Below, in pieces: positions 1-64,000 of a DNA stretch of 64,000 nt. The stretch's first letter is position 1, and each line of letters opens with the position of its first letter. The stretch comes from Favolaschia claudopus (taxonomy: Eukaryota > Basidiomycota > Agaricomycetes > Agaricales > Mycenaceae): contig JAWWNJ010000060.1 of the NCBI GenBank assembly GCA_037176885.1, positions 1 to 64,000 of the forward strand, given 5' to 3'. Made by a program: the position numbers and the translations under genes. The notes beneath the pieces are model-generated. The model had not been told where the DNA came from, made no database searches, and saw only the letters and a program-made list of their open reading frames with translations.

Positions 1-1503
1 CAACTCAGTCGGGATGTAATTCAAGTCAAAGAGTACGCACGGCGGCAGGTCAAGCATTGGCGTGTGGTCCGGCCGGGAGAATTTCAGCATACGTGAGGTT
101 TGAGGACCCAGGAGGCGGACATGCCGCTGAAGGGTTGAGTTGAATGGGGACCTCGAGCTTGAGATCATTGCCCACGCCTGGGAACGGAATAGTGATTTGA
201 AGCTTGTACTACATATAACAATTTAAATTGTTGATTGGGTCACGGATGGCGAGACATAGAGGGAAAAAGACGCACAGACCACTCCAGGATTTCCGCACTC
301 CAAGTGGTTTGGTGCAAACGGAAGCGCCATTAAAGATGTGAAATGGACAGACCGGCGCCAAATACCCTTCTTCTTCCCATCTTCTCCTGGAACCCATTCC
401 GGTTCATCCACCACGACCTGTCCATCTCCCGCTGGCTCAACCCGCCGAATCTCAGCAGGCTGCGTGCGTCTCAATGCCGGCGACTCAGTCGTATCAGACA
501 ACCCGACAGTCTTTTGCAAGTCGAAAAGAATCATGGCGCTTTTCTTTATGAAGCGCGCCTGAATCGCGCGCGGTGTATTTGACTTTCCGCCGGAGTGAGA
601 GCGATAATTCGGATGCTTGGGTGGGGAGGAGCAGGGAAAATAGGCTTCCCGTGTTTGTCCTCTGGACGATCGGAGTGGTCGAGCGTCTTTGTCTCCGTCG
701 TTACGGTCAATGTATACGGAATGGGGGCACTGATGGGGAGCGGACGGAAGGTCGGGGAGGGACAGCTAGGAACATGAGTGTGAATCTCGAACGGATCAAG
801 CTAAGGACATACAGTTGCAGAGACTACGAGAGTAATCGCCCCCAAATACCCTGCCGAATCTTATCCTCCGCCGGGTTCCCCTTCCACGGTCCCGACCCAC
901 CCTTGTCTCATGGTTTCCGCCTGTTCCAGCTGGCTTGCTGTAGCAGCAGGCATGACAGGAACACTCTCTGCACACGGCGATTCGATGGAAAACACCTGGT
1001 CGCGTTCCCACAGCTTCAAGCGAATATCGAACAGTGGCGCGTAGGTCGAGACATCCATTTTTCACAATAGCAGAATGAAGGGGGAAGATTATCGGGGGAT
1101 GGTGAACCGAAAGGGATATGAAGCGACGTCGTCGGATTCGGATGAGTTGGAAGCCGACCACAGGGCTGGATTGAGGGCTCGAATAGCTGGACATTAACAT
1201 ATCAGACAAACTCAACAGGCCGCGAGAGTACATACGGGGGAGGACCTGTTTGTGCACCACCGTTACTTGACCATACGTTCGATAGATTCGCCTTTACGGG
1301 GTCAGCTCGATGTGCATTGTCATAGCTGCCTAACACACGTCTTGACAATGCCTTGCATCTCAAGTCTGAGCTCTTCGATGCCATCCTTGCGCATGAGTGG
1401 CAGATTGAGATCGACGGTTCCTTCGATCGTTTCTCCAGCTACGCGCACAAGATTTTTGAAGTTCAGGGTGATTGCTTGAGGCTCGTCGGCTGCTGGGAGG
1501 CAT
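1..1503 (-). pseudogene. Arrestin-like gene, copy 1 (decayed; 3' end cut by window edge)
   Basis: The minus strand encodes pieces similar to copies 2 and 3: an N-terminal strand with VRVAGETIEGTVDL, a central part with ATVRYSLEAVGTR and MPAATASQLEQAETMRQGW, and a later block around 223-534 with IWRRSVHFTS. This is the layout of fungal arrestin-N-like proteins, which act as adaptors at membranes. The only nearby ATG (1501-1503) is out of frame with the conserved N-terminus by one base. The central exon changes frame at least twice between about 870 and 1,020. I therefore call it a pseudogene. The same region of copy 2 lies about 2.34 kb to the right in the same orientation. The final exon runs into the start of the window. 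Confidence 0.65.
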
Positions 1504-1870
1504 GCTGAAATGTGTGTTCTACAGCTTGGGACAGAGAACCCAGAATTTATATATCGAGTCTGATGTTGAACAACGAATGCTATGCTGGAAATGAGCCTGG
1601 CTCCGCAACTGTCCGTAAAGGGGTGATTGAGAGACGATAGCTGTAATGAGCTGTGCGTCGGCTTATATGCAGCATCGAACCCTCGAGTCGTGCGATAGAT
1701 TTAGGTCAAGAACGGTGCGCACGGTGCTCGACGATCTCGGCAGTACTTATATTCCCCGAAGGCGACATAATCCAACGTTCTGTTCCGTTCAGTGTTCTGG
1801 TTTAGCCTACCTGAGCTAGCCTCAGCTATCGCTCGATCCAGAATCTCTTGTCAGTCGCTGCGTCCGAGTC
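1..1870 (-). repeat. Direct duplication, left unit (arrestin-like locus)
   Basis: This stretch aligns along most of its length with 2345-4150 in the same orientation. It includes the gene body, the upstream TATA-like site (read on the minus strand as gcatataagc near 1668) and upstream flank down to a shared segment reading tcagaatctcttgtc-like sequence near 1845. The copies have diverged clearly by substitutions and small indels, so the duplication is old. Confidence 0.6.
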
Positions 1871-2344
1871 TTAATAGCTTTGGTACATCGACGGTGAATC
1901 CCGAAACCCTCTGGTTGAGTTCGATTAGGGTTAGCAGCAACAGCCAGGCCGTCCGAGGGCTCGGTCATCATGTTTGTGGGCGGCCAGAAGGAGAAGAAAA
2001 AAAAACGCCGAAAAAGCAAAGAAGGAAGGAGGGAAAAGGGGGAATTTTGAAGGATTTCATGCCTATTTAGCCTTGTAGAACTCGAATACTTACGACGGCG
2101 GCCTCCCGTTCCAGGATTCAACGTAAAAAACGATTTCGAGTCGTGTGCGGTCATAATTGGATTCATGAGAGCTGATGCACACCGTTTCATTCAAATTGGT
2201 TTACGGAAGATGTCTGAGTACATTATGTATGTGGAAAACTTGACGCGAGAAAGATTTCTCTTCACGAGTAACACGAGGTCAGTTTCTCCTTCTTCTTGTC
2301 GCCGTCCAAATCCCCGTTTCTTCTGCCCAATACGCGCTGTTGGA

Positions 2345-4150
2345 AACATCAACTCAGTCAGGGATGTAATTGAAAATGCAATTGAACAGAATACGCACGG
2401 CGGAAGGTCCAGCATTGGCGGCGGTCCCCGCTAGGAGAATCTCAGCGTATGTAAGGTTTCGAAGACCCAGGAGGCGGACATGCCTGCTGAAGGATTGAGT
2501 TGAATGGGGGTTTCAAGCTTCACATCGTTGCCCATGCCTGGGAAGGGAATGACAATTTGAAAGCGTGTACTAGAAAGTAACAGATTTGATTAGTTCACGA
2601 CTGGCGAGACACAGATTAAGGAAGCCAACCTACCGACACTCCAAGAATTCCGAGCTCCAAGTCGTTGGCGCAAATGGCAGCGCCATACAAGATGTGAAAC
2701 GAACAGACCGGCGCCAGGACACCTTTCTTCATCCCATCTTCAGAAGACCATTCCGATTCAGCGACCTGACGACGATACGATGCCGCTGGATCTACCCTCC
2801 GAATCAGATCAGGGCTGCGTGCGTTTCATGATCATGGCCGGCGACTCGGTCGTATCTGGCAACGCAGCAATCTGTCGAAGGTCGAACGAACCGCGGCGTT
2901 GCGCATTCTTAAACGCGCCTGCGGTATATTTCATTTTCCGTCGAAGTGAAAACCATAATTCGGATAATTTGGTGGGAGGAGCGGGGAAGACAGGCTTCCC
3001 ATGTTTGTCCTCTGGATGGTCGGAGTGGTCCAGTGTCCTTGTCTCCGTTGTTACGGTCAACGTATACGGGATGGGAACACTGATCGGAGCGACGGAAGGT
3101 CGGGGAGGGATAACTGAGTTAAATAAGCATTTCATCAAGTGATAATCAGGTCAGAGTCTTACAGTTACCGACACATGAGAGTAGTCGCCCCAGATACCTC
3201 GCCGAATCTTATCCTCCGCCGACATCTGCTTCCACGGGCCCGGCCAGCCTTGCCTCATAGTTTTCACTTGTTGCAGTTGGCTTTCTGTGGCAGCAGGCAA
3301 CACCAGGAATACTCTCTGCACGCGGCGAGTCCGATGATATACACCGCCTCGCCGCGTCCCCACAACTTCAAGCCAGTAACGTACCGTGGCGCTGTTCGAG
3401 TAGTAGAATGAAGGGGGAAGTTTTTCGGGAATTGTGAACCGGAAGGGATATGAAACAACATCGGTGGATTCAGATGAGTTGGAAGACGACCACAGGGACT
3501 GGGTGAAGGGGCTCGAATAGCTGGTCAATGTTAACACATCAGGCAAACTCAATGGCAGGGACACGAAAGCGGGGCGTACGGGGAGGACCTGTTGGTACGC
3601 TACGCTTGATAGACCATTAGATCCAGAGATGTACCTATACGGGGTGAGAACAATGTGCATTTTCGAAGATGGGCGAACATACGTCTTGACAGCACCTTGC
3701 ATCTTGACTTTGACGTCTTTTATACGATCCTTGTGTATACGTGGTAGATCGAGATCGACGCTTCCCTCAATGGTTTCCCCAGCTATGCGCACAAGATTCT
3801 TGAAATTCAGAGTAATTGGTTGAGACACGTTACTGCTGGAGGGCGATGCTAAGGTGCGTGTTCTACACCTTTAGGACAGTCTGGACAGAGAAGCCAGAGT
3901 CTATATTGGGTCTGCCGTTGGAGTTTCAACGAATGCTATGGAGACTGGCTCCGCAAATGGATGATTGAGAGGCGAGAGCTGTGATGAGGGTTATATGCAG
4001 CATCGAAGCGGGTGAAAGTCGTCATACAGTCAAGTCAAGACAACGATCTCGGCAACAAGTATATTCTCCAAGGGCGCCATATCGTATATCCCAAGTTGTT
4101 TTCAGCCTACCCGAGCTATCGAGGCTCAGGATCTCTTGTCGAGCTCTAGA
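2345..4150 (-). repeat. Direct duplication, right unit (arrestin-like locus)
   Basis: Counterpart of 1-1870. Landmarks shared by both units are the block caactcagtc..ggatgtaatt at the left edge, the block ggaggcggacatgcc, the ttatatgcagcatcgaa block upstream of the gene, and the tctcttgtc block at the right edge. The interval 1,870-2,345 between the units is not shared and holds nothing I recognise. Confidence 0.6.
2400..3846 (-). CDS. Arrestin-like protein, copy 2 (start codon region damaged)
   Basis: A long open frame (3151-3828) reads from ITLNFKNLVRIAGETIEGSV through FRFTIPEKLPPSF and VRYWLEVVGTRR to MRQGWPGPWK. It continues through a second exon (about 2809-3120) with IPYTLTVTTETRTLDHSDHP and FPAPPTKLSEL, and a last exon near 2400-2560. 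The pattern is an arrestin N-like beta-sandwich protein of fungal type. There is no in-frame ATG: the frame opens at a GTG (3826-3828). The position matching the ATG of copy 1 reads ATC followed by one extra base, so translation as written is doubtful. A TATA-like site lies near 3991 on the minus strand. It may be a recent pseudogene or use an undetected upstream exon. Confidence 0.55.
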
Positions 4151-4159
4151 ATTTGGTAG

Positions 4160-4750
4160 AACCCGACTGGCGGGGCACAGTTGATCCAGGGCAAAGGATT
4201 TTGTTTGCGCGTCGCGTCAGACCCCGTCTTTGCAGTTTGATCCCGGAACGCCAATTTTTGGATTTAGCGTCTCCTGCTTTAATTGTCTACAAGCAGGGGA
4301 AGTGTGGTCGGATGGGAATCAATTTCACTGAATGCGAAGTCTTGCAATGTGCCAGGCTTTTGCCTCAAACGAAGCAAGGATCTCTCTCCACCGGCGGCGA
4401 AGTTCCTCCCATGTATAGCAGCGATGGCGCATCGATGAGGCTTCAGAAGCGTAAATTTCCGACCCATTGTCGAAATTGCGAAATTGTCCAGTACCAGTGA
4501 GGAGAGGTGCGAGATAGGTATGTCGTTGAGGTTGAGATACACTGGTGGCCGCACACCGACAGGAAATTTTCTTCCAATGACGAGCGCGGTGACGGCGCGG
4601 GCCATACGAATGATAACTGGGAGAGTTTTTGTCCAAAACTCGTATACATTAGAGAGTTTCCCCTCTCGTGCAACACAGGATCCTGGGACACTGATATGTC
4701 AATTTCCGTATACCACGGTATGAGCGGAGGCTGGGCGGTCGAATATTGGA
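4160..4750 (-). other. Unrecognised minus-strand coding-like stretch
   Basis: Two overlapping minus-strand frames (4279-4605 and 4443-4691) are open for about 80-110 codons and look like protein in composition. One contains ALVIGRKFPVGVRPPVYLNL, which resembles the leucine-rich tails of Agaricomycete F-box proteins. No full gene can be assembled and the frames do not join cleanly. It could be an F-box remnant or chance. The interval 4,750-5,540 to its right holds nothing I can identify. Confidence 0.2.
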
Positions 4751-5544
4751 CAGATTATAGCGGCCACATGTTGCATAAATCGAGAGGGAGGGTCTGAAAA
4801 GCGTAGATCGCAAGAGTTCTGAAGGAACAAGGCGGCTTGAACAGGTTGGCAGTATAAGTATTAGTCGCCTCCTGCACCGATAAGCGATCAGTCGGGCATT
4901 CAGGTGTATCTGCGCGCTTATGCCAATAACAGTCGAATGAGAGGAAGAAACTCAGTGGTGACATAATGACGCGTCTAACCTTGTTCTCAGGCCGAACTTC
5001 AAAGCTTCAACCATGATGCATCTTCAAGCTTCAAGCCCAACCGACATCCCAGGTTGTCAACTCCGCCCCGTTCACCCTCGTTCCCTGCTCGGTGAAAGTA
5101 CACCGAGAACTGAATAGTGGCCAGCCAAGAGTTTCAAGTTCGACTGTTCAGGCCAGTCGACCACGTCAAATTGAGTCAATCTCAGTCAAGGCGCCAGCAA
5201 CAACCACATTGATCAAATTCCATTCGATGGCCTGTAAGTACCTCAAAACATGGGGGCGTGGAGCGTCCGCCAGTCCTACAAGCAAGTCTGGGACTTGGTG
5301 AATATATTATACCTCAAGTACAGGTCAATGCCCAAGGAGCCTTTATATAAATCTTCAAAGTCTGCAAGAGGTCTGGCGTTGTCTCTTCGACGCGAAATCA
5401 GCTCGCTTGCGTTCTCTACAGCTTCGTAAATCAATCTATGACTGTTTTTCCATGAAGCGACGTTGTGGTCTGCACAGCCTCGGGTTTTTCTCGACTGTAT
5501 ATCAAGTCAACCCGACACTTGCAGCATGAACGCGTTCAGGAAAG

Positions 5545-7077
5545 ATGGCTCTCAAATCTAGCAGCCAACTCATCGCTCTACGATTTCCGAATTTTGTACG
5601 CGTGGCTGGAGAAGTCATTGAAGGTCGCGTTGACCTGAACGTACCGCTAGCGCGCAGGGATGGTATCGATCATCTGAGCATCGAGTTGGAAGGTGTTATC
5701 AAGACGTATGTTTGAGCTCTCAAACACAGGTCGCTCAAACAAACAATTTCTTTAGGAAAACCATTACCAGTCTTGGCCGAGTCGTTGTGCATCATAAAGA
5801 ACCATTTCTGTTGGTTTTCTATATGTTCTTCTAACCAGCCCTTACTGAGGTTTCAGCTTTTCGATTCTCCGAGTCAAACCCTCTGGTCCTCAAAAGCTAC
5901 CCAACCGGATATATCTTGCGATATCCTTTCCTGCCCATTTCGCTTCACCCTGCCCAGCAGCCTTCCACCTTCTTTCACCTGCGGAAGCAGCACACCACCC
6001 GACGCAACAGTACGGTACTCTCTCCAAGTCGTCGGCGCACGATCCGGGACGCTACAACGAAACCGCCGCTTTAAGAGGGTATTCCTCGTCATGCCTGCCG
6101 CCTCGGAACGACAGTTGCTCGAGGCGGAGGGTCTGAGGCAGGGTTGGGCCGGCAACGGCGCCTGGAAACATTTTCGTCAGGACGAGAAGATTCGACAGGG
6201 CAATCTGGGGAGAATACTCAGGTGTTCATGCGAGTGTTAGTACCCCTTGAATACCGCTAATAGTCCTGAAAATATTGACATTACCCTTTCTTCAGCTCTC
6301 GCTTCCCGATCTACCTTCGCTTCCCAGCTCTACTCCAATTCCATACACACTACACATCATGACTGATACCAAGACACTCGACAAATCCGACCGCCCGGAA
6401 GACAAGCACGGCAAGCCATTGTTCCCCGCTCCACCGACCCAACTCTCCGAGTTGTCGCTAGTTCTACATCGGAGGGCCAAATACATTGTCCGTGATTCTG
6501 GTGTGGACCACGTAGCTGAACGAAAAGACTCATTCGATCTGCAAAGTGGTCGCCGACTCACAATGGGGCTCTTCATCGGAGCAAGATGTGCCTAGGCGGA
6601 TACACCGACCGTCCACAGATCTGCTTGTCGATGACGCGACGTGGATACCAGACGCTAGCAGTGAAGAACGCGGCGTTTGGCGACGCTCCGTTCGTTTCAT
6701 GTCTACTTTTGTTTCCCGTTTTGCGCCTTCGTGCAGGACGGAGACTTTGAAATGGATGGTATGCGATTTCGTTGTTACCTCGATCTTTGTTGGTAACGCT
6801 CCTTGTTGGATAGTATACTCTGGAGATCACCATTCCGTTCCCGGGAATGGGCAACGATTTGACGCTGAAGGTCCCAATCACTCTCAATCCCTTGGCGGCA
6901 TGTCCGCCTCCTCCTATAGGAGCGCCTGAACGTCGATATCAGCATACGCAGACGTTCTCCCAGTGGGACCACCGCCAAATGATTTGCTTGACTTGCCTCC
7001 GTACGTGTTTCCTTTTTTCTTACCAAAGGGGTGTTGACTATTTGCACAGAGCATATTTCACGACGGAGGGGCCATGA
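5545..7077 (+). CDS. Arrestin-like protein, copy 3 (one apparent frameshift)
   Basis: The ATG at 5545 starts a clean exon (to about 5705) with LRFPNFVRVAGEVIEGRVDL, followed by a GTATGT donor. Further exons carry CPFRFTLPSSLPPSF, VRYSLQVVGARSG and MPAASERQLLEAEGLRQGW (about 5856-6215), then IPYTLHIMTDTKTLDKSDRP and FPAPPTQLSELSL (6298 on), then GVWRRSVRF, and a last block PFPGMGNDLTLKVPITLNP ending near 7077. It is the best preserved of the three arrestin-like copies and lies on the opposite strand. At about 6541-6550 the frame shifts by one base between DSFDLQ and the conserved part after it. Either this copy is damaged too or there is an annotation subtlety I cannot resolve. Confidence 0.55.
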
Positions 7078-7360
7078 ATGGGATGACGAGAAAGCTGGCG
7101 CTGAAAAGAATTGATCCTGCAATATTCGGGTTTCCTTCGTAGGATGACATTATAATGCTTTGTATTTTATTCGAAATTCATGTCTGCGAATGCGTCTATC
7201 GCGGGAAGTGCGGCAAGGAGTGAATATGGTGAGTGTCTTCGTGAAGTAGCAAGCAAAGAATGCATTAAGAAGAGGACCGTCTATGATTCCTCGGCAATGA
7301 GGTCATGTCACCCATCAGAAAAGCAAAGAAAAATCATATACACCAGACAGAGCGCTGCTT

Positions 7361-9446
7361 CTATACCTCCTTGCTCATCGCCTGCTCCGCGTCTACCTTC
7401 TCTGGAGAGGGTTCGGAGGGATCCGTCTTCTTGAGCCTCGTATTCTCAATCAGAAGCGACGCCAACAAGGCTAAACCAGCCAGCGGGACTCCGATCACGA
7501 ATACAATCTTCAAAGACTCCATGTAGCTCCTCACCACGCCAGGGATCAGCTCCGGTGCCAACGAAGTATATATCGCTGTCGGGCTCTCCTTGGCGATCAC
7601 TGCAGGTGCATCTGGTGCGTATTTGAGCAAGAACTTGGTTAATTCGGAGGCAAACACCGGCTCCGCGACACCAAGTCCTACAGTCCCGCCGAAGAAGAGC
7701 GCGAAGGAAGCCATGGAGGTTGCTTGACTGAGCAGGTTGGGGGCGTCGCGGAACTGAACTTGAATGCCTAGGAGCGAGTTTTGCTGACCCATGCCAGTAC
7801 CATCCCGATGAGGATTTGGAATCCGATGATATTCGCTGAGGACGTAGAGAGGCCGAGGGTGTATAGAAGCCCCGATCCGATGGCGAGGAATAGGGTGCCT
7901 ATGGGAAGGAAGGGCCAGCTAAGGTGAATATGAAGGTGTTGAGTGAATGAGGGACGGTTGCGGAGGATTGGAAAAAAACGCACTAGTAACCGGTTTTGCC
8001 TACGATCTGGCCGCAGATGAGGACTGTGATGATGAGGCTGAGTTGGAAGGGGAGGAGGTCGATCCCGGACTCGGTCGGCGTGCGATCGCGTACAGCTTGA
8101 TAGTAGATGGGGAGGTAGTAGGAGAACAGGAGCATGCAGAAGCGCGTGAAGAAGCAATATGCCATGATTCCCCAACTGCAGCGAATGATGAGTGACACTC
8201 TCGCAAGATAAACGACGACAAAACGCACACCGAGCGCGTCTGGAATATGGCCATAGGGGTCATGGCTTTTTCACCAAGGTACTTTTCCCAGATGACATAT
8301 ACGGCTGTCAACACTCCAGCGAAGACAAAGCTCTGAAACAGACTGAGTTTTTGCGGATCAACGTAGAATGGAAGGATCCCACAATGATGACGCCTTTGTC
8401 GTTCCACGGTTTGATGTTACCGCCCCACTGCAGAGCAAGATTCAAGGACGTTACAGCACCAGCCACTAGAATGGCTCGACAAAATCAAGACCGAGAGATT
8501 GTTCCCAGATATCCCGCCACGTTCGTTTCGTCGGGTCTGATCCCAGAGGAGGGGACGCCTTGAGGAGGAACGAGGACTCCGACGAGGGAGACACCGCCGA
8601 GAGGGAGGTTGATCCAGAAGCACCATCGCTAGAGAGAACGTGAACTCAACGAAGCACCGGCAATGAGTAGACGAACCCAGCTGAGGTTGTCGGTGAATGC
8701 ACCACCAATCAACGGTCCAACGACGGAGGCGACAGCTGAGGACAGCTCCGAGTGCGCCAAAATAGCGCGGACGATCTTCCAGGCGCGTCACCTGAGCGAT
8801 GATTTGGAAGATAGAAACGACTTCAAGAAACGACCACGTCAGAACAGCGTTGGGACACAAGAAGAAAGATCATCACAAATTCCTGCAGCACCAAGCCCTG
8901 AGACTGTTCGACCGGCGATTACTTGATCTATGTTTTGAGCGAGGGCACAAAGCAGGCTGCCGACCTCGAATATCACGATAGATGATATGAGGACCCATTT
9001 GGCTGAGTATATCTTGAGAGCCTGGCCGTAGAACAGAAGGAATGTTGTTTGAGCGAGGATGAACGAGGGTGGCAACCCATCCTTGGAGGGTGAAACTGTT
9101 GAAGTCCTGTAAGAAGAGTAAGATAACGATGTGTTGGTGGTCAGGACTGGAAAGATACCGAAGCTATACTGGGTAGAGCTGTGGCTAAGATCGTCTGATC
9201 CAAGGAAGTCACCAACAAGGAGAGCACCCTTGCTGTAAATGAGTACCACCACAGGTTAGAAGACAGCGATTGTGCATACATGGCGACAAAAACAACCAAA
9301 AGTTTCTTCCCAGTCAGTATTGTATCCACATTGGCGTCAGACGGTGCGGCAGCATCCTTTTGCTGTGCAATGCTTGCAGCTTGTATCGTGCTATCCATAG
9401 ACCCGGAATGTCGAGGCGCTCCTTCCGAAATTTGAGAAAGGGACAT
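7361..9446 (-). pseudogene. MFS drug-efflux transporter, copy A (14-TM DHA family; decayed)
   Basis: Reading from the ATG at 9446, the N-terminus carries [16 protein letters not shown], then an intron, then the first transmembrane signature SLLVTSLDQTILATALPSIA, which is typical of the DHA2/DHA14 family of H+ antiporters. Later exons give [41 protein letters not shown] and the C-terminal [17 protein letters not shown], with the stop at 7361. Compared with copies C and E there are single-base indels at about 8745 (between GALGAV and VASVVGPLIGG), 8590, 8465 and 7800, with an in-frame stop near 8465. It belongs to the same paralogue family as the genes at 15.7-17.9 kb and 29.9-55.1 kb. Confidence 0.75.
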
Positions 9447-9559
9447 AAATCTCGAGTCCGCGTTTCGTGGGACGTTTACGGGTATAGAGCACAAGAAACG
9501 CAAGGGATTAAGGGACTCATTGAGGGGACCAGAGAACGAAAACATTTAAACCAAAGAAA

Positions 9560-12400
9560 TTGATTGAAACCGCGAGGCAGACAAACCCAGATTAGTCATG
9601 GGCCCGATATGCTACAAACTGTTGACGGTACGGGAGGTCAAGTCCGAGCGCAGAGCAGGGGTATCATAGAGCAAGCACTTGAAGCGAGACGGGTCCGGAG
9701 GTCGATTCCGTACTTGAAGATTGCATACGCAGAGAAAATGACAGAGATGGACCGCTCGCAGTATTTTTCGTGTAGAACTGGGGATATTGGTGGATAAAGG
9801 ACTAGTCTTGCGCGCCGTCGGCAGCGGCGATCTCGCTGAAAGCTCTGAGAGGATGGCAAAGAGGCACTAGGCTTAGCAAAAGGCAGAGAGCAAAGCCCAG
9901 AGTAAGGGCGCGATGTGACATAGTGTGACGCCATCCCAACTGAGCACTGCGGGCCTCCCACCTTGAATCCACCCACCTCCACGAAACCAAGAAGAATACA
10001 CCAAAAAAAATCCGATTCGATGCCTTCTGTACGTATGTATATCTGTACGTAGTATGTACCAGAAATAAAACCTAAGTATACAACCTTTTTTTCATTCGTT
10101 CGTTCTTTGCTTTGTCCATTTACGTGTCGCGGAGACACAAATGATAGAGTATAAAGTACGAGTTGGCGGAAGCGGAGTCGGCGTGCGAGGAGGAGGTGCT
10201 GAGTCGAGATGGGAGAAGGTTGAAGGGTGGAGGAAGGGAGGAAGAGAGGTGCGGGGTGAGTACGGAGTATGTATACTACTAGTACTAGTACGATACGAAG
10301 AGTACGCGAGTAGGGAATGGGAGGGGAGTATAATGTAACGAGCGTGTGGGGTGTGTAGGGTAGTGGGTGTGCTGTCGACGCGGCCGCCATTCATCCTCAG
10401 TCGTCCGAGGAAGGAATTGACAAGGAGAGATGTCATGTCCAAAGCAGCAGCGGGAGGCAGGCACCAGTTGTACAAGTCTATACGTGGGTATGAAGCGTGC
10501 GTGCATGCATGGAGCCAGTGCAAGTTGTTTGGTGGTGGTACAAGTGCAAGTATTGTTGTGCGAGAGCGAGCTAAACACATCCATCGTCAGCTTTTATCTC
10601 ATGGCGAGTGAAAGAAGAAGGAAGCGCACCATAAACGGATAGGAATGTCACAAGAGAAGAGAGGATGAAGGTCATGTACATGCGCATGAACGAAGATGAT
10701 GTGAAGAATGAAAGAAAGCAACACCCAGTCTCCCGTGTCCCAATGAAAGGTGAGCAGGTGGAAAGAGGCGCTGTTACTAAGGGAATATGTACCAAGAAAG
10801 AAAAGAGAAATCTAATATGAATGAATATGGACAAGGGAAATAAAGTAAGAATGCGGCAGAAGGGCGATAGAAAGAAGCAAGTATATGTACAAAAGGTTTG
10901 AATGGTATGCAGAAGAGAATATGAACAGAGGAAGAATGGAATGGATATAAAGATGTAAGAAAAGAAACGGGGGAATAAAAGTAGAAAGAAACACTACACT
11001 ACTTGCACACAAAGCAAATCTTCTTTTTTGGCTGCAGAATCCAAAAGAAAGCGACGACGGACGACGATAATTGCGACAGAGGCAGACAAACAAGAAGAGA
11101 AGAGATCGATGATGATAACCCCCAAAAGAGATGTGTTCGTGTGAATGCCGGTGGTTGGTTTGGTTTGTATGCGACCGTGATGATACATTTTTTTACACGG
11201 GGAGGGGGAGATGAGGGCGGGGGTGTGGGGTGGCGAATCCGGGAATTGGCGGCCAGGGGGAGGGGGGAAGCAGGGGAGGCCTGTATCGTCGCCGCGAGCT
11301 CCAGCGATGACGGCGACCAAGGCGGTGAGAGGCGACAGAATGTCGTCACTGCCGCGCAAATGGCACCACTGAAGTGGCTATGCTCCTCTCCACACTTGGC
11401 AGGAGAGAAAAACCTCGTCCGCCGCCCCTTCCCCCCCCAAACAAATTATAAAGATATCCCACCAATACAATAAATTAATCTCGTCTTTTCTTGTAGTCGT
11501 AGTCGTAGTCGAGGATATGCGTGCGGGTGGGTGGGGTGGAGTCGGGGGTGGTTGGTGCGTAGCGTACGCGGTGAAAGAAGACGGATGGTGGGTGGATGCG
11601 AGCGGGTGAGGGGATCAACACCATGCACCAGAGTGTGGGGAATACGATAGAGGGTGGGTGGGGTGGTCACGTCCAGAAAGTTGTTGGCTTGGATCTGAAT
11701 TCGGAAGGAACGTTGCCGGTTCGTGTTCAATTCGTTTTAATGAATCGGGGTGGGGGTAGGGGGGTAGAGACTGCAATGCAAAATAAACAGTTCAGCATCC
11801 TATCCCAACCACAACGAAAGGAGAGAAAAAAAAACAAAGAGAATAAAGAAAACCCACCTCTAACTAATTTATACAGACCATTCTTGATTCGTACGCAATA
11901 CAGATTTTGGGTGAGCGACGTCGTTGGATGCTTGCTTCAAATATAAACAAACGACGTAGGGCGAGGCGATAAAAAGGACGTAGAAATATATGAAAATGGA
12001 GAAGGGAAACAGAAGGAGGAACCGAGCAACGACCCGCGGGGAATAGTGGATGGGGGTCGAGGTGACGAGGGAGATATAAGGACCAAGGAGTGCAGAATCG
12101 GAACCCCGGAATGAGAAAGTGCGAGAGGAGTGTAGGTACAGAAGGTGTGCTGAAGGAGGGAGGGGTTCGGTGGAGCACGATAGAGGGATAGATGGTGGGT
12201 CGGTGAGTGTGGATTGATAGGAAATCGCATAAAGGAGCGTGTGAGTGGAGCGCGAGGATGTCCGGAACGAGTGTGCCAGGGTCGGTTTGCTTGACAGCAG
12301 GAAAAAAACGAATAAGAATAAGGATAAACCTGAATCGCATCCCAGTCAACGGATGTCAAGCATAGAAAAAAAAAGTAGACCGACCCAAAAAGGCCACCTC
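9560..12400. other. Long intergenic stretch without a recognisable gene
   Basis: Open frames here are low in complexity and have no recognisable domain. From about 10,100 to 12,300 the plus strand is strongly purine-rich (many GAGA, GAAAG and GGGTGG runs), so its complement is pyrimidine-rich. It lies downstream of the minus-strand Pro/Ser-rich gene and upstream of the decayed MFS copy A. It may include a long 3' UTR or regulatory DNA. I see no RNA gene. Confidence 0.5.
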
Positions 12401-12402
12401 AC

Positions 12403-13748
12403 TCAAAACAAGGGAGGCGGCAGGTCCTCGGGACTGGGCGAATTCTGGAACATCGAACTCGCGAAAAGGGTGTTGCCTGCTACGCCCAACAAATCCCTCT
12501 CCGAACTCCTGCTCCGGCGCCCGCTCTGCTCCTCAATCTCAGCATGTGCGAAACCCTCCTCGCCTTTTGGGAACACAAAAGGGAAAAGCGGGGGCAGAAC
12601 GACACCCTCGCTCAGATGCTTGGTGCGCCGACTCTCACGGCGCTTAGGAGAGGTGTGCGGACTGGGGCTGGTGCCGTTGCTGGGAGGGAAGGGGAACGAT
12701 CCCGGGTTGACGGACGAGAGGGGAGCGGTCCGCGGGGGGATCCGCAAAGCTGAAGGCGGGAGCAGAGGCAGATTGGCGGGTCTTGCGGTGGGAGTGCGGG
12801 GCTCGGAGAGGTGAAGGGTCGGTTTGGGGCGGCGGGGAGTGGTAGGGCTTGCAGGGACGGGGCTCGAGGACGTGAAAGCGGAAGAGCGTACGGGTGTGGA
12901 AGGCCTAGACCCGGGGTCGACGTCGGTGGTGTCGTCGCAGATGGGAAAGTCGGTGTCGCCCAAGTCGAGGGAGACGGACGTAGAGCGTGCGTGAGCGAAG
13001 GAGGCCGAGTCGAGGGTGGTCGTGCGTTGCGCGGGGCTGCTTATCCGGGTTGTGTCAGCCGCTGGAAGTAAACAAAACGCAGAGAAAAGACAAAGACCTG
13101 ACGACGACGGGGCATGTGGCTGAGAACAGGGTCGGAGCGGCTGAGGTTGTTGTTGACATTGGGGACGGGCGGGGGGACAGGGATGGGCTTGGTGGGGTGC
13201 CGGCGCTTGTTGGGTGGTGGCGGTGCAGCCTCACAGGAAGATTGGGGAGGGGCTGCGAAAGGGTCCGGCGACGGCTGGCGGGCGGCGGGTAGATGCGGTA
13301 TGAGAGGCGCTCCTGCGCTTATTGTTGGGGTGGGTGCTGGTATGGACGCTGTTGGGCTGGGCTCGTCCTCGTGGAGTAGCTGTCGTCGTCGGGGCGGCCG
13401 CTGTCAACGCCGGGGGTAGTCGCCGACGTTGAGAGGGCCGCTGGTTCCACCTGTGAGCGTCTGGGGGCGGATGTGTGGGCTGGTTATGGCAGCCCTGGGC
13501 CTTGGAGAGGACTTGTTGTTCGCTCTCGGCGGCTTGCTGAGGGTGAGCAGGCCGGGTGTGCGTGTTGGCTGCACATGGACGACGGGTGCTGAGGGATGTC
13601 TGCGGTGGTGGTGGATTGCAGATGGGGACTGGGTGAGAGCCATGGCGAAGAGCGGTTGTTTCTGTACGAGCATCATTGTACTTGAAGCGGCGAGGAGGAG
13701 GAGGAGAAGGGGGGTCGTTTGTTGTCCTCTGTTGTTTTCAAAGTCCAT
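12403..13748 (-). CDS. Pro/Ser/Arg-rich protein of unknown function
   Basis: The minus strand has the first in-frame ATG at 13746-13748 (MDFENNRGQQ). It runs through a basic, proline-rich exon and ends at 12403 in a long frame rich in S, P and R (for example TPVRSSAFTSSSPVPASPTT and TSPKRRESRRTKHLSE). The first exon hits a TGA near 13404. A 49-bp intron starting gtggaa and ending gacag would remove it, and a further intron appears to lie at about 12,965-13,090. No folded domain is visible; the sequence looks disordered and may be nuclear or regulatory, which is inference. The exon structure is uncertain. Confidence 0.4.
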
Positions 13749-13759
13749 ATCGCCCAATT

Positions 13760-15690
13760 CCGGGTGTGACTGTCACGCTCGTCACACTACTCCATTGTCT
13801 CTTATCGACCCTCAATGAATCACTGCATCAAAATGATGAGCAACCAACTAAGTAGCAAATTCCAGAAAAAATTAGTGTTTCACCACCGCCTTGGTCTGGC
13901 ATCGTCTGCCCGTCGTCTGGAGAGAACCGCACAACTTCCGCCGTCCACCGACGCAGAGTGAAAATCAGGAAGAGTGCACCCCGAAAGAAGCATCTTGGAA
14001 GCATCTCCACTACGCCACCGCTACCCAATTTAGTTTATCTCAGACAGGTCACCAGAACACATTCAGGTCCCCGCTCTCTCCACCTGCTTCTTCGGCGCGG
14101 CTAGCCTATTCCATCCTTCTTTCCCTCTCTCAAACATTCGAGGCGACAAAACCTCCGACGTGCCTCGACTCTGTCCTGTCTATCATCGGAACTTCTATGT
14201 CTCGGACCATCCATGACTCTCGACCAGTGGGAATCGCGTGGCTCTCACTCACACGGTCAACATGACTTACCTCCACCTTTTTATTGTGCGGGGCTTTGAC
14301 TCGGGAGCTCTGCCGTCAACGCTCCCCACTCTATTGTGTCCGGACCCTTACAGCTATCGGAATAACATTCTACTATGTCGAGCCATGGCGGCATCACCTA
14401 TAATAGTCTATCGTCGTCACATCCAAGTTTACTTCCAATCGAATCTCCTTCGTCTAAACAACGCCTAGAACGCTCCCTCCCCGCATCCACTGCTGTGATC
14501 GAGTTTAAATGAATCCGGTTGCTGGGCTTCGATTTTCCCCGTTCCACAGACAGCTATGATCGTCAACCCATTGACACTTTACTTCCAACGTTACTTCCAA
14601 CTACTTTAATCAACACCCACATCTCAAACGCCCCCCGGTCTTAAACGCTTCCTATTCAAACGCTTCCTTCGACATACCTAAGCAATGAATTTGCTCTAAA
14701 TGCGTGTTTTGGGCAGTCGCAATCGCAATTTCAATTAGCGCCGCCACGAGGATCACGGATGTTTTCCCTCATGACAGACGACGGAAAACATCAACGCTAC
14801 CGTTAGACCTAGCCCCCCTCGTGGCAGTCAATCCCCTCTGAGCCCAAATTACTCTATCTATTCATGACCCCCTGAGGGACTACTGACTGTCGACTCTCAA
14901 AAAAATGGGTGCTTCATGCCCTCCCCCAATTATTCTATAGCTATAGCAGTCTTCCCCTCGCCTCGCCCCCTCTCGATTTCGACTGAACTGAACCCACGAG
15001 GCTTTCTCGTCGTATCACCCGGAAAACAAATATCATTCGATCCTCGAGGTCCCTTGATTCGGGACGCTCTCTTTCACCTGAGCTTCGTTCTCAATTGTCA
15101 CTATTACCCCAGTAACCGCAGTGACCTCCCTACGTGCTCAGCCTCCCTCGTGGCAGAGGGGAGGGAAATTTTGCAGCTTCAGGAAGTAGGGAGCTAAGGA
15201 CGAACACTGGGATCCAGCAACCCACATTCACATCCATAGCAAGTATACACACCAAGAGATCGCCCGCTCCAAAACCATCGCTACATCGTAGAAAACAGCT
15301 GTTGTTTATATTAAAATATCTGTACAATTTCAGTCAAAATACGACAGTTGATACAATGTACCTATACCACGCCTCCTCAGCGGACATAAAACTTAGCTAT
15401 AACAAACGACTAACGACACTAGTTGCAACAAAGAGCGAATACGGTAAGATTGGTGCCATAATAAGAAATAAAGGGTGGAATGAGAAACATATCAATCATG
15501 TTCTCGATGAGATTTGGATTGAGCTTGGAGCAGAATGAAAATTCTGCGAGTCTCCAAGGACGATGTCGTCGTCGTCGTCAGGAGAGTCCAAGGCGCCTCC
15601 CCGGCGCACAATTCTGCTGTATCCCCCCCAGCAAAACGAACATCCCCACAACCCCCTACACCCCCCTCCTTCTTCTCCCCCTCCCCCTCC
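13760..15690. other. Intergenic stretch
   Basis: No convincing gene. A short plus-strand frame (15357-15538, MYLYHASSADIKLSYNKRL) has no recognisable homology signal. A short GC-rich element with a cctcgtggcag core occurs near 14,818 and again near 15,147; the second copy could fold into a small hairpin with the agaggggagg that follows it. From 15,600 to 15,760 the plus strand is a strong C/T-rich tract. Confidence 0.35.
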
Positions 15691-15696
15691 TTCCCC

Positions 15697-17887
15697 TCAC
15701 CCCGCACCCCCCTCCGTCTTCTCAATCCTAATATTCTTAATCATCATCACCGCCATCAACCCCAACCCCGCCACCGGCACCCCAAGCACAAACACCACCC
15801 TCAACGCCTGCGTATAACTCCTCACCACCCCCGCAATCAAACTCCCCTCCAAAAGCTCCCATATCGCCGTCGGGCTCTCCTTCACGATCGCCGCCGGCGC
15901 CTCCGGCGCAAACTTCAGTAGATACCTCGTCAATTCCGACGCGAAGACGGGCTCGGCGACGCCGAGCCCGACGGTCCCGCCTAGGAAGGACGCGAAGGAG
16001 CCCATGGATGTGGCTTGCGCGACGAGCTCGGGGCGTCGCGGGAACTCGACCTGCATGGCGAGGAGCGAGTTTTGTGTGCCCATGCCTGAGCCAATGCCGA
16101 TGAGGATTTGGTACCCGATGAGGCTGGCTGTGGACGAGGCGGCGCCGACGGTGTAGAACAGTCCCGAGCCGACGGCGAGGAAGAAGGTGCCGCCGAAGAG
16201 GAAAGGCCAACTACACGAATTGCCAATGAGTATTAGAGATCCTTAGAAAGGAAGAAGCATGAGGCAGAGATACTTACTAGTACCCGAAGTGCCCGACAAG
16301 CACCCCGCCTACGAGATCCGTAATGATAACACTCAATTGGAAGGGGAAGGAGGTCGATTCCGGACTTGGTCGCCGAGTGGTGGCGCACAGATTGATAGAA
16401 TATAGGAATGTAGTACGCGAACAAGAGCAGGGCAACCGCATAAAGAACGAATACACAAGAATCGCCCACCTGAGTTGAGACACCGATTGTCAGTCATTCA
16501 ACCATGTCCACAGAATCAAGTCAAAGTAAAGTGAACTCACACAGAGCGCGTCTTGAATATCGCCGTCGGCGTCATACCCCTCTCGCCATGTATCTCACCC
16601 AGAAAACATACATCGCCGCAACCACTCCCGCGAATACAAAGCTCTGACGGCCGCCAATTCAAGCGATCATAGAAAAGAAAACATAGGAAGCGACAAACGA
16701 TGATAACAGCCTTGTCGCTCCATAGCTTCGTATTGCCGCCCCATTGCAGCGCTAGAATGAGAGACGTAACAGAACCAGCGACAAGTGTCGCGCCAACATA
16801 ATCAAGGCGGAGAGTCTGTTGCCAAATATCCCGGCGTGTCCGTTTCGTCGGGTCGGATCCCATTGGAGGCAGGGTCTTGAGGACGAATACAGCACCGAGG
16901 AGAGAGACGCCGCCGAGGGGGAGATTGATGTAGAAGCACCATCTCTGAAACAAACTCAATTAAGCAGACGAAGCGCCAGGAGGAAAAAATATAGCCATAC
17001 CCAGGATACACTGTCCGTAAGAGCTCCACCAATCAATGGTCCAACGACAGACGAGATACTCAAGACGGCTCCGAAGCACGCAAACAAGCGGGGACGGTCT
17101 TCGAGCAAAGTGGATTGCGCTATGATTTGCAAGATCGCAACGACTACGAGGAAGGAAGGAAGACACGTCAAAAACCCGGAATATCACTGAACCTTCGTCT
17201 GAATCGAACACCCACAGATTCCTGCTGAGCCCACACCCGACACCGTACGGCCAGCATGATTGCGTTGATGTTCTGTGCAAGTGCACACACTAGACTGCCG
17301 GCCTCGAATACCACGACAGAGACGATAAGAACCCATTTGGCGGAGTATATCCGCAGCATTTGGCCGTAAAACAGGAGGAAGACGGTCTGGGCGAGAATGA
17401 ACGAAGTAGAGACCCATCCTTGGAGGGAGAAGTTGTTGAAGTCCTGTGAAGGGGAGTTGAGATGATGGTAAGGAATGTGGTTAGGTTAATTAGGACGCAC
17501 CGAGGCTATACGAGGCAGAGCTGTAGCGAGAATCGTCTGATCCAAGGAAATGGGCAGTAGTGACATAACCTTGCAACTTAAATGAGAAAAACGGCGCAGA
17601 ACGGGGGTACGTTCAATACGCACATGGCAACAAAGGCAAGCGCCAATTTCCTGCCTCTCAATATCGTGTCGGGGTCCACCGCAGGGGTTTCCGCCTTTTC
17701 ATCATGTTCACTTGAATGGACGTGTAAGGTACTAGCGGAATTCAAAGGCCTTCGGAAACGAGGATTTTGCTTTCTCCCCCTCAGGATGATCAGCGGAATT
17801 GATGCGTGCTAGAGTGATAACAGAATCCGAAGGCGCTGGATCCGAGTCGGATATTTGAAGATGAACTTGAGGAGCATCCGACGACAT
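15697..17887 (-). pseudogene. MFS drug-efflux transporter, copy B (decayed)
   Basis: The ATG at 17887 begins MSSDAPQVHLQ, but that frame stops before the conserved DTILRGRKLALAFVAM. A 57-bp intron starting at gttcat and ending at tctag could join them. Downstream, exons match copy [36 protein letters not shown], and a clean C-terminus with [17 protein letters not shown] ending at 15697. There are indels in the loop before [12 protein letters not shown] (one base short, about 16,575), and two shifts in the exon at 16,277-16,470, where [19 protein letters not shown] lies in a different frame from FQLSVIITDLVGGVLVG. With at least three frame breaks it is unlikely to make a transporter. Confidence 0.75.
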
Positions 17888-17899
17888 GATAGTGTATTG

Positions 17900-18600
17900 G
17901 CCGAATGCGAAATGAAGGCAAAGTTGTTTCGCTATGCGGCGGTCGGCGCCTACACACTAGCAGTCGGCGAGAGAAGAAAAAGAAAGAAAAAACAGTCTGA
18001 GAGGCTGAAGCAGTAGCTGGTTGAAAGCAAGTTTGTTTGAAGTCGATGAGCGAAGCGATGGTTACATGTGTTATTGCACAGTTTTGACGAGACCAAGGCG
18101 GTCAGAGGAAGCACCATTCATAACTCCGGAATCCGAACTTCGGAGTCCCCAGATGGACAATTTGCGACGCGAGCACAAGAAGGTCCGAAAGTCTTGAGTT
18201 GTAAAGCAGGAAAAAAAAAACTCGGGATTTTGCAAGTGATGCGTATTCTCAATCGTTTTCAAAGCACTACCCAGTTACCCTGAAGGAAAGCTGCGCGCCA
18301 GAGCCTGCCAGAGCAATGGACGAGCAGGCACCATGCATATGTATGCAAGCGATTCGGAACGTCGGAAGGGCTGGCAGTGGGAAAGCTTGTCCGTCGATGC
18401 CGTAAAGGCGAGCCACTCTTTGATGCGTCTTTGATCTATGTACGCGATCGCGAACAAAACAATCCTCTACAATGTGTAGCTATTCAAATATTCACCATCG
18501 CCGTGGGCATCTCAGCTTCAAGTTCGTAGTTCGCGTCTTGTTCGCGCCCAATTCGCGCCCAGAAATCATCTCTGCCTTCCCTGCATACTCAACCAAACCC
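17900..18600. other. Intergenic stretch
   Basis: Lies between the start of the decayed MFS copy B and the 3' end of the M43 protease gene. Only short frames without recognisable content are present. Confidence 0.4.
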
Positions 18601-18625
18601 TGCCTACATTCAGGCTGTGACCATA

Positions 18626-20352
18626 CTAAGAAATCTTGGATCGGTTGACCCTTTTCAAGGATTCCCTTGACTTCAGTCCCAGCAGCGGCTCTATCACGAT
18701 TTTGTACGCGAATTCTGGCTCAATAAAAGTTGAATAACTTGACAATTCCGAACCGTCGAGGTGTAACTTTGGATGATAAGTAGCCTTAGATGTTGACCAG
18801 ATTAACCTCAGCCTTCCCTCTGTATTAGTATGTGCCAGTGGATTGCTGACAACACGCATACATCGACTGCGGCGCCAGTTCATTGCGAAAGGCACTGTAC
18901 TGATAATGCTTTCAATGTGCTTATTTTTGCAGTAATAATGGTCTCCATTTGAATGGGGCCAACGGGCTTGAAAGAAATCGTAAGAAAGGGTATTTCCAAT
19001 GCAGCATCCGTAAACGTTCATTAGGGTATAGGATACATGACAGCCGTCCACGAGCATTATTACCGATAAGTCGATATTTTGTGATTTAATACGAGACACT
19101 TGGCCAGAGGTGAACATATTCATGCAGCTGTCATACGTATAGTCCATGTATGAGTCTACGTTTTGGGGTCAGGGATTAAAAAAAGAAAACAGCAACAGCA
19201 GAATTGACGCACGGATGGGGGTTCTGAACCGGCGGAAGAACATGTGTCTCGTCCATTCGGGCACCCGCCAGCAGGGGACGCTTCGGCAGGAGTGTCGTCC
19301 ACGTAGTCGCCGCTACCATTGCAACCGCCCTGTACATACTTGTTAGCATAGAGAACGACGTATAAAGAGAATCAAACGCACCTGGAAAGTGTGGTAGAGA
19401 CCAAACCAGTGGCCCGCTTCGTGGGTGAGTGTCTAGAAACAAAGATGTGAGCAGAGAGCCCGACAAAGCGATGGCAGAGCTTACCCGTCCTTCGTTATAG
19501 TTTGACATTGAGCCTCCGGGAACCGTGGAATACTGGATCACCTAGAACAAAAATAAACTCAACAAGGTGTGTTCGAAAGGGGAAACGGAGACACATACTA
19601 CACCATCGTCCTTGCGATTCGAACTATACTGCCAGGGAAATGTAGAGTAACCCAAGAGACCCTTGCCCTGCCCAGAATTGAATCTGTGAAAAATCAGGAC
19701 GTGGCAAATGGAAACCAAGGCATGGCGCACCCAACAGAATAGATATTAAGATCGCGTGCTCCTCCTTTCCTAAGCGCCGACTTCATTGCGCTCTGCTGTG
19801 CGTGTTGGGGGCAGCATTGTCGAACCAGTCGGCGTTGGTGGTTCCTCGTCGTTTCGACAAGCGTAAACCTGATGCTCCCGTCGCGATAATCCGAATTGAG
19901 CACGTTTATTTGGTCGCTAATCTGGTTGTCGCTGTGTAATGTGTGAATTATGGTGACATGGTGGAAGAGAAAATAACCGACGGGATGTTTCCTCCATACA
20001 GGTCATTTTCTCGAGCGAATTACATGCCAATATACCTGAGCAGCACGGGGTTAAGAGTGTTTCTCTGAGTCTCTAGTTAGGAAGCACATACGTTGATTAT
20101 GGTCAATCCAGATGCTCCCACTGTATTCACTTTGTTCAAGAGAAAATGTTTCTCGGCCAGGATAATTTGGGTGTCATTGAGATCGGTCCCACAGCGTCTG
20201 GCAACGGTCCTCAGCAACGCACAAAGAAGAAAACGTCGGTATACGCACCCTATTACACTTGTGAGGTTCGCAGGAAGGCCATTCAACACAGGGCTTGCGA
20301 ACGCGGAAGAAACCGCGCTCAGAAGAAGACTTATGGAAGCAGTAGAAATCAT
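18626..20352 (-). CDS. Secreted M43-family (pappalysin-like) zinc metalloprotease
   Basis: The ATG at 20352 starts a typical signal peptide ([20 protein letters not shown]). After a first intron come [12 protein letters not shown] and a propeptide-like part. The catalytic helix [11 protein letters not shown] (about 19391-19423) fits HExxHxxGxxH, followed by a Cys-rich segment with [18 protein letters not shown] and the Met-turn [12 protein letters not shown] in the last exon. These are hallmarks of fungal M43B extracellular proteases. Two oddities. First, about 14 residues before [13 protein letters not shown] are in a shifted frame: the plus-one frame there reads [12 protein letters not shown], as expected for the family, and the shifts compensate. 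Second, after QVSRIKSQ the C-terminus runs about 145 residues longer than I would expect. Either change could inactivate it. Confidence 0.7.
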
Positions 20353-20359
20353 TGGTTGT

Positions 20360-21110
20360 GAAATGTGAAGGGGCGAAAGTGAAGGTCGTCTACGGAAAGG
20401 CTTCTTGCTTTATCCTTTTTTCGTTGACACGAGAACGCGTATCCCAGACATGCGGAACTTTGAGACATTGAAATTCGGTGGGGTGTACAGGTGAGAAAAT
20501 AAGGGAAAGAGCAGCGGATACGATCGAGAGTCAAGTGAATTTGCAGTCGACGCGGGGGTACCGGAGGAGCCGGTAGTGGTTGAGGAGGATAAGGTGTGGA
20601 AGAAAGAAAGGTTCGGCGTTTGTCGGCCGAAGGCAAGCACGACCAAACACCACTGCGCCTACAGCCGAAAAAGGAAATTTTTCATTTCTGGTTAACATAC
20701 TTTTGTTTTAATTCAAGGAATGACGAAATGAAGCCGGCTGCAGATCTCGTTCATTCGTTAAACGGAGCGAGGGCTATGGCGACGTACGAGAGGGTCATGA
20801 CGGGTCGCTCGTGGGCAAGATGTTGTTTCAGTGCTATCTGTGACATGTCTTTCCCAAATCTCTTGTGAACCAATGCCACAACCCATGCATCAAATTCGAT
20901 TGCTTCGTCGTGCTCTGTTCGGGTACACCAGCGTGCCAAGGATGCTCGTCTGCTTCATGCAATCACGTCGTATGTATACAGAAGATAAAACAGGAAAGCC
21001 GTTACAGGTACCAAATGGCACTATCTATGTGGCGAAGCGCATCGCATTGTCAGAATATACTCAAAACCTTCGATCCATCATCCATCCATCATGAAGACAA
21101 CTTCCACCCA
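20360..21110. other. Intergenic stretch
   Basis: Upstream of the M43 gene and downstream of the F-box-like locus. Short frames only, with nothing recognised. Confidence 0.35.
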
Positions 21111-21119
21111 CGAGAAGCT

Positions 21120-22346
21120 TTACTTTTCAAGAGGGGGGGACGACCGCCGCGACTTTACCACCGCCAATAGACTTTCTAGCGCAGACAAATCCAGATTTGC
21201 GGTGGGCAACTCCTCCAAGTCCAAGTGCATTAACCCCCATCCAATATGAGGATCCTGCGCGTATATCTCAATACCGACTTCCGCTTGTAACTCATCGGAA
21301 TCCGCTAGACTCTTCGCAATCGAAAAATGCATCGAACACAAAGTCCTGTAGATTATCCAGCTCCGCCTCGAAAAGTGAGAACACGGCGTGCCACGGGCGC
21401 GTGAATCGCCCCCTTCGCTAACGAAGATGGAGCACTCGACGAGTTTGAGGTGCTGAAGTGTGGCTTTGTGGCGGAGGATGAAGCCAACCACGTCATCTTC
21501 GAGAGAAAACGTGTACAGTATGAGAGAGGGAAAGATGGGGCATAGAGATGCCATCAAAGGATAGCTCTGTAAATGTGCCGACATTTTGATCGCTCCGAAT
21601 GGTCAGGCTGGTAAGACCAGTACAGGCTCTGACGACGGCTGTCATGCTGGCGGCCCAAAATTCGACAAGGGGTTCTTGCCAGAAATCGTATGAGGCCTCA
21701 AGACTGAGAAAAGCGTCGGAGAGGGTCGAGATACTGAATGTCTTGTAACCCTGTAAAGATTCGGTGGAAATCCGCATTGAGGTAAATGTCGTCCGGCATG
21801 GAGATTACGTTCTCCATTGTCAAACAGACGAGGGATTCTGGAGGTGGGCTGGAAGATAGTGCGCGGAATATTTGGCGTTGCAAAAGTAGGTAGTGAGAGG
21901 GATCTTCAGGCATCACGGAAGAGTCCTCTTCCACGAACCAGCCATAGAACACAAGCTTGAGCGTTTTCAAATTATCAAATTTGCCCAGACCAGAAAACAC
22001 GATTTGCAGTGCTTCTCTGTTGTCTTCGGCAAAGGTATCTGCTCTCCCTTGATCGTTAAAAGTGACTGAATTCTTGGCGACGGAGAACTTACCAGTTACC
22101 TCCTCGTCCCCGCTGAAAACCACTCCGCGCACCAGGGACCTCAGCGAGTCATCGCATCTTTGAACAAAAGCAACAGCCCGGGCGCTCTTAACGCTGTCCT
22201 TTATCACAATCTCGCGAAAAGCCAGCGGGCGTCGAAATCTGGTTTAGTGCTTTGGAGACGAGGCGGAGAGAGAATAAATCTGGGTTCCCGTCGTGCTTGA
22301 CTATCTTCGTTATGGCTTCAAGCAGTTCCACAGGAAGGGGGGTCAT
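21120..22346 (-). pseudogene. F-box/LRR-like protein gene, broken
   Basis: The ATG at 22346 opens with TPLPVELLEAITKIVKHDG and LFSLRLVSKALNQIST, the form of an F-box at a protein N-terminus; such proteins recruit substrates to SCF ubiquitin ligases. A run of four T at about 22,215 then shifts the frame before REIVIKDSVKSARAVAF. A second shift separates the parts around 21,740. Leucine-rich pieces follow (FDNLKTLKLVFYGW, CTGLTSLTIRSD, HKATLQHLKLVECSIF), and the last frame ends at 21120. The content is coherent but split over several frames, so I call it a pseudogene. Confidence 0.55.
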
Positions 22347-22349
22347 GGC

Positions 22350-23285
22350 TGGCGGGAAGAAACAAATGTGTTGAGGTTGTCATGGACGTTGAAAAAAACA
22401 GCACTATATTTGAACTTGGTGAGCAAATGCGCTCGTTTGAGCTCATTTCGTACCCAAAATGCCTTCGGAAGTAGCACCGACAGTTCCCTTCTGTATGAAT
22501 ATGGAAAAAGTTTGAGGAAATTCGAGCGACGGCCGAGTCCGACGGGATTCACTGATTCAGTTCTCCGAGAAAGGAAGTTGAAGTTGAAGTTCGGCGTTGT
22601 CGAAATCCATCAGAATCTCTTTTGCTCCGTATCTGCCTTGATTTAGATTATAAGTACATGTAAGTACTGGAAGTCAGTTCAGCGGGTGCCAGTGGACGCC
22701 CGCACTGGGTGGAAGAAATGAAGTTCTCCAGATGGTCGTCGCAATCATTCACTCGAGATAAATTATTGTAGTATTGTACTGCTTATCACAGCATATTGCG
22801 GAATGTACTTGTTGCTTGTAAGTAATAAAGAAATCATTGCGAAGAGAAAAAAAAACATAGCAAAGCACCGTACGAGCAGCGAATTCCAATCCAAAACCAA
22901 ACGGAACCAAAGCCCCGCCAATTATGTATCTGAGCGACATCTTCTTCTTCCTCTTCTTCCGCATGTGCCCCATTCCATCTCCCATGCCTGTGCTGTGGCA
23001 ACTCTGAGTCGACTTGATGGTATAATCGTAGCGTTGACTCCTCTTCCTCTAATGTGTGCTGACATCGCATAACGCACGGAGTCTGCAGCACGCCGCGACT
23101 CTGATATTGCTCCCCAACGAGGTGAGACATAACCAGTCCGTCTACGTCGATCCCGTGCTCGTGCTCGACGGCAGCCTCAAAGGCGGCGGTGGCGCGCGTC
23201 TTCCTCCCTCGCGCAACGGTGTCTGGGGTGTAGACGGGTCAGACGACCGCCGCTGCTTGCTCATACCAACAGGAGGAGCATGCGC
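22350..23285. other. Intergenic stretch
   Basis: A minus-strand frame at 22343-22552 is open but unrecognised. The rest (22,650-23,285) is AT-richer and holds nothing I can name. Confidence 0.35.
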
Positions 23286-23289
23286 CTGT

Positions 23290-26092
23290 TCAGCAGCAGC
23301 CTCCCCCAGCATCCGACTTCACATCGTCGTCCACCCTCCCCCGCTCCTGCTCCTGATTTGATTTACCACCCGGGCTCCCCGCTTCTTGCACTTCTCTATC
23401 TCTAACGGCATCTCCCATCGACGACAACTCACTCGCATCTTTCATTATCTCTTTCTCCACCCCACTCACATCCGATGCGCCTTCTCCCGTCCCCCACGTC
23501 GGCGCAAAATCAAAATACCCCTTCGGCTCCTGCATCGCATGCATACCAAAGAAACCCGGACTCCCTCCCGCGTACGGCACCGCATACGGAGAAATCGCGG
23601 GCATTGCTTGTGGCTGCGGCGGCGGTTGTCCTACAGGCGCGCCGTAGACCGTCCCCTCGCCCGCCCTTCCCCAAAACGCACCGGGCGATAACGCACTTGG
23701 CGGTCCTAACCCCATGACACCCGCACCCATATTCATCATCGCACCGCCGCCCATCCCGTTCGGTGGAGGGGACGCGATAGCATACCCCGGGAAATGTGGA
23801 GTAGTCGGAGTCGCCAGCGGTGACATATTGAGGTAATGTGCGACTGAACAAAGGACAATCCAGGATTAGCATATATCAACCACAAAAAAAAACCAGCCAC
23901 TCACCCCCCGTAGGCGTCATCGGCCCAACCGCAACCGGTGATAATCCCAAAATACCCACCCGGCGCCCCGCCCCCACCCACAGGCACCTGATGCTGCGGG
24001 CTCGGCATCGGCAAAAACGAAAACGGCGGCATACTCGGCGTAATCGGCGGCAGCCCCAGAGGCGTCAACGCATACGCAGGCGGCAAAAACGCCGATGCAC
24101 CCCTCCAATGCCCATATTCGGCGTCCCATTATTATGGGTGTGATGATGATGGTTCATGGGGATGCCCTGCGTCGTGTGCGGGACCTTGGGGAGGATACTG
24201 GCCATACGGCGGTTGCATGTCCACTATGCCCATTCCTGGAGAAGAAGTATTGTGCTCGCTGGGTAACAGCAGCGAAGGACGGCGGGGGGGAGCGCAATTG
24301 GCCCGGGATGGTGTGGGTGCGGGTGACTGTGCGGTGACGTCGGGCTCCGCCTTGCGCTAATCCCTCCTCCGCCAGTGCCTGGCCGACTCGCTGTCCCGAA
24401 AGTAGTAGCACCGCTGGCAGAGCGACTACCACTAGCGCTTTGCCGACCCACCAGCACTCGGGCTCGCCGCTCTCGCATAGGTCGCCGGCGCGAGATGCGC
24501 AGGTGACGGCGACCCAGATCCCGCGCTCGGCGGCGGCGTCGGCAACCCTCGTCCTAATCCCGATCCCAACATCGACCCTGATAAAATTTCCTGCGATCCA
24601 GAGTCTGCTGTTTGCAGTGACGGATGCGGTGACGGTACTACAGGCGAAGGTGCCGTGGAAGTGGACCCCCCCGAGGTTCGGCAGCAAAGGCGAGCTAGTG
24701 GAGGAATTCGCCGCGCGTGCCTGTAATTGCACCTGCAGCTGCTGCAGAAGTGAGGCCGCCTGACCCGAAGAGGGTTGCTGCTGTTGTAGGAAGGGAGGTG
24801 TTGGGGAATAATTCTGGTATTGGCGATGCCTCGACCAAGGAGTCCGCGAAATCGAATGGGCTATTGCCGCGAAGCTGTTGGTTAGAGAGCCGATGTCGCA
24901 GGGCACCGGGACCTAGAGTGGAGGAACCCAAAGTCAAGCCCGAGTCGAATGCAGACTGGCTCTGGAACAGTGGTGAAGGTGCCAGCTGTGGGGACTGACC
25001 TAAAGGATCGAACGCCGGCGACCCCGACAAAGAGTGTGATGGGGTGAGTCCGAGAGACGCGAGGAGCCCCATACTCATGTTATCGAAGGGGTTGGGATTG
25101 GGTGTCGAAGGGTCCGGTGGCAGGGGAAAACTTGTCATAGTGCACTTTGAGAGTACGGCCGTTGTATTCGTAGCTATAGTTCGACCAAGTTAGATAGGGA
25201 ACCGAAACGGGAGACACGAAAAGCCAATAATTTTCGAAAAGGCGCAGGCCTTGCACCTCAGCTGTTCATTGGTCCTCCATGCCGACCGCCGAGATGAAGA
25301 AGAGTGGAGCTTTGAACTGAGATTTCCGGCGTCCGGACCGAACTCTCACCCGGGTCGGGGGTTGCGCCCTGCTCGTGTACGACGCTGCCTGAGTAGACGA
25401 TGTCCCAGATGTTCCCGCTTAAGGCCAGAGAACCGGAGTGGGAGCCATAAAAGAGATCCGGAGAGCAGAATGATCATAGAGACGAATAGAAATAAGGTGC
25501 ACTCACCCCGAAAACATACCAACAGCGCGCCTGGCATCTTTCTCGGTTTGCAAAACAACAGTTCCAAAGGCCCCTCGAGCGACCGTCTGGGCCGAGAGCA
25601 ATGTCTGCGCGGAGAATGGTTCCGGCTTGCCGGAAGAGGTCCTTCAGGTCTTGCCATTGGACATGGAAAGGGAGCTAGAGTACGGTCAGGATCACTTACC
25701 TACGAGTGGGTTTGCTACTCACGTTCCCGACGAATAGGTTCTTGCCCGCAGGAGAAACAAACTCTTCCTCTTCCGGGAACGGCTGGTCAAAATCTCTGAC
25801 ACGATCAGCCCTGACTTCCAGAGTGCGTCCCTGCCAATTATAGCCGCTGAACATGTCTACAGCCCTACCAGACATCCTCTGCGGTGGCCAGAAGAACCGT
25901 TCCGTAGCCTCGGGAGCGATTATCGGGGCCGAGAGAGACGTCGGCGCGGAGGACAGTACCCGCACGTCGGAAAAGATCTTTGAGGTCCTGCCAGCGGACG
26001 CGGTAAGGAAGATTGGCGACAAAAAGCTGGGTGCGGGTGTCGCGGAGTGGGAGGGTATGCCTCGGGTCGTTTTGGGCAGCGGCCGTAGCCAT
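23290..26092 (-). CDS. RNA-binding protein with two tandem RRM domains and a Gly/Pro-rich tail
   Basis: The first in-frame ATG is at 26090-26092 ([16 protein letters not shown]). RRM1 has the RNP2-like [20 protein letters not shown] and RNP1-like SRGYGTVLL (about 25,840-26,040). RRM2 has NLFVGN, then a [13 protein letters not shown] helix, then [12 protein letters not shown] (about 25,140-25,745). This duplicated pair resembles fungal Gbp2/Hrb1-type mRNA-binding proteins, a cautious comparison. The tail is long and low in complexity ([17 protein letters not shown]; later [20 protein letters not shown]) and ends at 23290 with DAGGGCC. Several short introns interrupt it. A Ser/Pro-rich stretch lies in frame upstream of the chosen ATG, but an in-frame TGA blocks it, so an upstream exon could exist. 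Confidence 0.65.
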
Positions 26093-26221
26093 TTGGATGA
26101 CAGCCTCGATATCATCGTTGGTTGGAGTCGGTGGAATCGTCGGAGGCGACGTGGACCGATTGGTCGGCGACGTCGAGCTCGACGGTGACGAATCCAGGGT
26201 GAAAGACGTGGTGGACGGCGG

Positions 26222-26425
26222 TCAGCGTGTGTATGGCCGGTGGGTGGTCGTCTGTTGCAGAGAATCTGAGATACTTAGCCTAGGAGCTTTTCCGCTCCAC
26301 ACAACGTCATAGATCAATTCACTCTTCGCCGCGCCAGAGTAAAGGTCCCTCGGGTTTATCGGCACAACATTTTCGACCACCGCGCTCATCGTGTGCCACG
26401 ACGAGCTCAACGCTGCGGTGATCAC
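26222..26425 (-). other. Possible 5' exon upstream of the RRM gene
   Basis: An open frame starting near 26392 reads MSAVVENVVPINPRDLYSGA and continues with KSELIYDVVW. It looks protein-like and points in the same direction as the RRM gene, about 130 bp upstream of it. It may be the true first exon or an unrelated short frame. The next 430 bp (26,426-26,850) hold nothing I recognise. Confidence 0.25.
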
Positions 26426-26852
26426 GATGTATTGCCTATTCCGTCACTCGCGGACTGGACGCGGACACCCCACAAATAAGTTTGATGTCATTTTGTCCCA
26501 CTTAACCGCCTACGCTCAAACGAAAATCCTCGCACAACATTACAGCACAATTGACGCGAGGGCTACGTAGGGTACGTCGGTAGGCAAGTACTATGGGATC
26601 GCACGGCACGGTCCACCCTCCCTCACGCCGAGTTCCGACAAGTATGTGTCTCAATGAGTGGTTGACTGCTTTGCCATGGATTGCGGAGTTGCTTCGGGCG
26701 AATACCGACGATTCGAGTCGCGCAATTGCGGCGAGCCGAGGTTTGACGTTCTTTGAAGGAAATATATTGTAGGTCTTGCCAGCCGCGAGATAGGATTCGC
26801 CAACGATTAGCCTACATACTCCCGCTTACCCTGTTTCCGAGAACGGGGACGC

Positions 26853-29478
26853 CTACGACTCTGTGTTAGACCAGCGCGGTGCTCGTAAGAATTCCCATGA
26901 AAGACGTTTCTGGATCCCCAGTTCCCGTATACGCGCCGCCAATTGCGGTTCAAGTTGACGGAACCGAGTTTGAATCCACGACATCTGGACGCTGAATGGA
27001 TGATCACCAACGACACAGCGCGAATCCAAGAAATCGGCAAAAACGTCGTCAGTGAATTGAAGACGGGAGGTGCACACGAAGGTGCGAAGCAGAGGAACCA
27101 GTTGTGAGTCCGGATCGGAGCGTATCGTCAACGCGGTGAGAAGAGAGTCGGTGAGAAGCAGATGGTCGATGCCGTCTTGACGTCGTTGGCTTTGGATGAG
27201 GTCAAAGTCTGAGATTGCCAGGTGTTGTAGCAGGGGCAATACAGCCAACGTCTGAACGAGGTCGGCTTCTGTTATCGCCACGTCGGATATGATGAAGGTC
27301 TGCAAACGGGCGGGGAACGATGAGCGGGTAGCGAAATCCAAAAATGCGGAATGAGGCCACGACAAGACATCATGAGGGGCGCTATCCGACCGAAAACGCA
27401 AGAAGCGAAGACGAGGCAGCGTGAGGCCTTGGAAGAGTTCGTTGAGCGCCTTGATGCAGATCGCTGGGCTGAACATGTCTCGGATATGGATTGTAAAAGT
27501 GGAGATATCGGAGGATGTGGGTGTTATCTCGAGCGACGCGATGTCGTCGTCGTCTTCAGGGTCCCAGTTACAGAGGAGGAGCTGCAGCCAAAACTCCAGC
27601 GCTTCCGGTAGCTTCGGCATCAACGCCACGGCTTCCGATACGTCCAAGGGGTCTTGCGCAAGGAAACGAAATGTTCGAAGCGCGCTTAAATGCATCTCGG
27701 CGAGCGGATCCAGGGAATGGAGGCCGCCCAAGTAAAGGGTGTGTAACCTCGGTGCATCTGCAAAAAGCTCCACCAAATTGGAAGCTACTTGAGTATCGAA
27801 CTCATCATGAGTTTCGAGCTCCAATTTTTCCAGCAACGGTAGCTTTCCTTTGATATTCTGCAGGTGATCAAACTCGACAGCCACCACGCATCTGGAAAAC
27901 ATGAGTTCGGTATAACACCCATAACACCTATAACCCTGTTATACCTGTTATGTTGGTTATAGATTTCATGGATGTTATGTGACGGAGAGTTTGCTCAGGT
28001 TTGGTCCCACTAACTTTCATAACTCTTATAATTACCAATGGTTCACAGTACTAACAATAGGACCTCGGCATATGCGGTAATATGTCCGATCCAAAATGGC
28101 CAAAATTCGCCACTTCCGTACGCAGGGATTTTGCCGGTTTTTGACCATTTCTGTACGCATTTTTGATCGGGTGGCGAGCAAAACCTTCGCTTGCGTACGC
28201 ACGTCTGAACGAACATTCCGGCGGCAAAGGCCAGTTTCCGTGAGCATCACGGCTCCGACATACAGATAGACGGCAATTCTCATCATTTCTGCGGGCGCAT
28301 CGCGAAATGGGTGAAATTCGTACGCATCATGATTGGACATAGGTGCCGGTGGAGCCGTTCCGTACGCGCGCAGGATCCGACCACACCATTCAGTACGGGT
28401 CAAAACGTACGCATTTTTATCGGACATAGAGCATATTTTGGGCCCAAATCCGTGCGCATCAGGTACGTCCTCTAACAATTGTTGGCGTCTTCTCAAATGA
28501 CCGATGACATTTGCCCAAACTCCCATTTACAGTAGCAAACCCACGGTTACTGCTCCTGCTCCCGCAACCGGGGTTTGGGGAATCCAAGCTCAGGAGGATG
28601 GGTCTAATGGCGAGGTTAGTGGCTGAGCTGGTTTTCTTTTACATTCGTTCCATTACTGCTATAATACAATTTGAATGCGACGACTCGGACCAAATTAGAC
28701 GTGTGAAAATGAACAACGCATCGCGATGGCGATTGAAAGCGCATCGTGGTGTCAGCGCGCATCAGTTAGGATCAAAACATGAATGGGGCGAACTTTCTGT
28801 ATAACTTCAGCCTCCAGCATAACTTTTATAACAGTACGTCATGTTTTTATAACCGTTTTATAACAGGGATGTGGTTAAGAGAGTTATGGTGGTTATAAAG
28901 TGTTATACAACCAGCTGAGGTTTTCCAGATGCGAGCGAGAGCACTTTTCAACAAACGTATTCCTTTTGCGCCATGTTTCGTCTTCAGCCAGAGTTCGGAG
29001 AGTTGATCTTGAACGTTTCCCAGAACTTCGGGGTGCCCAAAACAATATCGTGCCATCTGACGCAGACTCGAGATAGAACAAGAAGGCCCTTCCGCCCAAG
29101 CTCTGCCAGCTCTCTTTCCGAAAAGCGGTCCTCGTCCGCTACAGAGTCCCATGTTTCTTCCGCCTGCACCTCCAGCCGTACTATCTCATAAAAGAGGAAA
29201 ATTTGGACCAGAATCTCGGACGGTAGACGTCGGATTGGGGCGAGCAGGCTGCGCAGATTAGTGCAGTGTTCCTTCAATGTCACATACTCTGCTTCAGCCC
29301 GTTCCAATGCCTCTCGAAGATGAAGGATTTCGCGTGCTTTGACTTCCACCTCTTCAGAAATGGCTGCGACGGTGGATTTCGAGACAAGATGCGGCGGCGG
29401 AGGGTGATGTGACCGTAGCAGCGCGAATATTTGTTCTTTCTGTGAGGAATCGGGGAGGAGGCTCAAAGAGCGGTCCAT
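26853..29478 (-). CDS. F-box protein with leucine-rich C-terminus, split by a TIR element
   Basis: The ATG at 29478 begins MDRSLSLLPDSSQKEQIF. A coiled-coil follows (EILHLREALERAEAEYVTLK), then an F-box-like segment, RRLPSEILVQIFLFYEIVRL, with LSRVCVRWHDIVLGTPKFWE after it. This is the standard layout of Agaricomycete F-box proteins. The C-terminal part (26853-27902) is one open frame with leucine-rich repeats (KLPLLEKLELETHDEF, RLHTLYLGGLHSLDPLAEM). Between them lies the inserted element at 27913-28905. A splice acceptor (ttttccag) follows the insertion on the minus strand, so the insertion may sit in an intron. The frame between 28,915 and 28,985 is unclear, so the gene may or may not be functional. 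Confidence 0.6.
27913..28905. mobile_element. Candidate non-autonomous TIR element (~1 kb, TA target site)
   Basis: The interval interrupts an F-box gene. The left end reads TAACACCCATAACACCTATA and the inverted right end reads TAACACTTTATAACCACCAT. Both are flanked by TA (27911-27912 and 28906-28907), as expected for Tc1/mariner-type insertion. Both ends are packed with TATAAC or ATAAC motifs in subterminal positions. The interior carries at least six copies of GTACGCA or close variants (about 28,115-28,460). No transposase is seen; a 164-codon minus-strand frame (28032-28526) is unrecognised. The assignment rests on end structure only. Confidence 0.5.
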
Positions 29479-29479
29479 G

Positions 29480-29896
29480 GTGCAGAGAGAACGATGTAGT
29501 GGTCAATCGAATGCTTTAACGGCCTGCAAGTTCGTCGGGGACGCGACTGGAAACTTGAAAGAGGCATTATGAGCACTGCCACTGCCGCACTAACCAACGT
29601 AAATGTGGTTACGCATTGCCATTAGACTCACTTTCCAAGGTCCCCAGCGAACTGGAACACAGCAAATGAATGGCCCCCGCAAATTATTCTATAGGATTCC
29701 CTTGACTCAGAGCCCCGATCTTCGAGCTGTTCAATATACTTGGGTCCTGGCTGACAGATCGGGTCTGATAAAGACCCGGTTGACTATCCGTACACGGTGA
29801 AGAACTGGGAAATCTGCGTGTCCTTGGTGCTGCTCGCAATTCTTATAAAACGCGGCGAGAACACCGGTGTCTCCGCGGTTCTGCTAGGCTCCGATT
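29480..29896. promoter_or_regulatory. Divergent intergenic region between F-box gene and MFS copy C
   Basis: A 417-bp gap between two divergently transcribed genes, so it probably holds both promoters. A TATA-like tcttataaaa occurs at about 29,841, roughly 55 bp upstream of the ATG of copy C. No other signal is clear. Confidence 0.35.
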
Positions 29897-32250
29897 ATGT
29901 CTTCCTCCCAAGCCCAAGTCGCCAATCCGACCCCCCCTCAAGACTCCAGGTCGATAGATCATACTTTGGGCAGCGTGCATTCCAACGAGCAAAATGAAAA
30001 GACTCAGGCTCGCCCTGCCGCGGATCCAGATACTATTCTGACCGGTAAAAAGCTGGCCGTTGTTTTCGTCGCGATGTGCGGTTTACGCTCTCCACCTCCT
30101 GTCATTTTTCTCATTGGCTGCTTTGATTCGAAGGCTACTCTCGCTGCTGCTCGTTGCGCTGGATCAGACAATTCTATCTACAGCGTTGCCTCGCATAGCC
30201 TCGGTGGGTCATTTTTATAATAGCCCCGAAGCTCTTGCTTGTCCTCAAGTTGGCTCTGCGAGTCTAAACGGTGCTCTGACATTGAATCAACTTTGCTCCG
30301 CACTACCTGGGCTTCCTCTGAGCGCGAACAACCTTATACTCATCATCTCTTCAGGACTTCAATAATTTCTCACTTCAAGGCTGGGTCGCCACTTCGTTCA
30401 TCCTCGCTCAGACGGTTTTCATCCTCTTCTACGGCCAGATCCTCAGGATCTACGCGGCTAAATGGGTCCTCATCACCTCAGTTGTTCTGTTTGAAGCTGG
30501 CAGTCTCCTTTGTGCCCTTTCGCAGAACGTAGATGAGCTCATCGCTGGTCGCACAGTGTCAGGTCTAGGTGCCGCCGGAATTTGTGAGTCTTCTAGATCT
30601 GATACCTCAGCTGTCCTCACATGATTTTCAAGTCGTCTCCATCTTCCAAATCATCGCCCAGACGACACGATTGGAAGACCGCCCCAGACTATTCGGACTT
30701 TTTGGCGCTGTTTTTGGTCTTAGCTCTGTAATTGGACCTCTAATTGGAGGGGCGTTCACCGACCACGTCACATGGGTATGCAGGTTCTCCTTTGCAGCTT
30801 TGCATTGTCACTGACACTTTGCAGAGATGGTGCTTCTACATCAACCTCCCTCTTGGTGGTGTCTCAATCCTTGGTGTCTCATTCCTTCTAAAGGCCACGC
30901 CTCCGCTGGGCTCTGACCACACGAAGCGGTCATGGCATGATATCTGGCAACAAACTCTCCGACTCGACTATGTCGGAGCCACTCTCGTAGCTGGCGCTAT
31001 AACGTGTATGATCCTCGCCCTTCAATGGGGTGGCAACACGAAACCGTGGAACGATAAAGCCGTTATCATTGTAAGTATTATTTTTTTTCCGCGTCGCGAA
31101 GATGGTTTGATGTCCTTCTAAGACTTTTGTGTTCTCCGGAGTCATCACAGCTGCCTATGTCGCCTGGGAGATCTACATGGGAGAGAGGGCTATGACGCCC
31201 ACAGCGATTTTCAAGACACGCTCGGTGTAAGTCTCACTTCTTTTGCCTAGCATTGAATCACTAAAAATCCCCAAAATCTTATACCTTAGCTGGGCGATTC
31301 TAGCTTATTGCTTCCTGACTCGGTTCTCCCTCCTTCTCTTCTCCTACTACGTCCCCATCTTCTATCAAGCCGTTCGTCACCACTCGGCGACCAAGTCCGG
31401 GATCGACCTCTTGCCCTTCATGATGGGCGTTGTTCTCACCGTCATTGCCTGCGGGCAACTCGTCGGTAGATTCGGTTACTAGTACGTTCTTCCTCAAATC
31501 TACATTCCGCCATAATTCGAATTGTTCTCGTACAGTTGGCCTTTCCTACTCGTCGCCCCGGTCTTCCTCGCTGTCGGTTCCGGCCTGCTGTATACTCTGA
31601 GCACAACCACCCCTTCCGCCCGTATCATTGGTTTCCAGATTCTTGCTGGGATCGGCACAGGCATGGGCATGCAAAACTCCCTGCTCGCCGTCCAGGTCGA
31701 ATTCCGCAATGAACCGAAGCTGCTGGGCCAAGCAACGTCCATGGGGTCTTTCGCACAATTCCTGGGCGGTACGGTCGGCCTGGGTGTCGCGGAGCCCGTC
31801 TTCGCGTCAGAACTGGCCAAGTTCTTGCTCAAGTATGCTCCCGATGCCCCAGCCGAGATTGTCAAGGAGAGTCCGACGGCGATCTATGACGCCTTGCCAC
31901 CAGACATGATTCCGGGCGTGGTCAAGAGCTACACCGAGTCACTGAGGATTGTATTTGTGTTGGGTGTTCCAGTCGCAGGTCTTGCTCTGTTGACGGCCAC
32001 CATGATTAAGAACATCAAGATTGAGAAGACGACTTCTCGGACGGCCACCATGATTAAGAACATCAAGATTGAGAAGACGACTTCTCGGGGGACGAATGGC
32101 TCAAGTGGATATGCCATAAGTCCTAGCCGGATAAGACCGGCTGCCGTAATCGCTGCCGTGCACGTTACGGCCGTGGGTTCGAATCCCACAGAACCACCGG
32201 AATTTACAGGCACGCTAATGTCGTTGACGGACACATTCCCCGGCTTTTAG
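29897..32250 (+). CDS. MFS drug-efflux transporter, copy C (DHA14-type), C-terminus replaced by a SINE
   Basis: The ATG at 29897 starts a hydrophilic N-terminus ending in [16 protein letters not shown] (exon 1 to 30075). After splicing come [40 protein letters not shown] sequence, [69 protein letters not shown] and [19 protein letters not shown]. The last exon (from about 31537) carries [17 protein letters not shown]. The family exports small molecules by H+ antiport across the plasma membrane; the substrate cannot be told. The frame runs through a 48-bp tandem duplication and then into a SINE (32087 on), which supplies the last ~55 residues and the stop at 32250. The original tail, shared with copy D, is stranded at 32346-32413. 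Confidence 0.8.
31993..32088 (+). repeat. 48-bp tandem duplication in the last exon of MFS copy C
   Basis: The unit 31993-32040 is repeated exactly at 32041-32088. It adds 16 residues in frame, duplicating [15 protein letters not shown]. Copy D (52281 on) has the unit once. The two bases ending each unit (gg) match the first bases of the SINE, which suggests the duplication came after the SINE insertion. Confidence 0.85.
32071..32086 (+). repeat. Left target-site duplication of the SINE
   Basis: The 16-bp sequence gagaagacgacttctc directly precedes the SINE and is repeated exactly at 32339-32354 after its poly-A tail. In copy D the sequence occurs once at the matching position. Confidence 0.85.
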
Positions 32251-32338
32251 GGTGAAATTCCCTATCCCTCGATGGAGGGCGCCCCGAATGCCTTGCAGAC
32301 TGGGTTCCCTTACTATAAACATCTCTTTAAAAAAAAAA
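32087..32338 (+). mobile_element. tRNA-derived SINE (252 bp) with A and B boxes and poly-A tail
   Basis: The head has an RNA polymerase III A box (tggctcaagtgg, 32097-32108) and a perfect B box (ggttcgaatcc, 32176-32186) inside a T-arm-like gtgggttcgaatcccac. The long spacing between the boxes suggests a type II (Ser/Leu-like) tRNA ancestor. A tRNA-unrelated body follows, then a run of A (about 32329-32338). The whole is bounded by a perfect 16-bp target-site duplication. It is inserted in sense orientation in the coding sequence of MFS copy C and absent from copy D. Confidence 0.88.
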
Positions 32339-32354
32339 GAGAAGACGACTTCTC
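32339..32354 (+). repeat. Right target-site duplication of the SINE
   Basis: Exact repeat of 32071-32086 directly after the SINE poly-A tail. The original MFS tail sequence resumes here and matches copy D from 52313 onward. Confidence 0.85.
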
Positions 32355-32886
32355 CCTCGTCCTCCGATGCTCCGTCGGTGAACACGGATGCGAAGCAGGA
32401 CAAGGAAGCGTAGATGGTGATGATAAGTACTTGCAAATACTCATAGCATAATCTATTGCGCTAATGAATCCGATTCTATGCATTCTGGTGCCGTGGCCGC
32501 GTCAACTATATACTTGGCTCCGTTAAATTAGGCCAAATGACCTGTTAATGTGGTGTGTCGATTCCAACATGATTAGATTTTCATTCAAACGAAGTTGCAG
32601 ACCATGCAAAATGTTACAGCAACCTCGGGCAAGTACCCTAACGGTCGAGGGATGCCCGAGGTTGTCTTATCTGATACCATGGCACCGTGATAGTCTGTGA
32701 TAGTTCGATCTGTCTCTTATCTGATTGCCCCTGCCGCCTAAGATAAGATGATGCTACCTAATGTGAGATGAGAATCTCAATAGCATCCAAGAACCCGGGT
32801 CTGGCTTTCAACTTGCTTGTTCGTTTCGACCTGGAATTGCTGCGAGTACTGGCCATATATAAAGCAACAAGAATGGAGTTCTTGGT
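32355..32886 (+). repeat. Old MFS C tail plus intergenic spacer, duplicated at 52329-52860
   Basis: From 32355 this matches 52329 onward almost base for base (offset 19,974). It first carries the stranded 3' coding tail of copy C, ending at the tag near 32411-32413, and then about 470 bp of spacer with the promoter of the next MFS gene. One difference seen is t/c at about 32366/52340. The spacer has a TATA-like catatataaagc about 30 bp upstream of the MFS ATG. Confidence 0.85.
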
Positions 32887-33002
32887 ATGCCGCCGATGTC
32901 TTCTGCTCAATTGCAAAACAATTTGGCGACGAGTCCTCAAGATACTGTTCTAGGAGGTGCTCATCCCGCAGAGCAGTATGGGTCTGAAAACGCTTCATGC
33001 GG
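32887..33002 (+). pseudogene. MFS transporter copy D, 5' fragment of exon 1
   Basis: The ATG at 32887 starts [20 protein letters not shown], identical to the start of copy E at 52861. After 116 bp the frame is interrupted by the LTR retrotransposon. The gene continues at 50264. The last four bases (gcgg, 32999-33002) are the target-site duplication. Confidence 0.9.
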
Positions 33003-34427
33003 TGAAACGCTTGCTATATGTTTATTGTATAACTTTATTCGTTGAGATAATAAATCCCTTCAAACAAAATCCACAACTTCAGCTTCGCGTGCGAGTCGGG
33101 GTTCCAGTAACGTATCTACTGTGGCAATCTGACTATATTCCCCAATCCGAGGATATATGTTATACAATTCGAGGTGTCTTGACTCGATAAAACTTGCTTT
33201 GAGTTGGCGCGACTCGATCCTATTTGAGCCTTTCGAGCTCAGGACTTAGTTTTTCGCAATGTCGGTTGGTTGTAGGAGTCTAGGTAATTTATCTTGTTCA
33301 AGTTTCCTTTCAATCCGATGGAATATGGCACTAGACCGTTAAGTCGCGCTTAATCCCTTGTACTCGCGTTTCCCTTATCTCAGAATTCCGTTTCACGCGT
33401 CTGATTCCCGTTCAAGTTCACTTATTTCACGCGTTTAACAATTCTCTGATCAAATCACAAGTCCAATTTATAGATTGAAAACAAAACAGAAAACTAAGTA
33501 AGTTCCCTGGGTTGTCCCACTGGATGTGAACACTCTTTACTGAACGTGCGGCTGATAGCTTACACGGACAATCAAGGAGGGAGCAATCCACTGAAGCCCA
33601 GCTAATAATTTACAGGCTTTATATACTACGCTCGAATAAATATTTACATCTTAATTGGGTATCTACCTACGTGTCCTGGTACGTGTATTGTCCTTATTTA
33701 GCAGACGAGGCTGTTAAGTCACGCCTGTGTGTTGTGGTTGCACGCGCGAGTAACGTGTAAACACACGAGGAGTCATTATCGCATCTATCGCGTCGATCCC
33801 TCGTGATGGTCACGTGTGCGTGATGGATCCTCCCGATCCTTGACTTGATACTGGCTTCTATCCCACTCATCGCGGCTAGCCTTTCGAGGATACGAATGTT
33901 CCTGCTTCATGCCTCGCCTCGAGGTAAGGTCCTTCCGGCTCTTGCCAGAACTTCTAATTCGTCCTTGATTAGAGAAATCTCCTCAAGATCACTGATCCTT
34001 TGATGATCCGCTCTCCGGCATCTTCGGCAATCCTTCTGCCGCTACTCGGTTTCTCTTGGTTCGTCGTTCCGCGACTCGAATCCCTTGATATTGGTCTAGG
34101 CGCGCTGCCTAAGTATTCCTTCAATGTTATCCCATGTTCCTTGATGTCCCCTTAGGTCCCAATTCAATTGGTAGAATGGTTGGACTTAGAAGAGGGATTG
34201 TTATCCTCGACTACCGTGTATGAGTATTCATTTCTGGATAATCATAAGTCGTAGACAAGTCTAGCTTTCCTTTGCATCATTTAGTTAACAGCGCGGGTAC
34301 GCTTTAACCCTCTGAGATATATCCTAGAGATGTCCCTTTATTCCTCTTAGTTCAAACACGCGTTATATAATATTAAACATGTTCGAAAATTGAGAAAACA
34401 CGGGGTGTTTTCATCCCAGGCCTATCA
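33003..34427 (-). repeat. 3' LTR (left LTR in window)
   Basis: Starts tgaaacgc and ends cctatca on the plus strand; 1,425 bp. Every stretch I compared is identical to 48839-50263. Its right edge faces the antisense gene at 34926, so it could also act as a plus-strand promoter for the extra genes, which is inference. Confidence 0.95.
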
Positions 34428-34444
34428 TCTCCCCATTTCATAAA
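34428..34444 (-). promoter_or_regulatory. Polypurine tract next to the 3' LTR
   Basis: On the minus strand the bases just before the LTR read gaaatggggaga, a purine run in the position where plus-strand DNA synthesis primes in LTR elements. A 16-bp copy of this motif recurs inside the element at 39472-39487. Confidence 0.8.
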
Positions 34445-34925
34445 TCTCGAGCGTCCCCGCTCGACTCTGCACGCGCGTTATTCCAATCTCGAGGCGTAAT
34501 TCTGATTACGTCACTGCCGACACTCCTGAGGTCACCCGAGCGGAACCAAAATTCACTTTGATCTAGTTACTTTTATGGTAACTCTCGCCTCGGCTAATCC
34601 CAATTCCTTAATTTTCAGCGCGGGGCGGTCCTCTCTCAAGGCAAGCCTACTTCAGAGCCACCTCTGCTCTTGTGGTCATTGATATGACTAGTGTTCACGT
34701 GTTAGCCACGCCCCTTTGCTGATTTTGCCCAATTTTAGGCCAGTTTGGAATTTCCTCGACATATTCATTTGTCGCGGCTTCGAAGAAGCTGCGTCAATTC
34801 AGAGAGAATCTGGGCTCAAGACTTCTTAGAGCTTATCATTTCCGTGGGAGATGGTCCGTGCGCAACTGTATTGGCTGCGCAACTAAGGACAAACTCCCCA
34901 TTCTTTTCTCTTTCCAACCCCCACT
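34445..34925. other. Leader between LTR and first antisense gene
   Basis: About 480 bp with no gene. It probably contains the 5' UTR and part of the promoter of the plus-strand gene at 34926, together with the 3' LTR. No TATA box is clear. Confidence 0.4.
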
Positions 34926-37882
34926 ATGAACTTCACCAACGACTTCCCCGCCGTCCGTGTCCTTGCGCGCAAGAAGTTTGGTCTTCCGGTGCCTGACGAC
35001 TCTGTCTCCGCCCGTGTTCTGATCACGGAGGAGCACGTCAAGTTTCCCCCAAAAGCGCCGTATTATCCGCTTCATGCCGCCGAGGCTGGCCCCTTTCTCC
35101 CTCTTACTGCAAACGACGTTGAATCCCTCGCCCCCCTGGAACACCCAACCGTTGTTCGCTTTCTGGGTCTCCTCAAGGATCCTAGTCGAGTTCTCCGTAC
35201 CCACCCGCTCTTTCTCCAGACGATCATCAATGACATTCGTCCTGTTCTGGTACGTATATCTCGTCTTTTCGTTCCTTCCTGAGGCTCAACCTTCCCTCAG
35301 ACCCACTTCCGCGACAAGCACTTCAAAACTGTGCCTCTGACGCCGCTTTTACGCCAACTCTTGTGCGGTATCGCGCAGGTCGTCGAGATCTGCCGTGTCC
35401 ACAACATCGTGGTTCTCCCAGTCGAGCCCAAGTTCCTCCTTCCAGCTGCGATCCGGGATGACCAGGAGCGCCCGTGGATTAAGGTAATTTTTCTTTTCAA
35501 GGCCTCGACTCGAATTTCACGCTTGTTTTCCAGGAGGAGTTCCTTCCTATGAACTTCCAATTTGCAAATTCTTTCGATCACTACCAGGATCACTTCGTCG
35601 AGGACCCTTTGCTTACGCCCGCCGAGCACGATCATCTGGTCGAGATCAAGTGCAAGGAGTTGGACGAGTGGTGCCTCCTGCATGACGCCCTTGTTCCGCT
35701 CCGCGCCAAGAACACTCCCTTGAGTTCCCAGGACGTGGCTCGCGTCGTCCAAGTGATCGAGAAGGCTGCCCCACTCTATGTAAGTTCGGGCTTATTCTTT
35801 CGATCATTAGACTTTCTTTCTCATCGATCCCCTTTTAGTTCGACACCATTGAGCTCATCGGTCGAGAGACGCCTTTCACTCGCCGCTACACCAACACCAT
35901 GCTTTCTCTTATAGATATCGTTCCCGCGAAGCACCATCCTTACGGGTGGAAGCATAGTTTCAAGAACCGCCCTGCTGAGGTACGATTTTTGTCTATTATT
36001 TCCCTTCATGATCTCAAACTGATTCCTTCTCGTAGATGACCGAGTTCCTGCCCGTCGGCTTCCGATTTCCTTCCGAGAAGTTTGGTTTTAGTCGCGAGCC
36101 CTTCCCGTTGCTCGACTTGAAGGAGCACGGCGACCCTGTGGTGGACGCCTGGCGATTCCATTGTCGCGAGGCTCAGCGTGAGGCTAAACCACCTAGCCCT
36201 CCGCCTTCCGTTACCAAGCGCGGCAAGAATCGCTCTCGCCACTCGTCCGCTCATCCCGAGCCGCCCTCGCCCGCGTCGATCGCCATGAATCTTAAAATAC
36301 AGAGAGATGAGCTCCTCCGGGCCAAGGAGAAGGAACCACTTTTCCTTCCTTCCGATTCGCCGGTTTCCGACCATGCTCCAGTCGACGAGGACCCCCTTCT
36401 ACTGAAGGAATCTCAGCCTTCCGTTACCGTGGTCATTCCTGCTTTGTCTCGTCCCGGATCCGCCACGAAGAATCCTAAGTCGATTCTGAAGGTTCGTATT
36501 CCCTTTTGAATCTCTAAGTCTTTTATATATGAACTTTTCCAGAAACCCGCGGCTCCTTCTCGTGATGTTTCTCTTCCTCCCGTAGTGACCGAAGTACCTT
36601 CCTCTCAGGACGACGCTCCTCGCAACTCGAGAAAGCGTGTCTCGTCGCCTTCTTCAACCGTGAGTATTTCTGATTGATCCTCGCTTTTTGATCAATCTTT
36701 TTATCTAATCTTAATTGCTTTCTAGCGTCCTCAAATCAACATGTCCTCGCGCGGTCGCGCTGAGTCCGTCGATATTGATTTGGACTTCCCCGAAGCTCCC
36801 GCAGGCGATAATTCACCCTCGCCTGCCGATCTAGAGTCTTCTGAAGGGGAAGACGAGCTTTCCGACAACGAGCGTCCTCAAAAACGCCAGAAGACATCGG
36901 CTCGTGGCAACTCCGCCACTCCGTCTCCTTCGAAAAGGGGACGTAGCAAGTCCACCGCCGTCCTCGACGAGACCGTTGTCCTTTCAGATGGCAAGATCAT
37001 CGCTAAGAATCCGGAGACGTTTTTCCCTCCGTCCTCGCGCGTCCATCGTACTGGCAACACAGGCCCTGTTCTTCCTGCCGACGCCGAGCCGATCAAGGTC
37101 GAGAAATTGTCGAACGTCCTGACTTTGGCCAAGTCAGATAATATTTTGGTAAGACGCTCGACTTAATCTTTTCTACTCGCGCTAACTCTAATTATCCCTT
37201 AGCTCAACGGTGCCTGTCTGCCCTGCTTGCAGAGTTCCCGCGACGATTGCGAACACGGGTTGTTCGCCCGTTGCTCTAACTGCGCTAAGAAGCATGGCTC
37301 TCACTGCAACCATAGCTTCACAGCCAAGGAGCAGAAGGGTCTGGCTCGCGCCCTCGAGCCTTACTCCAGGTTATCGATGAACCGTACGTCCCTTCTTTCT
37401 AACTTCCTTATTTGTCGTTTCTGACCCCGTTTTCAGGCGTAAATTCGGAGATCGACGCGTTTTCGGACGCGTTCGAGATCTACGAGGGCCTTCGTCAGCC
37501 CTTCCTCAAGGCGCGTGCGTTGGTGATTTCCCTTGGGTCCCATGTCGGGGATCGCCTTCGCGAGAACATAACCGCATACGGCCCAGAGAACGTGCCGGGG
37601 CTCGAGGAACTATCGGATGAGAATCGTGAGGCGGTGATGCGTGCCTGGGGAGAAGGTGTAAACCTTCTCGCGCCAGAGGCCGAGGTTTCCAGACATTCTT
37701 CTCCATTCAACGTCGAAGACGACGAGGAGGATGTCGTGGGCTTGGCTCGCGCCGCTGAGGAATCGCTTCAGGCTCATCGTCGCGCGCAGGGTCCCGTCTC
37801 TGACCCTGGCGCCGGTTCTTCTCGTGGTCCCGTTCGCGTTTCGCCTCGCAGGAACAAGGGTAGGAGGGAGGACGAGATCTAG
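34926..37882 (+). CDS. Antisense element gene X1: 838-aa protein with Cys-rich Zn-cluster-like motif
   Basis: Nine exons join without any stop: 34926-35249, 35301-35483, 35534-35779, 35839-35979, 36036-36491, 36543-36659, 36726-37148, 37203-37383, 37437-37882. Introns are 50-66 bp with GT..AG ends. The N-terminal half (about 450 residues) looks folded; the middle is Ser/Pro-rich and charged (SEGEDELSDNERPQKRQKTS), with likely nuclear-localisation character. Exon 8 carries a six-cysteine motif, C-x2-C-x7-C-x7-C-x2-C-x7-C, with extra His residues, near a Zn2Cys6 pattern. It does not match any retrotransposon protein I know. It lies wholly within the LTR element, antisense to gag-pol. Function is unknown; DNA or chromatin binding is a guess. 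Confidence 0.82.
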
Positions 37883-38335
37883 TCGCGCTGCTTGAATTTT
37901 CGCGTAAGTCCCGTTTTCCTTTCATCCTTTCTTTCCCTTTAACGCATCTTAGTAGAATTTTTATGAATATCTACTGCTGCCCGTCGCGCGCGCTTTCGCG
38001 CTTCAAAATTTTTCTCTTTACATACACCGCTGTTCGCTACGATGAATACATTCCGTAGCTATATTCCATAGTATCCTGTACGCGCGTTCGCGCAGGCCGA
38101 ACAATACAGTGTATTGCCTGCAAAACTTAAGTGCGAACTCAGGATTATCTTAAGTCAAATTAGCCGCTAAAGATAATCAGCGCGCCAATTCGCGTGTTTG
38201 ATTATCGATGACGTTTGACCCATCAAGGGAGCAACCGGTCCAATTGTTCCGAGTACTCCTTTGAGAAAAGATTCACACGGTCACTCATACTTAAGTTTTG
38301 TCTCGACTTGAATTTCCTTAGGCTTGTAATCCTTC
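37883..38335. other. Spacer between antisense genes X1 and X2
   Basis: About 450 bp. It contains the 3' end of X1 and probably the promoter of X2. A block rich in gcgcgc (about 37,985-38,000) is the only visible peculiarity. Confidence 0.4.
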
Positions 38336-39000
38336 ATGATCACCCCCAATACGCCCAACATCTTCGACGCTACTTCTTCGCCTGGTTGCTGGCCTGTGGC
38401 CCATCCTGCTGCTTATAAACGCGCCCCAAACTTCTTGAGTTACATGAAGCTGCTCGCGCTCGATGGCGTACGTTCTTCCAGAGGATCCTTCAGCGTGTCA
38501 AGGCTAACATTTCTCCAGTTCTATGAGAAGTGCGCGAATTGTCGTGGCTTCAAATACGTTTGTCACAACGAAGGCTGGGGCAAACCATGTCTCGAGTGCA
38601 AGAACACTGGGAACATCTGTCCCTTCGCAGAACGCTCCGAATTCTTATGCCACATCAAGATGGAACGCGAGAAATTCCTTCATAATTTCTGCGGCCCTAG
38701 TGCGTCTTCCTTTGACTGTCTCTCGAGTCGAACTAAAGTAATTTCAATTCAGACCGTGAGGAGGGCCTTATCCAGTTCTACGCCAACGCTCTTCAAGCTT
38801 TCATGGCGTTCGACCAGGCAGCCAATCCTAAGGCTAAGAACTTTCGCCGCGATGGATTTGTAGGACACTTATCCTTAATTTCCGACCCTTGGGCTGTTCA
38901 GTTCCTTGTTGATCATGTTGATCATCCTGACTTTGATTTTACTCTGGTAGAGAAACAGGCGATTATGTTCCAAGCCTCCATTGTTCCTGCACCTATGTAG
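38336..39000 (+). CDS. Antisense element gene X2: 186-aa protein with Zn2Cys6-type cysteine spacing
   Basis: Three exons (38336-38467, 38519-38699, 38753-39000) join in frame to 186 residues and a TAG. Exon 2 reads YEKCANCRGFKYVCHNEGWG and continues with CLECKNTGNIC, giving C-x2-C-x6-C-x8-C-x2-C-x6-C. That is the spacing of the fungal Zn2Cys6 binuclear cluster, although the usual run of basic residues between cysteines 2 and 3 is weak. The C-terminal part is probably helical. The gene is antisense to gag-pol inside the LTR element and lies between two other extra genes. A DNA-binding or regulatory role is possible but not shown. Confidence 0.82.
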
Positions 39001-39512
39001 TCCTGTACTTCTCCCTTAGTACACGATACACCTTAAATTTACGTCGCGCGACGGAATTTCCTTATTGAACTTGTTAGGACAAGATTGACGTGTGAAGTCC
39101 GATCGAAGTCGTGACTCCGTCGATCTTTCCCGTGACTTATGATCGAGTCGCGCAAATTCTGTCTTCTTAGTTCAATCGGATTCCTTTCCGCTTTGTAAAT
39201 TATCTATAACCGGTGTCCAGATTGCGTGTTCTGGTTCTAAGGCACGTGAGATCCTCGATATATCACGTTTTCTTCCCTTAGGCGGTGTATTTTTCCGCGT
39301 AGGCAAGGCAATCTCGTGACTTTTGATCGCGGTCACGTTTCTCAGGAACCCAGTAATTACGCGCGAGTCGAATCTCGACTCTGTATCCATAGGCTTCGTG
39401 CCACGTCTTTTAACGTGTCTAGGGAGTGACCAATGAAGTCCCGCCTGACTTTGACGCGATTTACTAGTCTCCTCCCCATTTCATAAAATTTAACTGTCCT
39501 CAGTTAACACGT
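39001..39512. other. Spacer between antisense genes X2 and X3, with internal polypurine motif
   Basis: No gene. At 39472-39487 it carries an exact 16-bp copy of the polypurine motif that abuts the 3' LTR, 25 bp before the ATG of X3. Confidence 0.6.
39472..39487 (-). promoter_or_regulatory. Internal copy of the polypurine tract
   Basis: The plus strand reads ctccccatttcataaa, the same 16 bp as 34429-34444. On the minus strand the purine run extends as gaaatggggaggag. It could serve as a second site of plus-strand priming, or mark an old junction where the extra genes joined the element. Confidence 0.55.
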
Positions 39513-40982
39513 ATGACGCCTGGCCCTTCCTATAAAGAGTTCAAGTTCTTTCGACCATTCACCAGTCTCTTCGACGACTACCCTTCTCTAGTAGCATTAA
39601 CTATGTCTCCTTCTATTCGCGCTCACCTCACCACCGCTCAATATGAAACCCTTATTTCTATTGGGGACAAGGTTGCCGCGACTCGCTATCCCGACCGTTC
39701 CAAGCAGCGCGCCTTCCTTGACCAGCAAACCGTCCTCTTGGTGCGTTTGCTTAATTCCTAGGATTCGCATTGTTGCTGATTCTACGATTCAATTATTTTT
39801 CAGGATGGTATGTCGGCTCTCCTCCCTGAGATTGCCAAGGAGAAACCGCTCTACGACACCTACTTTGCCGTCAAGAACAGTTACCACCAGTCCGCTACCA
39901 ATCCCAACGGTGCCATCGGTGGCCGCTACCCCGTTATCGTCGACCTCTGCGCTCGCATCAAGTACGAACGCGACCGTCTTCGTTCCGGCACCACTGCCAC
40001 TCAACAAGCTCATCGTACTGAGCTCGAGGAAGCGCGCGCTGTCGCTGAGGATTTAGAGAGCAAGCCTTCTAAGAAGGGTAAAGGCAAGGGGAAGGTGAGT
40101 TTCGAATTAACTCCGTCGCGTTTGTCTAATAATTTAGGCAAAGGCGAAGAAGTCGAAGGCTACCGTCGAGGATCCCAACGATTCTCCCTTCGACGATTCC
40201 GAACTGCCTCTCCCTACCGGTGAGCTCGACGATGTCATGATTGTCGATACTGAGCCGGTATGTACCTAGGTCTCGCCTCTCGACTCGAGGTTATTGACCA
40301 ACTCTGCGATGCTCTTCGCGCTTTCCAGGTCGAGGCTACTGCGCCTGGTTCTCGCTCGACTCAGTCTTTGGACGAGCGTCCTCATGTGAGCAACCCTTTT
40401 CAAACTTTGAAAATCCTCGGGCAATTTGCTCGATTAATTCGTCGGGACAGCGTGCCTCTCAGTCGAGTAGTGCGCGCCCTTCCTCGGTACGCCTCTCATT
40501 TCTAAGAATGAAGGGTTTTGACCGAAGGGCTCCCCCTTATCTCAAGGCCATGGCTGTTCTTGCCCGTACTGACCCCGACTCAGTATCTGGACCCGTTCAT
40601 GAGGACTTCCCGGTCCCACCACCTCGCAAGCGATCGCGGCCGTCCAACTTTGCCTATGAGGATTCCGCAGAACAGTATACCGGTGTGTTATCATCTTTCC
40701 CAGATTTAAGTCGCGCTTATTTATTATTTAGCGACCGAGCTCGCCACTAACGGCGAAGCAGTCCAGAAAACTGTTGCCGAAGCTACTAAGCTCGTTGAAG
40801 CCAGCTCCTCCGATGATAACCTTGGATCCCTTCGACTACAGGAGGCGGACCTCAGGAGCCGGATTGGATTTGCCAACTCGCAACTTCGATACACCCTCAA
40901 TCACCGACAGCTCCTCGTCGATGAGCTCAAACGAGTTCTTGACCTTCAACACGACCGCTCCGCCAAAGCTCCCTCGACTTGA
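39513..40982 (+). CDS. Antisense element gene X3: 372-aa protein, unknown function
   Basis: Seven exons join in frame: 39513-39740, 39804-40094, 40138-40257, 40329-40385, 40451-40486, 40547-40682, 40732-40982. The start is MTPGPSYKEFKFFRPFTSLF. The middle has a predicted helix with KYERDRLRSGTTATQQAHR and ELEEARAVAEDLE, then Lys-rich and acidic stretches. The C-terminus is probably coiled-coil (LGSLRLQEADLRSRIGFANS). Exon 5 is only 36 bp. No family is recognised. The gene ends 420 bp from the pol stop and converges with pol tail to tail. Confidence 0.75.
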
Positions 40983-41401
40983 GATCCTCGAACGTCCTCA
41001 GAACCCAAAGTTCGTTTATTATTCGGGCTTTAGCTTTTCTGCGATTTTCAGCTGATTCTAGTTCTTTCGAATTAGCATCGAGTCCTCCAATCGCACCCAT
41101 CGTCGTACTTCCAAGACTACTCATTGTCCTCATTGTGACACATCTCGCCATCACCTTGCTTTTTGCTAGTAATTTATTTTAGACGCCTCGAGTTTACCTA
41201 TGCAAACCCTTCGCCCAACTCCTATTACTGTCTTTACTTGATCTCCTCGAGCAGTTCTATCCTCTTTGATACGCCCAACTCGTGATACGCACACTCCTTC
41301 ACCTCTGTTTCATTTCTTTATGCCTTATGCCCTATGCAATATATGTCTTTACCGCGGTACTTTGCGTTTGAACCGTTCCCGGCAATCACCGCTAAGTTAT
41401 C

Positions 41402-44400
41402 TCACGGTTGAACCTTTCTCCGAGATGACCGACGAGGCTGATCTTCGTACGAGACTTCCTTTCGAATCTCGTCTAAGTCCAGTTCCTCGACTTGGTCTTC
41501 CTCGAATTCATCTTCCTGTTCTTCTCCATCGTCTTCGTCCTGTAGCTCCATCCCTGACTTAACGTGAACTTTACGGAACTGTAAATCTTGACCCGAATAT
41601 TCATCTGAGTCCTTCATCGCAGCCAGTTCGTCAAGTTTTTGCGGAGACAAGTCGATTAAGTCTAGGATAGTTCCTGGCAGCTCGAGTTTCTCTCTTTGTT
41701 CAAAAGGTATCACTCGGAATTGAGCTATTTTGCCTTGGAAGACTGAACCGTCCAGTTCGCAACATATATATGCGCCGCCTTTGGCACGTCTAACTACCAC
41801 CATGGGTCCTAAGTATCGAGGGTGCATTTTCCTGTTCAGCGACTTCTCAGTAGTCGTATTCCTGACTAGGACTAGATCGCCTGGTTGGAAGTTATAATCT
41901 TTTATCTTCCCGCGATTCTCCTCCTCGTATTTTCTGACCATCTTCCGTTTCTCCTCACTAACTCGTTCCCGCATTTCCTCCACATGTACTGAATGCTTGG
42001 CGAGTGCTTTAGCTCTCAAACCAATTAGTTCAGCAGTGGGAATTGGCGCGCCTGGATATTCTACCAACCAGGTTGCTTCCTCGATGTCCAAAGGTAATAT
42101 GGGATGGGCGCCACATACTGCAAAGAATGGAGAACATCCCATTCCTCTTCTTACAGTTATACGGTCCGCCCATAATACTTGAGGGAAGAACCAATACCAT
42201 TTCTTAACATCACCGCCGGTTGCCTTGTACAATGATTGCCGGATATCCCAGTGCCCTCTTTCCACAGTTCCGTTCGCCTGGGAATTGTAGGCCGAGATTT
42301 TAATTCCAACTACCCCGTACTTCGAGTTTAACCATTTTAGCGCGGCAATGAATTGCTTGGCATTATCAGTTACAATCCACTCTGGACATCCCCAACGACA
42401 GATTACATCCTCGAGTAAGAACTTGCCGATAGTTTCGGCATCCTCGGATCTCATCGGCCGGCCTTCAACATACCGCGACAAGGAATCCCTCGCCGCTATT
42501 GAATACCTGTGACCGTTCGAGACTTCACCCATTATCATGACATCGGTGTGTATCTTCTGGAAGATGCTTGGAGTCAAAGTAGGTCTCGGCGGGATTTTCA
42601 ACAGAGCTTTCTGCCTTTGTTGACATATTTTGCAGGTATTGCAAAACCAAGTCACATCGCGTTCAAGTTCCGGCCACCAAAATCGAAGCTCGATCTGAGA
42701 ACGAGTCGCGTATATTCCTCGGTGCCCCAAGGCGTTATGCGATGCCCTCATCATGTACATTCGATGTTCCTTCGCGACTACCAATTTATGCATCGAACCT
42801 TCTCCTTTCCTATATAACTTTCCACCCTTGCTCAAGAAGAAGTATCTGGCGAATTTCATGAATTTCTTGAATTCCTTGTTATCCATTCCAGCAGGTCTAA
42901 CAAGAGGACTCTTTAGCCATTCCTTCACAATCTCGATTCTTTCGTCCTGGGCCAATGCTGCCCCGGATCGGTGATCCTCGACATATTTCTCTCGCTTGTC
43001 TGGGTTATTTTTAAGTTCTAGGTCTGGGAGTAAAGGTTCTCCCCCTTCCACCGATACTATATATTGCGGCATTACAAGTCCTTCGGCCTTGTAAGTCTGA
43101 ACAACCTTTTCCTGGATGGCTTTCTCTTCCGTCCGGGCGACCGTGATTTCATCTTCGAAGTCTTCTATCGAGGAGGCAGCTCCTTCCAATCCTTGGAAGT
43201 ATCCTCCACGTTCGTCGATCTCTTCTTTGAACTCATCGAAGTCGAGGGGTTGTTCACAATTATAGTCCCAATCTTCATGATTCTCCGGGGATGGATTTTG
43301 ATCCAACCCTTCCTCTGTATTGGGCCATTCCTCGTCTCCTGGTTGCGCTTTTCTCCGCGACAACCCATCTGGCGGGAAGGTTACTCCTCTGACGTGCTTA
43401 AGCTTGAAGTGAAACATCAGGATTTGCTCGATCCAACGATTAATCGTCGCGTTTGGTCCCATACCAGGGTTATTCAACATTCCCTGAATATAGAGCGCGT
43501 CAGTCTCAACTACTAACTTCCTGCACCCCAGAAGCCAATATTGCATTGCCTCTAATGCTCGCTTTAATCCGTACAACTCGCGCTTCGGCTGGGAAAACCT
43601 GCTTTCCCTCTGGTTCAAAGTTATAGACGCAAACTTAGCGTAATACTTCTTCAATTTATCAAGGACATCATGTTGATAAATTTGAATCCCAATTGCCATC
43701 CATGAAGTGTCCACAGCAAGTACGATATCAGAGTCCCAGTCGTAATTCAGAGGTTTCAGCGCGGGACATACTTTTATCGCTTCCTTGAGTGCATTCATAG
43801 CCGCGACTTGTTCTGGACCCCATACGAATTCAACATTATTCCTTAATAACTTCGTAATAGGTCTACAGATCTTTGCGTATCCGTCTATGAACATCCGCAG
43901 GACCCCAGTTGTGCCTAGGAATTGTCTTACGCCAGAGACATCCTCGAGAGGGCCCCAACGAACAATAACTCCGATACGGTCAGTTCCTGGTCTTCTGCCT
44001 TCAAAAGAGCAAATGTGCCCGACTACGGGAAAGACATCCCAACATAATATACTCTTCATACCTGAGAACGTTCCTCCACTATACTTGAGTCGTTGAATTA
44101 CCCGGTTCAAGTTCAGGAAGTGTTCCCAGATAAACCTCCTAATTCCGGGGTTCTCGGGTATAGTTTCATACTTTCCGTCTTTATCCTGATATCGAGTTCC
44201 CCCTCCTCTGATTGGTACATCATCGATGTAGGGAATCGTTACATGCGGGATTTCATCCCTTAGAATATATGTGACGTCGTCATGAAATATTGGAACCGAG
44301 TTTGTCCACCCTTGAGGAAGCTTGACTAATCGAAGCGCGCCAAAAGGTGTCTGGAACGTTGTAAAGTCCCTAGATCCCTCTGCGATATCTCGATGGTCAT

Positions 44401-45529
44401 ATCCTGAGTACAAGTCGAGGCATCCTCCACATGCTCTTCCAGCGAAGTGGTCTGCCAACTCATCTGTCGCGGGAGGCACTCCTGAGTGAGCAATGGTCAC
44501 CGCGTTTAGTGGTTCCAAGGCATGTACCAAGCGAATGCTCTTCCCATCCTTCTTCACTACTCCGAAGAATTTACTCCGGTACGAGGAATTTGAAGGCTCA
44601 TAGACCCCCGCGTCTAGCTTCTTCTTTATAACCTTACAAAATTCCTCGAGTTGCCCGCGCGGAATTGGGATACTTCTTTCTACCCAAGTCTCATGCTCGA
44701 TCACAGGGAACTCAACTGGAGGGAAGAATTCATGTTTGAAACTTCCTCGCTCCGAATCGTCCCATGCGAATCCTGCCTCTTGCTTCATCATTAAGTCGTG
44801 CATGAGTTTCCGCTCTTCTTCCCAAAGAAAATCCCCTTCATGCTGCTTGTCTATTATTTCCTTACGCTCAGCGGTATACCTTCCTGTAGGTACGAAGTCC
44901 GCTGGTTTAGGATTTAATGGCGGCATGTCCGCTAGAGGATCTCCAATTATCTCGCGCTTGATTCTATATTTCTCCGGGAGTTCTGTATATACTGGTCGGA
45001 TTTTCAATCCTACTGGTTTATACTTCTTTCCCGCGAGAACCGAAACCTTTGGTACTTCTTCCTTGTCTTCCTCAGGACAAGTGCTACAAGGTTCTGGAGA
45101 TATAAAATCCGCTGAGGCGCAACACCCACACCTTATCCCTTGAGTAAAGGAGTGTACTTTCCTTATCTCGACTGGTGTTTTGGTGCGTGGACCTTCTTCG
45201 GGCTTCTCGGGGATGTTTGATTCCCCTTGTACCTCGACTTCCGGTCCTTCCCTGGTACTCCAAGTAAAGACACCGTACTTCTTGGTTGTCTTATTCTTTT
45301 CAAGCTTCTTACCCTTGCGGGTCTTCTGCCTAAACTCTTGGAACAAGGTCTGCGCCCTCCTATCCCTCTTTAATGCTCTTGATCCAGTTGACGCGCTAAT
45401 ATACGCCTCCTGGATCTCCGTCTCATCGAATGTAAGCCCTCTCGGCTTAAAATACCCCTCGATCTCTAACTCCTTATTCTCATTAAATCCAAGTTTTAGC
45501 GCCACTTCTCCTCGTTCTTGCAGATGCAC
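41402..45529 (-). CDS. Retrotransposon pol: reverse transcriptase, RNase H, integrase (1,375 codons)
   Basis: One open frame. RT has CLDLYSGYDH and the catalytic YIDD box (about residue 433), with LPQGWTNSVPIFHDDVT between them. RNase H begins near residue 600 (VLAVDTSW) and has PKRELYGLKRALE and the ETDALYIQG motif. Integrase has an HHCC zinc finger (HNALGHRG at about 931, CNTCKICQQR at about 963) and a D,D-35-E core (IHTDVMIM about 994, IVTDNAKQF about 1053, NGTVERGHWD about 1089). A GPY/F-like segment (HPRYLGPMVVVRR) follows, then an acidic tail ending in SSRRKVQP. There is no obvious chromodomain. The domain order RT-RH-IN places it with Ty3/gypsy. The frame is -1 relative to the protease frame and starts with GTG, so it is probably made by frameshift or reinitiation. 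Confidence 0.93.
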   Translation of the reverse strand: MHLQERGEVALKLGFNENKELEIEGYFKPRGLTFDETEIQEAYISASTGSRALKRDRRAQTLFQEFRQKTRKGKKLEKNKTTKKYGVFTWSTREGPEVEVQGESNIPEKPEEGPRTKTPVEIRKVHSFTQGIRCGCCASADFISPEPCSTCPEEDKEEVPKVSVLAGKKYKPVGLKIRPVYTELPEKYRIKREIIGDPLADMPPLNPKPADFVPTGRYTAERKEIIDKQHEGDFLWEEERKLMHDLMMKQEAGFAWDDSERGSFKHEFFPPVEFPVIEHETWVERSIPIPRGQLEEFCKVIKKKLDAGVYEPSNSSYRSKFFGVVKKDGKSIRLVHALEPLNAVTIAHSGVPPATDELADHFAGRACGGCLDLYSGYDHRDIAEGSRDFTTFQTPFGALRLVKLPQGWTNSVPIFHDDVTYILRDEIPHVTIPYIDDVPIRGGGTRYQDKDGKYETIPENPGIRRFIWEHFLNLNRVIQRLKYSGGTFSGMKSILCWDVFPVVGHICSFEGRRPGTDRIGVIVRWGPLEDVSGVRQFLGTTGVLRMFIDGYAKICRPITKLLRNNVEFVWGPEQVAAMNALKEAIKVCPALKPLNYDWDSDIVLAVDTSWMAIGIQIYQHDVLDKLKKYYAKFASITLNQRESRFSQPKRELYGLKRALEAMQYWLLGCRKLVVETDALYIQGMLNNPGMGPNATINRWIEQILMFHFKLKHVRGVTFPPDGLSRRKAQPGDEEWPNTEEGLDQNPSPENHEDWDYNCEQPLDFDEFKEEIDERGGYFQGLEGAASSIEDFEDEITVARTEEKAIQEKVVQTYKAEGLVMPQYIVSVEGGEPLLPDLELKNNPDKREKYVEDHRSGAALAQDERIEIVKEWLKSPLVRPAGMDNKEFKKFMKFARYFFLSKGGKLYRKGEGSMHKLVVAKEHRMYMMRASHNALGHRGIYATRSQIELRFWWPELERDVTWFCNTCKICQQRQKALLKIPPRPTLTPSIFQKIHTDVMIMGEVSNGHRYSIAARDSLSRYVEGRPMRSEDAETIGKFLLEDVICRWGCPEWIVTDNAKQFIAALKWLNSKYGVVGIKISAYNSQANGTVERGHWDIRQSLYKATGGDVKKWYWFFPQVLWADRITVRRGMGCSPFFAVCGAHPILPLDIEEATWLVEYPGAPIPTAELIGLRAKALAKHSVHVEEMRERVSEEKRKMVRKYEEENRGKIKDYNFQPGDLVLVRNTTTEKSLNRKMHPRYLGPMVVVRRAKGGAYICCELDGSVFQGKIAQFRVIPFEQREKLELPGTILDLIDLSPQKLDELAAMKDSDEYSGQDLQFRKVHVKSGMELQDEDDGEEQEDEFEEDQVEELDLDEIRKEVSYEDQPRRSSRRKVQP

Positions 45530-46776
45530 TAATTCATCGAAGCATGGCGAAAAACCTGCTCCGCTTTATCTGGGTCAGCAGTTCCACCCGATTCCTCATC
45601 CTCGACTTCCTCAACCGTGACTCGAGATTGCTTTGATGAGCTTTTCTCTCGTCCACGAGGAAACGTAGGCATTGAACACCTCTTTCCCGTGTTGGGATCC
45701 TTCAAGGTAACCGTCTGAGAATCATTCCTGCCATTATTTACCTGGCATTCAGTCAGAATCTCAAAGGGTCTCCCCAAAAGAACCTTATACGCCGGACCTC
45801 GAATTATATGTACTTGTAGATAGACAGTCATGTCCCCAAATTTGAAGGGAACATTCTTGGCTAAACCTACCGTTCGTTCAATACTTTTATTCGCGCTTTC
45901 CATATGTACAATAATGTCTGGGTCCCAGGATAATTTCAGCAGATTAGCCGTCTCGAGAGACATTGACACAACCTGCGATCCCGAGTCCATAACACATTCT
46001 ACTCGCGCCTGCTTATTTATAGTCGGGAATATTACCCTTAAATTAGCAGAGTCGCGCGCTACGAATATTGGTCTCTTCTCGTCTGTATAGATTTGCCTAG
46101 GCCTTTCACCTGGCTCGAGATTCTCCAAATATTGAAGGTAGGGGTCCAACACAGTGACCGCTCCTTGTGGTACTTCTTCGGTGGTCTGGTTTTGAATAAA
46201 CACAGAGTTCAACGGAGGTAGTTCGCTCAGGCTAAGTGCGTCATACTCCAGTCGCGGTTCTTCTTCCTCGTCCTCGAAAGGTAGGGCTTGTTCAACTTCA
46301 TCTGCGAACATAACTTTCTTAACCGCGTCCCTGGGAACTGGCTTTCTAACTTTAGTTACGTCGCGTTTAATATTTGCCCTAACCTCTGGCGAAACTCCTA
46401 CTAAGTCCCGCACATCCAAAGTCACTTCTGTACGAAGTATCTTATCCGCGACCTTCCTTCCTAGTCCTTCTCTCTGGACAGGGGCCCTGACTTGATACTC
46501 CCGCGGCTCGATTTCCGTGGTCTGTTGTTCTAAATCAACCAGTTGATTTTCTGTTCGATTTCTAACCGGTGGAACCGATACATAAGGAAGTTCAACATAA
46601 GCCCTGTTTTCTACAGGTCTTTTGTCTTTGTCGCGCCTATCTTCAGACTCGACTTCCTCAGCCGCTTTGCTTCTCCAATCTTTGTCTTTATCAGCCCGAC
46701 CTTTTTCTTTCCGGCTCTCAAGGGGCTTAGCACTGTCGGATTTTTGATGGCTCGCCCCTATCCCTGAGCTCTTCAA
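45529..46776 (-). CDS. Retrotransposon protease-containing frame (about 415 codons)
   Basis: The frame opens at the end of gag and has no ATG at its start, so it is presumably translated as a Gag-Pro fusion by -1 frameshifting. The first 230 residues are charged and probably disordered. An aspartic-protease region follows, with the active-site ECVMDSGSQVVSM (about residue 262) and a flap-to-dimer part ending VLLGRPFEILTECQV. It ends at TAG (45529-45531) and overlaps the pol frame by about 45 bases. Confidence 0.88.
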   Translation of the reverse strand: MKSSGIGASHQKSDSAKPLESRKEKGRADKDKDWRSKAAEEVESEDRRDKDKRPVENRAYVELPYVSVPPVRNRTENQLVDLEQQTTEIEPREYQVRAPVQREGLGRKVADKILRTEVTLDVRDLVGVSPEVRANIKRDVTKVRKPVPRDAVKKVMFADEVEQALPFEDEEEEPRLEYDALSLSELPPLNSVFIQNQTTEEVPQGAVTVLDPYLQYLENLEPGERPRQIYTDEKRPIFVARDSANLRVIFPTINKQARVECVMDSGSQVVSMSLETANLLKLSWDPDIIVHMESANKSIERTVGLAKNVPFKFGDMTVYLQVHIIRGPAYKVLLGRPFEILTECQVNNGRNDSQTVTLKDPNTGKRCSMPTFPRGREKSSSKQSRVTVEEVEDEESGGTADPDKAEQVFRHASMN

Positions 46777-48278
46777 AAATTTGGTCCGGGCTTTCCTTGA
46801 CTCTGATTCCTCGTCTGAGCAAATTGCTCTTGAGTCGCGGGAAGCTCTCCTACTTGTAAACCTCTCATTATCAAGGTCTGAAATATCCCGTTCATGTCGA
46901 GATTATTTCCGGCCAAAGGCATTGACTGACTTTGGGCCATATAGGTGGGTTGAACCACCTGTGGGACTTGATTTTGACCAGTAAGCTGTTGTTCAGCTTT
47001 CTGAAGTTTTACCTTCAGAGTCTTTATCTCGTCCATAGCCAACTCTTGGTCCCAACCGGTAGAGGTATCACTCTCGGAATTATAGAACGATTCGTAGGTA
47101 GCTTGCCAATTTTGGCCAACCGCCTTGCTCTTCCAATAGTTTTCTACTCTCAGTTTCTGACTTCCTTGTCCGTGAGGAATGAAATTTCCGTCTCCTAGCT
47201 TATGGCTTCCGTTCTCTATCACTAGATGCCCCTTCTTGATGTGTTCATCTTTATAATGGCAATCGCGCGAATAGTGTCCGTTTTCCTCGCAATAGAAACA
47301 TTTACTTTCACCCCTACGTTCCTGTCTTTCACCCGGTGGACCTTGTCGAGATTGGGGTTGCGTGTTATACGCGTAACTCTGTCGCGGATATTCGCGTTGA
47401 GTTTGATGAGGGGGAGGGTCCTTTACATAATTCTGTAAAGTCTTCAACACTTCCTCGTGTCGCAGTTCTCCCGACCTTTGTATGAGAGCATATTGATCTC
47501 GGAGTTGAGCAATGGCTCCATTTATTTCCTCGATCTTCTCTTCATACGGCTCGACTTTAACCATTGGGGTTATCGCCGTCTGCCTAGCTTCCGAGTCTAT
47601 CTTCAACGACGGAGCTTTGTGCTGTTTGGAGGCCAATGTCTCAGCGAGTTTTATCAACTCTTCCAATTTTATTGGATCCTCCTTGCGGTCATCATTATCC
47701 TTGTCCGCGACTCCTGCAAGCGCGGGAAACTGAGTCTTAATTAACATAGTACTGTCAATTGATCCTCTAAGAGTCGTAGCGAAGCTAGATTCTAGAGTTC
47801 CCAAATATTGCTCGCATGCTACCTGGTTAGTCATTAACGCAGGCGCGACATATAATTTCTTGACTTCTCTCAAGAATTCTATGCCGAATCGTCTAAGACG
47901 TCCTTCTTCGGTAACCGCTATCCCACGGTTGCGTCGACATAATTGCCTCAAAAGTTCAACAGTTCCAGCGCGCTCCGATTTGATTTCTGGATAACTGAGA
48001 TAGACTTCACTAAGGAAGTCATCGTAGGTACCAGTCTCATATTTACTGAGCGTCCGCCAGACGTCTTTCTTTTTCTTAGGCAAGTAATTGGTGATCTGGA
48101 GTTTCTTTTCCTTGTCATCCGTGATTCCTCCTAACTCGAATATTTGTCCAACATGGTCCACGAAGGTCATAAGATCCTCATAGTCGTCTGTTGTAAATTT
48201 CGGAGCATTGGAATCCCAGGCATGAGGAACTTTGAAACTCGCGATCCGTCTTTCCGTTCTATCTTGTTGATCCGCCAT
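46773..48278 (-). CDS. Retrotransposon Gag (501 aa)
   Basis: The ATG at 48278 starts MADQQDRTERRIASFKVPHA. The central part has the helical character of gypsy capsid proteins (ITDDKEKKLQITNYLPKKKK). A CCHC zinc knuckle, CFYCEENGHYSRDC, lies at about residues 325-340. The TGA stop (46773-46775) overlaps a slippery heptamer that leads into the protease frame. Gag would form the particle that packages the element RNA in the cytoplasm. Confidence 0.92.
   Translation of the reverse strand: MADQQDRTERRIASFKVPHAWDSNAPKFTTDDYEDLMTFVDHVGQIFELGGITDDKEKKLQITNYLPKKKKDVWRTLSKYETGTYDDFLSEVYLSYPEIKSERAGTVELLRQLCRRNRGIAVTEEGRLRRFGIEFLREVKKLYVAPALMTNQVACEQYLGTLESSFATTLRGSIDSTMLIKTQFPALAGVADKDNDDRKEDPIKLEELIKLAETLASKQHKAPSLKIDSEARQTAITPMVKVEPYEEKIEEINGAIAQLRDQYALIQRSGELRHEEVLKTLQNYVKDPPPHQTQREYPRQSYAYNTQPQSRQGPPGERQERRGESKCFYCEENGHYSRDCHYKDEHIKKGHLVIENGSHKLGDGNFIPHGQGSQKLRVENYWKSKAVGQNWQATYESFYNSESDTSTGWDQELAMDEIKTLKVKLQKAEQQLTGQNQVPQVVQPTYMAQSQSMPLAGNNLDMNGIFQTLIMRGLQVGELPATQEQFAQTRNQSQGKPGPNF
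46776..46782 (-). promoter_or_regulatory. Programmed -1 frameshift heptamer A AAT TTT at the gag/protease junction
   Basis: On the minus strand the gag frame ends CCA AAT TTT TGA. A AAT TTT fits the X XXY YYZ rule, and a -1 slip there enters exactly the frame of the protease ORF. The stop codon follows directly. I did not find a strong downstream pseudoknot by eye. Confidence 0.75.
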
Positions 48279-48838
48279 TCTGCCTCGACTTAAATCTTCT
48301 GAACCTAGAGTCTGAGAACTGTTTTGTGAGTCGAGATTTTCTCTCCTCTCAATTATAGGTTCCTGGCTCGTTTGTGGTTGTGAAGAAGAAGCCGTGCTTA
48401 TTTCTTGATACGCTTTTGCTCGAGCAGAGGTTTTGCCTCTAACTTCGGCTCTACCTTGTTCGGCAGGCGTTTGTGACTTTGCCTTCTTCTTTGAAGGCAG
48501 GCGAGGTAACTCTTGTGGAGTTTTATGCCTGTCGGAACGTCTGTGTAGTGGTTTTGGAAAACCAGTTGAAGATTGTTCCCCGTCTCCCGAAATCTCGAAA
48601 GACTCCAGTTACAAAGTGTCTGTGTTCTAGTTTTACTGAATCTAAGATCCAGTTGCGACTTTTCTTGTCCAAGTCGCGCTTCGAAGCCTTAAGAGCTCTT
48701 CGAAGGATATGCCCGAGTCGCGGCTAGAATTTAGCGCGCCTTTGTAGCAAATCTAGTTCCAAAAGCCAATAGGCCTTGAATGTATAAATTACTTCTATGA
48801 AGTAATAGCCAAATGAACCCCTCGCGGTGGGCTCCAGA
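48279..48838 (-). other. Untranslated leader of the retrotransposon
   Basis: About 560 bp between the 5' LTR and the gag ATG. It contains the primer-binding site and presumably the packaging signal. No coding sequence is recognised. Confidence 0.6.
48820..48836 (-). promoter_or_regulatory. Candidate tRNA primer-binding site
   Basis: On the minus strand, two bases after the LTR end, the sequence TGGAGCCCACCGCGAGG begins with TGG, as expected for pairing to a tRNA 3' CCA end. I cannot name the tRNA from memory; matching against the host tRNA set would settle it. Confidence 0.65.
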
Positions 48839-50263
48839 TGAAACGCTTGCTATATGTTTATTGTATAACTTTATTCGTTGAGATAATAAATCCCTTCAAA
48901 CAAAATCCACAACTTCAGCTTCGCGTGCGAGTCGGGGTTCCAGTAACGTATCTACTGTGGCAATCTGACTATATTCCCCAATCCGAGGATATATGTTATA
49001 CAATTCGAGGTGTCTTGACTCGATAAAACTTGCTTTGAGTTGGCGCGACTCGATCCTATTTGAGCCTTTCGAGCTCAGGACTTAGTTTTTCGCAATGTCG
49101 GTTGGTTGTAGGAGTCTAGGTAATTTATCTTGTTCAAGTTTCCTTTCAATCCGATGGAATATGGCACTAGACCGTTAAGTCGCGCTTAATCCCTTGTACT
49201 CGCGTTTCCCTTATCTCAGAATTCCGTTTCACGCGTCTGATTCCCGTTCAAGTTCACTTATTTCACGCGTTTAACAATTCTCTGATCAAATCACAAGTCC
49301 AATTTATAGATTGAAAACAAAACAGAAAACTAAGTAAGTTCCCTGGGTTGTCCCACTGGATGTGAACACTCTTTACTGAACGTGCGGCTGATAGCTTACA
49401 CGGACAATCAAGGAGGGAGCAATCCACTGAAGCCCAGCTAATAATTTACAGGCTTTATATACTACGCTCGAATAAATATTTACATCTTAATTGGGTATCT
49501 ACCTACGTGTCCTGGTACGTGTATTGTCCTTATTTAGCAGACGAGGCTGTTAAGTCACGCCTGTGTGTTGTGGTTGCACGCGCGAGTAACGTGTAAACAC
49601 ACGAGGAGTCATTATCGCATCTATCGCGTCGATCCCTCGTGATGGTCACGTGTGCGTGATGGATCCTCCCGATCCTTGACTTGATACTGGCTTCTATCCC
49701 ACTCATCGCGGCTAGCCTTTCGAGGATACGAATGTTCCTGCTTCATGCCTCGCCTCGAGGTAAGGTCCTTCCGGCTCTTGCCAGAACTTCTAATTCGTCC
49801 TTGATTAGAGAAATCTCCTCAAGATCACTGATCCTTTGATGATCCGCTCTCCGGCATCTTCGGCAATCCTTCTGCCGCTACTCGGTTTCTCTTGGTTCGT
49901 CGTTCCGCGACTCGAATCCCTTGATATTGGTCTAGGCGCGCTGCCTAAGTATTCCTTCAATGTTATCCCATGTTCCTTGATGTCCCCTTAGGTCCCAATT
50001 CAATTGGTAGAATGGTTGGACTTAGAAGAGGGATTGTTATCCTCGACTACCGTGTATGAGTATTCATTTCTGGATAATCATAAGTCGTAGACAAGTCTAG
50101 CTTTCCTTTGCATCATTTAGTTAACAGCGCGGGTACGCTTTAACCCTCTGAGATATATCCTAGAGATGTCCCTTTATTCCTCTTAGTTCAAACACGCGTT
50201 ATATAATATTAAACATGTTCGAAAATTGAGAAAACACGGGGTGTTTTCATCCCAGGCCTATCA
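48839..50263 (-). repeat. 5' LTR (right LTR in window)
   Basis: 1,425 bp, starting tgaaacgc and ending cctatca on the plus strand, like 33003-34427. In the element's orientation it drives gag-pol. It has a TATA-like attatataac (minus strand, about 50,205) and an aataaa-like motif (about 50,175). It is followed by gcgg (50264-50267), the target-site duplication. Confidence 0.95.
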
Positions 50264-52387
50264 GCGGGCTGGCCGCTGAGCCAGAGACTATTCTTACTGG
50301 TAGAAAACTGGCATTTGTTTTCGCCGCCTTGTGCGCTTCACTCCTTGTTCCACGGTGCTTTTTCTCATCGATTCAACTTCTGACCTTGAAGGCTGCTCTC
50401 GCTGCTGCTCGTTGCTTTGGACCAGACAATTCTGTCGACAGCTCTGCCTCGTATAGCATCGGTGAGTCTACGTTGCCAAAACTTAGACTGCACTCGCAGA
50501 GTCTTGGAGTGGTTGGACTTTCACTCCGTCCAAACCTCTTTGATTCATACTCTGGCCTCGTATCAACATCGTCTCATTATCTTGATTTCAAGGATTTTGA
50601 CAGCTTCTCTCTTCAAGGCTGGGTCGCAAGTTCATATATCCTCGCGAAAACAGTCTTTGTCCTCCTCTATGGCCAGATCCTTAGAATATACGCGGCGACA
50701 TGGGTCCTTGTCACCTCAGTCGTGATATTCGAAGCTGGCAGCCTTTTCTGCGCTCTTTCGCAGAACGTACACGAGCTTATTGCCGGCCGTACAGTGGCGG
50801 GCTTGGGCGCAGCAGGAATCGGTGCGGTTATATTCCCTCGATTGAACTTCGGGGTTTAACGACATCTAAAAGCCATCGCAATATACCAAATTGTTGCTCA
50901 GGTGACGCGTTTTTTTTGTATCAGCATCTTTATACCGCAGCAAATAAACTAACTATTAAGACGCGCAGGTGACGCGATTGGAGGACCGTTTTCGCTTATC
51001 GGGACTTCTTGGCGCTGTCTTTGGTCTAGCGTCTGTAATCGGTCCCCTAGTTGGTGGTGCTTTCACCGACCACGTCACCTGGGTATGTGTTGTTGTCCGT
51101 TTATCCCAACAAGAGCTTACCTTCCGCAGAGATGGTGTTTCTATCTCAATCTACCTTTCGGTGGTGTCTCAGTCCTTGGCGTCTCAGTCCTTCTCAAGGC
51201 CACGCCACCGCTGGGTTCTGAATTTGAACATACGAAGCGGTCATGGCAAACTATCTGGCGGCAGACTCTCCGCCTCGATTTCGTCGGAGCGACTCTCGCA
51301 GCCGGCGCCGTAACCTGTCTGATGCTCGCTCTCCAATGGGGCGGAAATCTCAAACCATGGAATGACAAGGCGGTCATTATCGTGAATTTGCTTCCTTTTT
51401 TTTAGTTCTACGATATCTGATTTTTTGTTCCAGAGCTTTGTCTTTTCCGGTGTGATCACGGCGACCTATGTCGCATGGGAGATCTACATGGACGAACGTG
51501 CCATGACCCCCCCTGCGATTTTCAAGACACGCTCCGCGTAAGTGCGTTATCGTGGCGTCGACACAATTGAAATGTTTTGCAGTTGGGCGATCATTGCCTA
51601 TTCCTTCTTAACGCGGTTCTCTCTCCTCCTGTACTCTTACTACATCCCCATCTTTTACCAAGCCGTCCGCCACCATTCCGCAACAAAGTCAGCGGTCGAT
51701 CTTCTGCCCTTCATGCTCGGGGCCGTCATCGCAACTGTCGTCTGTGGGTACCTCGCCAGTAGTGTGGGCTACTAGTATGGCCCTCTCTCTTTCCTTCCTT
51801 CCACCGCTAAATGTTATTGATGCAGTTGGCCCTTCCTAGTCGTCGCCCCCGTCTTTCTCGCCGTCGGCTCGGGGCTACTATACACCCTCAGTGTATCAAC
51901 CTCATCCGCCCACATCGTCGGTTTCCAAATCCTCGCGGGAATTGGTATAGGCATGGGGTTGCAAAACGCCCTCCTCGCCATGCAAGTCGAGTTTCACCAC
52001 AAGCCCAAGCTTCTCGGCCAAGCAGCATCCATAGCGACCTTTGCCCAATTCCTAGGAGGAACAATCGGTTTAGGCGTAGCGGAACCAGTCTTTGCTTCCG
52101 AACTGGGGAAGTTCTTGTTGAAATATGCGCCTGATGCGCCAGCCGAGATCGTCAAGGAGAGCCCGACGGCGATCTATGACGCCTTGCCACCAGACATGAT
52201 TCCGGGCGTGGTCAAGAGCTACACCGAGTCACTGAGGATTGTATTTGTGTTGGGTGTTCCAGTCGCAGGTCTTGCTCTGTTGACGGCCACCATGATTAAG
52301 AACATCAAGATTGAGAAGACGACTTCTCCCTCGTCCTCCGACGCTCCGTCGGTGAACACGGATGCGAAGCAGGACAAGGAAGCGTAG
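50264..52387 (+). pseudogene. MFS transporter copy D, main part: E-type body with C-type 3' end
   Basis: The sequence resumes in exon 1 right after the retrotransposon and is identical, as far as I compared, to copy E (offset 2,709) up to base 52170. It includes [35 protein letters not shown] and the extra intron at 50902-50968. From 52171 on it matches copy C instead ([16 protein letters not shown]) and ends at 52387 like the original tail of copy C. It is therefore a hybrid of two neighbours. The exons look open, but exon 1 is split by 17 kb of retrotransposon, so it is not expected to make a normal transporter. Confidence 0.88.
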
Positions 52388-52860
52388 ATGGTGATGATAA
52401 GTACTTGCAAATACTCATAGCATAATCTATTGCGCTAATGAATCCGATTCTATGCATTCTGGTGCCGTGGCCGCGTCAACTATATACTTGGCTCCGTTAA
52501 ATTAGGCCAAATGACCTGTTAATGTGGTGTGTCGATTCCAACATGATTAGATTTTCATTCAAACGAAGTTGCAGACCATGCAAAATGTTACAGCAACCTC
52601 GGGCAAGTACCCTAACGGTCGAGGGATGCCCGAGGTTGTCTTATCTGATACCATGGCACCGTGATAGTCTGTGATAGTTCGATCTGTCTCTTATCTGATT
52701 GCCCCTGCCGCCTAAGATAAGATGATGCTACCTAATGTGAGATGAGAATCTCAATAGCATCCAAGAACCCGGGTCTGGCTTTCAACTTGCTTGTTCGTTT
52801 CGACCTGGAATTGCTGCGAGTACTGGCCATATATAAAGCAACAAGAATGGAGTTCTTGGT

Positions 52861-55096
52861 ATGCCGCCGATGTCTTCTGCTCAATTGCAAAACAATTTGG
52901 CGACGAGTCCTCAAGATACTGTTCTAGGAGGTGCTCATCCCGCAGAGCAGTATGGGTCTGAAAACGCTTCATGCGGGCTGGCCGCTGAGCCAGAGACTAT
53001 TCTTACTGGTAGAAAACTGGCATTTGTTTTCGCCGCCTTGTGCGCTTCACTCCTTGTTCCACGGTGCTTTTTCTCATCGATTCAACTTCTGACCTTGAAG
53101 GCTGCTCTCGCTGCTGCTCGTTGCTTTGGACCAGACAATTCTGTCGACAGCTCTGCCTCGTATAGCATCGGTGAGTCTACGTTGCCAAAACTTAGACTGC
53201 ACTCGCAGAGTCTTGGAGTGGTTGGACTTTCACTCCGTCCAAACCTCTTTGATTCATACTCTGGCCTCGTATCAACATCGTCTCATTATCTTGATTTCAA
53301 GGATTTTGACAGCTTCTCTCTTCAAGGCTGGGTCGCAAGTTCATATATCCTCGCGAAAACAGTCTTTGTCCTCCTCTATGGCCAGATCCTTAGAATATAC
53401 GCGGCGACATGGGTCCTTGTCACCTCAGTCGTGATATTCGAAGCTGGCAGCCTTTTCTGCGCTCTTTCGCAGAACGTACACGAGCTTATTGCCGGCCGTA
53501 CAGTGGCGGGCTTGGGCGCAGCAGGAATCGGTGCGGTTATATTCCCTCGATTGAACTTCGGGGTTTAACGACATCTAAAAGCCATCGCAATATACCAAAT
53601 TGTTGCTCAGGTGACGCGTTTTTTTTGTATCAGCATCTTTATACCGCAGCAAATAAACTAACTATTAAGACGCGCAGGTGACGCGATTGGAGGACCGTTT
53701 TCGCTTATCGGGACTTCTTGGCGCTGTCTTTGGTCTAGCGTCTGTAATCGGTCCCCTAGTTGGTGGTGCTTTCACCGACCACGTCACCTGGGTATGTGTT
53801 GTTGTCCGTTTATCCCAACAAGAGCTTACCTTCCGCAGAGATGGTGTTTCTATCTCAATCTACCTTTCGGTGGTGTCTCAGTCCTTGGCGTCTCAGTCCT
53901 TCTCAAGGCCACGCCACCGCTGGGTTCTGAATTTGAACATACGAAGCGGTCATGGCAAACTATCTGGCGGCAGACTCTCCGCCTCGATTTCGTCGGAGCG
54001 ACTCTCGCAGCCGGCGCCGTAACCTGTCTGATGCTCGCTCTCCAATGGGGCGGAAATCTCAAACCATGGAATGACAAGGCGGTCATTATCGTGAATTTGC
54101 TTCCTTTTTTTTAGTTCTACGATATCTGATTTTTTGTTCCAGAGCTTTGTCTTTTCCGGTGTGATCACGGCGACCTATGTCGCATGGGAGATCTACATGG
54201 ACGAACGTGCCATGACCCCCCCTGCGATTTTCAAGACACGCTCCGCGTAAGTGCGTTATCGTGGCGTCGACACAATTGAAATGTTTTGCAGTTGGGCGAT
54301 CATTGCCTATTCCTTCTTAACGCGGTTCTCTCTCCTCCTGTACTCTTACTACATCCCCATCTTTTACCAAGCCGTCCGCCACCATTCCGCAACAAAGTCA
54401 GCGGTCGATCTTCTGCCCTTCATGCTCGGGGCCGTCATCGCAACTGTCGTCTGTGGGTACCTCGCCAGTAGTGTGGGCTACTAGTATGGCCCTCTCTCTT
54501 TCCTTCCTTCCACCGCTAAATGTTATTGATGCAGTTGGCCCTTCCTAGTCGTCGCCCCCGTCTTTCTCGCCGTCGGCTCGGGGCTACTATACACCCTCAG
54601 TGTATCAACCTCATCCGCCCACATCGTCGGTTTCCAAATCCTCGCGGGAATTGGTATAGGCATGGGGTTGCAAAACGCCCTCCTCGCCATGCAAGTCGAG
54701 TTTCACCACAAGCCCAAGCTTCTCGGCCAAGCAGCATCCATAGCGACCTTTGCCCAATTCCTAGGAGGAACAATCGGTTTAGGCGTAGCGGAACCAGTCT
54801 TTGCTTCCGAACTGGGGAAGTTCTTGTTGAAATATGCGCCTGATGCGCCAGCCGAGATCGTCAAGGAGAGCCCGACGGCCATATATAGTGCCCTCCCCCC
54901 AGACACGATTTCCGGCGTTGTCAAGAGCTACACCGAGTCGTTGAGGATCGTTTATGTTCTGGGCGTTCCTGTCGGGGGGCTCGCTTTACTCGCCGCGCTC
55001 CTGATCAAAAACATCAAGATAGAGGATAAGACCCCTCCTTCCTCGGCGGAAGAGGATGTGAAGCTGGAGAAAGCGGGGGACGTGCAGAGTGCTTAG
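52861..55096 (+). CDS. MFS drug-efflux transporter, copy E (DHA14-type, intact)
   Basis: The ATG at 52861 starts [20 protein letters not shown]. Exon 1 ends within VFAAL; a short intron follows, then [20 protein letters not shown]. Later exons carry [28 protein letters not shown] then [79 protein letters not shown] and [17 protein letters not shown], ending at 55096 (KAGDVQSA). All splice junctions I followed keep frame. The protein should be a 14-TM H+-coupled exporter of the plasma membrane; its substrate is unknown. It is the only member of the family in this window with no visible damage. Confidence 0.88.
53611..53677 (+). other. 67-bp intron present only in copies D and E, flanked by an 11-bp direct repeat
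   Basis: The intron starts gtgacgcgtt and ends gacgcgcag. CAGGTGACGCG spans the donor (53608-53618) and occurs again across the acceptor (53675-53685). Copies A, B and C are uninterrupted at this site, between the codons for IIAQ and the following T/S-x-LED. The same intron is at 50902-50968 in copy D. Confidence 0.85.
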
Positions 55097-55542
55097 AGAT
55101 ACTTGCTACCGTCACGACTGCATCTGTTCAGGCTTGATCTTTAAAATACACCCCCTCATACCCGCTCCTTATTCACCTAGCAAGTTGTTTCATTGGAATG
55201 TGAACCGGATGAATCAAGTTGACTATAACACCCCCCGAAGAGAAGGAGCGAGCTTCGTGGAGGGCGGCAACGTAAGTGGGAGTAGCCAGAATATGGACTG
55301 AGAAAACTTTCTCAAGTGCACCAGATATCCCGAAATTCAGTTCGCGTTGCGGCGTTTGAGTTTTGTCACAAAAAAGGACCGAGCGCCAGCGTGGAAGACC
55401 GAGGAACTTCGAGGACTTTGCAGCAGCAAGTTGGGGCAGCTTAAAGAGTGTATATAAGTAGTGCAGAATTGTGGATTTCTTGGAGTCGGACGCCGTCGAC
55501 GTCGCTTCGTGGTTTACCGTTTACATTGTGTTTTATCGCTGC
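55097..55542. other. Convergent intergenic region
   Basis: Lies between the 3' ends of MFS copy E and the homoserine dehydrogenase gene. No gene seen. A TATA-like gtgtatataagtag at about 55,449 has no clear partner gene. Confidence 0.4.
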
Positions 55543-56790
55543 TCATGTCAACTTGAGCAAGTCTCCTAAGACGCCCATAGCCGTAACAGCCGCCCCAGCA
55601 CCAGCTCCTTGGACGATCAATGGCCGCGCCCCATAACGCTCAGTGTGGAACATGATAATGTTGTCTGATCCTCCCAGCGACGTTGCGAAAGGATGCGTGG
55701 TCGGATACCTGCAGGAGTCATGAGCACTGGCGTGTCTGAATCACCAGTCGTGTTCTTACCTTTCCAAGCCGGCTCTGACTTGCCCACTGGCAACGTCGAC
55801 GACGCCAACAAACCGAAGCACCTGGCCGTCTGAACTTGCCGCAGCGCGCATCTTTTGGAAATGATCATCGAACTCGGGGAGTCGAGCGATGAACTCGTCC
55901 CCAGTAGCGATATTTTCTAGGGCAGGCGGAATCAAAGACGTCGTTTCTACAGACGCGAATGATTGCAGCCTAGGAGAAGTAGCGGAGATCACTCTTGAAA
56001 GGATTGTGAGTTTGCGTGCGACGTCAGCTCCATTGAGATCGTCTGCTGGGTGTGGTTCCTGTGATACTTGAATAACAATTGCGACGACAGACAGCAGACT
56101 CACGGTGTAACCTTTCTCTCGAGCTATTTTGACGACGGAAGAAAACGCTGGACCGTCCGATTTTCCAGTCGAATATTCGTTGAATATGTAGCTCATAGTG
56201 CCGGAAAATACGCCTTCAATTTTGACCACCTACTTATACTTGTGCATTGGGTCATGATCGAGGCGAGAGGTCAGGCATACCTTGTCCCCCGTGGCAACTA
56301 AGTCTTTGAGCGTGCTGATGATAGGTAACCCGGCACCCACGGTGGCTTCATTCAAGAAGCGACCCCCGCCAGTCTTGCTCGCTGCAGCGACAATTGCCTC
56401 GTAAAGGGAGATGTCCCCAGAAAAGGCCTTCTTATTGGGAGTAATGACACTAATACCGGCATTCAGCCATGTCGGATACAAAGCTGCTACATCTTCCGAA
56501 GAGGTATTGTCGATCAACGCGACTTTCTGCGTCGGAGACACCAATGCAGAGAGCTGTTGCGTGAGTTTGGGCAGATCAGGTCGATCTGCTGAGTTTGACA
56601 GTTCGGATTTCCATGAAGAAGATGAGATGGGGTGTGTATGGTTGAAGACTGTTCGTGTAGTCGATGTGAGGGAGATGAGGTGGAAAGGCGAACTGGATGA
56701 AGGGATTGCTAGTAGTTGGTTGATGAATTCAGATCCGACAAGTCCGACGCCGACGACTGCAACGTATATCTTCGGTGTGGAAGACGCCAT
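55543..56790 (-). CDS. HOM6: Homoserine dehydrogenase
   Basis: The chosen ATG (56790) starts [20 protein letters not shown], with a Rossmann GxGxxG motif as in known homoserine dehydrogenases. An in-frame ATG 42 codons upstream exists, but the extra segment is not needed. Next come [68 protein letters not shown] and [20 protein letters not shown]; the last is the substrate-binding region. The C-terminus has [20 protein letters not shown] and ends [10 protein letters not shown]. The enzyme reduces aspartate semialdehyde to homoserine with NAD(P)H, in the pathway to threonine and methionine. Four short introns; all junctions checked keep frame. Confidence 0.93.
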
Positions 56791-57455
56791 TCTTGTACCG
56801 AGACGAGATTCAGAGCTGGGTCGATATAAGAACCTGAGAGCAGGCCTACTGAGAGGTACGGAGAACCGGAGACTCGTCCAAGTTTGAGATAAACGTGTTG
56901 GATAAAGCATTGACAAACAAGGCTTCGGCCGAATTGCCGAACTCGCAGTTTACCATTTCCCGCTTGGACCAACGCCGTAATGCAAGCATTCCGCTCAACG
57001 TATCCATCGGTGAATTTGGCTGAGTTGACAGCCCTTTCAACTGACCCTTGGTGGACGAGCACCATCTTGCGAAAATCAGTCCAACGTTTCACCAATTAGT
57101 TGACTCCTCACAGTCACGGTGGGGTCCGTTCAACGACCGTTTTCATTACTCTTCCAGGCAATCAGAATTTGTCCACATGGAACCTGGATAGACCCGCTCT
57201 TTGACGCTTGCTAGTCCCTTCGTCGATACCTAATCGCTGCGGACTCACTGGAAGCGAAATTATATCTCGGTTCCACCTCCGAGTCTATTGCTCCAGCATA
57301 AATACTTCGAGACTGGCGACACATCCAACTGAGCTTTATGGACCCGACGGATCTATTGAAGCAGACCAACACTTTACGGTGGGAAAACCGGTTGGACCGT
57401 TCGGCGAATGGTACGCTCTTTTCCTCTATGCTAATGTTTGCACAACAACCAAAAA
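56791..57455. promoter_or_regulatory. Divergent promoter region, HOM6 and DUF6533 genes
   Basis: A 665-bp gap between divergent genes. The plus-strand gene may begin earlier than annotated, since an ATG at 57338 opens a frame of about 56 codons that could be joined by splicing. Confidence 0.4.
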
Positions 57456-59122
57456 ATGTCAATGGGAACAGTGAGCGCATTGTGTCTATTTGCGTGGGAC
57501 TACGGTGAGTTCTGTGCTTGACCCCGAATGAGTCTGACGACGACTTGTCCCAGTCCTCACTTTCCCTCAAGAGGTAATTTTTTCATGGCACAGACTGCGT
57601 GGCGACTGAATTCGTTTCTAGGTCCAATACTTCTGGGTGAGCCATGGTTCATCAGCCACTCCATCCCAAAACTGAAGAGTTTACATGAGGGCTCTCGGTG
57701 GTCTTTTGTCAAAGTCTTGTTTTTCTTGGCGAGTCTGTCTGGTCTCAAATTCTGGAGCGGATCTAAAACCCGCACACAGAATAGATACTTTACAATGCTT
57801 CTGGTCATCTTCACCGTCTTCTGTCAGTGCCTACCATGTTCCATCTCAAATACCATTCTCAATCCTTTCAAAATGCAGTCGACTTGTACTCCACCCCGGA
57901 CGCGGATACGTACGTATTTCTCTGCTTCAGCCTTAAATCCCGTTTCACTTGTTTCCAGTTGTACGGTCTCGCCTCTCATGTTCTTATTAAGTACTCCTGA
58001 ATGCGTATTGTACCCAGGTCTCATATGGGCCAAATTTCAAGTCTTTTCTGGTAATTCTTTCATACGATTCTCTGCCCTCTTATTCACCAACATCCCAAGC
58101 CCTGTTCTGCGCTTTCGTAGTCGAAGGTGAACACGCAAGGACTTTTCTTTTCTCAGAGGAAGATCTCATGCATTCAAGACAGTCATCATGCAAGTCCGCC
58201 TGCACGCCATGTATGGACATGGTATGTAAGCTTAGAAGGTCTGAGGGATCCTAGTGCGCTCACACTAATTTGCACTCGTAGACAAACGGCTGATATTCGT
58301 GGTTTCGCTCCTTTGCATCGGAGAGCTCATGAGCATGATGTCTCTTTCCCTGGCCAAGTGCGTCAAAAGCGTCCTCAGTATGCTCGCAACAAGATTGATT
58401 TGTCTGCATAGGTTTCCCGCAGCATACTGTGCCTTCCTTCTCCTTCTTTTTTTGTTTTTGATATGTTGCTGACTTGTCTTGTATTTCAGCAGGACTGACT
58501 CAAATTCCTGGTACTCCTTGGACTCTTGATTTTTGCAACAATGTCATACCCGACCACTTTTACCCATATTGGTGTGTACCTATCCACACGATACCGACGT
58601 CCCTGACTCTCTCTCTTCAGGATAGCGTTCATGCTTTTTGACGCAATCATCCTGGTATTGGTGGTTCGCAAAGCGTACATTCATTATCGGAAACTTCCCG
58701 ACAAATCATGGTCCAACGCGTCGCTCATGACTATCCTCATCCGAGATTCGGTTCTGTATTTCCTTTGGTGCGTTTCCTCGCACTCCTCTCGAGATGGCCG
58801 AGTTTGCAATCACAAGTACTCAATTACTTTCAGCAATGTGGTCGTATTTCTCGGCACGACGCTTCTCTGGCGATTCGGACCTACCAGTCTCGCCACGATC
58901 GCGAATAGCTGGTCCCTTGTTGTCCCATCTACCTCCGCTGGTCGGCTGCTGCTGAACATGCGCAGCTCGTTCAAACCCTCCTCCGACGGCATCTCGACAG
59001 CCGGCCTCTCCGTGCTCGGCTCGTTGCATATTGTTTGTCCCGAATCTCGGATGGACAAAGACACGCCGATAGACGATGGATCTATGTCGACGTTACAGTA
59101 CATGGAGAACGAGGAAATATGA
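57456..59122 (+). CDS. DUF6533-type multi-pass membrane protein
   Basis: From the ATG at 57456 the spliced protein reads MSMGTVSALCLFAWDY, LTFPQE, then RWSFVKVLFFLAN and RYFTMLLVIFTVF. This is the conserved start of the Agaricomycete DUF6533 family. Further exons give VIMQVRLHAMYG, KRLIFVVSLLCIGELMSMM, FMLFDAIILVLVVRKAYIHY, SLMTILIRDSVLYFL and VVVFLGTTLLWRFGPTSLAT, ending at 59122. About seven hydrophobic segments are visible. The family is large in mushrooms and has no established function. The start is uncertain because an upstream exon is possible. The 3' end lies 80 bp from the end of the convergent neighbour. Confidence 0.75.
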
Positions 59123-59201
59123 TCGGGCATTTCCACAAAATCCAGGGTTACATTTATCGTATATTCTTACCCCAGATGGTTTCTCGCTCGCTCGCGAACA
59201 A

Positions 59202-60225
59202 TCAAACCGCGTCATACATAGTGGCTATCCCGAAATCCATTTCAACCGTGTCCATCGCGAAGCCCCAAGTCCAAGGAACCAATGCAGGAAATCCAACGCC
59301 ATCTCCAGTTCTGTTGTTCATCTTTGGAATCAGCTTCAGCTTCCGGACAGAGGCAAAGCCTTTGAGAATAGGCGAAAAATACGCCCATTGTTCGGTCGCG
59401 ACATCTTCAGGGTCCGTTCCCGCCGGCAGGGGTGGCTGCATTAGACTGAAGTATTGTCCTAAAAACGAGGTGCTAGTCGGGATGGAAAGAGCCGACAGGA
59501 ATGGCACGCTTTGCACTGAGACTTGGAAGAATGGGGACGCGGCGTTCGGATGGCTGACAGAGATATCTACAGCACCATCGGAAGGATTTGTTTTGATATC
59601 GAATTTCGCAACATGCTCTACTTTTTATCAGCGAATAATTCAGAAGGGGAGTGCTGGCGCCTACTCGGGGTGTTCCAATTTCGACGTCCTGTAAATTGTT
59701 AACATCATTTCGATTCATGCTGAAATTGTTTTCGATGATTTCACCGTTCATTGTTGACTCTTTGGTTGAGACGTAGATGCGGGTAATTCGAAATGCTTTT
59801 GTTCCATCTGAATACTTCCACCGTCCGGGAACGTATATGAGCTCGTCGTCTCGTGTTAGTGTAAGTAGATTTGCGAGTCTGGACATGAATGTGCTACATA
59901 CATGGACCTACGAAAAATTTGCATGAATGATAGTTGAGAGCCAGGTTGAGTGAGATTGACTTGCCGACGGGAGATTCGTCGTACGACACAATCTATTGTA
60001 TCGCAAACGCAGTCAGCGGTGGTGCCAGTCGTGCAGTTGGGTACTAGGCTAGATTGACCTGTACGACTCCCACACCGCCGACGAATTCACCACCCGTAGC
60101 TAGCGCATCCGCCTCGATTTTGTCGCTCCACCCAGCGGGAAAGCTGGTGGCGGACCCCAAAGGCGAAACCAGAAAGGCCCAAGTACGCCCCTTAAGCTTC
60201 CATGGGCTGGAGAGGGAATTGAATC
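59202..60225 (-). CDS. Acetoacetate-decarboxylase-like protein, with a 6-bp microexon
   Basis: The minus strand has WKLKGRTWAFLVSPLGSATS, WSDKIEADALATGGEFVGGV, IVSYDESPVG, then PYDELIYVPGRWKYSDGTKA, ITRIYVSTKES, RRNWNTPKHVAKFD, and a tail with QPPLPAGTDPEDVATEQW, ending at 59202. This is the layout of fungal acetoacetate-decarboxylase-superfamily beta-barrel proteins; the true reaction is not known. To read SPVGPYDEL the splicing must use a GC-AG intron (donor gcaagt, about 59973), a 6-bp exon (59902-59907) and a normal intron after it. The first exon with the ATG was not located; it probably lies between 60,230 and 60,400. Confidence 0.75.
59902..59907 (-). other. 6-bp microexon of the acetoacetate-decarboxylase-like gene
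   Basis: On the minus strand GTCCAT lies between cgtag and gtatgt. It supplies the bases that turn the flanking exons into SPVG-P-YDEL, the conserved family sequence. Without it the frame is lost. Confidence 0.7.
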
Positions 60226-60648
60226 TTTAGTGGCGGCCTGGGTGTGGATATGGTGAGGAAACATAAACACTGACGCTGGTGCATCTCGAAGTTGAGGGTC
60301 AGTTGACATGAGATGAATGGGAGAAAGGCTGGCCGAGGGGTTGAAAGTATGTGCCTGTCAGTGCCCCCCGACTCAGTTTCATGTAATCCAAAGTTGCGAG
60401 ACTTTGTTGATCCTGTTGGAGCGAGGAGCACATCATGAAGTTTAAATGGGCCAGGAAGCGAATTATTGACTACATTGCAACGTTCCTCGCACGGAATGCC
60501 ATGCATGAATCGCTTGCGAGTAATTTTCCAAGTATCAACTCAATCAGGTTCCCACGGTTGAATTTCTTCAACGATCAAACGCGCTTGAATCCATTGGCAA
60601 AAGCGATTCAAAGTGCATTGAAGGTGAAGCTACGAGCATCCCACCAAC

Positions 60649-62010
60649 TCAGGCGGTAAGCCTACGGAGATAGAATAATTTGCGCATGTCCCAAGGGTCG
60701 AACACCTCGGTATGCACCCCGAACTCGTCCCAGTTCCGTAGACAGACTAGACTAGGACAAATCCTATATCTGGGAAGGGGCAATCCTCTCTCCCTATAGG
60801 AATTCGTAGCAGCAAAAATGGCGCTATCCATGCTTTCTGCGTCAGGTTGTTTCGGGGAAAGAGTGACCGCTGTAAGCGTGGGCCAAACATCGGCATGAGG
60901 CGTTATGATGCTCCGAACAAGATTCGAGCCGAAGCATACGTTGATCAGGGACAGCGAGGAAAGGACGGGGAAGAGTCGGAGCGGAGGAGATGCAGCGATA
61001 GTAGCTGTGTCGGGGAAGGAGATCTCGTTTTGAGTTTGACACCGGCATGCGCCGCTATCGACAAACGAGATGGATTTCAACGCGGGGAAAGAGGCATGGG
61101 GGAGACCGTTAGAGGTGAGGAGTTCGCAGATCTGATCGCCGTGGACACCGTTTATGGTGAAGTCCGTCAAAGATGGAGTGGCGAAGCTGTCGATGGCGTG
61201 TAGGAAGTCGAAATCGTCGGGGGTCCCATTGACCTTCAAATCGAGGCATTTCAGGGATGGCATGTGAAATCGATGTTCCCAGCTAGCGATGAAGCTGAAG
61301 TCGAGATACAGATACACCAATGAAGGGCACTGCGCCAGAATCCCAGCAAGGTTTTGGCTATGTCTATCGAGTCCTTCTCGATCTCGTCGTAATTCCAGAT
61401 GAGTCAGAGATGCGGCCCATGGGACTGGTAGTTGAAGCGTCACGTCGTATATTTTGAGGTACCGCAGCTTCGGTGCCCCACCCGCAAAAATCTCGACAGG
61501 ACCCAGGTCGTATCGGTCCAGCAAGTCCAGGACTTCGAGACGCCGCAAGTTCGGCGCAACAAGATCACTGAACAAGGCCAACAGCACTTCCCCCTGCCAT
61601 GCATTCACTTCGATCTTGAGCTCCCAGATGCGATCCAAATGGCGGGTAATCCGACCCAGTCGCTCCGCGATGAGATCGTTCTCCTCGTATTCGATGGGGC
61701 GCACGTGCTGTAAGGTAAGGGATATGCCAATGCCAATGGGGCACGCTCGCGACCGCTCGAAATAAAGCTCGAAGATTGCTAGCGAGCCTTCCGAGTGGAG
61801 AGCGACGTCCACGATGCGCCACAATGCGGGAGAGCTGAGTAAGGCAGCTCGAAAGCGTTGAGAGACGTGGGACAAGACCCACTCCGACTTTTGAGAGGGT
61901 AAATAATCTGACGCGCGGTCGTGTTGTCCCGCTGCAGCGATGGCTTCAAGAAGCTCGTTTGGCAAAGAGAATATGGTATGTGGGGGAGGAATTGTTTGAG
62001 AACCACTCAT
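60649..62010 (-). CDS. F-box protein, intact single exon (453 aa)
   Basis: The frame starts at ATG (62010) with MSGSQTIPPPHTIFSLPNEL. The F-box-like part is IFSLPNELLEAIAAAGQHDR, then WVLSHVSQRFRAALLSSPAL with WRIVDVALH after it. Leucine-rich stretches follow (NLRRLEVLDLLDRYDLGPVE, KLRYLKIYDVTLQLPVPW, SLVYLYLDFSFIASWEHRF). It ends RKLFYLRRLTA at 60649. Such proteins act as substrate receptors of SCF E3 ligases; the target is unknown. Unlike the F-box-like genes at 21.1-22.3 kb and 26.9-29.5 kb it has no frame break or insertion. Confidence 0.8.
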   Translation of the reverse strand: MSGSQTIPPPHTIFSLPNELLEAIAAAGQHDRASDYLPSQKSEWVLSHVSQRFRAALLSSPALWRIVDVALHSEGSLAIFELYFERSRACPIGIGISLTLQHVRPIEYEENDLIAERLGRITRHLDRIWELKIEVNAWQGEVLLALFSDLVAPNLRRLEVLDLLDRYDLGPVEIFAGGAPKLRYLKIYDVTLQLPVPWAASLTHLELRRDREGLDRHSQNLAGILAQCPSLVYLYLDFSFIASWEHRFHMPSLKCLDLKVNGTPDDFDFLHAIDSFATPSLTDFTINGVHGDQICELLTSNGLPHASFPALKSISFVDSGACRCQTQNEISFPDTATIAASPPLRLFPVLSSLSLINVCFGSNLVRSIITPHADVWPTLTAVTLSPKQPDAESMDSAIFAATNSYRERGLPLPRYRICPSLVCLRNWDEFGVHTEVFDPWDMRKLFYLRRLTA

Positions 62011-62460
62011 TGCGTGTTCCTTCCAAGTCCACCTGTGTCAATGAAACATTGAAAGGTCGACTAAGGTCGAGCAGAACCCAGCTGCAAAGACTCGCAGAAG
62101 TCCGCCGAGTGTCAGACGACGGTAGATTTTGCGGGGAGGATGGAAAAGCTCGCTCAGTAGCTGCAACTGCAGGCAGCTCGGTCAGGGTCGCATGCTAATT
62201 TTGACCAAAATCCTTTACCTTCAATCTGCGCAGCAGCTTTCACTCCTACAGTTGTCGAGATGTTTGAAGTCCGATAAAGCCGAAACTCAAAATTCACGAT
62301 CAGATGACACGCGATGTTTGTTGATCCTGGCACGCCCACCTGGCCAGTAACCACAGACAGCGGAGCCATTGAATGGCTCGAAATTGAAATGTTGACATCG
62401 GACGAGAGAAAGACGGAGAGTTCAGCACGGACAAAGACGATACGGTGCATCCAGAAGACT
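62011..62460. other. Intergenic stretch between F-box gene and H2A 3' end
   Basis: Nothing recognised. It should hold the F-box promoter and the H2A terminator region. Confidence 0.4.
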
Positions 62461-63199
62461 CTAGTTTTGCATTGAAGGCGATGGTAGTATAGAGATAATA
62501 GTACAAAGAGTACAGAATGCCAGGAATGAAGAAAGATGATGATGGAGCAATGCGATGAAGGATGAAAGAAAGTCATTCTGTGATAACAGGTCAGAACAAA
62601 GACAACAGATGAAGAAACAAGACTTAAAGATTTCTTGACTTTGGCCACCTTTGCCCTCTACAGCGAGAGTCAGAACAAGACAACAAAGAAGAAAAGAAAG
62701 ACGCACTCTTTGTGCCCGCGGGCAGTAGGGATTGTTCGATGTGGGGTACGACACCACCCTGTGAGATGACGACGGAACCGAGAAGCTGCAGTGGCAATGA
62801 GAGCAAGTCGAGGGGAAGTGAAGGATGAGAACGCACCTTGCCCAACTCTTCGTCGTTCCGGATGGCGAGTTGAAGGTGACGGGGTACAATACGGTGCTTC
62901 TTGTTATCACGGGCGGCATTGCCAGCCAGCTCGAGAATCTCGGCAGCAAGGTATTCGAGGACGGCGGCGAGGTAGACTGCGAGCGAAAGTTAGAAAAACA
63001 AAAGTCGAAGAACAAGACACGACGCACCAGGTGCACCTGCACCAACGCGCTGGGCATAGTTGCCACGCTTGAGGAGACGGTGGATACGACCGACAGGGAA
63101 CTGAAGGCCAGCTTTGGAAGACCGCGACTGAGACTTGGACGCGTCGCCGCTGCCCGCTGCCTTTCCGGACTTTGATTTTCCGCTGACTTTTCCAGACAT
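62461..63199 (-). CDS. Histone H2A with SQE motif and an apparent C-terminal extension
   Basis: The ATG at 63199 starts [19 protein letters not shown]. Exon 1 (to 63028) has [20 protein letters not shown] and QRVGAGAP. Exon 2 has [40 protein letters not shown] and NDEELGK. Exon 3 has [19 protein letters not shown] and LLPAGTK. The last exon gives [10 protein letters not shown], the DNA-damage kinase target motif at the usual end of fungal H2A. A stop is expected right after SQE plus one residue, but the frame continues FKSCFF and on for about 56 residues to 62461. A different acceptor two bases later would instead end early without SQE. H2A forms the nucleosome dimer with H2B, its divergent neighbour. 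Confidence 0.88.
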
Positions 63200-63529
63200 T
63201 GTGTGTAAGAGTAGAGTGGTGGTGGTGGTGGCGAAGACGCGGGGTGGTGGTTGTGGTGGTGGTACGAGTGCAAGAGCAAGTTACGAGTTTGGTGTCGTTG
63301 GCCCGTATTTATACTGTTGCCGGCATAAACAAACTGACGCGCGACAGCGCGCGACTCGTGACATCAACGTGACTCGCGTTTTGTTGACTTGAGCCAAACA
63401 AAGCCAACGTCACGCGTCACTACATAAGGTCGCGTCCATCTCTCCCTTACGTTCTTCAACTTTTGTTGCCCCCATCAGCATCTTGCCTCTTGCCTCTTAA
63501 CACCACCACCACCCACCCTTCACACTCCA
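63200..63529. promoter_or_regulatory. Shared divergent H2A/H2B promoter
   Basis: 330 bp between the two histone start codons. A TATA-like cgtatttatac lies at about 63,303. The segment 63,330-63,420 has several related CG-rich words (gacgcgcgac, gcgcgcgactcg, gtcacgcgtcac) that could bind histone-gene regulators. The divergent layout supports balanced expression. Confidence 0.6.
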
Positions 63530-64000
63530 ATGGCTCCTAAACCCGCATCCACTGCTGGCAAAGCCCCCGCTTCTACCGCTTCCAAAGCGCCTGCCACCGC
63601 ATCCAAAGCCCCGTCCAAGACCACAGAGAAGAAGGCGGGCAAGAAGACCTCCAAGGCTGCTGCACCAGCCGATGGCGAGAAGAAGAAGCGCAAGAAAGCT
63701 CGCAAGGAGACCTACTCGTCTTACATCTACAAAGGTCGGTGGCATTCACCTGACTTGCTTTCGACTTTCACTGACTCGAACCCCAGTCCTGAAACAGGTT
63801 CACCCTGATACTGGTATCTCCAACAAGGCGATGGCTATTCTCAACAGCTTCGTCAACGATATCTTCGAGCGCATCGCGTCTGAGGCTTCCAGTGCGTCTG
63901 CTGATTTGTGCTTCGACTTTCATTCTCTGACTCTTCTCTCAGAACTCGCACAATATTCCAAGAAATCCACCATCTCCTCCCGCGAAATCCAGACATCGGT
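63530..64000 (+). CDS. Histone H2B (3' end beyond window)
   Basis: The ATG at 63530 starts [20 protein letters not shown], an Ala/Lys/Pro-rich tail. Next come [18 protein letters not shown], an intron, [19 protein letters not shown] and [16 protein letters not shown], a second intron, and [17 protein letters not shown] at the window end. These match the conserved H2B histone fold. The gene is divergent from H2A and partial only because the window stops. Confidence 0.95.

Follow-up and report, generated by a model that had tools for sequence, protein, structure and literature searches.

Antisense genes have long been listed in reviews of plant LTR elements, which, as far as they describe them, leave their function unsettled. 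In fungi, the gene brtn of Boty, which we take to be a Ty3/gypsy element, was reportedly described by Zhao et al. in 2011. The Boty elements of Botrytis and Sclerotinia carry this gene in antisense orientation between pol and the 3' LTR (PMC7264820). In the plant Ty3 elements Retand, Grande and RIRE2 the region from pol to the 3' LTR measures 2.9-6.6 kb, and almost every recently active Retand cluster carries antisense ORFs; their TRP28 domain is predicted to bind DNA, and a regulatory role has been suggested (PMC11963269, PMC7264820). The HBZ and APH genes of HTLV produce antisense, spliced transcripts whose products are mostly nuclear, several of them reducing sense transcription (PMC10186651). 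Ty1 encodes its own subfamily-specific self-restriction through p22/p18, and in Ty1/Ty1' mosaics the specificity gene gag has been swapped between otherwise similar elements, the breakpoints lying very close to where the ORF begins and stops (PMC7055915, PMC12530519).

The window analysed here, a stretch of 64,000 nucleotides from Favolaschia claudopus, contains a 17.3 kb Ty3/gypsy element on the minus strand (33003-50263), with LTR ends TG...CA and GCGG on both flanks as a 4-bp target-site duplication. The assignment follows from the LTRs, a primer-binding-site-like sequence, the polypurine tract, gag, protease and the RT-RNase H-integrase order (Table 1). In Pfam scans, zf-CCHC in gag (E 0.0013; 19.2 bits, cut-off 20.8), gag-asp_proteas in the protease (E 1.8e-5; 25.7 bits, cut-off 28.2) and the RT of pol (19.2 of 29.6 bits) fell below the cut-off, and the RNase H and integrase zinc domains of pol lay above it. 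Among public proteins, pol has 1,361 relatives at E up to 0.001. The element-internal second polypurine-tract copy is exact in 20 of the 21 aligned copies having sequence at that site, with one change in the remaining copy.

Table 1. Features of the element, its antisense genes and the exchanged segment (window coordinates).
Feature	Position	Strand	Remarks
3' LTR	33003..34427	-	1,425 bp; 100% identity with 48839-50263
5' LTR	48839..50263	-	1,425 bp; 100% identity with 33003-34427
Primer-binding-site-like TGGAGCCCACCGCGAGGGG	48818..48836	-	2 nt inward of 5' LTR; read from sequence
Polypurine tract GAAATGGGGAGA (minus strand)	34428..34439	-	adjoins 3' LTR; read from sequence
Second polypurine-tract copy CTCCCCATTTCATAAA	39472..39487	-	element-internal, directly upstream of X3
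gag ORF	46773..48278	-	501 aa; zinc knuckle
Protease ORF	45529..46776	-	415 aa
pol ORF	41402..45529	-	1,375 aa; RT, RNase H, integrase
X1	34926-37882	+	838 aa; 9 exons
X1 exons	34926-35249, 35301-35483, 35534-35779, 35839-35979, 36036-36491, 36543-36659, 36726-37148, 37203-37383, 37437-37882	+	
X1 cysteine motif C-x2-C-x7-C-x7-C-x2-C-x7-C	37203..37307	+	Zn2Cys6-like; read from sequences
X2	38336-39000	+	186 aa; 3 exons 38336-38467, 38519-38699, 38753-39000
X2 zinc-cluster-like motif C-x2-C-x6-C-x8-C-x2-C-x6-C	38531..38620	+	
X3	39603-40982	+	342 aa; 7 exons (372 aa from ATG 39513)
X3 exons	39603-39740, 39804-40094, 40138-40257, 40329-40385, 40451-40486, 40547-40682, 40732-40982	+	
Exchange cassette, X1 and 3' flank	34926..38120	+	sequence divergence; 60-base resolution in two pairs

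The 6,974 bp that separate the pol stop from the 3' LTR (34428 to 41401) hold three genes, X1, X2 and X3, all on the plus strand. An earlier note on this DNA had proposed such a set of multi-exon antisense genes, and the proposal is confirmed: all predicted junctions are GT-AG and in frame, and frames and introns are kept across most loci. For X3 the seven exons stand, and the length is 342 or 372 aa, the longer form, as first proposed, needing the upstream in-frame ATG at 39513. A TATAAA between this ATG and 39603, present in all 21 aligned copies with sequence there, favours the predicted 342-aa product; the extension is likewise open in those 21 copies, so either start is possible. In class D of the X1 alleles described below, x6 replaces the first x7 of the cysteine motif, and a Pfam scan of X1 gave zero matches. 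The cysteine spacing of X2 fits Zn(II)2Cys6, with a match to PF00172 (Zn_clus) below the Pfam cut-off (E 0.15 in the window and 0.013 in the L030 version; 12.7-16 bits against 21); comparison of X2 with solved structures gave no credible match.

Like the Retand-type elements, the window element has a long pol-to-3' LTR region with antisense ORFs, here of 7.0 kb. Membership of X1-X3 in the Retand lineage, defined by the TRP28 protein family, was considered and rejected, PF04195 (TRP28) having no match in X1, X2, X3 or the scanned variants of X1 and X2; the available text of PMC11963269 mentions neither introns nor fungi and describes no hyperdivergent allele classes. X1-X3, whose splicing is predicted from sequence, resemble HBZ and APH as antisense genes of an LTR retroelement; however, HBZ/APH is one gene under the control of the 3' LTR, whereas the starts of X1, X2 and X3 lie 0.5, 3.9 and 5.2 kb from the LTR edge, within the element. 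Boty, likewise a fungal LTR element, also has antisense coding content in the stretch that leads from pol to the 3' LTR, but one such gene is named there, in an ascomycete host, and the account in PMC7264820, as far as it is available, describes no allele exchange of the kind found here for X1. The earlier note knew of no fungal element with three spliced antisense genes; antisense placement itself is already known in plant elements and in Boty (PMC7264820), with one gene named in Boty against three multi-exon genes here.

In the 264.6-Mb host assembly, gag-protease DNA is 94-100% identical across the 40 places scored among 115 candidates. X2 lies on the expected side in 37 of these 40, within 9 kb in 32 and further off, at 11.7-59.6 kb, in five; it was not found at the other three, one of which is near a contig end. 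The block is therefore a feature of the family rather than a one-off insertion. A survey for X2 found at least 37 places, a lower bound because 150 of 173 candidates were scored, and these match 37 gag places one to one in expected side and strand. Among the same 150 scored candidates (of 173) no free-standing host copy of X2 was seen; capture of host genes, which the earlier note had also considered, finds no support, since all 37 X2 places found pair with family gag places. Of the whole block (34428-41401), 16 places give a full-length alignment and one further place aligns over 6,970 of its 6,974 bases, among 25 matches (block matches: 23 scored among 90 candidates); its pieces, where present, keep a single strand and the window order in 25 of 25 loci. 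LTR pairs of the family score equally or nearly so within each pair. Most comparisons among copies give 94-99% identity for LTR, gag, pol and X3, and for X2 as well except for a second version of it, the two versions sharing 87% amino-acid identity. The X1 region is identical between L014 and L015 (C203, C285) and between L021 and L022 (both C48), and L013 and L016/L036 have partners at no more than five differences, so the loci outnumber the independent insertions.

X1 was compared in 29 loci, after dropping L027, L029-L031 and L033, in which all or most of it is missing. Under the window exon borders, 21 of the 29 have 2,517 coding bases and three more have 2,514; the frame is open in 21 and not in eight (several stretches cut short), and two of the open frames, those of L019 and L040, carry an altered splice site. 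X1 introns are GT-AG in 224 of 228 copies, in keeping with the claim that the antisense genes travel with the element, present in many copies, and retain their introns. When the window is set against three copies of other classes, identity in introns 1-4 reaches only 39-58%, and retention of coding length and GT-AG despite this divergence excludes chance. Of 22 loci with X3, 15 carry it intact. Over 105 pairs from 15 copies (omitting L013, L025, L027-L030 and L032), dN/dS is 0.15 for X1, 0.05 for X2 and 0.08 for X3, beside 0.11 for the pol C-end; by this measure all three genes are under purifying selection, as had been supposed.

The 5' half of X1 falls into discrete classes with 64-80% amino-acid identity and dS of about 0.9-2, NG86 values above 1 being close to saturation. 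Between-class dN/dS over codons 1-480 is 0.09-0.20, which shows old constrained alleles, not fast adaptive change. The divergent segment begins no further than about 40 bases from the start codon of X1 (two pairs, 60-base resolution) and ends in the X1-X2 spacer at about 38120, its most divergent portion being about aa 1-500 of X1. Between the window and L018, dS is 0.008 in X3, 0.063 in X2, 0.076 in pol and 1.30 in X1 codons 1-260, and in five between-class pairs the latter value is more than tenfold that of X2, X3 and pol. L012 and L019 are 99.70% identical over 39001-42700 and 99.68% over the LTR stretch 33503-34427, with 65.6% over 34926-36035. A backbone tree of 17 of the loci holding 39001-42700 rejects monophyly of class A (p-AU 1.4e-30). 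Four classes persist, of which A and C are common to both gag groups, each being found with 97-99% gag and with 95% gag; L014 and L024 are intragenic X1 mosaics. These comparisons indicate that X1 classes are swapped as a cassette, even among copies 99.7% identical over X3-pol. Such diverged, exchanged alleles are invisible from a single copy. As in Ty1, a divergent gene is exchanged with a near-ORF-precise border between otherwise similar elements; in Ty1, however, this gene is the sense-strand gag, whereas in the present family gag is uniform and it is the extra antisense gene X1 that diverges. Derivation of a restriction factor from gag, as in Ty1, was likewise rejected for X1-X3: BLASTP against the element's own gag gave no similarity (best X1 E 9).

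With middling confidence we propose that the block is a permanent module in which X1-X3 would act as element-encoded regulators, X1 being the specificity part kept by negative frequency dependence. The three genes would be expressed from their own upstream sequences and spliced from plus-strand transcripts; the replication template would be the gag-pol-sense RNA, and because X1-X3 introns read backwards there, they would survive reverse transcription. X2 with its zinc-cluster-like motif, X1 with its comparable cysteine motif, and X3 most probably act in the nucleus, where they would bind nucleic acid and regulate the element. The old, discrete alleles of the N-terminal half of X1 would be moved by recombination between near-identical elements, and from the contrast in age we infer balancing selection on X1. 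Its simplest selective reason would be negative frequency dependence: the X1 product may restrain, or mark as self, elements or partners with the same allele, so that a rare allele spreads. The outcome would be copy-number or superinfection control encoded by the element, a predicted role that the earlier note also suggested and the reading that we prefer. No target co-varying with the X1 allele was seen in LTR, gag or pol, which are nearly uniform in all classes; an allele-specific repressor of DNA or Gag would thus have no visible matching partner, and recognition would need X1-X1 or something beyond the element. More tentatively, X1 might be a self/non-self recognition gene whose old balanced alleles assign near-identical elements to immunity groups, much like the superinfection-immunity types of phages, the cassette spreading via recombination during reverse transcription. 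If so, antisense placement would be what allows an intron-rich gene in an RNA-copied element. More generally, intron-rich genes can persist in such elements by lying on the strand opposite to the one that the genomic transcript presents to the splicing machinery. The signature of X1, old alleles in a near-identical, recently mobile family, indicates the kind of function to seek, and natural swaps of its alleles already exist among copies.

The uniformity of LTR, gag and pol also agrees with a target outside the element, and it is conceivable, though less likely, that X1 is a counter-defence protein against a variable host silencing or restriction factor, host variation keeping the alleles and the antisense set aiding the element. 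Old, discrete, swapped classes fit such a function too, and host arms races can likewise yield rare-allele advantage; however, the between-class dN/dS over codons 1-480 is well short of values above 1, and no host target of X1 is known. That the X1 classes are remnants of old element lineages or sister families, passed along by introgression or hitch-hiking without selection for variety while recombination and recent bursts homogenised the remainder, seems unlikely. Sister families with pol 74-75% identical have diverged about as much as the X1 classes, X2 too has two diverged versions (87%), and yeast Ty1 and Ty4 are described as swapping segments between lineages and species (PMC7055915; PMC11739139), but four classes persist, A and C in both gag groups, and exchange begins so close to the X1 start codon in the two pairs resolved to 60 bases, with dS in codons 1-260 so far above that of X2, X3 and pol in the five between-class pairs, that one gene is singled out, which selection-free mixing is not expected to do.

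It is highly improbable that the proteins are secondary and that the block acts mainly through antisense RNA, which would give rise to double-stranded RNA and to small RNAs directed at gag-pol. Retroelement antisense transcripts may act in this way, according to the part of PMC7264820 that treats them, and, with 420 bp separating the end of X3 from the pol stop, transcripts that read through would pair with pol RNA; yet protein-level constraint and a near-constant codon number across alleles at dS of about 1 or more show that the proteins matter.

Outside the family, no X1 homolog was found among public proteins (7,991 candidates scored, with a length filter that exon fragments would not pass), and X2 likewise gave no homolog among 100 candidates; these absences weigh little because gene calls from metagenomes hold spliced genes in fragments. 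A search of viral contigs with pol gave zero matches, and prokaryote contigs gave a single distant pol (33%), which sits in the record of a bacterial MAG. Of the 16 sister elements listed (pol 75% identical), 4 have an X3 relative in antisense orientation after pol; in three the distance from the pol match is 332 bp, and in the fourth the relative is on the same side. A further X3 relative, in C105, has no pol match within about 3.2 kb, so X3 relatives are not confined to elements of this shape.

The element carries GCGG at both flanks, and its protease, gag and pol are adjoining open frames; a Pfam scan found in them the domains typical of such frames, several scoring just under the cut-offs. 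The 6,974 bp separating the 3' LTR from the pol stop contain X1, X2 and X3 on the strand opposite to pol; the proposal of the earlier note that these are three intact antisense genes was borne out when they were rebuilt junction by junction, the frame being kept throughout. For X3 there are two candidate starts, 39513 and 39603; a TATAAA between both favours the start at 39603, and the frame from 39513 is also open in all 21 aligned copies having sequence there. The polypurine-tract sequence CTCCCCATTTCATAAA at 34429-34444 recurs within the element at 39472-39487, just upstream of X3, where it is exact in 20 of the 21 aligned copies having sequence there and represents a candidate central polypurine tract. 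Adjoining the element, the ORF at 31522-32250, which we take to be a transporter gene, contains an exact 48-bp tandem duplication (31992-32087).

The element in the window and the copies assigned to each X1 allele class
Feature	Position	Strand	Description or members
Whole element	33003-50263	minus	two identical 1,425-bp LTRs
X1 class A			window, L010-L012, L034
X1 class B			L013-L015; L024 in first part
X1 class C			L016-L023, L025, L028, L035-L038, L040, L042
X1 class D			L026, L032

Across the 460 contigs (264.6 Mb) of the host assembly, the antisense block used as DNA query gave 25 matches, 16 spanning all 6,974 bases; with 23 of 90 candidates scored this count is a lower bound, as are those for gag-protease, X2 and the LTR. 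Whichever pieces of the LTR, X1, X2, X3 and pol a locus retains, they share one strand and follow the window's order in all 25 loci. The gag-protease DNA was found at 40 places with 94-100% identity (40 of 115 candidates scored), and X2 lies on the expected side of gag at less than 9 kb in 32 of them and 11.7-59.6 kb away in five, a spacing that nested insertions could produce; it was not found on that side of the other three, one of which adjoins a contig start, so that X2 would fall beyond the contig. The LTR search (40 of 141 candidates scored) gave eight pairs 15.6-15.9 kb apart, with equal or almost equal scores within each pair, on contigs C60, C47, C64, C49, C97, C205, C191 and C67; none is short by 7 kb, and thus no empty version was seen among these eight. 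A one-off insertion with empty copies elsewhere, which the earlier note had considered, does not agree with the presence of X2 on the expected side of 37 of the 40 gag places scored. Several copies are identical or almost so (L021/L022 on C48, L014/L015 on C203/C285, L016/L036 on C166, and those on C162/C394); some of these sit at equal contig coordinates. Such copies suggest that part of the assembly consists of duplicated contigs or of haplotype contigs; C166 holds two almost identical copies in opposite orientation.

Of 29 loci, 21 keep an open X1 frame (duplicates counted; two of the 21 with an altered splice site), with 838 or 837 codons in every open copy, and GT-AG is kept in 224 of 228 X1 intron copies from the 29 loci, at lengths of 45-69 bases. 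Among 22 aligned copies, X2 is intact in 20 and X3 in 15, some of the remainder being cut or interrupted. Mean dN/dS (105 pairs of 15 copies) is 0.15 for X1, 0.05 for X2, 0.08 for X3 and 0.11 for the C-terminal part of pol, in agreement with the earlier suggestion that the genes are under selection. Judged by this conservation, X1-X3 are real genes and probably spliced. LTR elements replicate by copying through RNA, and therefore the introns must have gone through RNA at each transposition; the antisense orientation would let them survive this stage, an explanation already put forward and consistent with established LTR-element replication.

Identity to the window, profiled in 250-base bins, is mostly 91-100% in the LTR, X2, X3 and pol; the exceptions under 91% are a second X2 version (87-90%, L030 and L032) and stretches absent from a copy, such as the outer 3' LTR of L013-L015. 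In these three class B copies the 3' LTR matches the window's over the inner 747-748 of 1,425 bases only, the outer half being missing or replaced. X1 bins 35003-36002 are 84-92% identical for three other class A copies and 63-81% for 15 other copies with full coverage there. In the pairs measured, the drop starts at about the X1 start codon and the following bases are about 65% identical, while the preceding 500 bases are 97-99% identical outside class D and 86% against class D. The X1 alleles form discrete classes; A, B and C have 64-80% of X1 residues 1-300 in common, and the X1 of L039 is near classes B and C. Between-class dS is 0.87-1.21 among A, B and C (codons 1-480, with dN/dS of 0.09-0.20) and 1.28-2.05 over codons 1-260 (five pairs, D included); in three copies of other classes, X1 introns 1-4 match those of the window at 39-58% identity. 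The window and L018 (class C) differ by a dS of 1.30 in X1 codons 1-260 but of 0.008 in X3.

X1 alleles have been exchanged among elements that otherwise differ little. Along 3.7 kb of X3-pol, L012 (class A) matches L019 (class C) at 99.70% identity, and the figures are 99.68% for the compared LTR stretch and 98.65% for X2; for the initial 1.1 kb of X1, however, identity is 65.6%. The divergence sets in at roughly the X1 start and ends near 38120, before X2. Class A as one clade was rejected on the backbone tree (17 copies; p-AU 1.4e-30), class A and class C alleles each occur with 97-99% gag and with 95% gag, and L014 and L024 are mosaics within X1. The second X2 version (L030, L032, L040 and also L039) has 87% amino-acid identity to the first; both occur with X1 class D, in L026 and in L030 and L032, respectively, the latter two looking like the two pieces of a single element on C4 that has been interrupted.

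The cysteine spacing of X2 is that of a fungal zinc cluster, scoring under the Pfam cut-off, with a better match in the second version (PF00172, E 0.013); X1 carries a similar cysteine motif, and a Pfam scan of X3 gave no match. Together with plant and retroviral precedents, described in PMC11963269, PMC7264820 and PMC10186651, the X1 and X2 motifs point to nuclear regulators as a putative role for X1-X3. The X1 alleles point to a role in specificity. We prefer a model in which X1 exerts self-directed control, with an advantage for rare alleles; its weak point is that no target co-varying with the X1 allele was seen. Alleles kept by an arms race with the host come second in our preference, ahead of a selection-free mixing of old element lineages that left several X1 classes. 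Antisense genes in LTR elements are an already known kind of gene: the antisense gene brtn of Boty, a fungal element, is named in a review (PMC7264820). Among literature titles and abstracts, largely open-access and fungi included, no basidiomycete LTR element with antisense or extra genes was found; a set of three multi-exon antisense genes, one with exchanged old alleles, is a variant not found described in the literature searched.

A pol protein search (34 of 2,133 candidates scored) gave 34 matches, of which 18 belong to the same family (98-100% identity) and 16 to sister families (74-75%). An X3 relative lies on the opposite strand behind pol in at least four of these 16 sister elements (C107, C92, C8 and C108), with 56-67% identity per match and, in three of the four, 332 bp from the pol match; no X3 was among the matches listed for the other 12 (best 118 of 337 candidates scored), nor X1 or X2 among those listed beside sister elements (X1: 54 of 404 scored). 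At least about 20 further X3 relatives, about 60-62% identical, occur elsewhere among the matches listed, including a spliced one at G000 C105:344700-349200 (L044, L045) with no pol match found within about 3.2 kb; such relatives may be part of a different type of element. The contig L043 (VBAU01000103.1), recorded as belonging to a Bacteroidetes MAG but probably eukaryotic contamination, encodes a Ty3-like pol with 33% identity.
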